Shown here: piece by piece, positions 1 through 64,000 of the stretch
How positions within the stretch are numbered: the first letter of the stretch is position 1
Layout: each line of letters opens with the position of its first letter
Source of the DNA: Anadara kagoshimensis
Taxonomy: Eukaryota; Mollusca; Bivalvia; Arcoida; Arcidae
Direction: 5' to 3'
Assembly (NCBI GenBank): GCA_021292105.1
Contig: JACFYK010000021.1
Coordinates: 1 to 64,000 of the forward strand
Length of the DNA stretch: 64,000 nt
The notes under the pieces: model-generated
The model's database searches: none
Told to the model about the DNA's origin: nothing
What the model saw: only the letters and a program-made list of their open reading frames with translations
Translations under genes and position numbers: made by a program

Positions 1-3000
1 GTCAACATCGATATTGCTTGAAGGTTATGTTAAAGTACAAACCACATCGATATTGCTTGAAGATTATGTTAATGTACATAGCCAACATCGATATTGCTTG
101 AAGATTATGTTAAAGCAATAGTCAACATCGATATTGCTTGAAGATTATGTTAAAGTACATAGCAACATCGATATTGCTTGAAGATTATTTAAGCACATAG
201 TCAACCTCGATATTGCTTGAAGATTATGTTAAAGTACATAGCCAGCATCGATATGCTTGAAGATTATGTTAAAATGCATAGCCAACATCGATATTGCTGA
301 AGATTATGATAAAGTAGTAGCCAACATCGATATTGCTTGAACATTATGTTAAAGTACATAGCCAACATCGATATTGCTTGAAGATTATGTTAAAGCACAT
401 GTCAACATCGATATTGCTTGAAGATTATGTTAAAGTACATAGCCAACATCGATATTGCTTGAAGATTATGTTAAAGTACACAGTCAACATCTACATTGCT
501 TGAAGATTATGTTAAAGTACATAACCAACATCGATATGCTTGAAGATTATGTTAAAGTACACAGTCAACATCTATATTGCTTGAAGATATGTTAAAGTAC
601 ATAGCCAACATCAATATTGCTTGAAGATTATGTTAAAGACATAGTCAACATCGATATTGCTTGAAGATTATGTTAAAGTAGTAGTCAACATCGATATTGC
701 TTGAAGATTATGTTAAAGTACATAGCCAACATCGATATTGCTTGAAGATTATGTTATTTAAAGTACACAGTCAACATCTATATTGCTTGAAGATTATGTT
801 AAAGTACATAACCAACATCGATATTGCTTGAAGATTATGTTTAAAGTACATAGCCAACATCGATTGCTTGAAGATTATGTTAAAGTACATAGCCAACATC
901 GATATTGCTTGAAGATTATGTTAAAGTACATAGCCAACATCGATATTGCTGAAGATTATGTTAAAGCACATAGTCAACATCGATATTGCTTGAAGATTAT
1001 GTTAAGTACATAGTCAACTCGATATTGCTTGATATTATGTTAAAGTACATAGCCAACATCGATATTGCTTGAAGATTATGTCTAAACGTACATAGCCAAC
1101 ATCGATATTGCTTGAAGATATGTTAACGTACATAACCAACATCTATATTGCTTGAAGAATTTGTTACAGTACATAACCAACATCGATATTGCTTGAAGGT
1201 TATGTTAAAGTACATAGCACAACATCGATATTGCTTGAAGATTATGTTAAAGTACATAGCCAACATCGATATTGCTTGAAAGATTATTGTTAAAGTACAT
1301 AACCAACATCTATATTGCTTGAAGAATTTGTAACAGTACATAACCAACATCGATATTGCTTGAAGATTATGTTAAAGCCATAGCCAACATCGATATTGCT
1401 TGAAGGTTATGTAAAGAATACCCAACATCGATATTGCATGAAGATTATGTTAAAGTACACAGTCAACATCGATATTGCTTGAAGGTATTTTTAAAGTACC
1501 ATATAACCAACATCGATATGCCTGAAGATTATGTTAATGTACATAGCCACATTCGATATTGCTTTAAGATTATGTTTAAAGCAATAGTCAACATCGAATT
1601 GCTTGAAGATTATGTTAAAGTACATAGCCAACATCGATATTGCTTGAAGATTATTTTAACACTATAGTCAACATCGATATTGCTGAAGATTATGTTAAAG
1701 TACATAGCCGCATCGATATTGCTTGAAGATTATGTTAAAATGCATAGTCAACATCGATATTGCTTGAAGATTATGTTAAAGTACATAGCCAACATCGATA
1801 TTGCTTGAAGATTATGTTAAAGTATATAGCCGAACATCGATATTGCTTGTAGATATGTTAAAGTACATACCAACATCGATATTGCTTGAAGATTATGTTA
1901 AAAGTAATAGCCAACATCGATATTGCTGAAGATTATGTTAAAGTACATAGCCAACATCGATATTGCTTGAAGATTATGTTAAAGTACATAGCCAACATCG
2001 ATATTGCTTGAAGATTATGTTAAAGCACATAGTCAACATCGATATTGCTTGAAGGATTATGTTAAAGCAATAGTCAACATCGATATTGCTTGAAGATTTA
2101 TATTAAAGCAATAAGTCAACATCGATATTGCTTGAAGATTATGTTAAAGTCTAGTCAACATCGATATTGCTTGAAGATTATGTTACAGTACATAACCAAC
2201 ATCGATATGCTTGAAGGTTATGTTAAAGTACATAGTCAACATCGATATTGCTTGAAGATTATGTTAAAGCAATATTCAACATCGATATTGCTTGAAGGTT
2301 ATATTAAAGCACATAGCCAACATCTACATTGCTTGAAGAGTTATGTTAAAGCAATAGTCAACATCGATATGCTTGAAGATTATGTTAAAGTACATAGTCA
2401 ACATCGATATTGCTTGAAGATTATGTTACAGTACATAGTCAACATCGATATTGCTTGAAGGTTATGTTAAAGTACATACCCAACATCGATATTGCATGAA
2501 GATTATGTTAAAGTACACAGTCAACATCGATATTGCTTGAAGGTTATGTTAAAGTACATAACCAACATCGATATTGCCTGAAGATTATGTTAATGTACAT
2601 AGCCAACATCGATATTGCTTGAAGATTATGTTAAAGCAATAGTCAACATCGATATTGCTTGAAGATTATGTTAAAGTACATAGCCAACATCGATATTGCT
2701 TGAAGATTATTTTAAAGCACATAGTCAACATCGATATTGCTTGAAGATTATGTTAAAGTACATAGCCAGCATCGATATTGCTTGAAGATTATGTTAAAAT
2801 GCATAGCCAACATCGATATTGCTTGAAGATTATGATAAAGTAGTTAGCCAACATCGATATTGCTTGAAGATTATGTTAAAGTACATAGCCAACATCGATA
2901 TTGCTTGAAGATTATGTTAAAGCACATTGTCAACATCGATATTGCTTGAAGATTATGTTAAAGTACATAGCCAACATCGATATTGCTTGAAGATTATGTT

Positions 3001-6000
3001 AAAGTACACAGTCAACATCTACATTGCTTGAAGATTATGTTAAAGTACATAACCAACATCGATATTGCTTGAAGATTATGTTAAAGTACACAGTCAACAT
3101 CTATATTGCTTGAAGATTATGTTAAAGTACATAGCCAACATCAATATTGCTTGAAGATTATGTTAAAGTACATAGTCAACATCGATATTGCTTGAAGATT
3201 ATGTTAAAGTACGTAGTCAACATCGATATTGCTTGAAGATTATGTTAAAGTACATAGACAATATCGATATTGCTTGAAGATTATGTTAAAGTACACAGTC
3301 AACATCTATATTGCTTGACGATTATGTTAAAGTACATAACCAACATCGATATTGCTTGAAGATTATGTTAAAGTACAGAGCCAACATCGATATTGCTTGA
3401 AGATTATGTTAAAGTACATAGCCAACATCGATATTGCTTGAAGATTATGTTAAAGTACATAGCCAACATCGATATTGCTTGAAGATTATGTTAAAGCACA
3501 TAGTCAACATCGATATTGCTTGAAGATTATGTTAAAGTACATAGCCAACATCGATATTGCTTGAAGATTATGTTAAAGTACATAACCAACATCTATATTG
3601 CTTAAAGAATTTGTTACAGTACATAACCAACATCGATATTGCTTGAAGGTTATGTTAAAGTACATAGTCAACATCGATATTGCTTGAAGGTTATGTTAAA
3701 GTACATACCCAACATCGATATTGCATGAAGATTATGTTAAAGTACACAGTCAACATCGATATTGCTTGAAGGTTATGTTAAAGTACATAACCAACATCGA
3801 TATTGCCTGAAGATTATGTTAATGTACATAGCCAACATCGATATTGCTTTAAGATTATGTTAAAGCAATAGTCAACATCGATATTGCTTGAAGATTATGT
3901 TAAAGTACATAGCCAACATCGATATTGCTTGAAGATTATTTTAAACACATAGCCAACATCGATATTGCTTGAAGATTATGTTAAAGTACATAGCCAGCAT
4001 CGATATTGCTTGAAGATTATGTTAAAATGCATAGCCAACATCGATAGTGCTTGAAGATTATGATAAAGTACATAACCAACATCGATATTGCTTGAAGATT
4101 ATGTTGAGGTACATAGCCAACATCGATATTGCTTGAAGATTATGTTAAAGTACATAGCCAACATCGATATTGCTTGAAGATTATGTTAAAGCAGATAGTC
4201 AACATCGATATTGCTTGAAGATTATGTTAAAATGCATAGCCAACATCGATAGTGCTTGAAGATTATGATAAGACATAACACCAACATCGATATTGCTTGA
4301 AGATTATGTTAGAGTACATAGCCAACATCGATATTGCTTTAAGATTATATTAAAATACATAGCCATCATCGATATTGTTTGAAGATAATGTTAAAGTATA
4401 TAGCCAACATCGGTATTGCTTCAGGATATGTTAAAGTATATAGCCAATATCGATAATGCTTCAAGATTATGTTAAAATACATAGTCAACATCGATATTGC
4501 TTGAAGATTATGTTAAAGTACATAGGTATCATCGATATTGCTTGAAGGTATTGTTGAACTACATAGCCAACATCGATATTGCTTGAAGGTATTGTTAAAC
4601 TACATAGCCAACATCGATATTGCTTGAAGGTATTGTTAAACTACATAACCAACATCGATATTGCTTGAAGATTATGCTAAAATGCAAATATCCATATTGT
4701 TTAAAGATTTTGATAAAGTACACAGTCAACATCGATATTGCTTGAAGATTATGTTAAAGTACATAGCCAACATCGATATTACTTGAAGATTATGTTACAG
4801 TACATAGCCAACATCGATATTGCTTAAAGATTGTGTTAAAGTACATAGCCAACATCGATATTGCTTGAAGATTATGTTAAAGTACATACCCAACATCGAT
4901 ATTGCTTGAAGATTATGTTAAAGTACACAGTCAACATCTATATTGCTTGAAGATTATGTTAAAGTACATAACCAACATCGATATTGCTTGAAGATTATGT
5001 TAAAGTACATAGTCAACATCGATATTGCTTGAAGATTATGTTAAAGTACATAACCAACATCGATATTGCTTGAAGATTATGTTAAGTACATAGTCAACAT
5101 CGATATTTGCTTGGAAGATTATGTTAAAGTACCTAGTCAACATCGATATTGCTTGAAGATATGTTAAAGTACATAGCCAACATCGATTGCTTGAAAGATT
5201 ATGTTAAAGCACATAGTTCCAACATCGATATTGCTTGAAGATTATGTTAAAGTACACAGTCAACATCTATATTGCTTGAAGATTATGTTAAAGTACATAA
5301 CCAACATCGATATTGCTTGAGATTATGTTAAAGTTACATAGTCAACATCGATATTGCTTGAAGATTATGTTAAAGTGACCTAGTCAACATCGATATTGCT
5401 TGAAGATTATGTTAAAGTACATAGCCAACATCTATATTGCTTGAAGATTATGTTAAAGTACTAACCAACATCGATTATTGCTTGAAGATTATGTTAAAGT
5501 ACATAACCAACATCGATATTTGCTTGAAGATTATGTTAAGTACATAGTCACATCGATATTGCTTGAAGATTATGTTAAAGTAACATAGTCAACATCGATA
5601 TTGCTTGAAGATTATGTTAAAGTACTAGTCAAACATCGATATTGCTTGAAGATTATGTTAAAGTACATAGTCAACATCGATATTGCTGAAGACTTATTGT
5701 TAAAGTACATACCCAACAAAGAAATTGCATGAAGATTATGAAAGTACATAGCCCAAATCGGATATTGCTTGAAGATTATGTTAAAGTACATAACCAACAT
5801 CTAGATTGCTTGAAGATTATGCTAAGTACATAGCCAACATCGATATTGCTTGAAGATTATGTTAAAGTACATAGCCAACATCGATATTGCTTGAAGATTA
5901 TGTTAAAGCACATAGTCAAACATCGATATTGTTGAAGATTATGTTAAAGTACAAGTCAACATCGATATTGCTTGAAGATTATGTTAAAGTACATACCCAA

Positions 6001-9000
6001 CATCGATATTGCATTGAAGATTATGTTAAAGTACATAGCCAACATCGATTATTGCTTGAAGATTATGTTAAAGTACATAACCCAACATCGATATTGCTTG
6101 AAGGTTATGTTAAAGTACATAGTCAACATCGATATTGCTTGAAGATTATGTTAAAGTACATACCCAACATCGATATTGCTATGAAGATTATGTTAAAGTA
6201 CACAGTCAAACATCGATATTGCTTGAAGGTTATGTTAAAGTACATAGCCAACAGCGATATTGCTTGAAGATTATGTTAAAGCATAGTCAACATCGATATT
6301 GCTTGAAGATTATGTTAAAGTACATAGCCCATCGATATTGCTGAAATTATTTTAAAGCACATAGTCAACATCGATATTGCTTGAAGATTATGTTAAAGTA
6401 CATAGCCAGCATCGATATTGCTTGAAGATTATGTTAAAAGCATAGCAACATCGATATTGCTTGAAGATTATGATAAAGTAATTAGCCACATCGATATTGC
6501 TTGAAGATTATGTTAAAGTACATAGCCAACATCGATATTGCTTGAAGATTATGTTAAAGCACATTGTCAAAACATCGATATTGCTTAAAGATTATGTTAA
6601 AGTACATAGCCAACATCGATATTGCTTGAAGATTATGTTAAATACATGACCAAAACTGATATATTGCTTGAAAGATTATGTTAAATTACATAACCACATC
6701 GATATTGCTTGAAGATTATGTTAAAGTACATAGCCAACATCGATATTGCTTGAAGATTATGTAGAAACATAGCCAACATCGATATTGCTTGAAGATTATG
6801 TTAAAGTACATAGCCAACATCGATATTGCTTGAAGATTATGTTAAAGCACATAGTCTACATCGATATTGCTTGAAGATTATGTTAAAGTACATAGCCAAC
6901 ATCGATATTGCTTGAAGATTATGTAAAGCAGATAGTCAACATCGATATTGCTTGAAGATTATGTTAAAGACATAGCCAACATCGATATTGCTTGAAGATT
7001 ATGTTAATGTATATAGCCAACATCGATATTGCTTGAAGATTATGTTAAAGCACAAGTCAACATCGATATTGCTTGAAGATTATGTTAAAAGTAATAGGTC
7101 AACATCGATATTGCTTTGAAGATCAGTTAAAAGTACATAGCCAACATCGATATTGCTTGAAGATTATGTAAAGCACATAGCCACAATCGATATTGCTTGA
7201 AGATTATATTAAATACATGGCCAATCATCGATATTGTTTGAAGATATGTTAAAGTATCATAGCCAACATCGATATTGCTTGAAGATTATGTTAAAAGTAC
7301 ATAGCCAACATCGATATGCTTGAAGATTATGTTAAAGACACAGTCAAACATCTATATTGCTTGAAAGGATTATGTTAAAGTACATAGCCAACATCGATAT
7401 TGCTTGAAGATTATGTTAAAGTACATAGTCAACATCGATATTGCTTGAAGATTATGTTAAAGTACCTAGCAACATCGATATTGCTTGATGAAGATTATGT
7501 TAAAGTACATAGCCAACATCGATATTGCTTGAAGATTATAAAGTACGTAGTCACATCTATATTGCTTGGAGATTATGTTAAAGTACATAGCCAACATCGA
7601 TATTGCTTGAAGATTATGTTAAAGCACATAGTCTACATCGATATTGCTTGAAGATTATGTTAAAGTACATAGTCAACATCGATATTGCTTGAAGATTATG
7701 TTAAAGTACATACCCAACAAAGAAATTGCATGAAGATTATGTTAAAGTACATAGCCAACATCGATATTGCTTGAAGATTATGTTAAAGTACATAACCAAC
7801 ATCTATATTGCTTGAAGATTATGCTAAAGTACATAGCCAACATCGATATTGCTTGAAGATTATGTTAAAGTACATAGCCAACATCGATATTGCTTGAAGA
7901 TTATGTTAAAGCACATAGTCAACATCGATATTGCTTGAAGATTATGTTAAAGTACATAGTCAACATCGATATTGCTTGAAGATTATGTTAAAGTACATAC
8001 CCAACATCGATATTGCATGAAGATTATGTTAAAGTACATAGCCAACATCGATATTGCTTGAAGATTATGTTAAAGTACATAACCAACATCGATATTGCTT
8101 GAAGGTTATGTTAAAGTACATAGTCAACATCGATATTGCTTGAAGATTATGTTAAAGTACATACCCAACATCGATATTGCATGAAGATTATGTTAAAGTA
8201 CACAGTCAACATCGATATTGCTTGAAGGTTATGTTAAAGTACATAGCCAACATCAATATTGCTTGAAGATTATGTTAAAGCAATAGTCAACATCGATATT
8301 GCTTGAAGATTATGTTAAAGTACATAGCCAACATCGATATTGCTTGAAAATTATTTTAAAGCACATAGTCAACATCGATATTGCTTGAAGATTATGTTAA
8401 AGTACATAGCCAGCATCGATATTGCTTGAAGATTATGTTAAAATGCATAGCCAACATCGATATTGCTTGAAGATTATGATAAAGTAATTAGCCAACATCG
8501 ATATTGCTTGAAGATTATGTTAAAGTACATAGCCAACATCGATATTGCTTGAAGATTATGTTAAAGCACATTGTCAACATCGATATTGCTTAAAGATTAT
8601 GTTAAAGTACATAGCCAACATCGATATTGTTTGAAGATTATGTTAAAATACTTGACCAAAACTGATATTGCTTGAAGATTATGTTAAATTACATAACCAA
8701 CATCGATATTGCTTGAAGATTATGTAAGAGTACATAGCCAACATCGATATTGCTTGAAGATTATGTAAGAGAACATAGCCAACATCGATATTGCTTGAAG
8801 ATTATGTTAAAGTACATAGCCAACATCGATATTGCTTGAAGATTATGTTAAAGCACATAGTCTACATCGATATTGCTTGAAGATTATGTTAAAGTACATA
8901 GCCAACATCGATATTGCTTGAAGATTATGTTAAAGCAGATAGTCAACATCGATATTGCTTGAAGATTATGTTAAAGTACATAGCCAACATCGATATTGCT

Positions 9001-12000
9001 TGAAGATTATGTTAATGTATATAGCCAACATCGATATTGCTTGAAGATTATGTTAAAGCACATAGTCAACATCGATATTGCTTGAAGATTATGTTAAAGT
9101 ATATAGTCAACATCGATATTGCTTGAAGATCATGTTAAAGTACATAGCCAACATCGATATTGCTTGAAGATTATGTTAAAGCACATAGCCAACATCGATA
9201 TTGCTTGAAGATTATATTAAAATACATGGCCATCATCGATATTGTTTGAAGATAATGTTAAAGTATATAGCCAACATCGATATTGCTTCAAGATTATGTT
9301 AAAGTATATAGCCAATATCGATAATGCTTCAAGATTATGTTAAAATACATAGTCAACATCGATATTGCTTGAAGGTCATGTTAAAGTACATAGCTATCAT
9401 CGATATTGCTTGAAGGTATTGTTAAACTACATAGCCAACATCGATATTGCTTGAAGGTATTGTTAAACTACATAGCCAACATCGATATTTTTTGAAGGTA
9501 TTGTTAAACTACATAGCCAACATCGATATTGCTTGAAGGTATTGTTAAACTACATAACCAACATCGATATTGCTTGAAGATTATGCTAAAATACATAGCA
9601 AATATCGATATTGTTTAAAGATTTTGATAAAGTACATAGCCAACATCGATATTGCTTGAAGATTATATTGAAGTACACAGTCAACATCTATATTACTTGA
9701 AGATTATGTTACAGTACATAGCCAACATCGATATTGCTTGAAGATTATGTTAAAGCACATAGTCAACATCGATATTGCTTGAAGATTATGTTAAAGTACA
9801 TAGCCAACATCGATATTGCTTGAAGATTATGTTAAAGTACATACCCAACATCGATATTGCATGAAGATTATGTTAAAGTACATAGCCAACATCGATATTG
9901 CTTGAAGATTATGTTAAAGTACATAGCCAACATCGATATTACTTGAAGGTTATGTTAAAGTACATACCCAACATCGATATTGCATGAAGATTATGTTAAA
10001 GTACATACCCAACATCGATATTGCATGAAGATTATGTTAAAGCACATAGTCAACATCGATATTGCTTGAAGATTATGTTAAAGTACATAGCCAACATCGA
10101 TATTGCTTGAAGATTATGTTAAAGTACATACCCAACATCGATATTGCATGAAGATTATGTTAAAGTACATAGCCAACATCGATATTGCTTGAAGATTATG
10201 TTAAAGTACATACCCAACATCGATATTGCATGAAGATTATGTTAAAGTACATAACCAACATCGATATTGCTTGAAGGTTATGTTAAAGTACATAGTCAAC
10301 ATCGATATTGCTTGAAGGTTATGTTAAAGTACATAGTCAACATCGATATTGCTTGAAGGTTATGTTAAAGTACATACCCAACATCGATATTGCATGAAGA
10401 TTATGTTAAAGTACACAGTCAACATCGATATTGCTTGAAGGTTATGTTAAAGTACATAGCCAACATCGATATTGCTTGAAGATTATGTTAAAGCAATAGT
10501 CAACATCGATATTGCTTGAAGATTATGTTAAAGTACATAGCCAACATCGATATTGCTTGAAGATTATTTTAAAGCACATAGTCAACATCGATATTGCTTG
10601 AAGATTATGTTAAAGTACATAGCCAACATCGATATTGCTTGAAGATTATGTTAAAGTACATAGCCAACATCGATATTGCTTGAAGATTATGTTAAAGCAC
10701 ATTGTCAACATCGATATTGCTTAAAGATTATGTTAAAGTACATAGCCAACATCGATATTGCTTGAAGATTATGTTAAAATACTTGACCAAAACTGATATT
10801 GCTTGAAGATTATGTTAAATTACATAACCAACATCGATATTGCTTGAAGATTATGTTAGAGTACATAGCCAACATCGATATTGCTTGAAGATTATGTTAG
10901 AGTACATAGCCAACATCGATATTGCTTGAAGATTATGTTAAAGTACATAGCCAACATCGATATTGCTTGAAGATTATGTTAAAGCACATAGTCTACATCG
11001 ATATTGCTTGAAGATTATGTTAAAGTACATAGCCAACATCGATATTGCTTGAAGATTATGTTAAAGCAGATAGTCAACATCGATATTGCTTGAAGATTAT
11101 GTTAAAGTACATAGCCAACATCGATATTGCTTGAAGATTATGTTAAAGTATATAGCCAACATCGATATTGCTTGAAGATTATGTTAAAGCACATAGTCAA
11201 CATCGATATTGCTTGAAGATTATGTTAAAGTATATAGTCAACATCGATATTGCTTGAAGATCATGTTAAAGTACATAGCCAACATCGATATTGCTTGAAG
11301 ATTATGTTAAAGTACTTGATCAAAACTGATATTGCTTGAAGATTATGTTAAAGCACATAGCCAACATCGATATTGCTTGAAGATTATATTAAAATACATG
11401 GCCATCATCGATATTGTTTGAAGATAATGTTAAAGTATATAGCCAACATCGATATTGCTTCAAGATTATGTTAAAGTATATAGTCAACATCGATATTGCT
11501 TCAAGATTATGTTAAAATACATAGTCAACATCGATATTGCTTGAAGATCATGTTAAAGTACATAGCTATCATCGATATTGCTTGAAGGTATTGTTAAACT
11601 ACATAGCCAACATCGATATTGCTTGAAGGTATTGTTAAACTACATAGCCAACATCGATATTTTTTGAAGGTATTGTTAAACTACATAGCCAACATCGATA
11701 TTGCTTGAAGGTATTGTTAAACTACATAACCAACATCGATATTGCTTGAAGATTATGCTAAAATACATAGCAAATATCGATATTGTTAAGATTTGATAAA
11801 GTACATAGCCAACATCGATATTGCTTGAAGATTATATTGAAGTACACAGTCAACATCTATATTGCTTGAAGATTATGTTACAGTACATAGCCAACATCGA
11901 TATTGCTTGAAAATTATGTTAAAGTACATACCCAACATCGATATTGCTTAAAGATTGTGTTAAAGTACATAGCCAATATCGATATTGCTTGAAGATTATG

Positions 12001-13704
12001 TTAAAGTACATAGCCAACATCGATATTGCTTGAAGATCATGTTAAAGTACATAGCCATCATCGTTTGCTTGAAGGTATTGTTAAACTTCATAGCCAACAT
12101 CGATATTGCCTGAAGATTATGTTAAACTTCATAGCCAACATCGATATTGCCTGAAGATTATGTTAAAGTTCTTGACCAAAACTGATATTGCTTGAAGATT
12201 ATGTTAAAGTATATAGCCAACATCGATATTGCTTGAAGATTATGTTAAAGTACATAGCCATCATCGATATTGTTTGAAGATAATGTTAAAGTATATAGCC
12301 AACATCGATTTTGCTTCAAGATTATGTTAAAGTACATAGCCAACATCGATATTGCTTGAAGATTATGTTAAAGTACATAGCCAACATCGATATTGCTTGA
12401 AGATTATGTTAAAGTACTAGCCAACATCGATATTGCTTGAAGATTATGTTAAACTACATAGCCAACATCGATATTGCTTGAAGATTATGTTAAAGTACAT
12501 AGCCAACATCGATATTGCTTGAAGGTTATGTTAAAGTACATAGTCAACATCGATATTGCTTGAAGGTTATGTTAAAGTACATAGCCAACATCGATATTGC
12601 TTGAAGATTATGTTAAAGTACATAGCCAACATCGATATTGCTTGAAGATTATGTTAAAGTACATAGTCAACATCGATATTGCTTGAAGGTTATGTTAAAG
12701 TACATAGTCAACATCGATATTGCTTGAAGATTATGTTAAAGTACATAGCCAACATCGATATTGCTTGAAGATTATGTTAAAGCACATAGTCAACATGGAT
12801 ATTGCTTGAAGATTATGTTAAAGTACATAGTCAACATCGATATTGCTTGAAGGTTATGTTAAAGTACATAGCCAACATCGATATTGCTTGAAGATTATGT
12901 TAAAGTACATAGCCAACATCGATATTGCTTGAAGATTATGTTAAAGTACATAGCCAACATCGATATTGCTTGAAGATTATGTTAAAGCAGTCAACATCGA
13001 TATTGCTTGAAGATTATGTTAAAGCACACAGTCAACGTCGATATTGCTTGAAGATTATGTTAAAGTACATAGTCAACGTCGATATTGCTTGAAGATTATG
13101 TTAAAGTACATAGCCAACATCGATATTGCTTGAAGATTATGTTAAAGTACATAGTCAACATGGATATTGCTTGAAGATTATGTTAAAGTACATAGTCAAC
13201 GTCGATATTGCTTGAAGATTATGTTAAAGCACATAGTCAACATGGATATTGCTTGAAGATTATGTTAAAGTACATAGTCAACGTCGATATTGCTTGAAGA
13301 TTATGTTAAAGCACATAGTCAACATGGATATTGCTTGAAGATTATGTTAAAGTACATAGCCAACATCGATATTGCTTGAAGATTATGTTAAAGCACATAG
13401 TCAACATGATATTGCTTGAAGATTATGTTAAAGTACATAGTCAACGTCGATATTGCTTGAAGATTATGTTAAAGCACATAGTCAACATGGATATTGCTTG
13501 AAGATTATGTTAAAGTACATAGCCAACATCGATATTGCTTGAAGATTATGTTAAAGCACATAGTCAACGTCGATATTGCTTAAAAATATGTTAAAGTAGT
13601 CAACATCGGAATTTCTTTAAGATTATGTTAAAGTACTTGACCAACACTGATATTGTTTGAAGATTATGTTAAAGTACATAGCCAACATCGATATTGCTTG
13701 AAGA
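1..13704. repeat. 41-bp satellite array (about 330 copies)
   Basis: Head-to-tail copies of a 41-bp AT-rich unit built around AACATCGATATTGCTTGAAG, then ATTATGTTAAAGTACATAG and a variable two- or three-base linker (tc, cc, ac). The array runs from the first base, so its left end lies outside the window; it stops near 13704 in AAGAC. Recognisable variants (TTGCATGAAG, CTTGACCAAAACTGATATTG, GAAGGTATTGTTAAACTAC) recur in the same order, showing higher-order repeats. Short ORFs appear only because 41 is not a multiple of three and each frame cycles through a 41-residue pattern; none is a gene. A satellite or heterochromatic role is inference. Confidence 0.97.
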
Positions 13705-15529
13705 CAGAACCATACACAATACACTGTAATTTGATTCTTTCAAAACATTGATTTACTCCTGAATTGTTTTTATAAAAAAAATATATATTTATGATGACCT
13801 CTGTGAATCATAAGCTATAAAATCCCATTTTTGCAAGAGTTTTGATTCTTTATCCATATCTTGGAGTTTCATTGTCAAGAATAAAAGTGATATTTTAAAT
13901 GAACTAATTATTTTAACCAAGACAGTAATTCGAAGTTCTAATAATTACAGCAAAAATGTCGCAAAGGGAATTGATACTATTGATTGTCAAGGCAGGTCCT
14001 CCACTTTTTGATAACAAAAGAGAAGTAACTCTCGATAATAATATGCACATATAGACCAGAATCTTAAAAAAAACAATGGGTTCATTAGAAATATAAACGT
14101 ACTCATCCACAACAAACATAGCAATCCATGTTCAATCCAAAGTCCCAAAGCAATATAAAATTCTAAAGCTTGCAAATAAGGCAACGATTAGTCTACTTTA
14201 CATTCAAACACAATATCTACTAAGTCCTCAAAGTGGGTTTCAAAACCAAGTGGCCAGCTATACTAGTCACCAATTTCAATTTTTAGGTGACCATTGGAAT
14301 TTCCAAATGACCACGCAATCTTTTCTTGCAAATGAAGAAAGACGAAGGCTTATTTTAGGTATAGGAAACAAAAGTGACTTACAATCACTTACACACATCA
14401 GTGTTATAAATAACAATAATGATGATGTAAAGTGTCAATTTTATGTCTTCAGACACAATTTTAGGTTGATTTGGCCACCATGTTAGTTGACAAAATTGAG
14501 AACTGCTACTGCATGTTGTCATCAAACTTTTGATTGCAATTCTAACGACATAATATTAAGAGTTCAAAACACAATAATAAATACGAATATTTTTTCACAA
14601 GAGTTCAAACAACCGGGGACCGTCTTAGCTATTGACCAATGATCTCGAATGCACAACCTATCAATAATATGAGGACCTTAATAAATCTAGGCTAGCAAAA
14701 TCCGCGAGTTAACATTACATTTTTGAGCAGCTTGTTTCGTTGTTTAAACTGTATCAGATAGGAATAAAATCTAGAAAAGGAAAGATGACAATAAAAAAAT
14801 TGAAGTTATCAAATGAAATGTATAGTATTGTTTCGAGAAGATGCTTTAGTCGGGTACAGAAAACGGAAGAGTGAGTGCAGTATTGCTTTGCGCTCTTGAT
14901 ATCACGTTCTGTGCGCGCTCTAGTGTTTGTATTTGTATTCACACCTCCAACAAGGTCGGTAACCACTATATATTGATTTACGGTCGGTTCTTTAATCTAC
15001 AGTGCTATAACATGCCCATTCCAGATTGTTATATAATGCTGGCGGCACGGTCTGGTGTAAAGTTTAAAGCACTTCACAATTGCTGATAATAGCACTAGTT
15101 GATCTACGTTGTGCTTGCTCCATTGCAACAAAATGACCGTTTTAACAATGGGGTAGTTCTAACGCAATGTTTTCCAGTCTTTAATGCGTCGTGAACGTTC
15201 TTTCGAAAAAGCAGAATTGCTTTTGAATGCTACATTTGGATACAAGGGGTATTTCAAATAGAACTCTATAGAATAGTTTTAAAAACTTTTAGGATTTTTT
15301 AAAATGAAAACGGGAAACATATTTAAAGAAATAACATCAAGAGAAAACTTAATGTAGCTAAACCAATAAAATAAACGAATTTTAATTCGTAAACAGTGCT
15401 CAAGATACGAAGTTTATTGGTTTTTTGTCTATTAAAATGACAGTCATATAAATAAATCTATACAGAATTAAGCAAACCCCCAACAAGTCAAAAACAAAAA
15501 TGGGTGTTTAGTAGACTGTGAGACAAAGT

Positions 15530-15530
<1 letters not shown>
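13705..15530. other. AT-rich DNA without a recognisable gene
   Basis: The satellite ends abruptly and is followed by sequence I see only once in the window. Open frames of 65-78 codons on both strands overlap each other, have no recognisable domain and look like chance. No splice-bounded exon, tRNA or repeat stands out. Confidence 0.6.

Positions 15531-15569
<39 letters not shown>
15531..15569. repeat. (AC)n microsatellite
   Basis: About 19 uninterrupted AC dinucleotides. Confidence 0.97.
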
Positions 15570-15573
<4 letters not shown>

Positions 15574-15831
15574 TTCCCTTGTGGTAAAGAACTGATGGAT
15601 TTACTAATACTGTGACATTTTCATTTCATTTAGATAGTAGCTGATAATGATTTTTTTTCTGTCACGTCATTTATGTGGCAATTTGAATTTATCGTTAATA
15701 TCTACTACTATAAAAAATATATACTTTCATCTAGCTTTATACTCAATGTAGACAACTTACAATGGTTTGTTTCATCAAATGATATCTTCAATACCAGTTT
15801 AGTAATCTGAATCTGTTCTTATGATAAGTGT

Positions 15832-16030
15832 GATGTCTCTGTATAAAAAGTTAACTTGGATATATTTAACGTTCTATAGTTCCATGTTCTATATTAAAAT
15901 ACTGTCCCTCCGGAGCACCACGCTTCAGTTCCTTGGTGGGAGTTAACATGTTTTACGAAGTTTGTCAGTTTTCATAATTAACGTTGGTTTGGGATTGTGA
16001 TTTGGACATGGATTGGTATGTGTGTTATTT
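15832..16030 (+). repeat. Dispersed repeat family A, copy 1
   Basis: It opens with GATGTCTCTGT, then TTGGATATATTTAACG and ATAGTTCCATGTTC, and continues through CCGGAGCACC and TTGGTGGGAGTT to GGGATTGTGATTTGGACATGG. The same series of blocks occurs at 26848-27100 and, in a two-sided arrangement, at 41918-42250. A further fragment lies near 46105-46180. There is no ORF; it is probably a non-autonomous mobile element of unknown class. Confidence 0.7.
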
Positions 16031-16435
16031 AATAAAAAACCTGCATAGAATGAGTATGGTATTTGCTCTTTGATAAAGTTGATATTGGCAATTGATTAAT
16101 TAAACTGAAATAAAAAGGTACCATGTAACATGATTTATCATTTATCTATCTATCTGTTCTGACTAACGGGTTTATAATATCCATGTATGGTCTCCTGTCG
16201 AACAAGATAGCACACAAGCGTGTGAATATAAAATCCTGAAAAAAATCAATTGTCATTGTCATTTTTAAACGGAAGGTTTTGTAGTTTTTAGGAACGTTAA
16301 GTTTTTGAACATTGTACTGTTGAAAATTATTTTTGATCGCCCAGGGTTATGTTTCAAACACAAACTCATCAAACAAAGATTTTAATTGGTAAAATATTCC
16401 CAATATTGCTCATTTAATTTATTATTTTATTGTTG

Positions 16436-16802
16436 TCTTAGTGGTGTTTTACGTCGCATCAGCAATTTCAGCAATTTTTCATCTACTCTTAACGATAGCA
16501 AGTTTTTAAATCCCAAACAAGCACGATGAGACACGGGAGTGTTTTATGGCCTGCTTTGTATTAAGGCAATCTCATTCCGACACGCTAGCTGCTGGTATGC
16601 AAACTGCCCCCTCCCCCGCAATCATAGTATCCTGACACCGAGTGGATCGGCCAATACTCTGTCCATTTAATACTGAGCACCAGGCAAGGAAGCATTGTCT
16701 AAAATTGTAAAAACTTATGTATGACCCGGCCGAGGTTTTAACTCACACCCTCCCGCTCATGAAGCGAACGCTCTACCAATAAGTCATCGATGTGGTCTAC
16801 TT
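16436..16802 (-). mobile_element. tRNA-headed SINE, minus strand
   Basis: Read on the minus strand, the segment starts at about 16802 with a tRNA-like head. It has an A-box-like TTATTGGTAGAGCG and a B-box-like GGTGTGAGTTAAAAC with plausible spacing. A low-complexity body follows, and the tail near 16440 includes the GCTGAAATTGCTGATGCG-type stretch also seen at 37676. Two pol III boxes plus a shared tail are the hallmark of a SINE. The mismatched head makes it a retroposed copy rather than a functional tRNA gene. Confidence 0.75.
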
Positions 16803-17379
16803 CAGGTTACTATGATTCTGAATACGAATTATTACTAGTTTTGTTCTATGCTTTGGCTAACGTAGAATAAAACTGGTAATTGATGTGTTGTTTATTTTAC
16901 AGAATTTGACAAAATACTCATCCCTTGATATATATATTGGATGATATATTATGCTGTTTGTACAAAATGATGAATACGTCCGACATTTACCATGTATAGA
17001 ATCTATATATTTCACGTTTAGAAACAACATGATATAAATCATGCCCTTTACTTACCATTTTATCAGATTAGGAGAGTTGAAATACCACATTATCGAATGA
17101 GATCTGTCGGATAAACTATTGTTGATGTTAATTTTTAAATTTATAAAAGAACAAGAAGACTATGGAATTATTAGCCTCGCCTAGTTAGCTGTTTAGAAGA
17201 GAGTACATTTTTTTCAAATTTTTTATAAATTTTAAGCAAGACTTGCTTTATTCTTGGCACACCATACAAGTATTAAATCCAAAGAACATTTACAACCATA
17301 TATAATATAAAAACCTACACAAGGTAAATATAATAAGGATTGCTATTAGACAGAAAGTCATTGTGATGGGTAAATAATT
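16803..17379. other. No feature seen
   Basis: AT-rich sequence with only short chance frames (61 codons at most) on either strand. Confidence 0.5.
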
Positions 17380-17750
17380 TGCCATGATACATCTGACCGA
17401 GAAAAGTAAAGCCATTACTCTAGACGAGTGATCAATATAGAGGATAATCTATTTATAGATCTGATAGGGATTGGTTTAGCCGGTCACTTTAGAGGGATGG
17501 CCATTGTAGAAGATAAATATTCTACACATATGATGGGAATTGGTTAAGCCATCATCACTCTAGACGGGTGATCATTATATATGTAGATCTGATAGGGATT
17601 GGTTTAGCCGTTCACTTTAGAGGGATGGCCATTGTAGAGGCTGCTTATTTTATCGATCTCAGCCGGTCACTTTAGACGTGTGATCAATATAAATGATGGT
17701 CATTTTATAGATCTGATAGGGAGGGATAGGTTTAGCTCATCTCTACATCC
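17380..17750. repeat. Degenerate tandem repeat, period about 126 bp
   Basis: CTGATAGGGATTGG recurs at about 17461 and 17589, and CTGATAGGGAGGG at about 17713. Interleaved blocks such as GGTTTAGCC, GTCACTTTAGA and GGGATGGCCATTGTAGA also repeat. A weaker half-period of about 63 bp is visible (CTCTAGACGAGTGATCA and variants). No ORF. Confidence 0.75.
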
Positions 17751-18034
17751 CTATTATACTAAATCCATTGCAAAATAAAGGCCTACAAATGTTCCCATTG
17801 TGCCAATCAACAGCATTGCATTGATTTATATAATGTATATTATCTAAATTGGTCTCATCTGTTTTAAACTGTATTAAATTTGTTCATAAAAATGCACGGG
17901 GACTTTGTTTTAATTAAATTAAAAGTAGGAATATTTCTGTCTGGTGGTAGTGGGAGAACAGAGTTCTCGGATAATAGGTAAATAAAGAATCGCAATCGCT
18001 GTTTGCAGTTCCTCCTTAATATATGTGTACCTTT

Positions 18035-18150
18035 ATGATATGCTTTGAATCAAGTATTGTGTGTTTCAATAGATATTACCCAATATTGGAGAATTTATGT
18101 GTTTTGGGCGACCAGTCGGGGTGTTTTGTTGAGTTCTCTAGTGTTCAAGT
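18035..18150 (+). repeat. Dispersed repeat family B, copy 1
   Basis: TGTGTTTCAATAGATATTAC, GGAGAATTTATG and CGGGGTGTTTTGTTGA match, in opposite orientation, the segment at 35610-35745. The 75-codon frame across it is not preserved at the second copy, so I do not call it a gene. Confidence 0.65.
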
Positions 18151-19494
18151 ATTTTTATTGTCGAATATTACAGTGATTACTTGGAATGGTAAACAATTTT
18201 CATCTTTCTTATTCTTCATTCACCATTTCGAAAACATGACAGGTAGATAACACATATGAACGAAAACGAGGCTTGGGAGTGGGGGGCAAGCTACATCCGT
18301 CCAGTATAGTTGCAGAGTAGAATATGACGATTGAAACGGGGAAAAAAAAGACTTTTGTTGTACCCCAGGTTGTACAAAAGTCTTAAGTATATCACAATCT
18401 TCACAACTTATAATCCAAAAATATTTGTCAAAGAGTTTTAATTATTAAAGCATTTATTTGATGTATTAATTACAGCCGAAAATAGTTTATTTCTATCACC
18501 TGTCAGAATTACTGGACAGTCTATAAAGATATGAATTTCATCTTCTGTAGAATTACTATTACATTAAGTGCATAATTTATCTTTCTTTTCTATTTTTTTA
18601 AAAACGTCCAATTTCAATTTTTAATCTGTGATGTAATTCTTAATCTGGTTATATTTTCTATGATTAAAATGATCTAATATGGCTAAATAATCAGTTTTGT
18701 TTTGCATATATCTGTGTATGGCCAATGTAAAATTTAAATATTTTATAATGTATTGAAATCAGTTTGGCAGTCTTTTTTAAGGTAAAATAAACAAAAATTT
18801 TCGAAAGATTGAAATTTTACTCTAAAAATCTTCATATTTAATTTGATCAACGCCTGTGACATTTAATAGCTTAAAGTATTCTGTGTTCAACGTCGCTGAT
18901 TATAATTTATATATACATGTATCACATATCGCCTTCCTTATTTCAAACTCTTTTTTCATTTCTAGAGGTCCTCAATATATTTAACAAATTTAAACCGCAC
19001 AAACATTTTTAACTTTTCATTTTGAAAATTTCATATTTTAATTTTTTTATTATCATAATTTCATTCTGTAAATATTTCTCGAAGTCGGAACTTCTGTAAT
19101 AGAAAATTACTGGAACCGAGATTCATTCAGTCATTTATTTATTTCAAAAGTGATAGTTTTGACTTGTTAGTATTACGTGTACGAAAGTGTAAATTACATA
19201 TTTTTCTCCACAGGTAAAGGTTGCTAATTAATGCTGATAATCTGCATATCTTATCAACAGACGAGGTAACATATTGATAAGGGAAGCAAATTCAAAATTC
19301 CCATTGAATCAGATAATAGTATATTCTACGTGGAAAATGTACCTACATGGTGTTAATCTCATTAACGGTTTAACTAATTACCTTGGTTTATGGTGAATAT
19401 TATGATTCTGAATTACTAGTACCCACACCAGTTTTGAAACTGCCGTGAATTAATTCTTCTAATTTCATGACTTCTTTGTTAATGACTGTGTATT
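18151..19494. other. AT-rich DNA, no gene seen
   Basis: Long A/T runs, with no open frame or splice-flanked exon I can support. Confidence 0.5.
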
Positions 19495-19498
19495 CAAA

Positions 19499-19572
<74 letters not shown>

Positions 19573-19600
19573 ATCATTCATTCATTTATTCATTCATTCT
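19495..19600. repeat. (AAAT)n microsatellite followed by (ATTC)n-like tract
   Basis: About 20 AAAT units with one broken unit near 19540, followed by CATT/TTCA repeats. A second AAAT tract lies at 58266-58330. Confidence 0.95.
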
Positions 19601-20607
19601 TAACTTACCGTTGAAGAGCACATGAAATAAAATTATGTGGCGTTGAACCAGCTACAATTATAGATGTTTGAACTATATTCTAAAAATGATTTTTATTTTT
19701 TTATTTTTATTACTGTTATTATTTTTGTTAAACAAAGAGTTTATAATGAAATAAAATTCAAATTATTTAATTTCTAAAACGGAAAACTTTGGGTGAAAAT
19801 ATCTATACAGGTATTCTGTAACGATATGCCGGTTACCTGTGAAATACCGTAAAAATCGTAGAATTTTGTCAAACTTTAACGTAAAATGGAAACAACAAAT
19901 CTCGAAAAATGCAACCATAATCAAAATTTTGGATACTATAAGGAAAAAAGGGTAAAATAAAGACAATTTTTTAAACAAAAATAGATGGAAAGACATTAGA
20001 TATAAAAATATATAAGTTTGTTCAAGATAATACAGTGTATGAAAAATGTATGATAAAAAGTACTCGCCAAGCGTTCCAGCTATGTTCATTTCATTCGTTT
20101 CTGGCTTCAGACAATATAGCTAACGACAATTGTACAATTTGACTAAACTTTCGTTCCCTCATTGTGATCTTAAGATATGGAATTCATTTTATCAAATTTG
20201 TAAGCAGGTAACTGATCATACAGAGAAGTTTGTATTTTGAGCGATTCGTAATTCACCAAAATGAAAAAAAAACTGCATTTCCATTAAAACCGATAAATAA
20301 TAAGCAACAACTTCCAGTTTATAATTATGTTTTTAATATAAGAACACCTAAAACTTAACGAACACGCATTGGTTAATAAAAAGGTTTTTGTAAAATTCTA
20401 TCATTTCAAAATTAAAATTTAGATTTAATTCTAAATTTGACTGCTTAATCCTAGCCAGTCGGTTTATAATCACGATATTCGCTCTATTCGCATGAGTACT
20501 GTTATACCGGTGTCAAAAATACGTGCTGATAACATTTACCAGTTGGAAATGCATTGGTCATCTTGGTTCTAATACTTTATCTCGTGTAAGAAGTATAAAA
20601 AACATTT
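19601..20607. other. No gene supported
   Basis: The longest frame is 108 codons on the minus strand (19763-20089). Its translation is rich in Phe/Leu/Tyr/Ile, as any AT-rich strand gives, and has no recognisable domain. Confidence 0.5.
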
Positions 20608-21040
20608 GATTTTGCTACACTATACACCACTATCTCATTCCAAATTGAAAGAACGTCTTTAAAATGATTCACTTGTCATCCCTTTACAAAAAAAGGCAAG
20701 CCAAGATACAAATATCTAGTGCTGAACAGGGATTCTGGTTATTTTGTCTAGCGTCATACGGATTCCGGACAAAATTATACTGAAGATATCTTTAACAAAA
20801 TGTTGGAGGTTTTTGATAGATAACATATTTGTTGTGTTTGGTAATATAGTTTTTCAGCAAACAATCGGTATACCAATGGGTAAAAACTGTGTACCATTGC
20901 TTGCTGATTTGTTTCTTTATTCTTACGAAGCAGAATTTATGCAGAACTTTGTTACACCTGGAGAGAAGAATGTCGCTAAATCATTCATATAGATGACTTT
21001 CTATCTCTTAACAATCTAAAAGCTCGATTCTGGAGACTAT
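20608..21040 (+). pseudogene. Decayed reverse transcriptase fragment
   Basis: Pieces of a retroelement reverse transcriptase can be read across all three + frames. A DFATLYTT block at 20608 is followed, after a frame change, by HSKLKERL. Another frame then gives a KPRYKYLVLNRDSGYF block (about 20690-20750). The longest piece (20744-20992) carries FQQTIGIPMG, the palm motif B of reverse transcriptases, and then LLADLFLYSYEAEF. The catalytic region reads IDDFLSLNN at about 20987-21013, again in a different frame. The ends of the element are not visible. At least three frame changes and in-frame stops make it a dead copy. The pattern resembles Penelope-type or related retroelement enzymes; the class is inferred and unsure. 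Confidence 0.85.
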
Positions 21041-21276
21041 GTTAATTTAATCCTCTTGCTGCCAGATGTACTGTATATGGTCTCTAAAACATGTTTCATG
21101 TGCCTTCCCATATTATGTTTATATTTTGGGAGTAAAATTACAGTTTTGAAAAAAATAATAAAAACGTAATATTTATATTTATGCTCGAAATAAAACCGTA
21201 ATATCAGTGGCGTCATCGAAGTATTGATGACGTCATATCATTTTGCGTAATTGCGTTGGATGATAAATGTCACAGG

Positions 21277-21300
21277 GGGCCCGTGCCCCCCCCCCCCCCA
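21277..21300. repeat. G/C homopolymer stretch
   Basis: GGGGGCCCGTG followed by an uninterrupted run of about 14 C. Such runs are prone to sequencing error. Confidence 0.8.
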
Positions 21301-21369
21301 GTTGCCCCGACTTTTCCCCCTCTCTCAGCTAATTGTCAATCAACCAGCGTAAGGACCAGTTAATTAGTG

Positions 21370-22657
21370 GTACTGATGGTGTGTTCCCCGAACGCCTACT
21401 CGCATAAAACAACACCTCATTAGAGATGGGGATTAAGGGGCCTTTCAAAGGTGCTTTACCTATAATTTTACCAATAATTTACCTGAATTTTAAGGTAAAT
21501 ATTGAAACTTATGACAATTTTTTAAATGACGTTTCTATGATGTTATTCAGATACTCTTAAAGTATTAATTTTAACATGCATTATTTTATTGTAAATTATA
21601 ATGTTGATTAGTTTGAAATTAGTGTAAAACCATGAAGTACAACGTACATTATAATTTGACTGTAAAGTCAAATCTTCATCTAATTCAAAGGAAATTATTT
21701 AAGATAAATTACTTAAATAATACTTTTAAATAAGCAAATTATCTTACTTAAAATATCTTTAAAGGAAATTTGTTTAAAAGAATTATGTAAAATTTACGAG
21801 AAATTGTGTATTTTGGACTAAAATTAACACTTTCGGAAAAAAATCAGTGTCATGGAGTATAAATTGTCAAATAAATTGTAAAAATAAAATTCCAACTATC
21901 AGTTTATTTAGAAGAAGCATTGAATTTTTAATTTTGTTATTTGTGTTTTGAATGCAAACTGTTTCGCAACTCAAAATTTTTACTCAAATTAACCATTTCA
22001 TGAAATTTTATCATCACAAGAACCATAACTTTCAAGAAAGTAAGTCAATTAAATTAAAACAAAACCCAAACTTACCCTGAATCGCAACCTAAGGAAATCA
22101 CATATTAAATATAATTTCAATATCTCAATCAATAAGCAAAAAAATGTGAAAAATTGACTATCGTGGAATGAAAAAATAGGGTAATACGGTAAGCCCCAGC
22201 ATATCTTATTTTGTACCCATTGTAGTTCATACTCTCTCTATCTATTCAAAGACAATATTTTATTGTTTTATTGAAATACAAAAATGCTTTAAAAATCAAA
22301 ATTTGAATATGCTAAATTCAATATTCAAGGTTTTCTCTCTAATTAACCAAATAAATAAATAAATTTTAATATATCTATTTCACTTTTTAATACACTTGAT
22401 AATTTGTGCATTGTTTAAAATATGATACTGAATAAACTTTATTATTTATATTACTTATAGAGTTTTTGGTTGATTTTTATAAATAAAGTATATTCCATTT
22501 TAATATAACAATTGAATTTTTTCTATTTTTTTAATTAATAAAATGTTTACAGGTATCCAACTTGAAATTTAACTCCCCCAAGAAAGCCTCTTAATCCCTA
22601 AACTAATTACTTGTTTGTTTTAATCGAGTAGGCGTTCGGGGAATAAACCGTACTGAT
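21370..22657. mobile_element. Non-autonomous DNA transposon with 8-bp target duplication
   Basis: The direct repeat GTACTGAT lies at 21370-21377 and again at 22650-22657. Just inside it the ends are inverted copies: TTCCCCGAACGCCTACTCG at 21384-21402 faces its complement at 22625-22643, and the similarity continues through AAAACAA and GGGATTAAGGGGC-like blocks for about 60 bp. The interior is very AT-rich with no ORF of note. An 8-bp duplication is typical of hAT- and P-type transposons, but the termini match no consensus I know, so the superfamily is left open. The element is about 1272 bp. Confidence 0.85.
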
Positions 22658-22689
22658 TAATTAATTCGTGTACACAGGTAGGAAATTGC

Positions 22690-22810
22690 AATCAGGTGAT
22701 GATGTAATTTACCAGTTCGCTGAAGCATGAAATAATCCAGGTAGTACTGACCAGTCTTAGGTGATAATGTTACCTGATCGTTGAGGCGTGAAAGAAACCA
22801 GGTAACCAGT
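22690..22810. repeat. Two-copy degenerate tandem repeat, about 64 bp
   Basis: AGGTGATGATGTAATTTACC...CGCTGAAGCATGAAATAATCCAGGTA is followed by AGGTGATAATGTTACCTG...CGTTGAGGCGTGAAAGAAACCAGGTAA. No coding potential. The next 500 bases, up to the SINE, show nothing further. Confidence 0.55.
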
Positions 22811-23328
22811 AGATAACGTTAATTAGTAATACTAATTAAGAGACTTCCGTGGAGAGTGATTCCATTAATCATACGTGAATTCATCTAATTTACCGATATG
22901 GCCAAGAGAGAGGAAAATAATTTTTAGCACACAAGATTATCTTTTTTGTATATGTTTATAGCACGGTGTTCTATTTTCATATAAAAGTCCAAATTTTTGT
23001 ACAATTTTTATACATTTTTCTTTTTAATTAGTTTTAATGGGAAAAATCTGTCTCATTTGACTTTTTATTCTATTCGCCCGTTTATCGGCTTTACCGAACA
23101 AATCCGTCTAAAATAATTTTTTTTTGCTAGTGACAAGATTCTTGTGTTCGGTTGCACTTTTAATGCGCATTATACAATGATGAAACTGACTAACTAGTCA
23201 TTTTAAAACTAATCATATAATAAAATTAACTTGAAGTCCAGATGGATGTCATACAGTTCATTTTAAACAAGTGTGGAAAAGGGGTAGTGGTAGTCAGGTA
23301 GTAGGAGACCTACCCCTTCGGTACATGT

Positions 23329-23608
23329 AGCGGGCAGGTCAGTTGGTAGAGTGCTTGCTCCGTAAATCAAGGAGGTCGGGGGTTTAGTCTCTGGTCAGGT
23401 CTGACCCAAGAATTGAAAAATTGTAGTGACTGTTCGCTCGGCATTAAAAATGAATGCGGGTCTTTCGGACAAACCTTAAAAAACCGAGGCCCCTTGTCAC
23501 GGTAGGCGTGGCAAGATAAAGAAACCTTAAATATTTCTGCACCTACACCTTCAGCTGGTGACGTCTCGATATAAGTGAAATATTATTGACTTAAAAGTTA
23601 AACCCCAT
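23329..23608 (+). mobile_element. tRNA-headed SINE, plus strand
   Basis: The head has an A box TCAGTTGGTAGAG (about 23339) and a B box near GGTCGGGGGTTTAGTC (about 23373). The body ends in GACGTCTCGATATAAGTG, AAATATT and AAAGTTAAACCCC, close to the tail I know from molluscan SINEs. The tRNA-like part has lost clean arm pairing, so it is not a tRNA gene. A SINE call is secure; the family name is not. Confidence 0.82.
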
Positions 23609-24485
23609 TAATCAATGATCAGTCAAACTTAGGACCGGGATTCAAACAGAAAGACTTTCCACTGATGAGCTTGATTTATCAACCCAACTGGATCACCCAG
23701 ACCACTTTCATCCATTTATCGACCAAATTAAATCAAAACACAGGTATCCCTCCGATGGATCAACTTTCAAAGATTGAACAAACTCCTTTAATATAACGCA
23801 AAAAAGCGTCGGTCTGGATCTGGGGTGCACAATTACACCTGGACAGATAAAAAGGACGACAATACAAGTTACCGACGGCGACAAATTTTGACAGTACAGT
23901 TGATAGACGATACTATGAACTCGCCGACACTCATAGCCACCAGCGTCAATATTATTATTTTTTTTTTTAAAAAAAAGCTAGACTGATTAGTTCTTTGACT
24001 GGTTTAGATCCACTTTGAATGCGAGGTAAAAAGGACGCTCGACAGTGTTCAAGATGCAGGAAATTGCACCATTTGTACTGAAAAAAGCGAATTTTTTTCT
24101 GGGTGAGCATGCCCCCAGACCCCCCTAGAAGGTCGCGCCTTTGACGCATACTTGTGCCCCCCCATTCACCAAGACTCTGGATCCGCCCCTGGATGAAGAC
24201 AGTCTTTCAGAGTCGGATATTAGTTTACAGGAAGAACATTTTAAAGGAGAATGTAAAGGCGGTGATTGGGAGGATATAGTGTAATCGTTACTTCGTCCTC
24301 GGATATGGCTCTATGTCAATAAACCACAAAATTATGTTTCCCGTTCAGTTATTCTTTTTTCATTGACATCAACAAGAGATGTTAAAAACTTACTTGACAT
24401 CTTAGTAACCGAAACTGCTGCTAAAAACTGGAAAAAAAAAACATTCAGGAGAAAGCACAGTAAAAATTGAGATAAATAAAACGAC
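23609..24485. other. No gene supported
   Basis: Contains a run of T then A at 23955-23976 and a C-rich patch near 24110-24190 with ATCCGCCCCTGGAT. A closely similar CCGCCCCTGGATC patch occurs near 54193, suggesting a dispersed-repeat fragment. Confidence 0.45.
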
Positions 24486-24848
24486 ATGTCGAGATACTTT
24501 TGTCGACTAGTCATGGTAAATATCTCGACACTTTGTGCTATTTACACATATGAACTTTTTATTTTACTATCACAACCTTTCGTCATATTATCTCGACCTG
24601 CCGTGATATTAAGTCAACATTTTGAGATAATTTTATGTCGACCGAAATTATCTTCATGTCAGAAATAAGCCACCATACACAAGGATTTATCGGACAAATT
24701 GGAAACCTATAGAGTCCATAAGGTGACATGTGTAAACAATTATTTCGTATATTCGAAATAGTTATATCGTATTTTCGAATTAGTGTTTTGTGTTTTCACA
24801 ATAATTATATTTTATATTCGTAATCGTATTTTGTATAGTTGAAAAAGT
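24486..24848. repeat. Motif-rich dispersed sequence and left part of repeat family C
   Basis: 24486-24660 holds scattered copies of TCTCGAC/GTCGAGAT on both strands. From about 24710 (ATAAGGTGACATGTGTAAAC) to 24848 the sequence matches, in reverse, the end of the segment at 40960-41235, which carries TTTACACATGTCACCTTACG. It is therefore the flank of a dispersed element whose interior became the 50-bp array that follows. Confidence 0.65.
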
Positions 24849-25613
24849 ATTTTACGGAAGCCCGATAGTGCAAGGTCATGGGATATTTTCTATTTGGTAT
24901 TTTACGGAAGGCTGATAGTGCTAGGTCATGGGATATTTTCTATTTGGTATTTTACGGAAGCCCGATAGTGCAAGGTCATGGGATATTTTCTATTTGGTAT
25001 TTTACGGAAGGCTGATAGTGCAAGGTCATGGGATATTTTCTATTTGGTATTTTACGGAAGCCCGATAGTGCTAGGTCATGGGATATTTTCTATTTGGTAT
25101 TTTACGGAAGCCCGATAGTGTAAGGTCATGGGATATTTTCTATTTGGTATTTTACGGAAGCCCGATAGTGTAAGGTCATGGGATATTTTTTCTATTTGGT
25201 ATTTTACGGAAGCCCGATAGTGCAAGGTCATGGGATATTTTCTATTTGGTATTTTACGGAAGCCCGATAGTGCAAGGTCATGGGATATTTTCTATTTGGT
25301 ATTTTACGGAAGCCCGATAGTGTAAGGTCATGGGATATTTTCTATTTGGTATTTTACGGAAGCCCGATAGTGTAAGGTCATGGGATATTTTTTATTTGGT
25401 ATTTTACGGAAGCCCGATTGTGCAAGGTCATGGGATATTTTCTATTTGGTATTTTACGGAAGCCCGATTGTGCAAGGTCATGGGATATTTTCTATTTGGT
25501 ATTTTACGGAAGCCCGATAGTGCAAGGTCATGGGATATTTTTTATTTGGTATTTTACGGAAGCCCGATAGTGTAAGGTCATGGGATATTTTCTATTTGGT
25601 ATTTTACGGTTCT
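24849..25613. repeat. 50-bp tandem array (about 15 copies)
   Basis: Units begin TTTACGGAAGCCCGATAGTG and continue CAAGGTCATGGGATATTTTC, TATTTGGTAT. Variation is limited to a few sites (CCCG/GCTG, CAAGG/TAAGG/CTAGG, ATAG/ATTG) and one 2-base T insertion near 25187. The 81-codon frame inside is a product of the unit and is not conserved across the array. Confidence 0.97.
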
Positions 25614-26066
25614 CAAGTTGCAAATTTTCAAAATACATAATAATAATAAAAGTGCTTATCGGGACCATATCTGAAGTACGTTACCTATTTAACATTGTAC
25701 AGCGTTCAGCATTGGATACCTAGTAAGTAACTATTTCTTATTCCAAATTCAAATAAATAAATCTTTCCAATACGGATATTCTGGGTTACCGTTTTCCGGA
25801 CCGGTTCCGGATATTATGTATGTCTTAAATCACGTGATTTTCCTCAAAAGTTCCACAGGCCAACTTCCGGTTTGGATGCAATACACATCTCAGCTGATTA
25901 ATCGGACGTGAAAAACAAGTTCGGTAAGTAATATTTACACTGGATTTGGAATGAAGCGGTCGCCATTAGTAACTTTTATTGTTTTAGCATCATCAAAAGA
26001 GAAAATGTGGGTATTTATGTGTTTTATAATGCACAAATGACGGAAATTTGGTCATGTACATGTGCA
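25614..26066. other. No gene supported
   Basis: Includes GGTTCCGGATATTATG and AACTTCCGGTTTGG stretches that resemble fragments near 32870-32950, so part of it may be dispersed repeat. No ORF of note. Confidence 0.4.
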
Positions 26067-26685
26067 CTAGAAGGGGGTTTTACCGGAATTATTGCGAAAA
26101 TCCGGAATAATCAGACCAAATCCGGAATAAACCAAATTGATCCGGAATAATCAGGTAAAGTCCGGAATAAACCGGTAAAATCCGGAATAATCAGGCAAAA
26201 TCCGGAATAATTGGACTATTTTGTTACGGTAAGTTTTCCGTAATCTAAAAATTACGGTAAGTGTCTGATTATTTCGGAAAATGACCGATTATTACGGAAA
26301 AGGTCTAATTATTTCGGCAAATGTCCAATTATTACGGGAAATTTTTTAAATAATAATAATTTTTTTTTAATTTTTTTACCGTAATAATTGGACATTTGCC
26401 GGAATAATTAGATTTTTACCGTAATAATCAGTCTTACCAGAATAATCAGACAAGTTACCGTAATAATCAGACACTTGTCGGAATTTTTAGAATCCGTAAA
26501 ATTTACCGTAAAAATATTCTTATTATTCCGGATTTTGACCAATTATTCCGGATTTTGTCCGATTATTTCGGATTTGGTCTAAAAATTCCGGAATTGATCT
26601 AAACATTCCGGATTTTCGCAAAGATTACGGAAAGTGTCTTACTATTCCGGAATTTCGCAATTATTCCGGTAAAACCCCCTTCTAG
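26067..26685. mobile_element. 619-bp foldback element made of a short repeated motif
   Basis: The ends are inverted copies: CTAGAAGGGGGTTTTACCGG at 26067 and its complement ending at 26685. The left arm carries about six TCCGGAATAA motifs spaced roughly 20 bp; the right arm carries the complement (TTATTCCGGA-like) many times. A T-rich centre sits near 26345-26375. Motifs with TTACGG in place of TTCCGG fill the zone around the centre. Almost the whole element is one imperfect palindrome. There is no ORF and no convincing target duplication beyond a possible TA. It is probably a MITE or foldback element. Confidence 0.85.
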
Positions 26686-26847
26686 TAATCTGTTGTAGTT
26701 GTCATTCTAAGCAGCACATAAGAACACCTGAAAATACACTTTCTTACTTAATATCCTGACTGAGGATAGAACCCAGCCCTCCTAGGTGACAAGTGAGCAT
26801 TGTACTACAATTTGTCCTCAAAGCCAAAAGATCTGGACCAGAAAGTT

Positions 26848-27100
26848 GATGTCTCTGTGTCCAGGATTGCCTTGGATATATTTGACGTCTCATAGTTCCA
26901 TGTTCCTTTCACACAATTTTGATTACACACGTGGCGGGTGTAGCTAGCTAAACAGGAGGTGCTTACCCTTCCGGAGCACCCGGCCTCACTTCCCTGGTGG
27001 AAGTTCACGTGTCTAACCTAACTTGTCAGTTCCAAAGTTTTTACTTTGCTTCTGGATTGTGATTCGGAAATGGATAAGTATGTTTGTTTTTGAGCATTAA
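26848..27100 (+). repeat. Dispersed repeat family A, copy 2
   Basis: GATGTCTCTGTGTCCAGGAT, ATAGTTCCATGTTC, CACACGTGGCGGGTGTAGC, CCGGAGCACCCGGCCTCAC, CCCTGGTGGAAGTTCACGTG and TTCTGGATTGTGATTCGG follow in the same order as at 15832 and 42100. It abuts the 57-bp array, which starts about 35 bases further on. Confidence 0.75.
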
Positions 27101-27135
27101 AGCACCTTATTTTAACTACATATACATACTGGTTT

Positions 27136-30100
27136 TCTATGTACACCACCACAGCTAGGTCAGTCCTGCTTCACATCTGTATAGAGTTAATTACTGTGTA
27201 CACCACCACAGCTAGGTCAGTCCTGCTTCACATCTGTATAGAGTTAATTACTGTGTACACCACCACAGCTAGCTCAGCCCTGCTTCACATCTGTATAGAG
27301 TTAATTACTGTGTACACCACCACAACTAGCTCAGCCCTGCTTCACATCTGTATAGAGTTAATTACTGTGTACACCACCACAGCTAGCTCAGCCCTGCTTC
27401 ACATCTGTATAGAGTTAATTACTGTGTACACCACCACAACTAGCTCAGCCCTGCTTCACATCTGTATAGAGTTAATTACTGTGTACACCACCACAGCTAG
27501 GTCAGCCCTGCTTCACATCTGTATAGAGTTAATTACTGTGTACACCACCACAGCTAGCTCAGCCCTGCTTCACATCTGTATAGAGTTAATTACTGTGTAC
27601 ACCACCACAGCTAGGTCAGTCCTGCTTCACACCTGTATAGAGTTAATTACTGTGTACACCACCACAGCTAGCTCAGCCCTGCTTCACATCTGTATAGAGT
27701 TAATTACTGTGTACACCACCACAGCTAGGTCAGTCCTGCTTCACATCTGTATAGAGTTAATTACTGTGTACACCACCACAGCTAGCTCAGCCCTGCTTCA
27801 CATCTGTATAGAGTTAATTACTGTGTACACCACCACAGCTAGGTCAGCCCTGCTTCACGTCTGTATAGAGTTAATTACTGTGTACACCACCACAGCTAGC
27901 TCAGCCCTGCTTCACATCTGTATAGAGTTAATTACTGTGTACACCACCACAGCTAGGTCAGTCCTGCTTCACATCTGTATAGAGTTAATTACTGTGTACA
28001 CCACCACAGCTAGGTCAGCCCTGCTTCACATCTGTATAGAGTTAATTACTGTGTACACCACCACAGCTAGCTCAGCCCTGCTTCACGTCTGTATAGAGTT
28101 AATTACTGTGTACACCACCACAGCTAGCTCAGCCCTGCTTCACATCTGTATAGAGTTAATTACTGTGTACACCACCACAGCTAGGTCAGCCCTGCTTCAC
28201 ATCTGTATAGAGTTAATTACTGTGTACACCAACACAGCTAGCTCAGCCCTGCTTCACATCTGTATAGAGTTAATTACTGTGTACACCACCACAGCTAGGT
28301 CAGCCCTGCTTCACATCTGTGTAGAGTTAATTACTGTGTACACCACCACAGCTAGCTCAGCCCTGCTTCACATCTGTATATAGTTAATTACTGTGTACAC
28401 CACCACAGCTAGCTCAGCCCTGCTTCACATCTGTATAGAGTTAATTACTGTGTACACCACCACAGCTAGGTCAGCCCTGCTTCACATCTGTATAGAGTTA
28501 ATTACTGTGTACACCACCACAGCTAGCTCAGCCCTGCTTCACATCTGTATAGAGTTAATTACTGTGTACACCACCACAGCTAGGTCAGCCCTGCTTCACA
28601 TCTGTGTAGAGTTAATTACTGTGTACACCACCACAGCTAGGTCAGCCCTGCTTCACATCTATATAGAGTTAATTACTGTGTACACCACCACAGCTAGCTC
28701 AGCCCTGCTTCACATCTGTATAGAGTTAATTACTGTGTACACCACCACAGCTAGCTCAGCCCTGCTTCACATCTGTATAGAGTTAATTACTGTGTACACC
28801 ACCACAGCTAGGTCAGCCCTGCTTCACATCTGTATAGAGTTAATTACTGTGTACACCACCACAGCTAGCTCAGCCCTGCTTCACATCTATATAGAGTTAA
28901 TTACTGTGTACACCACCACAGCTAGCTCAGCCCTGCTTCACGTCTGTATAGAGTTAATTACTGTGTACACCACCACAGCTAGCTCAGCCCTGCTTCACAT
29001 CTGTATAGAGTTAATTACTGTGTACACCACCACAGCTAGCTCAGCCTGCTTCACATCTGTATAGAGTTAATTACTGTGTACACCACCACAGCTAGCTCAG
29101 CCCTGCTTCACATCTGTGTAGAGTTAATTACTGTGTACACCACCACAGCTAGGTCAGCCCTGCTTCACATCTGTATAGAGTTAATTACTGTGTACACCAC
29201 CACAGCTAGCTCAGCCCTGCTTCACATCTGTATATAGTTAATTACTGTGTACACCACCACAGCTAGGTCAGCCCTGCTTCACATCTATATAGAGTTAATT
29301 ACTGTGTACACCACCACAGCTAGCTCAGCCCTGCTTCACATCTATATAGAGTTAATTACTGTGTACACCACCACAGCTAGCTCAGCCCTGCTTCACATCT
29401 ATATAGAGTTAATTACTGTGTACACCACCACAGCTAGGTCAGTCCTGCTTCACATCTGTATAGAGTTAATTACTGTGTACACCACCACAGCTAGGTCAGC
29501 CCTGCTTCACGTCTGTATAGAGTTAATTACTGTGTACACCACCACAGCTAGGTCAGCCCTGCTTCACATCTGTGTAGAGTTAATTACTGTGTACACCACC
29601 ACAGCTAGGTCAGCCCTGCTTCACATCTATATAGAGTTAATTACTGTGTACACCACCACAGCTAGGTCTGTCCTGCTTCACATCTGTATAGAGTTAATTA
29701 CTGTGTACACCACCACAGCTAGGTCAGCCCTGCTTCACATCTGTGTAGAGTTAATTACTGTGTACACCACCACAGCTAGGTCAGCCCTGCTTCACATCTA
29801 TATAGAGTTAATTACTGTGTACACCACCACAGCTAGGTCTGTCCTGCTTCACATCTGTATAGAGTTAATTACTGTGTACACCACCACAGCTAGCTCAGCC
29901 CTGCTTCACATCTGTATAGAGTTAATTACTGTGTACACCACCACAGCTAGCTCAGCCCTGCTTCACATCTGTATAGAGTTAATTACTGTGTACACCACCA
30001 CAGCTAGGTCAGCCCTGCTTCACATCTGTATAGAGTTAATTACTGTGTACACCACCACAGCTAGCTCAGCCCTGCTTCACATCTATATAGAGTTAATTAC

Positions 30101-31306
30101 TGTGTACACCACCACAGCTAGCTCAGCCCTGCTTCACATCTGTATAGAGTTAATTACTGTGTACACCACCACAGCTAGCTCAGCCCTGCTTCACATCTGT
30201 ATAGAGTTAATTACTGTGTACACCACCACAGCTAGCTCAGCCCTGCTTCACATCTGTATAGAGTTAATTACTGTGTACACCACCACAGCTAGCTCAGCCC
30301 TGCTTCACATCTGTGTAGAGTTAATTACTGTGTACACCACCACAGCTAGGTCAGCCCTGCTTCACATCTGTATAGAGTTAATTACTGTGTACACCACCAC
30401 AGCTAGCTCAGCCCTGCTTCACATCTGTATATAGTTAATTACTGTGTACACCACCACAGCTAGGTCAGCCCTGCTTCACATCTATATAGAGTTAATTACT
30501 GTGTACACCACCACAGCTAGCTCAGCCCTGCTTCACATCTATATAGAGTTAATTACTGTGTACACCACCACAGCTAGCTCAGCCCTGCTTCACATCTATA
30601 TAGAGTTAATTACTGTGTACACCACCACAGCTAGGTCAGTGCTGCTTCACATCTATATAGAGTTAATTACTGTGTACACCACCACAGCTAGCTCAGCCCT
30701 GCTTCACATCTGTGTAGAGTTAATTACTGTGTACACCACCACAGCTAGGTCAGTGCTGCTTCACATCTGTATAGAGTTAATTACTGTGTACACCACCACA
30801 GCTAGGTCAGCCCTGCTTCACGTCTGTATAGAGTTAATTACTGTGTACACCACCACAGCTAGGTCAGCCCTGCTTCACATCTGTGTAGAGTTAATTACTG
30901 TGTACACCACCACAGCTAGGTCAGCCCTGCTTCACATCTATATAGAGTTAATTACTGTGTACACCACCACAGCTAGGTCTGTCCTGCTTCACGTCTGTAT
31001 AGAATTAATTACTGTGTACACCACCACAGCTAGCTCAGCCCTGCTTCACGTCTGTATAGAGTTAATTACTGTGTACACCACCACAGCTAGCTCAGCCCTG
31101 CTTCACATCTGTATAGAGTTAATTACTGTGTACACCACCACAGCTAGCTCAGCCCTGCTTCACGTCTGTATAGAATTAATTACTGTGTACACCACCACAG
31201 CTAGCTCAGCCCTGCTTCACATCTGTATAGAGTTAATTACTGTGTACACCACCACAGCTAGGTCAGCCCTGCTTCACATCTGTATAGAGTTAATTACTGA
31301 CTACAC
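27136..31306. repeat. 57-bp tandem array (about 73 copies)
   Basis: Unit: TGTACACCACCACAGCTAGC, TCAGCCCTGCTTCACATCTG, TATAGAGTTAATTACTG. Because 57 is 19 codons and one frame of the unit lacks a stop, that frame stays open for blocks of 223-414 codons (period VYTTTASSALLHICIELIT). It is interrupted by TAG variants (GAG to TAG) near 28381, 29235 and 30432 and by a 1-base deletion near 29046. The frequent variants (AGG/AGC, GCC/GTC, ATC/GTC, TGT/TAT, ATA/GTA) nearly all change the amino acid, which argues against protein constraint. I treat it as satellite, not a gene. Confidence 0.95.
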
Positions 31307-32957
31307 ACAGCTGCTCAATTTATAATTTTCTGCAAGTGGGTGGTTTTGAAATTGATGGCAATTGATAAGGTACTTGAGAAAGAGTTGAGTTTAGTGATGG
31401 TGTTTTACAACCCAGTCAAGTTTCTATGACTTAAATATCAAAGGAGTCAGTTCAGGGATGGTGGAGGAATCCAGAGAATACCACTGACTAAGCAAGCAAA
31501 ATGACAAACTTTCTCGCACTAACACTAGGGCCTGTTCGAGTGGGACTGGAACCTAAACAACGACAGAGGCTATGATCTGGTGATGCATGCTTAAGGTCAC
31601 TGGGACACAGAGGTCCCTACTTGTTACAACAGAGGATTGTACCAAGCATTCTGCATTTAGAAAAACCTGTGGTATTTAGATGTAATCATTTGATAGATGT
31701 CCCATGATATTGGGCAAATCAAGACAAGTAATATCTTGTCACATTGCCCTTAGATTTAGTGTAAAATTCTGCAAACAGACACATAAGTGAATTAATCTTA
31801 GCCAAGACTGAAAAATGACAATTGGATTGCCTATCTTTTAAGTATGATATACCCCTTGAATCAACATTAATAATTTGAGTTATTTAAGCGTTTGGTGGAC
31901 AGATTGGTAAGGTATGGGTTAAATTTATATTTTGATTGACTAGAAATTATATAGGTTGAAAAAGATACTGACTGTAAATGCTGAAAATGTCAGATGACAA
32001 ATACAGGCCCCTGCCTGTTCCATTGACATTAGAATTCTAGCATCAAATGGCAGTCCTGTGTGAGCCAAACATGGCTCATATTCTTCAATAATGGTGCATG
32101 TTGCAATATAAATCTATGACGAAATGGAGTGCATCAGTCAGCATTTTTAAATATTTTGAATGATGCCAAGATCTACCTACCTCCAGCAGTATAAAAAAAT
32201 CATGGAAGTGCAGACAAAGTTTCCTTATTGAGACCAGATGACTATATCCATTCAGACCAATGTAATGACACTACTATAACACATTGGGACTACTCTGGTG
32301 TCCCTTAAAGAATATTATTAATGAACACACAGAATATCAAAATGTTAATGAAACTTACATATTTCAAAACTGGAGGGTTGCTACATCCATAATATTTTTT
32401 ACAACAGTTGAACTGTTTTGGTCAAATTAATCATGACATTAGTTTGTGAATTGTAATGGGCCCGGGGTGGACTATTGTTTAGGCTTTGCATGGTTAATTT
32501 TTACCATGTATGTAGTGTATAAATTTACATTTTGTCTTGAATTAACTTCAACAGTACGTGTTGGTTTGGCGACGACAATTATTTTTTGGCGAGGTGTGTG
32601 CCCAAAACGAGCGGTATATCTTGTATTAACTTCGCTTTGGACATCTTGCATTGTGTAGGCGTGTGTTGAAGTGGAAAATGGCAACTAAATCGGATAGAAA
32701 ATATCTCGGAGATCAACTTTTATTCGATATTGGTGTGTTTTTAAAACAATTCTAGCACACAGCATTTTATGTTAAATAAAAACCTAAATTCCGTTGTGAC
32801 AACTGCAGATCTTCGAATATTCCCGGCGCCTAAACTGCTGAACAGACTTGTTTACACGTAACATCACAACCGGAAGTGGCACTGTGGAACTTTTGGTTGA
32901 TGACGTAGACATTTTTTATCTCCAAAGATAAGAGAGCGCGTAACCCGGAACATCCGT
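31307..32957. other. 1.65 kb without a supported gene
   Basis: A mixed-composition region after the 57-bp array. Two 70-codon frames on opposite strands overlap at 32446-32684 and neither shows a known domain. I see no SINE or inverted-repeat element here. Confidence 0.5.
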
Positions 32958-33614
32958 ATTAAGGTCGAGCCCCAAAAGGTAGGACTAATATGGGTGGCGG
33001 TAGTGCGACTGTGCGAGTGACATTATTTGAGCGGTGGCCTGGAGTTGTACCCTTGGTCACGATCACTGGGAGACTTGCTAATTCCTTTGATATTTAATAT
33101 AAAACTTTAAGTAAAAAATCTAAAAATCCAAAAGCTCAAAAACTAACACTATTTTGGATATATCACTTTTTAGATTTTTGGTCAAAAACCTAAAATTCTA
33201 AAAACTCAAAAAGATTTTGGATATTTGGCGATAGTTTTAAAGATAAAATTTCAAATATCTGAAGTTCTAAAACTTCTAAGAATTTAAATTGCCAAGTGTT
33301 ACACAGACCATACACAAGTTGACCGTCTTACGACATGATTCTTTTTTGTCCGACAGACAACAGTGACCTAGCACCAAGACAAAATCGTATGTAGCCTACG
33401 TCATAGGCTTCCGTGACGCATATTACGTCATCGGTGTAAATGACGTCATGTGAGCTTACATACGTCACCAACGTAAAATAAACGTAACCGACCAGCGTAA
33501 ATATGAATGACAATTATTAACACATTATATCTTGAAATTGAATGTAAACCATTTGTCGCTTTGGTACTGAACCCCTAAACGACAAATATTTCGCCTTGGG
33601 AGTAAAAGGGTTAA
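32958..33614. repeat. TTAA-flanked dispersed repeat, copy 1
   Basis: Begins TTAAGGTCGAGCCCCAAAAG and ends GGGAGTAAAAGGGTTAA. The same roughly 660-700-bp sequence, with the same TTAA at both ends, is repeated in direct orientation at 38884-39589. The inner end read outward starts CCCTTTTACTCCC after TTAA, as in piggyBac- or Kolobok-type elements that duplicate TTAA; that class is inference. A 61-codon minus-strand frame (33328-33513) is present in both copies, but all differences between them change the residue, so it is not a constrained gene. Several ACGTCA motifs lie inside. Confidence 0.75.
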
Positions 33615-33718
33615 CTCTTGCTGCCAAATCAATTTTTAGCGCAACGTTGGTAGTGCCAAATGCAAGTTCACAATGCAAACTGATATGACGTCAACAATAT
33701 AATATGACGTCATTAGTT

Positions 33719-33898
33719 AATGGGGTTCGCCGCTGTACCACGTGATACCTTCTAACGTGTCTGTGAAACGCTTGTTTCCAATGGACACGGAATCGCACAA
33801 TATGAAGTTTTCTCGTAAAAGCGACGTTTTTCCGGGAATTTGTGACGTTGACGTTTTCAAAAATGTTCCGCACAAACGTTAACCCTTTTACTCCCAGA
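33719..33898. mobile_element. Left portion of a TGGGGTTCGCCGC MITE ending at a TTAACCC junction
   Basis: TGGGGTTCGCCGCTGTACCA, then ACGTGATACC, matches the left end of the complete MITE at 42844-43046, and the match continues to CCGCACAAACG. There the complete copy reads TTATGAAG, while this one reads TTAACCCTTTTACTCCCA, the reverse end of the TTAA-flanked repeat. The copy thus lacks its right end. Confidence 0.75.
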
Positions 33899-34223
33899 CG
33901 TTCAAATTATTGACGCTGTGCAAACCCAAAGGCAACGACAGAAACATGACGTCAGTTCCCACAGTATTATGACGTCGTATTCATCTGTGCACATAGAACT
34001 CGGATAATACCAAATTCATTGATAAATTTTGGAATATTACAACAAATTAATTACTGAACCGATTTTTATGAAATTTCCATTGTGACAATCTTTAATTGAA
34101 TAACATTTTCATAATAAAAACATTTAATAATAAAATAAACAAAACCGTTTCAAGTTCTTAAGTGTTTTTTTTATTTTTAGATTATTGAATCGAAATTTTG
34201 ATTGATCGTGACTAACGGTAACC

Positions 34224-34777
34224 CTGGGGCATCGGGCGCAGGACATTTGAGCGAAAATTAAAAAAAACTCATAGTGGACTTTTGAGCGACGACTTTAGCA
34301 GACATTTGAGCAACATTTTAAACATTATGGACGTTTGAGCGATAGTTTAAATCTACTTTCTGCTTTAGTGTAAAGGGAAAATGCGAAAATTTCAGAGAAA
34401 TATGCAAAAAGTGAAGTCGATCGCAACAGATTTACATGTATCCTGGAATTTAAATCTGGCTAAAATTTATGTTATTTCAATGCTTTATCCTGCTTTATCC
34501 TGTTTTACCAAGTTTTAACAGTTTTATGAATTGTAGTGCTAGACTGTTAATGGATTTTAAAAAAATTTTAAATGGTGCTTTTCAAAAACTTTATCTCTGC
34601 TCAAAATCCTACATCCATATATTCTTGGACAAGAAAAAATGTCGCTCAAATGTCAACCATATAAGAAATTTCGCTCAAATGGGTTAAAATTTTGTCGCTC
34701 AAATGTCCATTACTTTGACGCTCAAACGTCCGTTTATTTTCGTCCTATGCTTTCGCTCAAATGTCCAACGCTGGGGC
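34224..34777. mobile_element. Foldback element with GGACATTTGAGCGA arms
   Basis: The left arm carries four copies of GGACATTTGAGCGA or close variants (from 34241). The right arm carries five copies of the complement TCGCTCAAATGTCC or variants (about 34637-34766). CTGGGGC is present just outside both ends (34224-34230 and 34771-34777) and may be a 7-bp target duplication. The interior is AT-rich; the 72-codon frame inside has no recognisable domain. No transposase, so non-autonomous. Confidence 0.8.
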
Positions 34778-35094
34778 CATTATTCGAAAAGTGTAAGCTG
34801 CTTTTGCTCTCGCGCTAGATTTTTACATTATTTCTGTAATATTTTGTAATGAAATTTTATACACTTATCGGGCATGGGTATTCTTATAAACTTTTTAGGA
34901 TTCTATTATTTTCAGAGTGAATTTTACGTTTGGGAAATTTAAAAAAAAAAATTTTAAAAGCATAATCATGTATTCTGTAAAACACCCAGAAACATCAATT
35001 GATTGAATGGATAAGATTTCACATCCAAGTCAATAATATTTTACTTACATGGCGGCGTCACCAGCTATAGATAAATTGACAGAAATTTTTACCT
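34778..35094. other. No feature seen
   Basis: AT-rich sequence between a foldback element and a SINE; no ORF, exon or repeat recognised. Confidence 0.45.
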
Positions 35095-35285
35095 TTGCAG
35101 TGCGCTGAGGGCAATGTGCAGGGAGGGTTCTTCGGGTAGATACCACGCCTGACTTTATACCGGCATAGGTTTTAAGGTCTCTTCAGAGGACCAGGTGACT
35201 TAAATTTCTCATCGCCAAGTACTTGGCGGAAGACTCCGGGTGTGGTTCGAACCCACGACCTCTCACATACGAAGCAAAAATTTCA
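35095..35285 (-). mobile_element. tRNA-headed SINE fragment, minus strand
   Basis: The complement gives GTGAGAGGTCGTGGGTTCGAACCACACC, containing a near-perfect B box (GGGTTCGAACC). A G/C-richer body follows that contains CACCTGGTCCTCTGAAGAG. The A-box side near 35270 is poor, so it is a truncated or diverged SINE and not a tRNA gene. Confidence 0.65.
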
Positions 35286-35609
35286 GCCAGACAGAATATC
35301 TTTATTGGAAAAAGTAAAGGTATCGCAGCATAAACTTGTAGATTTTTATTAACTTAGTCTTTCGAAAAAACACAGAATTATTATGCACACACAGTATGTT
35401 TCACACCAATCAAGACAATGTGTAAATGAATGTTCAGTGAAACTGTACAGTAGCAATTTTTTTTACCATGAAGCGAGAAATGAATGAAAATGGATATGTT
35501 TAATACAGTAAGCGAGTACTTTTAATTAAAGATTAAGCATATACTGTAATATCTTGAACAAGCTTTATGAAAACAATGGAAATTGTATACCATTTCAAAA
35601 AATCGCTAT

Positions 35610-35745
35610 ATATATACCTGCATGCATTCGACAGTAACTTACTGTGAGGGTACTTGAACACGAGAGAATCAACAAAACACCCCGACGGGTCGCGGAAAAC
35701 GCATAAATTCTCCAGTATGTTGTAATTTCTATTGAAACACAATCT
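35610..35745 (-). repeat. Dispersed repeat family B, copy 2
   Basis: Its complement contains TGTGTTTCAATAGAAATTAC, CTGGAGAATTTATGCG and CGGGGTGTTTTGTTGA, matching 18035-18150. Confidence 0.65.
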
Positions 35746-37123
35746 TCAAGGCAACATATAAAATATCCGATATTTCTTTGTCTAGATAGCTCAAAATTAA
35801 ACCAAAATAATTCAATTTTGTCTCAAAAAAGGGAATAGAAACGTTTATATTGTGAAAGTAAAACAACGTTTATTTTTGCTGAGTTTGTCGACAATCATAA
35901 TATTTCACAAATTCATTTAGTAAATTGCTCGTTCCCGGTATGCTGACATGTGTAAGGATGGGGTCCGAACCCTTCCCGAATTAGACCAAGACTTGAAAAT
36001 ACGTAGGTAGTGGTTGTCCTATTTTTCTAGTTCTTTATTACTCTGAAAACCACCGGAGGTGGTACCCGAGGTTTATATACATAATTATACATAATATGGC
36101 GATTGATACAATGTATAGAATATAACACAATAATATAACATTATACCATAAAGTAATAGAATATAGCACAACGCTATCATATAAACTATATACATATAGT
36201 GTTTTAGAATACTTTACCAGAGAATTAACATAAAACTAGAAAAACCGTGAGCTACAAGCTCACAAAAATACCACCCCCGCTCCCCCCCCCACATAAAAAA
36301 TCTATCGGATTATAGGAGGTGCACATCTACGTTATATCACAAAGATGTTGTGAAAGATTCATGAAAATCCATTGAAGGATTTAGGAGTTGCGGATAAGAG
36401 ATAGGTACCCTAAGGTGTAACGGAAGGACGGACACCCCTATCACTATATACCCCCCCACTTTTTAAGCAGGGGGGGGGGTTATGGTAATGGTATGTGTTT
36501 GAATAATAAGCAGAGCAGTACGACGAGTAATTGGGAAATATCCCCACCAACAAGTACAAACTGCAGTTCTTATTATCCAAAACAATTTGTCCATTTTTAT
36601 TAACCAAAAAATTACCTCTTGTATATTAGCTGTAAAATTTTTTAGACCCTCCTTTCATTCACCCAATCGGTCAATGATAAATTTAAATCTGTGGTATCTG
36701 TAGTAAAATATCTTTTGGTGCCAACCACATCTTGACACGCAATGCTTATAGCCATTGCCATCTATCCTAGTGATCTTGAACTGATTCTCTTGTACCTCAA
36801 ATATGCCGCCAAGGAAAGGCTACATTTGATAAAATATGATCTACCAGTATAGACAACAGAAAAGCTTACGAATTTATAAAATTTAATTTTGAAAGTTTTC
36901 TCAAATGTTATACTGTAATAAGTCGCATGTCATTTTAAACATTGAAAGCTCGCTAACTTTTTGCATAATGTTATTAAATACTAGAGGAATTTAGAGAAAA
37001 CGAAGGATAAATGGTGAATTCATGACCATTCGCTCTGATTTACCATGTTCAACAAACGAATAAATGACTTAGGCTTATGTTTTCAAAAACGCAATAGATA
37101 AACAATTATTGCATTACTTAGTG
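35746..37123. other. No gene; repeat-like C/G patches
   Basis: A C-rich run near 36275-36291 and facing C and G runs at 36451-36480 (CCCCCCCACTTTTTAAGCAGGGGGGGGGG) sit around GGAAGGACGGACACCCC. I suspect a dispersed repeat of the type common in mollusc genomes but have no second copy in the window. The rest is AT-rich without ORFs. Confidence 0.45.
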
Positions 37124-37316
37124 TGTCATATGCCATTTTTGAATGTATTTTATGATTAAATTCAAAACCCAAAACTTAGAAATTTCATTCAAAATTATAA
37201 AATAAATCTTATTCACATATTGTATGTGATTACTGATTTTGTTTCTAATTTCGAATGAAATTTCTAAGTTTGGGGTTTTGTATTTTATGATTAAATTCAA
37301 AAAATGGTATATGACA
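37124..37316. mobile_element. 193-bp hairpin MITE
   Basis: TGTCATATGCCATTTTTGAA at the left faces a near-exact complement at the right (TTCAAAAAATGGTATATGACA). The arms continue through ACTTAGAAATTTCATTC (37176) and its complement at about 37254, leaving a loop of about 60 bp. No ORF. Confidence 0.75.
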
Positions 37317-37675
37317 AGTGAGATCTATTTACATATTGCAATCGCAGGACAATAAGTAAGTAGGCAAGTTTTTTTTAATTAAAATAACTTGTGCATAACA
37401 TCTCAATAATTTTAGATAATTCCTCTTAGGTTAGACCCAACTCCCGACCGCTTCAGAAATGTACGGTTTGATTGAACTTCCGTACCACACTCATAGTGTA
37501 TCAATAGATAGCGTCAAGATTTACATTCATCGATACATAAAACAATGTGATACCTGCACTCATACTTATATTGTGTACATATGTACACTAGCTCTTTTTT
37601 GGGGGGTTAGATTTTACTAGATAACCTATGTGGATATAATAGGTATCCAAGTCACTGAAGAATTGAACCCAGAGA

Positions 37676-37870
37676 TTGATTGGTTGGTCGAATGTTGCTT
37701 AACGTCACATCGGCAATTTTCAGCTTTTTGCGACAAGAACTATTTTATTAATCTCTATAGATAAATTTTGTGTATGCATGTGAAATGCGAGTGTGTTGGA
37801 TTGTCTCAGTGCCTTGTACTGGCGCGCTCAGGGCGACTTTAAAGTGCTAGTTCACCATGTCGAAGAAACG
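37676..37870 (-). mobile_element. SINE 3' part, minus strand
   Basis: The complement ends in GATGTGACGTTAAGCAACAT followed by TCGACCAACCAATC, the tail type of molluscan SINEs. The body shares GAGTGT and CGC-rich pieces with the SINE at 16436. No clear pol III boxes, so it is 5'-truncated or diverged. Confidence 0.6.
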
Positions 37871-38574
37871 GTTCGCTCCTCATTAATATTCATATCCTTT
37901 TTGGTCACATGATCGCAAATCTTTGTTCCCGGGAAGATATGAAAACCAGAGGCGTAAAATACATCTAGATCACCAAATAAGTTAGTTTGACAGTCTAGCC
38001 CCTTCTTTGACTACCCTATAAATTGATAACCAGTGTCTTTATGCATTTTGCTATCGAATTTATTCTATTCTGAAAGTGTAAATGTTGGTTTCAGCGTTTT
38101 CCCCTAAAGTTTCAAAATTCTTCACTTTTTCGATTTTTGTTATTTTTGATATCAGAAGGAACCCTTAAATTGAAAGCTACGGTGGAAACGTTGGCATGTG
38201 ACGGATAAAATTTACCAGGTCTCCATGATCAGAGCGATTAATCGACAGGGATCATGTGGTTATCATTTGAAAAATAGAGCCAAAGTTAGCAGAATTTGCA
38301 ATTTTGTCAAAACTGAATATCTGTTACATAGCTATTCATAGAATGACGTCGCTTCGTAAATTGAAAGTTAAAAGGAACCTTGAAAATTTAAAATATTTTT
38401 ATAAAAACAAGACTATGGTTTTTGTACCGATTTAGGGTTAAATAATATAGCAAATATTTGTTCCGCCACTTGGTGCAAGATCTGTATGGCGCCAAATTTA
38501 AATTATATACTATAACGAGTCATTAAGAAAAATGGTTAATCAACATCAAATATGGCGGATATGCAAATTGGATA
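37871..38574. other. No feature seen
   Basis: No ORF, exon or internal repeat recognised between two SINE pieces. Confidence 0.45.
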
Positions 38575-38810
38575 AGTGAACTCTTTCTTCGGTATGCAGA
38601 GTCAGTACACCGCAGACAATCGTACCTCTCCTCCGAACCATTATACTGATGCCAAATGAACCAGTAAAGGCCAACGGCAAGAAAAATTCACTTTCCCACA
38701 TGTGGTTTGAAGCGGGACTCACAGCGGTGAGAGACCCTGGATTTGAAGACTGACGTCTTATCCATTACACCACCGTGGACTCTCCCGAACCTGGAGAGTA
38801 AACCCAGGTT
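38575..38810 (-). mobile_element. tRNA-headed SINE, minus strand
   Basis: The complement starts GTCCACGGTGGTGTAATGGATAAGACGTC. It contains an A-box-like TGGTGTAATGGATAAG and, after about 30 bases, a weak B-box-like GTCCCGCTTCAAACC. The rest is a G/C-mixed body. The head resembles a tRNA with a TGG-TGTAATGG D-arm; the anticodon arm is not intact. Confidence 0.6.
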
Positions 38811-38883
38811 TTCCGATAGGTCATTTCCACGTCTAAATATCCCAGGAACTTTATTTCTTTATTTTAAAATAAATAAATAAATC

Positions 38884-39589
38884 CAATTAAGGTCGAGCCC
38901 CAAAAGGTAGGACTTCTATAGGTGCGGTAGTGCGAGTGACATTTTTCGAGTGGTGGCCTGAAGTTGTACCCTTGGTTACGATCACTGGGGGACTCGCTAA
39001 TTCCTTTGATATTTAATATAAAACTGTGAGTAAAAATCTAAAAATCCAAAAGCTCAAAAACTAACACTATTTTGAATAAATGCATTTTTAGATTTTTGAC
39101 GGTCAAAAACCTAAATTCTAAAAACTCAAAAAGATTTTGGATATTTGGTATTTTAGGTTTTAAGTTAAAATTTTAAATACTAGTATCTGAAGTTCTAAAA
39201 CTTCTGAGAATTTTAAATTGTTAAGTGTTACACAGACCATACACAAGTTGACCGTCTTACGACATGACTCTTTCTTGTCCGACAGAAAACAGTGACCTAG
39301 CACCAAGACAAAATCGTTTGTAGCCTACGTCATAGGTTTCCGTGACGCATATTACGTCATCGGCGTAAATGACGTCATGTGAGCTTACATACGTCACCAA
39401 CGTAAAATAAACGTAACCGACCAGCCTAAATATGAATGACAATTATAAACACTATATCTTGAAATTGAATGTAAACCAATTAAACGACATATTTGTCGCT
39501 TTGGTACTGAACCCCTAAACGACAAATATGTCGCTTTGGTACTGAACCCCTAAACGACAAATATGTCGCCTTGGGAGTAAAAGGGTTAA
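38884..39589. repeat. TTAA-flanked dispersed repeat, copy 2
   Basis: Direct-orientation copy of 32958-33614, again bounded by TTAA. It differs by point changes and by an extra tandem of a roughly 36-bp block containing CGACAAATATGTCG near 39480-39565, which copy 1 has once. Immediately to its right, 39591-39628 (GAGGTATTGATGACG...GCGGCGAACCCCA) is the right end of the same MITE whose left end lies at 33719. Confidence 0.75.
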
Positions 39590-39731
39590 GAGGTATTGAT
39601 GACGCGGTGCGGCGGCGAACCCCATTGTAGAGTATAATCTTAATTGTCAACATTTTGATTTTTGTTAATTTTGCAAAAAATTATAAGTGTATCTTCGTCT
39701 TTTATCTAAGAGTTGTCAACCATTCTGTTGA

Positions 39732-40138
39732 AAGGACATATGTGTACGTATGGCAGGCTGCCGGTAGAGGACACATATGTCCGTATGGCAGGCTGCCGGT
39801 AGAGGACACATTTGTCCGTGTGGCAGGCTGCTGGTAGAGGACACATATGTCCGTGTGGCAGGCTGCTGGTAGAGGACACATATGTCCGTGTGGCAGGCTG
39901 CCGGTAGAGGACACATATGTCCGTGTGCCAGGCTGCTGGTAGAGGACATATGTACGTGTGGCAGGCTGCTGGTAGAGGACACATATGTCCGTGTGGCAGG
40001 CTGCTGGTAGAGGACACATATGTCCGTGTGGCAGGCTGCTGGTAGAGGACACATATGTCCGTGTGGCAGGCTGCTGGTAGAGGACACATATGTCCGTGTG
40101 GCAGGCTGCTGGTAGAGGACACATATGTCCGTGTGGCA
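39732..40138. repeat. 35-bp tandem array (about 12 copies)
   Basis: Unit: GGCAGGCTGCTGGTAGAGGA, CACATATGTCCGTGT, with a palindromic ACATATGT core. No minus-strand frame of the unit contains a stop, so all three minus frames are open for 123-149 codons across the array. This follows from the 35-bp period and base content and does not indicate a gene. Confidence 0.95.
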
Positions 40139-40959
40139 GCAAGAAGGTTAAGCATTAATATAAGTACATATAATTATACAGTATACATGTATTCCATACA
40201 GACGGAAACTATTTAAAGTGTCAGAGGAAAGTGAAGCTTTTAATCGGCTGAAAATTTAGAAATTATCAGTTTGTAACACTATGCTTTAGACACTTGGGAT
40301 AATCGTACTTGGTAGAGAGCATTATAAAAATTCTTAGAAAGTTTCACACAGCGAAAGCTTCACTATGCCCGAATACTCCGAACATATGAAATACCCCGTG
40401 TAATATATGTACATCCATCTTAGCACATATATTACATGAGGCACTAGGGATGACCATACTTGGTGGTGACAGTGCATAAATTCAATCGAGTGTTGAATAA
40501 GTAATGCATATGCTTATTCAATGTTGAAAAAGTAACGTACTCCAGGTACCCTTGTCTTATAGTAAACATTTATTTCTTTAAATTAAAGAACTGGTTACTT
40601 ATAGTTGTTAACTTTTCCCCAGAGATGACTAACTGTTCTCCCACAAGTAATTGCATCTGATGTAAACTTTGATACACCCTTACGAATCGTGGTGCCTCTC
40701 AACACCAAGGTTATGATCCTACATGGGCAAATCTGCCGAGGTCGGTGGACTTTCTCCAGATTCCGGTTTATTCCGCACTCTCAGAAATGACCATCTTGAT
40801 ATGAGCGATATAATCTTGACTGCGGCGTGAAACACCATTATTCTAATCCAATCCACTTCAAAAGTTAACCGATTGTAGCGAACTTTTCTTTGCTTGTCTT
40901 ACAAGAAGTAAGTTGCATATAATTGAGTTCCACCGCAAGATAATAACTTGCGGTCGCAA
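40139..40959. other. No gene supported
   Basis: AT-rich sequence; a CTTGGGATAATCGTACTTGGT block near 40290 is echoed near 40445 (CTAGGGATGACCATACTTGGT), suggesting an old tandem duplication of about 155 bp. No ORF. Confidence 0.45.
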
Positions 40960-41235
40960 GACAAAATATTTTCTATCAGAAATATTTTCACAACCTTGCA
41001 CAAACGGGCTTCCATAAAATACTTATCCAAATATACGACATGCCAATTTAAAAATACGATATAATTACATGTACTGCGAAAATAACTATAGCGATTATAC
41101 ACAATAGTATTTTGAAAATACGAAATAACTATAGTGAAAATACAAAAAAAAACTTTGAAAATATGATAAAACTATTGCAAATATAAGAAATAACCTTGTT
41201 TTTTTTACACATGTCACCTTACGGGCTCCGTAGAA
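40960..41235 (-). repeat. Dispersed repeat family C, single-unit copy
   Basis: The complement reads GTAAGGTGACATGTGTAAAA, then runs of ATTTTCGTATT-like sequence, then TTTATGGAAGCCCGTTTGTG and CAAGGTTGTGAAAATATTTC. That is the same order as 24710-24900, but here the 50-bp unit is present once. This single-unit form is probably the ancestral state of the array at 24849. Confidence 0.75.
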
Positions 41236-41917
41236 ACTTCATATCAAGAAATGAGAATTTAGATGATGTATACTACTAAACTTAACTTCTGACTGCTTGA
41301 TTTGACACTTAATTAAAAATTGTATCGGTCATTAAACAGAATATACAAAAATGTCTCATTAGTGATGCAAAATCTGAATTACGACCATTCGTCCTGAGTG
41401 AATCATCACAACAGCATCTTTACCCCTAAGTTTATTTTAATAAAATTAACTGATATACTTTTTTAAACTACCCACTTAAAAGAATTTCAAATGACATTGT
41501 TAGTGGAGAAAGTTTTAAGTGATTATTCAAAAATGATGCCGTAGCTTTTCACCATATGAAAACAGTAGTGTTTACAAATAAAGCGGTAAAAAGTGCCCTA
41601 AATTAAGTCACGTGGTGATAAATTCACACTACACACATTCTGGAACATCATATCCGAGAAAAAGCGTATTAAATATTTAACTCTATGTTCAACCTATTTT
41701 TAATGCTGATATAATACCCTCATGATGACGTTACAATCTCGGCGCAGCGTTGACGTAATTTGAATCATTCCGTGGTAGCAAGAGCGTTAATATGCCATGG
41801 TAGAGCTTGTTCCTGTTAAACAAAGCAGGCTGCATGCAAATATATTGTTGTCCAGAACAACCCTAAGCTTATCAAGGCAAAAATTGTTAAATGGGCGTCA
41901 TCACAGTATTGTTGATA
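41236..41917. other. No gene supported
   Basis: A 79-codon frame (41797-42036) runs from here into dispersed family A and is interpreted as chance. No splice-bounded exon recognised. Confidence 0.45.
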
Positions 41918-42250
41918 AATTTAATGTCTCTGTGTCCAGGATTGCCCTTGATATATCAAAAACAAACATACTAATCCATGTCCGAATCACGACCCAGAAG
42001 CAAAGTAAAAACTTTGGAACTGACAAGTTAGGTTAGACACGTGAACATCCACCAGGTAAGTGAGGCATAGTTCAACTTCCTTTTACGAAATTTTGATTAC
42101 ACACGTGGCGAGTGTAGCTTAATAAACAGGAGGCGCTCACCATTCCGTAGCACCCGGCCTCACGTGTTTAACCTAACTTGTCTTTTCCAAAATTGTACTT
42201 TGCTTCTGCATTGTGATTCGTATATAAGTATGTTTGTTTTTGATCCGTAA
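41918..42250. repeat. Dispersed repeat family A, two-sided copy
   Basis: 41924-41955 repeats the family start (TCTCTGTGTCCAGGATTGCC). 41965-42065 is the reverse complement of 26985-27085 (CATGTCCGAATCACGACC, TAGACACGTGAACATCCACC). 42100-42240 is again in forward orientation (ACACGTGGCGAGTGTAGC, GTAGCACCCGGCCTCACG, TTCTGCATTGTGATTCG). The two halves could fold back on each other. It ends about 200 bases before a candidate promoter. Confidence 0.7.
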
Positions 42251-42464
42251 AAAGCTTTAATTCGGAAATGTTTTTGAGATCCGCTTTCAAATTGTCAGTT
42301 TTACTATAAACAAGATGCCAAGGACATGTACCACTAGACCAACATTACCAACAGTACAATCAGCAATATAAACTATAACGTTAAGTATTATCTCACCAGA
42401 GAATAATGTTTGATGATGCAGACGCGGCTGAACACAGACAGATGTTTAGATGCGATTGTAAACC

Positions 42465-42471
42465 TATAAAT
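42465..42471 (+). promoter_or_regulatory. Candidate TATA box
   Basis: TATAAAT lies 83 bases upstream of the signal-peptide start codon. Transcription would begin near 42495, giving a 5' leader of about 60 bases. It is supported only by position and consensus. Confidence 0.4.
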
Positions 42472-42553
42472 GTCATTGTTCAACATTTAATACTTACTGT
42501 CGATACAAGTCAAATGCTGATATAGTTTTGTTTGGGATATTTAACCATAAAAG

Positions 42554-42614
42554 ATGAAATTGTGGACACAATTTTTAATTCTTGTGGTCGTATGGAAATA
42601 TGTCCAAGTTCAAG
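42554..42614 (+). CDS. First exon of a secreted protein (signal peptide)
   Basis: An ATG after ATAAAAG opens 20 codons: Met-Lys, a short polar stretch, then the hydrophobic core FLILVVVW, and a VQVQ end that suits signal-peptidase cleavage. One base later the sequence reads CAAG/GTAAAT, a strong splice donor, leaving the intron in phase 1 (codon split after its first base). A start codon, hydrophobic signal and phase-1 donor in 61 bases is the usual first exon of a secreted or extracellular protein. The next recognisable + strand phase-1 exon is at 62319; joining the two would complete a glycine codon. That link spans nearly 20 kb and is inference. The exon is too short to exclude chance. Confidence 0.5.
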
Positions 42615-42843
42615 GTAAATATTTATAAAATAGTTAAGAAAAGAAAAGAATTTTTTGGGAAATATGCACTATCATATAGTATAATGGCTAATTTTATAAA
42701 TAAAAACTTTAAATGTCAATCTAGTTGCATCATCCATTTCATATATTAATCTAGTCCGTTACAGTGGCATTATCCACACTATATGTTAAACTGGTTGGTT
42801 AGAGTGACATCACCAACTCCAAGTCTCAAAAGCGGCCTTTTGT
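42615..42843. other. Putative intron start, no further feature
   Basis: Follows the donor of the signal-peptide exon. A weak repeated theme (CTAGTTGCATCATCC, CTAGTCCGTTACAGTGGC, CTGGTTGGTTAGAGTGAC) is visible; no exon recognised. Confidence 0.4.
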
Positions 42844-43046
42844 GAATAGGGTTTGCCGCTATACCACGTGACACACTCTAACGTTTGTGCCGAATACTTA
42901 TTTCCAATGGATATTGAATAACATGAGATGACGTTTTCCCGCAAAAACGACGTCATTCCGGGAATCTATGACGTTGACATTTTCCAAAACGTTCCGCACA
43001 AACGTTATGAAGTATTCATCACGTGGTACAGCGGCGAACCCCATTC
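42844..43046. mobile_element. Complete 203-bp MITE with GGGTTYGCCGC ends
   Basis: The left end GAATAGGGTTTGCCGCTATA and right end GTACAGCGGCGAACCCCATT are inverted copies of each other through about 28 bases and continue less perfectly to ACGTTTGTGCGGAA. The interior contains TGACGTTTTCCCGCAAAAAC and GACGTCATTCCGGG. Partial copies lie at 33719 (left end) and 39591 (right end). No ORF; non-autonomous. Confidence 0.85.
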
Positions 43047-44600
43047 TTTTAAGTGCCAGAGGGCCGCAATATGAGGCTCTCTTGAATTTGTCGTTGGCAC
43101 AATCGAAATGTCTTCATGCTATGGTTAGACGTGGATCGTAACATGCACTGACGCTAGACCGTTTTAGTTACTAGTTTTTCTCACGCACTTACTGAAGATT
43201 AACCCTTTAGATAATAGAGAGCAAATCGTCCAAAAACACGAATGTGAATGTGAATACAATAGAATGACGTCATTCAATTGAACGCGAAGCTCTTGAACAT
43301 CTTCGACGGCATCGTGTGATTTGAAAATAAATATTGTTCCTAAAACCCCATTCATTTCAAAACTATTTCTGAACCGTTTTTGATATTTTTTCAGTGTAAC
43401 GCAAATTTGCTTCCTGATTATATCTTATTACCGATATTTTTTCCGTCGTAGAATTTTGTGCTTTTCACAGTTGAAACAAATAACGGGACTACTAAATAGT
43501 TTGTAAAATCGTAATGGTTTTACTACAATCTTAGAACATCAATAACATTTGCAAACTCAAAAACATGCACTATATGAATAGTTTGAACTCGTGGTCTTTT
43601 TCATGTAACATTGTTACACATTCTTTTCGTAATTGCCTCCCTGATTCAATGATATGACAGCGTGAAAGTGATCTTGGGTCGAACAAGTTTATGAAATCGA
43701 GACATTTTATCTAATATTTGTCAGCTTTACGGAATAAAAATATGAACTCCATGAATGAATAGTGCCCAGTGCAAATGCAAAAAACATCTAGACTTAACAT
43801 TACATTTCAATTATGTGGAATCATTTTTATAAAATTAAAACCCAATTGGTGAAGTAAACTTTTGTCTTAAAAAATATACCGAGGGTCATTTTATAGCATT
43901 TGGTTTTGAATTTAACACGGTACATGTCAGCATTACTCAAGAAGAAGAGCAGTAAAATGTTGATTTTTCCCAATTCCCTTCGCGCTAAAATAAACTTATA
44001 ATTATTTCCTCAAATGATACATTAATCGGAGAAGGACAATAATAAACTTTAGATTACTTTGCAAGCCAACAAAGGCTTATTGTGCGCCAATAGGGTAAGA
44101 GAAAGAGAGAGAGAGAGAGAGGAGATGATGATTCTAAAACCAATTTGCATTTAAGGTGGATAGCTGTATATTAAGTGTACAAAAAATATTGTAAAACCCT
44201 GGTGAATCTAAAAATATCTTCAAAATTACAATCTTGGCAAAATTATTAAAACTATATGAAGAAAATGTGAATAATTTTGCGTATAACAGTGAATATTTCG
44301 TAAAAATCGACCTTATAATATAGTCAGAATCGATAGTTGAAAAATTGAATTTGCCACCTAAAAATTGATAAAAGACAATTTGTGTTGTTGGCGCGACATC
44401 GCCCTTATCCGAGTTTAATTGTTTTACTCTATGACGTCATTCTATTGTTTCTTACGTAAGTAAACGTTTTTTGAAAGAAAAAAGAAAATCTAGTCTTGGC
44501 ACTCAAACGGGTAGCTTAGTTAATTATTGCATATCACATTTGTAACAATTAATTTGATTGGTCGATAGCTGAGAAAATGATGAAAATAATACAGTGTACA
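43047..44600. other. No gene supported; (GA)n at 44099-44122
   Basis: Short (GA)n tract. No ORF above 63 codons, no recognisable exon. A TGACGTCA palindrome occurs at 43265 and another at 44432. Confidence 0.5.
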
Positions 44601-44601
44601 A

Positions 44602-44665
44602 GACCGAACGGTCCATACACGGTGTATGGACCGGTCCATACACGACCGAGCGGTCCATATTCGGT
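44602..44665. repeat. Cluster of short palindromes
   Basis: GGTCCATACAC is followed directly by its complement GTGTATGGACC, then again GGTCCATACACGACC and GCGGTCCATATTCGGT. Five half-sites of GGTCCATA lie within 64 bases, in both orientations. Confidence 0.7.
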
Positions 44666-44907
44666 ATTGAACGTTACGAGCTGTGAAATGACAGTTATAA
44701 CATTGGATATTGTATTTAATATTTATATAGATTTGTGTTGTTGCATTTAAAAAGAAAATTTTGTTGTTATATTAATGTTTTGCTTTTATTCCCCACTCTA
44801 ACGAAGTTGGCGACTTGGAAGGGATATAGAAATGGAGTCTATCAATGTTTGTATGTCTCTCCATGTTAAGTATATGCGATTTTGTTTGTTCAATGCAATA
44901 AAAGCTT

Positions 44908-45083
44908 TAGTTACTTATGTAGAGGGCACTATCAAGATTTACGGACTGCCCTCGGGGTGAGTATTCGGACCAACGTTTTGATATGACCCTCGCCTGCGGC
45001 TCGGGCCATATCAAAATGTTGGTCCGAATACTCAACCTCGGGCAGTCCGTAAATCTTGATAGTGCCCTCTGCATAAGTAACTA
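44908..45083. mobile_element. 176-bp hairpin element
   Basis: TTAGTTACTTATGTAGAGGG at the left and its near-exact complement at the right extend through AAGATTTACGGACTGCCC and GAGTATTCGGACCAAC into arms of about 80 bp around a loop of about 14 bp (CGCCTGCGGC). No ORF. Typical of a short MITE; a stem-loop in RNA would be very stable. Confidence 0.85.
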
Positions 45084-46257
45084 ATGCATAAAGAGTGCTT
45101 GCACCGCACTGATATAAAAAATCTTGGGAGATCAGATCCCGACCTGGTCTGAAAAGATTACCTTTTCATTTACCATCGTGTCATGTGTTCAATACCGTTT
45201 GTGCGAACGATATGAAAAAATTGCACCCCAAATTTCCGGATCATTGAATTTTTACGCTAAAATGATTTCGAGCAAATTTTCTCTTAAAACTTCATAAGGC
45301 ATCACAAGTTTGCACAACAAATGTTGAACTTTTAGCTACTTCAACTGTAGCTAATGATATCTTTAAATATGTGAAATAAAGACTTGGACGTTAGATTCAT
45401 TTAATCGATATTTTCGTTTAGTCATCATACCAAAATTCATATACATAGATAAACTTATTGACAAGAATAATGCTAACATATTAGTAAAATAACAGTAGGG
45501 CAAGTTACAATAATTCTTTGCGGGGATTGAGCATTGAGCATTTCAGTCAGAGACAAGGCTTGCTTAGTCTCTGACAGAAATGTTCAACCCCGAGGGTGAA
45601 ATGTCCCTGTCCTATATAGATAAACTCATAATTGATTTTTTACGAATTATCGTAGTTTTTAACTGCATACATTTGTGTCGAGGCGACAGAATCTAGGGGA
45701 AAACCGTAATTTCTGTTTACATAACATTTCAATCTGATGACGTCATTACAACAAAACTGAAGTAGTTCGTGAACAAACGCACGCTATCTTGTATCAGACC
45801 TTGTATCAGTTCATGAATTATTTTTTTTGCTAAATAGATATTTGTTGTTAGTTAAAGTCCGTATTGTACAATAACTATGATGATTGGGTCCATCCAATAT
45901 TACTGTAACCACCATCCTAGACATTTACTACTGTGGTCATCCTATGTCAATAGTTTTATAATCAGTGTTTATTTATTGTCTCTATCAGGAACTCATACTC
46001 TGCTGCATCATATGTTGACAAGTAACACAAACTTACCGGTCGATGTTCAAATCACAATATTAAAAGTTAAAAACAAACATATTAAACCATGTCTAAAATA
46101 CTAAAAGCAAAGTAACTGGCAAATTAGTGAACACGTGAATTCCCGCCAGGGAAGTGAGATCTTGTGCTCCGGATGGGTAATGATATGATTTCATTCCAAT
46201 TAAAAGGAATATTTTAATTATAAATTTCTTGATTCTGTTAATAACTTTTATATTTAT
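45084..46257. other. No gene; small hairpin at 45530-45595
   Basis: At 45530-45595 the arms GGGGATTGAGCATT...CAGTCAGAGAC and GTCTCTGACAG...AATGTTCAACCCC face each other. A 75-codon frame at 45877-46104 overlaps a fragment of dispersed family A (46105-46180) and is not supported as a gene. Confidence 0.5.
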
Positions 46258-46905
46258 GATTCCCCACCACCATAGGTGCCGTAACGTACTCTACCAGAAA
46301 GGTACCCATTTTTGGACGAAACGAGTGTGTTGAAATAGATCGGCGCTATATTTATAGTCCGGTTTAAAGACTATATCTATGGAAAAAAATATTCTTTTTA
46401 ACACGCACAGGGTCTTTTTTAGTTCAGACATTTATACATGCGCATTTCTTAGCGGTTTAAAATACCCCCACAGATAATCATGCCCTTTTTGATATTATGC
46501 CTCTCCCATAAGAAAACCCTTTAAAACACTTGAATAAACTTGAAATCAACAGAATAAAAATCATTGAGAACATTAGAAATAAAATAGATCGGCGCTATAT
46601 ATATAGTCCGATTAAAAAAACCCGTCTATGGGAAATACGGGCATTCTAATGTGTAGTGGGTCTTTTAACCGGACTATATAAAGTGTGTTGGAATAGTGAT
46701 CGAGATTAACAACACTCTTATATTCTGGGACGGTTGAAAAACATGAAAAAGAAATAAAACCCTAGGGTCTTTTAACCGGATATATGCCATATATTATTTA
46801 TGGAAGGTGGGGAATCATACGTAACTGGTATCCCAGTTACAATCTGTAGTTATTATTATTCTTATTATTATTATTATGATTCCCCATCACCATAGGTGGG
46901 GAATC
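46258..46905. repeat. GATTCCCCACC-bounded repeat region with internal duplications
   Basis: ATGATTCCCCACCACCATAG at 46257 faces GGAAGGTGGGGAATCAT at about 46803-46819, and a compact palindrome GATTCCCCATCACCATAGGTGGGGAATC follows at 46879-46906. Inside, AGATCGGCGCTATATTTATA recurs (46340 and 46586), as do GGTCTTTTAACCGGA blocks. A piece around CCCATTTTTGGACGAAAC is shared with 61940. Probably one or two dispersed elements; class unknown. Confidence 0.65.
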
Positions 46906-46919
46906 ATATTGTTTTCGTT

Positions 46920-46937
46920 CTGATTTTCTTCTTCTTC

Positions 46938-46988
<51 letters not shown>
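46920..46988. repeat. (TTC)n/(ATT)n microsatellite
   Basis: TTCTTCTTC leads into about 18 ATT units. Confidence 0.92.
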
Positions 46989-47204
46989 TATCAAGACCTA
47001 CTATCATAATATGCCACTTTGCTGATGCAGATCTCGAAAACGGCTTGATGGGTTTAGATTAAATTTGGTACCAATAATCTGTTATCTTTGTAGATCTGCA
47101 AGCAGGGGAAACGCTAAGAGCAAATTGTGTTTCGGCTTTGTTTTTTTAAACCTTCCGCGCTCGAAAAAACGGGATTACGTTTTGTCAAGTGTTCGAACCC
47201 AGAA

Positions 47205-47995
47205 AAAATCAACAACATTCAGTGTCGTATTTAACGGTACAATTTCCATTGATGGATGAAAACTCCATATATAAGCACATAAGTCATGAACTTAATATTT
47301 CGTATGTATGATAAAATTTTAGTTGACATTTCATACTTATAAAAAAATCTCGATTTTCTGACGGCACCAGATTTCTCTTGAAAATCAGCTTAAAATTCAA
47401 CTTGATTTTTAAAACGTTTTTTGCACCATGGCTATTTGAAATTTTGACATAATATTACAATACTATTGTAATTTATTTTCGCAAAATAGTATACCTTGTG
47501 CATTCGGTGTGGATATCTAAAAAAAGCAAAGAACCAAGATCCTTCATTTGTAGTCAATGAAAACAATTATGGCCACGAGCTTTAGTGTACACTAAATTCA
47601 GTGTCGTATTTAAACGGTAAAATTCGTATTTGTTGGTGTAAACGCAATATAGCAGATTTGTCATGAACTTAAAATTTCGCATGTATGAAAAAAATCCTGG
47701 ATGACATGCATAATTACAACAACAACAACAAAAAACTCTATTTTCTGACCTCATCTTATTTCTCTTAAAAACCACTGTAGCCTAATCAGCATGAAACTCG
47801 ACTCGATTTTTAAAACTTGTACGTTTTTTGTACCATTTCTTTGAAATTTTGACATAACATTACAATATTATTGTAATTTAATCAAACAAAGTATTATACC
47901 TGGTGAATGTGGTGTCAATATCTGAAAAAAGCAAAAAACCAAGATCCTTCATTTGTCGTCAATGAAAACAAATATTGCCGTGACTTTCAATGTAC
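47205..47995. repeat. Diverged direct duplication, period about 400 bp
   Basis: TTCAGTGTCGTATTTA, CATGAACTTAA, TTTCTGAC, GAAATTTTGACATAA, TTACAATA, AAACCAAGATCCTTCATTTG and GTCAATGAAAACAA appear once in 47216-47570 and again, in order, in 47586-47970. The two copies differ by many substitutions and small indels. Neither copy has a long ORF. Confidence 0.8.
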
Positions 47996-49375
47996 TGGCT
48001 ACTGGTACACATACATCTGACGTAGTGACGTAGTCAATATCGTGTTTCGCTTCATCACACAGACATGACTGTTGCATGATTATAGATTTTTCTACCTACA
48101 TGCACTGTCAGCCGCCTAGCATGTTCACATTGCACTGACTTCTAATCGTTACATGTTGCAGGGGTCCTAACATTTTCGAGGTCCAAAAATATAGGAAAAA
48201 ATGGAAATATGACATCAAAATTATAGGAGTTTCATAGGAAATTATAGGAGTTTCTACTAAAATTATAGGAATATTTTTAAATAATTTACACAAAAAATAT
48301 ACATCCATGGCCTCTCCTACAGCCATTTTCTCCTTTTACTAACAAACATGAAATGAGGTGCGCCAAGCGAAAACCAGGCTTATGGTCAAAATTTTCGATT
48401 TTAAGTTAAATACATATTCTTAAAGTGTATTTCTTGTAGTTTCGAAAAATACCAACTTTTTGGAAATATTTTACCTAGAACCTATTTTAATTTACGTTTA
48501 AAGTATAGTAGGCCGGGGGCCAGTGGGGTCCACCATGCACCCCCCCCCAGGACAAATTTTCATGGGTGCCAAATTGTTCCCTAGGGTCTACAGAATGAGA
48601 AGATTTTTTGTTTCCATGAATTAACTCATTCCCACTATGTACAATATTACCGTTTCCATGGCAACCTTTATTCTTTTAAATAGTAGTGGGTAGAGACTTT
48701 AAATCAGCCACATCTTGCTCGTTTCGTAAGATAAATTGACAAACTTGGTACCAAAATGGAGCAGATGCATTGGCCTTTATTATACTGTATCAGTATGCTA
48801 ATTAGCTCATTTGCATATTTATGCATATTCGTTAGAATGTTATTTTGTGGTCCAATTTTTTTTACAAAATCCAATTACAATCATTTCTGAAGCCTGTTGC
48901 AATGACAAGTAGGTTTATATTGTAGACAAATATGCTTCAGTATCCTCACTGAGATAGGAATATGATGATTAAGCTAATTATATGCCTCAAAGTGACGTAA
49001 ATTTGAGATAAATTTCAATAATACTGTTTCTATAGCAACCAATATGTTAAGTAACAGTGAGTAGTGGAAGTAAATTAGTCATATCTCTGACAATTCTAAA
49101 GATACAATAGCAAGCATGGTACGAAACTGGACAAGAGGCACTGCACTTAACTTAAGTATAAGTATGTTAATTAGGTGATTTGCATATCAATTAATATGCA
49201 TAAGAATGTAAGTTTTGTCCAAATTAGGTGTAAAATAAAACAAACGTCATTTTTGTAACACAGTGCCTAGATCATTTGTATTAAGACCTAAACTTCCTTT
49301 ATTTCTTCCTTCCAATCTCCATGTCTCAAAATTTCTTCTTTTTGTATTTTATAGGAACCTGTGTAACTAAGCATC

Positions 49376-50224
49376 ATGGAGCGAAAACGAAGTAGGGGCA
49401 GACCAAAGAAACCCAAAGAAGAGGGATCCAGCCCGTCAAGCCCCAAGAGACAACAGATTTGTTTTCTGCACTATGACAGTTCCAAATGTGACACTTTTGT
49501 CCTTTTATTGGGTCTTGAAAACCCAACGGAAAGGCTGCTAGATATCCACAATATTCGTGATAGAAGACAGTCAGATCCAATTGGTTCCAAACATAGAATG
49601 GACTCTGTCTGCGAACAGATACCCAATCAGGTGGATGAAGGATACGGTTACCACCGCGACTGTTACCAGCATTTTATCAACCACCTGGATAGATTGCAGA
49701 CACCAGGGCATAGTGATGGACCACCAACTGCAAAAATAAACCGTAGACGATCGAGTGTAGATAAAATAACATTGTTTGCAAAAGATTGCATTTTTTGCAA
49801 TAAAGAAGGAAAGATTGCCATTAAAAAGTCTGCAGGTTGGACAACGCAAACACCATCAAAATTTGTGACGGATGCATGGAAAACTGTGGTGGAATGTGCA
49901 GAAAAGAAGAAAGACGAAAAGCTGTTGGTGCGAATAAGAGGTTATGACTTGTTCGCAGCAGAAGCACACTTCCATTCAAGTTGTAAAAAGAAGTATTTAC
50001 AAGATCCTGATTACTGGAGAAGTACAGACAGTGAAGCGAAATTGCATCAAGAAGAACTAGAAGAAGCACATGAAAGAGCATTCCGTCAGGTGTGCGACAG
50101 AGTCTCTATAGAAGTAATTGACAACAATGGTGTTCTTAAGCTTGTAGAATTATTGAAAATAATTAGAAATGTTATACTCAATGCCTTTGAGAATTCAGGT
50201 GCTTTGAAGAAGGATACCATCTGA
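49376..50224 (+). CDS. AT-hook/zinc-ribbon-like transposon protein, left-arm copy (internally deleted)
   Basis: 282 codons. The N-terminus is basic with an AT-hook core RGRPKK (residues 7-12). Two pairs of possible metal ligands follow: Cys29/His32 with His93/Cys96, and Cys138/Cys141 with His200/Cys203, a layout suggesting two zinc-binding modules. After the residues LVELLK the frame jumps to NVILNAFENSGAL because about 229 bp present in the right arm are missing here, and the last few residues are read from the palindrome's centre. A plausible splice acceptor (a T-rich stretch ending TTTTATAG at 49354) lies 21 bases before the ATG, so an upstream exon may exist. It resembles uncharacterised transposon-linked proteins of cnidarians and molluscs; function unknown, DNA binding inferred. 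Confidence 0.75.
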   Translation: MERKRSRGRPKKPKEEGSSPSSPKRQQICFLHYDSSKCDTFVLLLGLENPTERLLDIHNIRDRRQSDPIGSKHRMDSVCEQIPNQVDEGYGYHRDCYQHFINHLDRLQTPGHSDGPPTAKINRRRSSVDKITLFAKDCIFCNKEGKIAIKKSAGWTTQTPSKFVTDAWKTVVECAEKKKDEKLLVRIRGYDLFAAEAHFHSSCKKKYLQDPDYWRSTDSEAKLHQEELEEAHERAFRQVCDRVSIEVIDNNGVLKLVELLKIIRNVILNAFENSGALKKDTI

Positions 50225-50229
50225 TTTGT

Positions 50230-51318
50230 CTATATGCTCCGCAGTGGGGGCCATCTCAAAGCACCTGAATTCTCAAAAGCATTGAGTATAACATTTCTTA
50301 ATTTTTCTGCAACATCTGTCAGAGTGTCCCTCCTTCCAAGAATAAATGCACTCTGCACTGCTTTCTCCAACTTCATACTTGAACTGTAAATGAGCTGTGA
50401 TTTATACTGTCCTTTTTGCTCTATCTGACAGAAGGTGATCTGCTCACCATAGGTACTCTGAAGTTTTGCTTTCAACTTCTCACCCCTATACTCTGCATTT
50501 GGGAAATTTGTCTCATCTAACGCCGTAGTATACATTTTCAATAATTCTACAAGCTTAAGAACACCATTGTTGTCAATTACTTCTATAGAGACTCTGTCGC
50601 ACACCTGACGGAATGCTCTTTCATGTGCTTCTTCTAGTTCTTCTTTATGCAATTTCGCTTCACTGTCTGTACTTCTCCAGTAATCAGGATCTTGTAAATA
50701 CTTCTTTTTACAACTTGAATGGAAGTGTGCTTCTGCTGCGAACAAGTCATAACCTCTTATTCGCACCAACAGCTTTTCGTCTTTCTTCTTTTCTGCACAT
50801 TCCACCACAGTTTTCCATGCATCCGTCACAAATTTTGATGGTGTTTGCGTTGTCCAACCTGCAGACTTTTTAATGGCAATCTTTCCTTCTTTATTGCAAA
50901 AAATGCAATCTTTTGCAAACAATGTTATTTTATCTACACTCGATCGTCTACGGTTTATTTTTGCAGTTGGTGGTCCATCACTATGCCCTGGTGTCTGCAA
51001 TCTATCCAGGTGGTTGATAAAATGCTGGTAACAGTCGCGGTGGTAACCGTATCCTTCATCCACCTGATTGGGTATCTGTTCGCAGACAGAGTCCATTCTA
51101 TGTTTGGAACCAATTGGATCTGACTGTCTTCTATCACGAATATTGTGGATATCTAGCAGCCTTTCCGTTGGGTTTTCAAGACCCAATAAAAGGACAAAAG
51201 TGTCACATTTGGAACTGTCATAGTGCAGAAAACAAATCTGTTGTCTCTTGGGGCTTGACGGGCTGGATCCCTCTTCTTTGGGTTTCTTTGGTCTGCCCCT
51301 ACTTCGTTTTCGCTCCAT
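50230..51318 (-). CDS. AT-hook/zinc-ribbon-like transposon protein, right-arm copy (probably 3'-truncated)
   Basis: 362 codons on the minus strand, mirror image of the left-arm gene and one residue different in the shared part (Lys for Gln in LHKEELEE). It shows the same AT-hook at residues 7-12 and the same Cys/His pairs. Unlike the left copy it keeps a central segment (from MYTTALDETNFPN to TLTDVAEKL), then NVILNAFENSGALRWPP and a short LRSI ending. A one-base shift just after RWPP would extend the reading frame through the palindrome's centre, so I suspect a frameshifted fragment of a longer protein. No transposase or recombinase catalytic motif is visible. Role in mobilisation unknown. 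Confidence 0.75.
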   Translation of the reverse strand: MERKRSRGRPKKPKEEGSSPSSPKRQQICFLHYDSSKCDTFVLLLGLENPTERLLDIHNIRDRRQSDPIGSKHRMDSVCEQIPNQVDEGYGYHRDCYQHFINHLDRLQTPGHSDGPPTAKINRRRSSVDKITLFAKDCIFCNKEGKIAIKKSAGWTTQTPSKFVTDAWKTVVECAEKKKDEKLLVRIRGYDLFAAEAHFHSSCKKKYLQDPDYWRSTDSEAKLHKEELEEAHERAFRQVCDRVSIEVIDNNGVLKLVELLKMYTTALDETNFPNAEYRGEKLKAKLQSTYGEQITFCQIEQKGQYKSQLIYSSSMKLEKAVQSAFILGRRDTLTDVAEKLRNVILNAFENSGALRWPPLRSI

Positions 51319-52611
51319 GATGCTTAGTTACACAGGTTCCTATAAAATACAAAAAGAAGAAATTTTGAGACATGGAGATTGGAAGGAAGAAATAAAGGAA
51401 GTTTAGGTCTTAATACAAATGATCTAGGCACTGTGTTACAAAAATGACGTTTGTTTTATTTTACACCTAATTTGGACAAAACTTACATTCTTATGCATAT
51501 TAATTGATATGCAAATCACCTAATTAACATACTTATACTTAAGTTAAGTGCAGTGCCTCTTGTCCAGTTTCGTACCATGCTTGCTATTGTATCTTTAGAA
51601 TTGTCAGAGATATGACTAATTTACTTCCACTACTCACTGTTACTTAACATATTGGTTGCTATAGAAACAGTATTATTGAAATTTATCTCAAATTTACGTC
51701 ACTTTGAGGCATATAATTAGCTTAATCATCATATTCCTATCTCAGTGAGGATACTGAAGCATATTTGTCTACAATATAAACCTACTTGTCATTGCAACAG
51801 GCTTCAGAAATGATTGTAATTGGATTTTGTAAAAAAAATTGGACCACAAAATAACATTCTAACGAATATGCATAAATATGCAAATGAGCTAATTAGCATA
51901 CTGATACAGTATAATAAAGGCCAATGCATCTGCTCCATTTTGGTACCAAGTTTGTCAATTTATCTTACGAAACGAGCAAGATGTGGCTGATTTAAAGTCT
52001 CTACCCACTACTATTTAAAAGAATAAAGGTTGCCATGGAAACGGTAATATTGTACATAGTGGGAATGAGTTAATTCATGGAAACAAAAAATCTTCTCATT
52101 CTGTAGACCCTAGGGAACAATTTGGCACCCATGAAAATTTGTCCTGGGGGGGGGTGCATGGTGGACCCCACTGGCCCCCGGCCTATAGTCGATAATTAAC
52201 GACGTTCAAAATTTTACATATTAATAACGTCATGTTATGGGTGAGTAACGTCCGTCAAAATAACGTTGTTATACACATACTCCACGACATTATATGTTAT
52301 TTCATTTCGTAATTTAAAACTTGTACATCTCAATAATACAATAGTTTGTACAATGCTCCATATGAGTCCAACATAAGGAAGAATTGAAACAATCGAGCAA
52401 ATTTCAGTGGTAGTTCTTAAGATTCTGTTGATTCATAAGTGTCTACTGAAAGTTATAAAAAATAGTTTATAAAAAACAGATTGTGAGGACGATAAGGCAG
52501 CAAAGAAGCTAGTTTTTTATGAAATGAATAAGTAATAACAGTAAATGATATTGAAATTGTCATTTATTAATGACGAATAAAAAACAATATTTAATATATG
52601 AATGATATATA

Positions 52612-52759
52612 GAGGATCTTGCATGAGCGTTTATGTAATATTGAATTTATTAAACGAGTTGAATAATTTTTTATGCAACGAGCCTTGGCGAGTTGCATAA
52701 AACATTATTCAACGAGTTTAATAAATTCAATATTGCATAAACACGAATGCAAGATTCTA
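52612..52759. mobile_element. 148-bp hairpin element
   Basis: AGGATCTTGCATGAGCG, TTTATGTAATATTGAATTTA and GTTGAATAATTTTTTATGCA at the left face nearly exact complements at the right, around a CCTTGG loop. Arms of about 70 bp; no ORF. Same architecture as 44908-45083 but unrelated sequence. Confidence 0.8.
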
Positions 52760-53170
52760 TTTATTATATAATCCCATAAAAACTGTTTTTTCGTAGATTT
52801 AAAACTTCTCTTCTCATTATAAAGAAAACAGCTGATTGACCGAAACACAACAAGTTCACGTAAATGTGTACATGCGCCAAAATTAATCCTGCTAAAATAT
52901 TAAAAGTAAACAATAGTCTGTCCACAGGATACAAAAACAAAACAAACATTTTTAATTTAAATACAATGTATCTTCTTTTTAGAAGAAAAGTACAAAAGTA
53001 TCAACTTAAATTAGAATCAACAAACAGTGTCAAATGAAACAAACTGTGGATCAAGTCAATTGTGTGACGTCACTCTGAAATGACTTTATGCTTTATGACG
53101 TCACACTCATTCAATACGATTTTTATTGTATGACCGTATTACATGGATTATTGAGTAGATTATATAATAA

Positions 53171-54143
53171 AAGCAGTTATACCATGAAATGCAAAAAACA
53201 TATATACATTATGCAAAATTACCTAATTGAAAATACGTGTAATAAAAATAATCAAAAAGGTGGCGTAAATTTGGATGGCTCGTCTGTGGCAATTTTTGTG
53301 TACGCCACCTTTTTGATGTAATGTATTTTAATGTATTATCAAGTTTATTACATATGCTTTATAATATGTAATTTTATTTTTATTCTTCTATATGTGTGGC
53401 AGTATTAATGTTGTTCCCGCGTTTTATTAAATAGCGGGAAAATAATGTATGTTAAGGCAAGGGTTATACGTATATATAAGGCGTGATTATGTTGTAGACC
53501 AATGAGTGTACGTGTTTTTGAACACGTGGTTGGTTGTCGGGTACATGTATCTCACTTTCTAGCCGTCCGTTACCGGGGATAGACTTACTTTAAGTTTTTA
53601 TTAGCTTTCTATTAATGCTACATTATAATAGTAGTTATTTTCTGTCACGGTTTTCCAGAGTATTTTTCTGCTTACATTTGCAGTTTATCTCTGGTTTTTT
53701 ATTAAGGCAGTTTGTGTTATTTAATTTATGGATTAGTGTTTTGCATTTTGTGTGTGTTTTTGTAACTTTTACACAATTATGAAATTGTCATATAGGACAT
53801 AGATTATTATTTCTACTGTTTTTTAATAAATCCGCGGTCTATCCACAACGACGGGCTATCGGCAAATAAGTATTTATTTTGTGTACGCCACCTTTTTGAT
53901 GTAATGTATTTTAATTAATTATCAAGTTTATTACATATGCTTTATAATATGTAATTTTATTTTTATTACACGTATTTTCAATTTTTGTGTACGCCACCTT
54001 TTTGATGTAATGTATTTCAATGTATTATCAAGTTTATTACATATGCTTTATCATATGTAATTTTATTTTTATTACACGTATTTTCAATTATGTAATTTTG
54101 CATAATGTATATATGTTTTTTGCATTTCATGGTATAACTGCTT
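53171..54143. mobile_element. Inverted-repeat element with internal tandem units and an inserted LTR-like segment
   Basis: AAGCAGTTATACCATGAAAT at 53171 faces its complement ending at 54143, with arms of roughly 80 bp continuing to TACGTGTAATAAAAATA. Between them a roughly 104-bp unit (TTTTTGTGTACGCCACCTTT, then TGATGTAATGTATTT and AATATGTAATTTTATTTTTATT) occurs at about 53292, 53876 and 53986. One inverted piece, AAAAAGGTGGCGTA, lies at 53255. Copies one and two are split by about 490 bases of unrelated sequence. Confidence 0.8.
53385..53873 (+). mobile_element. Possible solo LTR or other insertion
   Basis: The segment interrupts the tandem units described for 53171-54143. It contains TATATAAG at 53473, AATAAA at 53825 and a TGTGTGGCAG start near 53393, the order of signals found in an LTR (promoter, then polyadenylation). 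TATT on both sides may be a short target duplication. No primer-binding site or coding part can be seen, so LTR identity is a guess. Confidence 0.35.
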
Positions 54144-57100
54144 ATACCATTCATATATTAAATATTGTTTTTTGATTCGAACTTTGAGACCGCCCCTGGA
54201 TCACGTTGTTACTGTGTAATGGGATCTGTACAATCCAAGATTTGCATCTGCAGGGATATTATCCATGTGAGACGACAAATAAAACTATGTCACATAAGCA
54301 CCACTTCCAATGGTTGATCATCTGAAGACGTCCGTAATAAACTCATACCGAACAAGTTTGTAAACAAAGATGAACTAGATGAAGTGGTCATAACGCATTC
54401 CAATGTCGTGACGTCACAACTCCAAAATAACATTTTCTCCGATAAATCGTAAATCCATCAAAACGAAAAGTAAATGGAGCTGTGAAATTTAACATCTTCC
54501 TGGAGAAAGTTCTGAACTCACCAATACAATAATGCAAAACGTGAAACGGGAATTAAAAACTATGTATATTTGGCCTAAAAAGCTAACTGCAAAAACTGTG
54601 ATGATCTTGGTCAAAAAGGTTGTAAACCAGGGGTCATATAACAATATTATTTTGTAAAATACGAGACCACCTACAACCTCAATCCCAGGTACCGCCTCGA
54701 AATCAGTTTACATAAATCTTATTATTGAGAATAATATTTATAAAGTTTTATTCCTCAACATTTAGTATTGGCAAGTGAAATCTTTCTATGAACCCCTTAC
54801 AAACTGTTAAACATATCTGAAATGGAACTGTTGTCAAAGGTTAGTCCAATAGGTCAAGTTTCCCTCGTATAACAATCTGGTAGTATATCTTCCTTCATTA
54901 CTTTGATGTTGTCTTTAACTTGTACAATATCGAAAGAATAAAAAATTGAGATAGACATTTCGTCTATTTTACTTTAAAACCAATTCCAATCTCTATCCTT
55001 ATCCAAACCCAGCTAGGTTTTTCCACGTGGTTACTACAACTTGACCATCTCTCTCTCTCTCTCTCTCTCAGCTGTGGCAAAGTTTTGTTCACAAAAACGT
55101 CCATACACTCATTGCTTCCGAATCACATAAGTTTTGATTAAGCAAATAAAAGAAAGATTATTGACGTTGTAGTTTTGGAAGTATTTTTGAAACTGGATTA
55201 ATATATCACCTTAGCTCAGAAATAAAAGTAACGAGTTAAGAAAAAAGAAAACAATCACCTTGTGTGTCTGAGTATTTACATTAATACTGTAAACCAATTT
55301 ATTTAACGTGCAAGTTAAAAATCACGAAAATTTATCGCCGCGAAATCAACATATACAAGACACACGTGTAATATAAGCTGAAAAATTCGGGTGTACCATA
55401 AAACGGGAAAGTAATTATATGGCAAAGTACCCAAATAAATAAAAATATGTAAATTATTAATGCTTATTTCCTTTAAATATCATTAACAAAAACTTCCAAA
55501 CATATTAGAACACTAAATATCTGTGTAAGACAGGAGAGGGGCAATACAGCACCAAACTGAGAATCTAACACAAGACTTTTCCACTACTATAGTTATCGAT
55601 CGCGGTTTATCATATTACCCCCTTCCCCTTTATTCAACTACATTGTATCGAAAGTTAATCTGTTAATCTGTTAGTTGGCAATTTAAATGGTGGATCGAGC
55701 CCTGAAATGTAACAGGAACGGAAAATGCAACAAAAAAAATTGGTTCTAAAACATACTCCGAAACCTTTCGAAAACTTGGTTTGTTTTATTTTATTTTAGC
55801 TTAGCTGTGGATTAACACCTTTAGACATTACTTCAATATTCCATAGCACAAAATTCTATATATATATATATTAGTTGTTTAATGTGCAATTTTAGTGTTC
55901 AATCATGAATTTTATTCTTTCCTGATCATTTTCAACTTTGAGGGTTAATTTGAGGTTGAATGTTACAAAAATGAAAGTGTAAATAAGATTTACATAAAAA
56001 ACTTATTTCTAACTCCGCATCAATTTAGTTTATTTTATATAGTTTTAATTTTAATACTAATTTTATCAGTCTAAAAAATGGTTTTTATCATAATGATCAA
56101 TGAAAAAATGCACAAGTCATGAGTTATCAGTGATAACTTGTTAAATCCATCATGGACTAAAACAAAATCAAAAGGAATAATATAACATACCAGAAGTGAA
56201 ATAAGGAGTTGTTGCTGAATAAGAGAAAGATTATTATGGTTTAAACATTGCATGTGCCAACTGACCATGCACCTAGTTGCAGGACTTCTGTCCAAATTTC
56301 ACAAAAGTGAAAACATTTTCATTTTGAAATAATCAGTATGGGGAATCTTTCTCTGTTTCCATACTTGTTCATCAACTGAATTAAATGACGATTATGACGG
56401 GCTATGTTAGCTTAAATTTGAGATACTCTGGCTTTTAAGTCACATCAGATGTGGGACACATGTATTATTATTGTAGGTATGGTATGACTATGTGTTTGTA
56501 GCTCACATCTAAACACATCTGTCAAACTACATTTAATCACTTGGCTCAGTTGTGGTGTTGAAATCAGATTATAATGGACAATTTGCAATGTTTTAAACCT
56601 ATATTTATGGTTTAAGTTAAATTATAGTTTCATTTCATTATTTAGCAATTTCAATTATTACATTAGCAAAAAGATGCTTCTCCTCTAAAGTTTTAGAGCA
56701 AAAAAGTATAGCTGCCATGTGCTACTAAAATTATATAATTCAAATGTACTGACTTTAAATGCATTATTTTAATGAAAATTCAAAATCACTTTAATCAGCA
56801 CATGACGATTTCATAAAAATCCAATAGTAGCACATGCCAGAGCTAATTACAATAAAAATAACAATAATGGAATCGCATGTGTCATTCTGTGTTTATAGGG
56901 TAGCTTAGATCATAGATGCATTCACACTGTATGAGTCTAGTTTATATGCAAATTTTTAATTTGTATTGGATTTCAAATGGATTTTTTTCTGTTAAAATTT
57001 GATTAAACAATTAAATGGGACTGTATAATAAACCACGAGTTCATGCTTTGTACCAAAGTAAGGAAGCCGGGGTGTTTATTAGTGCCAATCTTGTGATAAA

Positions 57101-58265
57101 ATTCAAAATGTACATATTTATGAATTTCAGCTAAATCTAAGTTGTGAAAGATGTCCCTCATCTAAGGAATATTTTATGTAAAAATCCACACTCCTGGTCA
57201 AATATTTGGAGTAAACCCATTCCCTATGTATTTAAAATGACAAAAAAATAAGACAGTTGAATGTTATTTAGCAGCCAAATAAATTGAAGGCCTACAAAAC
57301 CTACAGGCCAATGTGTCCTGAGTACATGCAGGCCAGTGTATTGGTATCCATGCAAACTTATATATTCAGTGGTACCAAATCAATCCTGCATGTTATGTGG
57401 TGTTAAAAACCATGACTGCCATGTCAAAATACAAAAGGATTATTCGGGAATGCAAAAAATAACTTTGAGGCGGTGACGGCACTTTTCTAAGATGGCTGCC
57501 TGAAAGTAGACCCAAATTTTCGGCAAAATCGGCTTAAAGTTTAAGAAAATTACTATTTAAATGGTGAAACTTACTTTATTTCAGCAAATAAATCCAAACA
57601 GCGTCTCTCAATTATCAAATTCACAAATCGTGTCGATTTTTTCGACTTTAAAACTTAAATTTTTAGAAAATTTAACGGTCGAATTATACATCAAAATAAA
57701 TACGGGAAAAGGTTCTCTCCATTCATATTAAAACATCTTTGGTGCATGAGCAAATGATTGCGACTGCAGAAATATTGTATAATGAATAGGCGGAATAACT
57801 CTTCCAGGTAAATTTCACAAACCTCGTTACCAAGAGCTATATCGATAACTGACCACTGGGTAAATGACAACGTGACATGGTCATTATGAGATTAAAATGG
57901 ACTGGTGACGGTAAAAATGATTCTAAGAGATATTCCAAGCAAAACAGTAAATTAATTTAAATGTTTACATGAAGAGGAAAATATACAAGTTGAGAGAAAG
58001 AAAAAGTAGATGATTGTTTAGAAGTAGAAGATATACTGTTTGTTAGGAAAAAAACAATGGGATATATATTAAACGTTTATCCTTTTAATTTACACAAAAA
58101 GTAACTTGGTCCAGTCATGAATCAAATTGTATGGGTGCGCAATACAAATATAAGTAAAAATGCTAATACACATTTTAATAGATGTGATTATTCATGATAC
58201 ACTGCACCCACCTATCCCAATGCTAATGTTCAACTATCTTATCAAATTCATTTAACACATATTAA
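54144..58265. other. 4.1 kb without a supported gene; (CT)n at 55049-55069
   Basis: AT-rich DNA with one CT microsatellite, a TA run at 55858-55871 and a CCGCCCCTGGATC patch near 54193. AAGATGGCTGCC near 57490 resembles a YY1-type promoter element, but no exon can be shown next to it. No frame exceeds 74 codons. Confidence 0.5.
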
Positions 58266-58330
58266 TTGGTAAATGCAAAATAAATAAATAAATAATAAAT
58301 AAATAAATAATAAATAAATAAATAAATAAA
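58266..58330. repeat. (AAAT)n microsatellite
   Basis: About 14 AAAT units with two AAT irregularities. Confidence 0.92.
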
Positions 58331-59372
58331 ATTTTAAATAATATTTTGGCCCATTATTAGAAAAAAGTATGTATTATTTATATCAATAGAATACATGTTT
58401 GCATCAGAAAATTTCTCATTTTGCAATAAAACAAATATGTATAAAATTACTTTTACAAAGTTCACATAATCCATGATGTCTTGATTTTTTTTGGTATAAT
58501 CTTCCCACGGCAAACTTCAATAGGTAGTTTCTGATTCTATAAATTCACAATAAATTAATATTGCTTAAAGTGGAATCTCACATACCAGTAATTAAAAGAT
58601 TATCAATAAACATCCTGTTTATTTGTAGACCTTTATCACCTGTAATCAAAAGAACTTACCGTCCACAGGTCCAATTTGCAAAAATGATTGACACGTGTGT
58701 GTATAAATCATTAGATATGAAGTCTCTATGATACCCGGTAAATGTTATTTCTGTAATTTTGAAAAGATATATTTTGTCACAATACAATTTTCAGTAACTT
58801 TTTATGTCAAGAACTTTTCATAAAATAATCATTTTTCAATTTTCAAAAGTATTTTTAAGGAAAAGTCAATTTTAAATTTTATTAGATTTTATTTTATATT
58901 CGGAAAGAAAAGATTATTTATTTTAAGTTATTCATAGTGTTTACAAGTATTTTATGTATGTCCCATTTACATAACTTTTAATTCTCTTATTTTTCTAGCA
59001 TTGCGGGACGTATGGATTTTTTTTACACAATTCATTGTTTTTTAAGCGTCCGATTCTCAAGTTATGTCAGGTGTGACAACTCTGCCATTGTCAGGTACTG
59101 GTGAGCCTATTGTTATTCACCAGGTAATTAGTATATTATTATTGTTATAACACTGACAGGTGTGTTGGTCAGTTTGGACAAGTTTTCGCTAATGAGATAT
59201 TTAGGCCCTTTCACTTTTTTTATTTTTATTCGTTCGCTTGAAAAAGTATATTTTCAACACCTTGTTAGAAATTCATACGCTTCTTAACCAGTAGTAAATT
59301 TAATTGGCTGAAATGACGAAATCCTGAAACAAGTCCCAAAATTGTGGAACTAGGTTTTTGGAGTGGTTAGCG
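58331..59372. other. No feature seen
   Basis: AT-rich; no ORF, exon or repeat I can support. Confidence 0.45.
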
Positions 59373-60270
59373 TCACTTTGTATTGCGCTGCCACCAAATA
59401 AAGTTAGAAAACCTAATTCCAGATTTTCAATTATTTATTGAAATATTCTATTGTTTCAGGTTAGCTTAAAATTCATTTATTTTATTTATAACATTTGGTA
59501 AAGTTTAAGTAATTTTATTTTTGTTTATTTTTGAAGTAAATTCATAGAGTAACCTAAAATTCAATAATGAAGTAATTTGAGTCTTTCAGTCAATATCTAT
59601 AATTTCACTTTTATAAGTTTATAAGATTTTGAGAACTTATTTTCATAAATTAGTTTGGCGCTTGTCCAGTGAGCTGAGAGTTATTAGTATTAATTTTTGT
59701 ATTAGTTATTTTATGAACTATTTTGTGGAGTGTGCATGAGAGTATATCAAAATCTGGTATATATTGTTAAATTATGGACTTTCAAGTTTTAATTGTTTCC
59801 CCAAGTTTTTATTGTTTTATTGTCTCATTCCATTAGTATTAAATTGTTATAAAGTTCAATGAACAAGGGAGACAATCCATTTTAATCTAGAGTTTATAAA
59901 GTATTTGTTTATTTTAGCTTAAATGGAATACCTTTTTCATTTTGGATTTATAAAAAAAAGGTATAATTTATTTCAAATTCAGTTCATTTCATTTAAATTT
60001 CAATAATCTTATAGTACATTTTTATTTAATTATTATTCGACCATTGCTAATTTCCCCAAAGTCAAATTTGTTATATTTTTATTATACTAGAGTTATTCCC
60101 CTTTCTAAGGTTTTTGTTCAACCTTAAGGCAAGTCTATTAAGAGTGTATGGAATAAGAGAAAGTTGTAATACTTTGTAAATATCACTTTGTATTGCGCTG
60201 CCACCAAATAAAGTTAGAAAACCTAATTCCAGATTTTCAATTATTTATTGAAATATTCCATTGTTTCAGG
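59373..60270. repeat. 88-bp direct repeats 810 bp apart
   Basis: CACTTTGTATTGCGCTGCC, then ACCAAATAAAGTTAGAAAAC and AAATATTCTATTGTTTCAGG, occurs at 59373-59460 and again at 60183-60270 with a single base difference seen. Both copies end in TTGTTTCAG/G, a good splice-acceptor shape. The 722 bases between them are AT-rich and lack an ORF. It could be a small element with terminal direct repeats or a recent segmental duplication. Confidence 0.85.
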
Positions 60271-61975
60271 CCACATCAGGACTTAGAGTCACCAGGCCCC
60301 ATTTAGGCAGGCAATTTAGCTCAAAGTAGACTAAATTTTTAATACCGCAACTTCGCTATAAGTGAGATAATCATCCCGACCAAAAGCGAGTTGCGACAAC
60401 TTGACCAAATTAATAAGATTAATCCAACAAATTAATCAGATTAATTTGGATGGATATACTACTGATGGACCGACTTACTGGCCTAATAAAATTAATTTTG
60501 AAATTTTAAAATTATTAAAATATACTTTTTCTTATTTGTCTATATTAATCATTTATAATTATTTTTATTGTCTTAAGATATTATTTAACTTTCATTCTCC
60601 TCACATTTCTCGTTATATTTATATGAAAAAAATCTAGAACATTTATGAAGCTGACTGACAAATCTGTCTTTAAATTTTAAATTTTTAAAACTTTTAATAG
60701 TATATTCAAAGGTTGAGAATTACATGTATATCACCTTTTGTTTGGTTATTATTAATATAATTTTTTACCGTTTTTTACTTACGGGGAAGTCGGTGTAACG
60801 TGTCCTGGAATTGATGGGGAAAATAAAACAACATATCGCATGTTTTATACTTGTGCGGTGTCGGCCATATTGGATATTTCTTCACTAGATATTCACAAAT
60901 TCCCCTATTTTTAAATAAAATTGGAAGTAATTTGCCGTCAAAACCAACATTTGATTTTTATGTTTTTACCTTTCTCAAAGTGTGCTCTAACACTTTAGAT
61001 GTGGTCATTTTTGAAAAAAATCAAATTAGGGTGAAAAAACAGCCTATAACTAATGGTCTTTCGACACATTTTCCAAAAATTAAACAAGAATATTAAGAGA
61101 TAGTGCCGAAATAACTGCTATATTTATAACTTAAAATGGAAGTAATTTCCCGACGTCCTAAAATTTTACAAAAAATACTGAAATAAGCGAATTTAATAAG
61201 GAACTCAAATAGATGTGGTAATTTTTTGTATCGTTTTTGGTTTCTTTTTAACGAAACAAAAACTGTACACCTGTTCTTTTTCTATGTACCGATCGTAAGA
61301 CACTGAACTGTAGATCGTTACACAGGTGAAGTACGACAATGTACATAATAGTTGCCTATGACAGAGATGAAATTTAAAAAAAATTTCGATTTTAGGCAAG
61401 TGTCCTGCATTCAATCGGTATTTAAATGGTAAAATTGCCACCAAATTAGAGCAAATCTGCCTTTAATCAATTACAATTGTCCAGAAATTTTAATAAAATG
61501 CCATGTGTTTCAGTAAAAACAGTCGGTGAGACAAAAATTTCATTATTTCCACGCCTCGAGTGTATGCGGTTTTTGGCCATTTTTACCCCTTCTGCGCGTG
61601 CAAACTGGTTTAATGAATGAATGCGTGGGCCGGGTTGGCGTTTCCCCTGAAAACATGTTCATTTCCTTTATGTTGAAGGTGGATAGGTGTATTATGCGTA
61701 ATTAAATACGTATTAAATACCCTGGGAAACCAATTCTGAATGGACATAAGCTGGTTGTGACACTTTAATTATACCAAACCAATGCTTTCACCTACGAGTT
61801 TATCGAATCAGTGACCGGCAAAAAAGTCCACTCGAGCATGAAATCTTATCACTGAACATTTCAATTGAGTAACGGTTCTGTACGGACGCAGGAAAACGAG
61901 CGTACCCACGCCAAAACGTACCCTACCAAAACGTACCCATTTTTGGACGAAACTAGTGTGTTAAATAGATCTGCG

Positions 61976-61980
<5 letters not shown>
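60271..61980. other. No gene supported
   Basis: Frames of 78-81 codons (60401-60637, 60851-61096, 61205-61444) lack recognisable domains and follow AT-rich composition. The block at 61922-61975 is shared with 46293-46350 and is a dispersed-repeat fragment. Confidence 0.45.
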
Positions 61981-62030
<50 letters not shown>

Positions 62031-62225
62031 ATATATAACAATTTTCTGCATAAATTCCTTTCCATAAAACATATAGAGACAAACCAGCAAGGAATGGTGC
62101 ACAGTGTGTGTCAATTTGTTTATCGATTTCTTATTGGAATATAGTATCGAACACAACACACAACACGTATGTTTCTTATAAAAAGGAGGTATGCTGCTTG
62201 CTATGACAAAAGTATATTTATTTCA
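61981..62225 (+). repeat. Intronic duplication, copy 1, starting with (AT)n
   Basis: About 24 AT units, then GGATATATAACAATTTTCTG and about 190 bases nearly identical to 63549-63748, ending in GTATATTTATTTCA. Here the next bases are ATG, whereas copy 2 reads AGG at the same place, so copy 1 has no AG acceptor. Confidence 0.85.
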
Positions 62226-62318
62226 ATGTACGTGAACCCTCACTAGTGAAATGGCACCGATGTCCCAACTGCTTGATCAATTTCAAATTTTCAAAAAGCG
62301 AGTATTTTTATTTGTTAG

Positions 62319-62690
62319 GAACAACAGCCGCTCCAACAGGTACTACCGCTGGTCCTCCAGGTACAACAGCAGGTCCACAAGGTACAACAACCGCTCCGCC
62401 AGGTACAAAAGCAGGTCCACCAGGTACAACTGTAGGTCCACCAGTTACTACAGCCGCTCTGCAAGGTACAACAGCAGGTCCACCAGGCACAACCGCTGGT
62501 CCATCAGGTACAACCGTTGGTCCATCAGGTACAACCGCTGGCCCACTAGGTACAACAACTGTAGGTCCACCAGGTACTACAGCCGCTCTGCAAGGTTCAA
62601 CAGCAGGTCCACCAGGCACAACCGCTGGTCCACCAGGTACAAGCGTTGATCCACCAGGTACAACCGCTGGCCCACCAGGCACAACAACTG
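62319..62690 (+). CDS. Mucin-like Thr/Pro/Gly heptad exon (internal exon)
   Basis: The flanks look like splice sites: TATTTTTATTTGTTAG just before 62319 and ACAACTG/GTTATA at 62690. The exon is 372 bases and starts and ends in phase 1, the usual class for extracellular modules. It encodes about 17 copies of a seven-residue unit, consensus GTTAGPP (21 bp), with variants such as GTTVGPS, GTTAALQ and GTSVDPP; one unit has eight residues (GTTTVGPP). Such Thr/Pro-rich repeats are typical of O-glycosylated mucin linkers. The frame continues upstream to an ATG at 62246 and downstream to a stop at 62735, but those parts lack the repeat and are judged intronic. The donor is weak. A collagen-like role is unlikely because glycine falls every seventh residue. 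Confidence 0.7.
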
Positions 62691-63510
62691 GTTATATTAA
62701 AATTCATATGTTCAGTTTTGATTTGTTTGAGATTTAATCACTCAATACCCTTTCCTTTCTATTTTTCAATGGAAATAGTTTTATAAGTTAACGAATGTTG
62801 CTAAAGGAAGTTAACGATAAAAGAAAACAACATGCTTAAAAGGAATTTTATTCGTTTTCTGTTAATCGTTAAACAATTCTATGTTAATATAATTTGGGGT
62901 TGGTAGATATTTCAAAAGACTAAGAATAGTAATCACAAAAATATACTCATCTATGTCCAAGTTACCATCCCGAGGGAAAGAAAAATGTAGACGATTAGAT
63001 TAAAAAATACGTGCTACAGAAGAGTAAGTCTCATATGAAAGAAGCTAAACACGTCACGTGTGTAAACAAAATTGAAAAATGTAAGGAACATGAAGAAATA
63101 GAACGTCAAATATATCCCGACTAATTTTGATATACATATATATTATTTATCAACAGTATTATGTTGATTGCCATAAAACTCTTTTGACTAACCTAGGCTT
63201 GCAATATCCATGCGTAAGAAGCTTTCCTCGCTGTATATAGTCCTCGTAGTTGAAAATGTTCTACCATAGTAACTGTAGTTTAAAAAATAAACTGTTAGCG
63301 CAAGTATTAGATATATTGCTGTATAAAAAATAAAAGTTGATACAAATAGAAAAATAAGTCGTCACCTTGGTGAAACAGTTTCAAATGTAGTCTTAAATTG
63401 CTGCCATAATTCATACATAAGTCTTTATGAGAAGCAGGAAATTTATTTGAGCTCAATACCATAGATGGGAATCATATAGTCTCCGAATGTAGGATTATTA
63501 GGATGGAATT
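62691..63510. other. Putative intron
   Basis: AT-rich sequence between the mucin-like exon and the second copy of the intronic duplication. No exon or ORF recognised. Confidence 0.5.
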
Positions 63511-63515
63511 ATCAA

Positions 63516-63550
<35 letters not shown>

Positions 63551-63748
63551 GGAAATATAACAATTTTCTGCATAAATACCTTTTCATAAAACATATAGAG
63601 ACAAACCAGCAAGGAATGGTGCACAGTGTGTGTCAATTTGTTTATCGATTTCTTATTGGAATATAGTATCGAACACAACACACAACACGTATGTTCTTAT
63701 AAAAAGAGGAGGAATGCTGCTTGCTATGACAAAAGTATATTTATTTCA
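63511..63748 (+). repeat. Intronic duplication, copy 2, ending in a splice acceptor
   Basis: An (AT)n run followed by about 200 bases closely matching 62029-62225, with a few small differences (for example AAAAAGAGGAGGAATGC against AAAAAGGAGGTATGC). Its last bases form the acceptor TATTTATTTCAG before the exon at 63750. Confidence 0.85.
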
Positions 63749-63749
63749 G

Positions 63750-64000
63750 GCTGCCAGATAACGATGATTGATGCTACAACAACTAATGTGGATGTGACGA
63801 GTTCCTCTAATATTGAGGTGTTAAGCCTAAACAGGCATTAGATGGACCTGGAGACACTTACTGGGAACCAAAGGGCAACGATGATAGTCCCTATTTGGAA
63901 ATCGCACCAACTTTTACTGGAGAAGCTACAACAATCAACTCGGTGGAATTAACCGTTTCCAATGTAGTTAAAGTGGTAATTTCATATGTGACACCCGGCG
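63750..64000 (+). CDS. Extracellular-type domain exon, partial, with apparent frameshift
   Basis: The acceptor TTTATTTCAG precedes phase-1 coding sequence: with a preceding G it begins GCQITMIDATTTNVDV and continues to about NIEV (63810-63820). That frame then hits a stop at 63839. A shifted frame is open from 63817 to the window end, passing through LDGPGDTYWEP, NDDSPYLEIAP and SVELTVSNVVKVVISYV. The alternating hydrophobic residues suggest a beta-sandwich. Joining this exon to the one ending at 62690 also restores a glycine codon, so both probably belong to one gene. The frame change is either a real mutation or a one-base sequence error. I do not recognise the domain family; it continues beyond the window. 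Confidence 0.6.

Follow-up and report, generated by a model that had tools for sequence, protein, structure and literature searches.

The element at positions 48509 to 52185 of the window (the whole 64,000-nt stretch of Anadara kagoshimensis DNA that was analysed) is a 3,677-bp palindrome made of two inverted copies of the first ~1.95 kb of a DNA transposon. Very probably it derives, as a non-autonomous palindrome, from a young DUF6589-type transposon; it was presumably born by fold-back of a transposon end and mobilised in trans. Single palindromic transposon derivatives are already known; here palindromes account for most two-ended copies of a young family (12 of 14 among those found), and their folds, target duplications and arm SNPs can be read copy by copy in one genome. 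As a route of decay, and perhaps of self-silencing, this is unusual for a transposon family. Two questions can be approached within a single genome: how transposon ends give rise to long palindromes and how these later break, and whether this occurs frequently enough to provide natural silencers.

A palindrome bounded by transposon ends

The two arms of the window element are reverse-complementary across 1,652 nt with a single mismatch (50048 C/50646), and a direct repeat lies on either side (Table 1). The mirror symmetry ends at the transposon ends, whose termini, TAGGCC...GGCCTA, are located directly inside the TAG target-site duplication, and is absent between the left and right flanks. The preliminary description, which had proposed a transposon-derived palindrome with near-identical 1.7-kb arms bounded by element ends and a target duplication, is upheld by these observations. 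The 19-base element end occurs twice in the window and in none of 100 shuffles, with up to 3 mismatches allowed.

The same gene had been reported in both arms. Each arm does contain the gene start region, but it carries only the N-terminal part of the transposase gene (a quarter or less) and not the whole gene. The 362-aa ORF of the right arm contains two C..C/H-x2-C clusters (C29, C38, H93, C96 and C138, C141, H200, C203). The deletion near the centre, previously given as 229 bp, is indeed one-sided and affects the left arm; its net size is 231 bp (77 codons, in frame), and it adjoins the outer edge of the inner 51-nt inverted repeat around the 48-nt loop. Pfam assigned no family above the cut-off to the window ORFs by themselves, and an Rfam search of the window gave no match.

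Table 1. Features of the palindromic element in the window
Feature	Position	Strand	Remark
Target-site duplication TAG, left copy	48506..48508	.	3-bp duplications in 14/14 two-ended copies
Left arm, 1,652 nt	48509..50160	+	parent bases 1-1649 (99.3%)
Terminal inverted repeat portion	48509..49200	+	also matches parent 3' end (91%)
Two diverged direct repeats, ~205 bp	48642..49218	+	48642-48848 and 49016-49218; 70%; gene-upstream
Truncated N-terminal transposase ORF, 282 aa	49376..50224	+	77 codons lost in frame
Inner 51-nt inverted repeat, left side	50157..50207	+	past deletion; parent bases 1877-1927
48-nt loop (fold point)	50208..50255	.	parent bases 1927|1975
Truncated N-terminal transposase ORF, 362 aa	50230..51318	-	98% identity to residues 1-361 of the intact 1,568-aa protein of a copy elsewhere
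Inner 51-nt inverted repeat, right side	50256..50306	-	
Right-arm-only stretch	50307..50533	-	net arm difference 231 bp
Right arm, 1,652 nt	50534..52185	-	
Target-site duplication TAG, right copy	52186..52188	.	

The parent transposon and its protein

The parent, a DNA transposon 6.96 kb long, has terminal inverted repeats of ~0.7 kb (91% alike) and is flanked by 3-bp target duplications; by analogy, the family probably transposes by cut and paste. Its gene is one uninterrupted ORF of 1,568 aa, which is intact in one (L012) of the two full-length copies. The palindrome had been set against transposons with short ends, a contrast that does not apply to this family, since both full-length copies already have inverted repeats of ~0.7 kb.

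The 1,568-aa protein matches DUF6589 with E values of 9.5e-5 (whole) and 9.8e-6 (middle part), corresponding to 21.7 and 24.9 bits, below the curated cut-off of 27. The protein of a related family, family B, matches the same domain with an E value of 2.9e-4. We take DUF6589 to be a link to Academ, whose elements presumably encode a nuclease of the XPG type. In the C-terminal region, acidic residues are conserved between the two families; this region gave no meaningful PDB profile match, and Pfam gave no match to a nuclease domain in the transposase or to a P or MULE transposase. Nothing meaningful was obtained from the PDB by sequence, no family from NCBIfam, nothing better than E 0.15 from PHROGs, and no relative in the IMG/VR and GTDB protein scans. 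A literature search with the term DUF6589 returned no paper. The parent is probably a young, Academ-like DNA transposon with a DUF6589-type protein.

Census of the family in the host genome

The genome search for element ends recommended in the preliminary description was run on the 1.115-Gb host genome with a 127-bp end query, and all 32 candidates were scored. It yielded 32 family ends at 18 loci, 14 of them two-ended and 4 one-ended. Two of the two-ended copies are full length and the other 12, known here from assembled sequence, are palindromes, one derived from the 5' end (the window) and 11 from the 3' end. These palindromes are 3.15-5.0 kb long and their paired arms about 1.5-2.5 kb, the pairing being split into 1.0 and 1.1 kb in L023. 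The sole ordinary internal-deletion derivative among the loci found, L014, joins parent bases 1-825 to 3825-4344 and lacks the 3' end, and L028 is a lone family end of ~70 bp. End-motif matches in viral contigs (L001 to L003) were rejected, being GC-rich (57-62%) and losing similarity after 18-20 bases. For family B, which also has long repeats, match coordinates read by eye revealed no opposite-strand partner within 10 kb of the 5' region (40 scored of 212 candidates) or the 3' region (40 scored of 209).

All 14 two-ended copies have perfect 3-bp target duplications (L026 read by eye). The window element had been assigned a 5-bp duplication, ATAGT; because every two-ended copy gives a perfect 3-bp duplication on the TAG boundary, the longer match is attributed to chance extension.

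Fold points, arm differences and breakage

Nine distinct fold points were found in the family, and the window copy is the only one with its own fold. Two folds are each common to palindromes at different sites: 4583|4669 occurs at four loci (L016, L018, L020 and L026) and 4942|4818 at three (L022, L025 and L015, the last assigned by eye from a 22-nt remnant). This indicates that the palindrome itself can transpose, as a palindrome. One fold end (4818) is also common to L027 and the L022/L025 group. From these sequences we infer about seven palindrome births. The spacers are 29-183 nt long in eight of the nine folds and shorter than 130 nt in seven. Homology at the fold is at least 2 nt in five of the nine, versus 15% expected, where the 1-nt inserts at three folds were scored as no homology and two measures disagree for L021 (BLAST overlap 5, script 2).

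The centre of the palindromes appears unstable, as had been suggested for the window element. Of the 12 two-ended palindromes, 3 (window, L015 and L019) have large one-sided deletions no more than ~110 nt away from the fold and a fourth, L023, has a 635-nt unevenness at the fold; two further palindromes, L016 and L027, are truncated 31 and 38 nt beyond the fold. L024 looks like a possible reshaped copy, with arm SNPs in common with L022.

Of the 11 palindromes outside the window, 9 have 6-15 differences between their arms. SNPs found in both arms of a given palindrome and in no other copy number 8 in L017, 7 in L021, 4 in L023, 4 in L025 and 2 in L019, and are absent from the remaining six 3'-3' palindromes. 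The window palindrome has 6 such SNPs versus 1 difference between its arms. This near-identity had been ascribed to recent birth or to gene conversion. The element does appear to be young; conversion between arms, however, is not needed, given the differences that persist in the other palindromes, and is not favoured as the source of arm identity.

Proposed origin and alternatives

In the account that we favour, a broken or nicked element end would fold back, or switch template onto its own complementary strand, and then be copied; the birth junctions, mostly with a short spacer and 0-4 nt of homology, point to such a mechanism. The product would have the same transposase-binding end on both sides and could be moved by transposase supplied in trans from a full-length copy. 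Once formed, the palindrome would be fragile at its fold, which would break or lose DNA from one side. Both arms of the 5'-5' form in the window carry the gene start and its upstream region, facing each other, and transcripts reading through could form a long hairpin RNA targeting the transposase message, a model first put forward for Mu killer of maize. The birth mechanism is deduced from junction sequences, and some births could be mimicked by one reshaped 3'-3' ancestor combined with arm conversion.

More tentatively, palindrome birth may be the normal fate of this family. Single ends would repeatedly form fold-back dimers after excision or replication stress and outcompete full-length copies, as two identical ends would suffice, so that a gene-bearing family turns into mobile palindromes; the 5'-5' window form might, as a hairpin made by the family itself, silence the last intact copy found. 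We regard this broader view as possible, somewhat short of probable.

It is unlikely that a single ancestral 3'-3' palindrome spread by transposition while its centre was repeatedly cut back, with the window element as the sole second birth. The arms of L022 and L024 group by side despite different folds, so at least one of these folds has probably been reshaped. The fold end of L027, the centre breakage in L016 and L027, and the six 3'-3' palindromes without private both-arm SNPs also agree with a single ancestor. However, the unique both-arm SNPs of L017, L021, L023 and L019 would require separate births or conversion, and conversion is not efficient, as the arm differences show. Moreover, random cut-back predicts uneven arms, but most spacers are short.

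It is also unlikely that the window palindrome arose where it now stands, through faulty repair of the gap left by an attempted excision, and has never moved. The target duplication would persist through such repair, and the fold of this copy is its own; as a general account of the family it fails, since the same fold occurs at four and at three different sites.

Retention by selection as a silencing locus is very doubtful. The layout is like that of Mu killer, with two transposase-side ends and about 1.3 kb of transposase gene, inverted (PMC3440606), and of the family's only two full-length copies one has an uninterrupted gene. Nevertheless, the 11 palindromes from the 3' end lack the gene start, transcript data for Mu killer argued against read-through into a hairpin, as first modelled, and favoured short antisense transcripts (PMC3440606), and selection is unnecessary for the existence of elements so young.

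It is extremely improbable that the mirror image is an assembly or sequencing artefact, produced by a misjoin or by a read that folded back. Such fold-back artefacts do occur in long reads (PMC12870357), and the window contig (433,554 bp) is not among the chromosome-size ones. However, the mirror symmetry ends where the transposon does, next to a 3-bp duplication; flanks are unmirrored in all 13 copies tested (11 of them palindromes; every two-ended copy except L026); the window arms differ by the 231-bp deletion and one base; and each of the eleven other palindromes is on a chromosome-size contig, some with a common fold at different sites.

Comparison with known systems

The known systems are considered here as described in excerpts of the papers cited; maize Mu killer and Drosophila Galileo come nearest as precedents. 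The family does not fit MITEs (short, non-coding, high copy), its palindromes being 3.15-5.0 kb long with coding fragments, at the 18 loci found. In line with a probable kinship of the parent family with Academ, to which we take DUF6589 to point, are the 3-bp duplications, the long single protein and the weak DUF6589 match; a difference is that Pfam and PDB searches of the parent protein found no nuclease domain. The AcademX lineage has 3-4-bp target duplications (PMC10045372), a range that includes the 3 bp of this family, and Academ transposons are amplified in bivalves (PMC10294476). The excerpts of these two papers contain no mention of a palindromic population in Academ.

As in Foldback and Galileo elements, long inverted repeats make up most of each palindrome of this family; in contrast with their P or Mutator transposases and 7-9-bp duplications, the palindromes have 3-bp duplications and the family gives no P or MULE match in Pfam. 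Tm1, a Foldback-type element of root-knot nematodes, is similar in its long inverted repeats and in having non-coding copies next to few coding ones, and differs in its composite, variable-length repeats, 9-bp duplications and Mutator-type (Phantom) transposase (PMC3169594). In Drosophila willistoni, Galileo copies 147 and 145 (P superfamily) have extended inverted repeats of 1575/1608 bp (97.5% alike) and 959 bp (99.9% alike), with target duplications, and the repeats of copy 147 take in transposase sequence (PMC4168063). However, 3 Galileo copies (112, 145 and 147) are reported with extended repeats among 133 two-ended ones, and duplications are 7-8 bp with a P-type transposase (PMC4168063), whereas here palindromes predominate.

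The closest layout, a transposon end and transposase gene start in inverted duplication, is that of maize Mu killer, an inverted duplication of part of MuDR for which about 4 kb was proposed and whose centre resisted PCR (PMC3440606). In both, the two ends come from the transposase-side end and enclose two inverted partial copies of the transposase gene. Mu killer is one plant Mutator locus with silencing shown and its mechanism debated (PMC3440606); here, a different superfamily offers a dozen palindromes with perfect 3-bp duplications and repeated folds that show movement, and a putative role in silencing.

Structure of the palindromic element and its parent

The near-identical inverted arms claimed in the preliminary description were borne out by direct comparison, the two arms of the window element being reverse complements with a single mismatch across 1,652 nt. 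The one-sided deletion, described there as 229 bp, was measured as a net 231 bp present in the right arm and missing from the left. Inward of this difference, the centre of the element consists of a 51-nt inner inverted repeat enclosing a 48-nt loop. The 231 bp correspond to 77 codons, and the reading frame is preserved in the left arm. The ORFs of both arms share a common start and encode 282 aa on the plus strand and 362 aa on the minus strand; when the coding region of both arms was joined and its bases were shuffled singly, none of 2,000 shuffles gave a 360-codon stop-free run in the three forward frames. The right-arm ORF retains two C..C/H-x2-C clusters. Since the YHR.C and CxxC...HxxC residues are found again in a second, related family (family B), a DNA-binding role of this protein is plausible.

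The search of the host genome (1.115 Gb in 36 contigs, with the window at the beginning of one of 433,554 bp) revealed two full-length relatives, L012 and L013. L012 carries a single uninterrupted ORF of 1,568 codons from ATG, and the frame of L013 is broken. The outermost ~695 bp at the two parent ends are mutual inverted repeats only about 91% alike, which allows 5'-type and 3'-type ends to be distinguished. The window arms are of the 5' type, with a 99.3% match to parent bases 1-1649, and the right arm extends as far as parent base 1975. The parent protein matches DUF6589 with an E value of 9.5e-5, or 9.8e-6 with the middle part alone, both matches being below the curated cut-off. We take DUF6589 to belong to Academ. 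Duplications of 3-4 bp are described for AcademX elements in a passage of PMC10045372, and amplification of Academ elements in bivalves in one of PMC10294476. Academ membership of the family is likely.

Coordinates of the window element, its relatives and other repeats in the window
Feature	Sequence	Position	Remarks
Left arm	window	48509-50160
Right arm	window	50534-52185
Direct repeats upstream of gene	window	48642-48848; 49016-49218	70% identical; octamer ATTTGCAT kept in both (48809, 49178)
Long satellite, 41-bp unit	window	3-13704	about 335 copies
Long satellite, 57-bp unit	window	27140-31306	about 73 copies; one frame open over long stretches
Further palindromic repeats	window	26066-26686; 37124-37316; 44904-45087; 52579-52791	more diverged, 71-88% self-complementary
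Full-length copy L012	C4	22027093-22034048	6,956 bp; duplication TTA
Full-length copy L013	C14		6,933 bp; duplication CAA
Second arm past fold, half palindrome L016	L016	6193-6223	31 nt, then unrelated DNA
Second arm past fold, half palindrome L027	L027	6834-6871	38 nt, then unrelated DNA
Family B locus L033	G000:C1	4790400-4798000
Relative, possible third family	G000:C2	52768019-52771456	54% protein identity; open frame of 1,206 codons
Relative, possible third family	C15	16868619-16871435	54% protein identity; open frame of 968 codons

Most two-ended copies are palindromes

Three DNA queries of the host genome (the left part of the window element, the 3' part of the parent and its 127-bp end) gave 31, 31 and 32 candidates, all of which were scored, and returned the same 18 loci, a count to be read as a lower bound. 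Their 32 ends belong to 14 two-ended and 4 one-ended loci. Only two of the two-ended copies are full length; the other 12 are palindromes of 3.15-5.0 kb (the size of L026 being taken from its match limits), one of them 5'-5' (the window copy) and 11 3'-3' (L015 and L017-L026). The one-ended loci comprise the half palindromes L016 and L027, an internal-deletion fragment (L014) and a lone end of ~70 bp (L028). Short MITE-like copies were absent from these 18 loci. With the end taken as TAGGCC, a perfect 3-bp duplication flanks 14 of the 14 two-ended copies (13 computed; ATT/ATT of L026, whose left end is slightly damaged, read by eye). ATAGT, previously taken for the flanking duplication, is thus TAG plus chance.

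Palindromes transpose and probably arose repeatedly

In parent coordinates, fold 4583|4669 occurs at L018, L020 and L026 and, in half form, at L016, and fold 4942|4818 at L022 and L025. L015, which aligns as 5331|4818 plus a 22-nt insert, was counted with the latter fold, carrying a one-sided deletion, because by eye its insert matches the L025 junction on the 4942 side. The duplications differ among copies of one fold (TAT, TTA and ATT at L018, L020 and L026; TAT, GTG and ATA at L015, L022 and L025), and therefore the palindrome itself transposed. The transposase, by implication, needs no more than two identical ends.

Counting the halves, the 14 palindromic loci contain nine distinct folds, with spacers of 48, 86, 124, 55, 84, 121, 183 and 29 nt, and 635 nt in L023. 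Homology of at least 2 nt was found at five of the nine, versus 15% expected for random pairs of points within the 3' region (binomial P about 0.006); the folds of the window, L023 and L027 (1-nt insert in the BLAST alignment) were scored as zero, and that of L021 measures 5 nt by BLAST and 2 by script.

SNPs present on both arms and absent from every other copy number 8 in L017, 7 in L021, 4 each in L023 and L025, and 2 in L019, and are zero in the other 6 of the 11 3'-3' palindromes. The private sets of L017, L021, L023 and L019 fit separate parents. The arms of L022 and L024 instead cluster by side (FastTree support 0.94 and 0.41 for the two pairs), so that L024 most probably derives from a palindrome of the L022 kind by reshaping, and L027 has one fold end in common with the L022 group. 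From these patterns we infer about seven palindrome births, including that of the window copy. A less likely but possible alternative is that one ancestral 3'-3' palindrome was remodelled again and again while its arms converted each other. The arms of the other palindromes, however, differ at 0 (L018), 1 (L021), 6 (L017), 7 (L025), 9 (L020), 10 (L015, L026), 11 (L019, L023) or 15 (L022, L024) sites, which indicates that they are free to drift.

The same differences speak against the arm-to-arm conversion that had been offered, next to recent birth, to explain the near-identity of the window arms, and recent birth is favoured. With 21 gapped columns set aside, these arms differ at 1 site, yet have 6 in common that are absent from both full-length copies, which places the window copy among the younger palindromes.

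Damage at the palindrome centre

The earlier idea that the centre is unstable gained support across the family. Large one-sided deletions lie 51 nt from the fold in the window copy (231 bp), 22 nt in L015 and 107 nt in L019 (712 bp), and L023 has its 635-nt unevenness at the fold itself. In the other 3'-type arm alignments, which were cut at large-deletion or uneven points, the largest deletions are 138 and 50 bp. In L016 and L027 the second arm is lost shortly past the fold; breaks at the palindrome centre and assembly errors are both candidate causes. A risk of breakage in long, near-perfect palindromes with short spacers is described in part of PMC7999016.

Comparison with family B and known systems

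Family B is of DUF6589 type, with 27-28% protein identity to the parent family and terminal repeats of at least 908 bp that are 98% alike. It is in a very recent, extreme burst: all 40 scored copies, the best of 212 candidates, are 100% identical across 2,001 bp, and each of 19 scored protein matches with 28-29% identity falls within an unbroken frame, 1,549 or 1,570 codons long. Among 40 of 212 matches to the 5' region and 40 of 209 to the 3' region, about a fifth of the candidates, coordinates compared by eye gave no opposite-strand partner within 10 kb. Judging from this partial control, long terminal repeats, which family B likewise has, seem insufficient by themselves to yield palindromes at this rate.

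An inverted dimer would form when fold-back or template switching copies one transposon end, and the transposase of a full-length copy would mobilise it. The truncated protein from the arms could work as a repressor, and convergent transcription of the arms could yield a hairpin RNA, the mechanism originally suggested for Mu killer. What passages of PMC3440606 report for silencing plants, however, is short antisense transcripts rather than the read-through hairpin that had been proposed, and the hairpin is retained there only as a possible contribution. The matches listed in open-licence PubMed Central include no account of a family made up mostly of palindromes. In Galileo, according to a passage of PMC4168063, extended repeats occur in 3 copies among 133 two-ended ones, with transposase sequence within the repeats in one. 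Mu killer and the window copy share the same plan.
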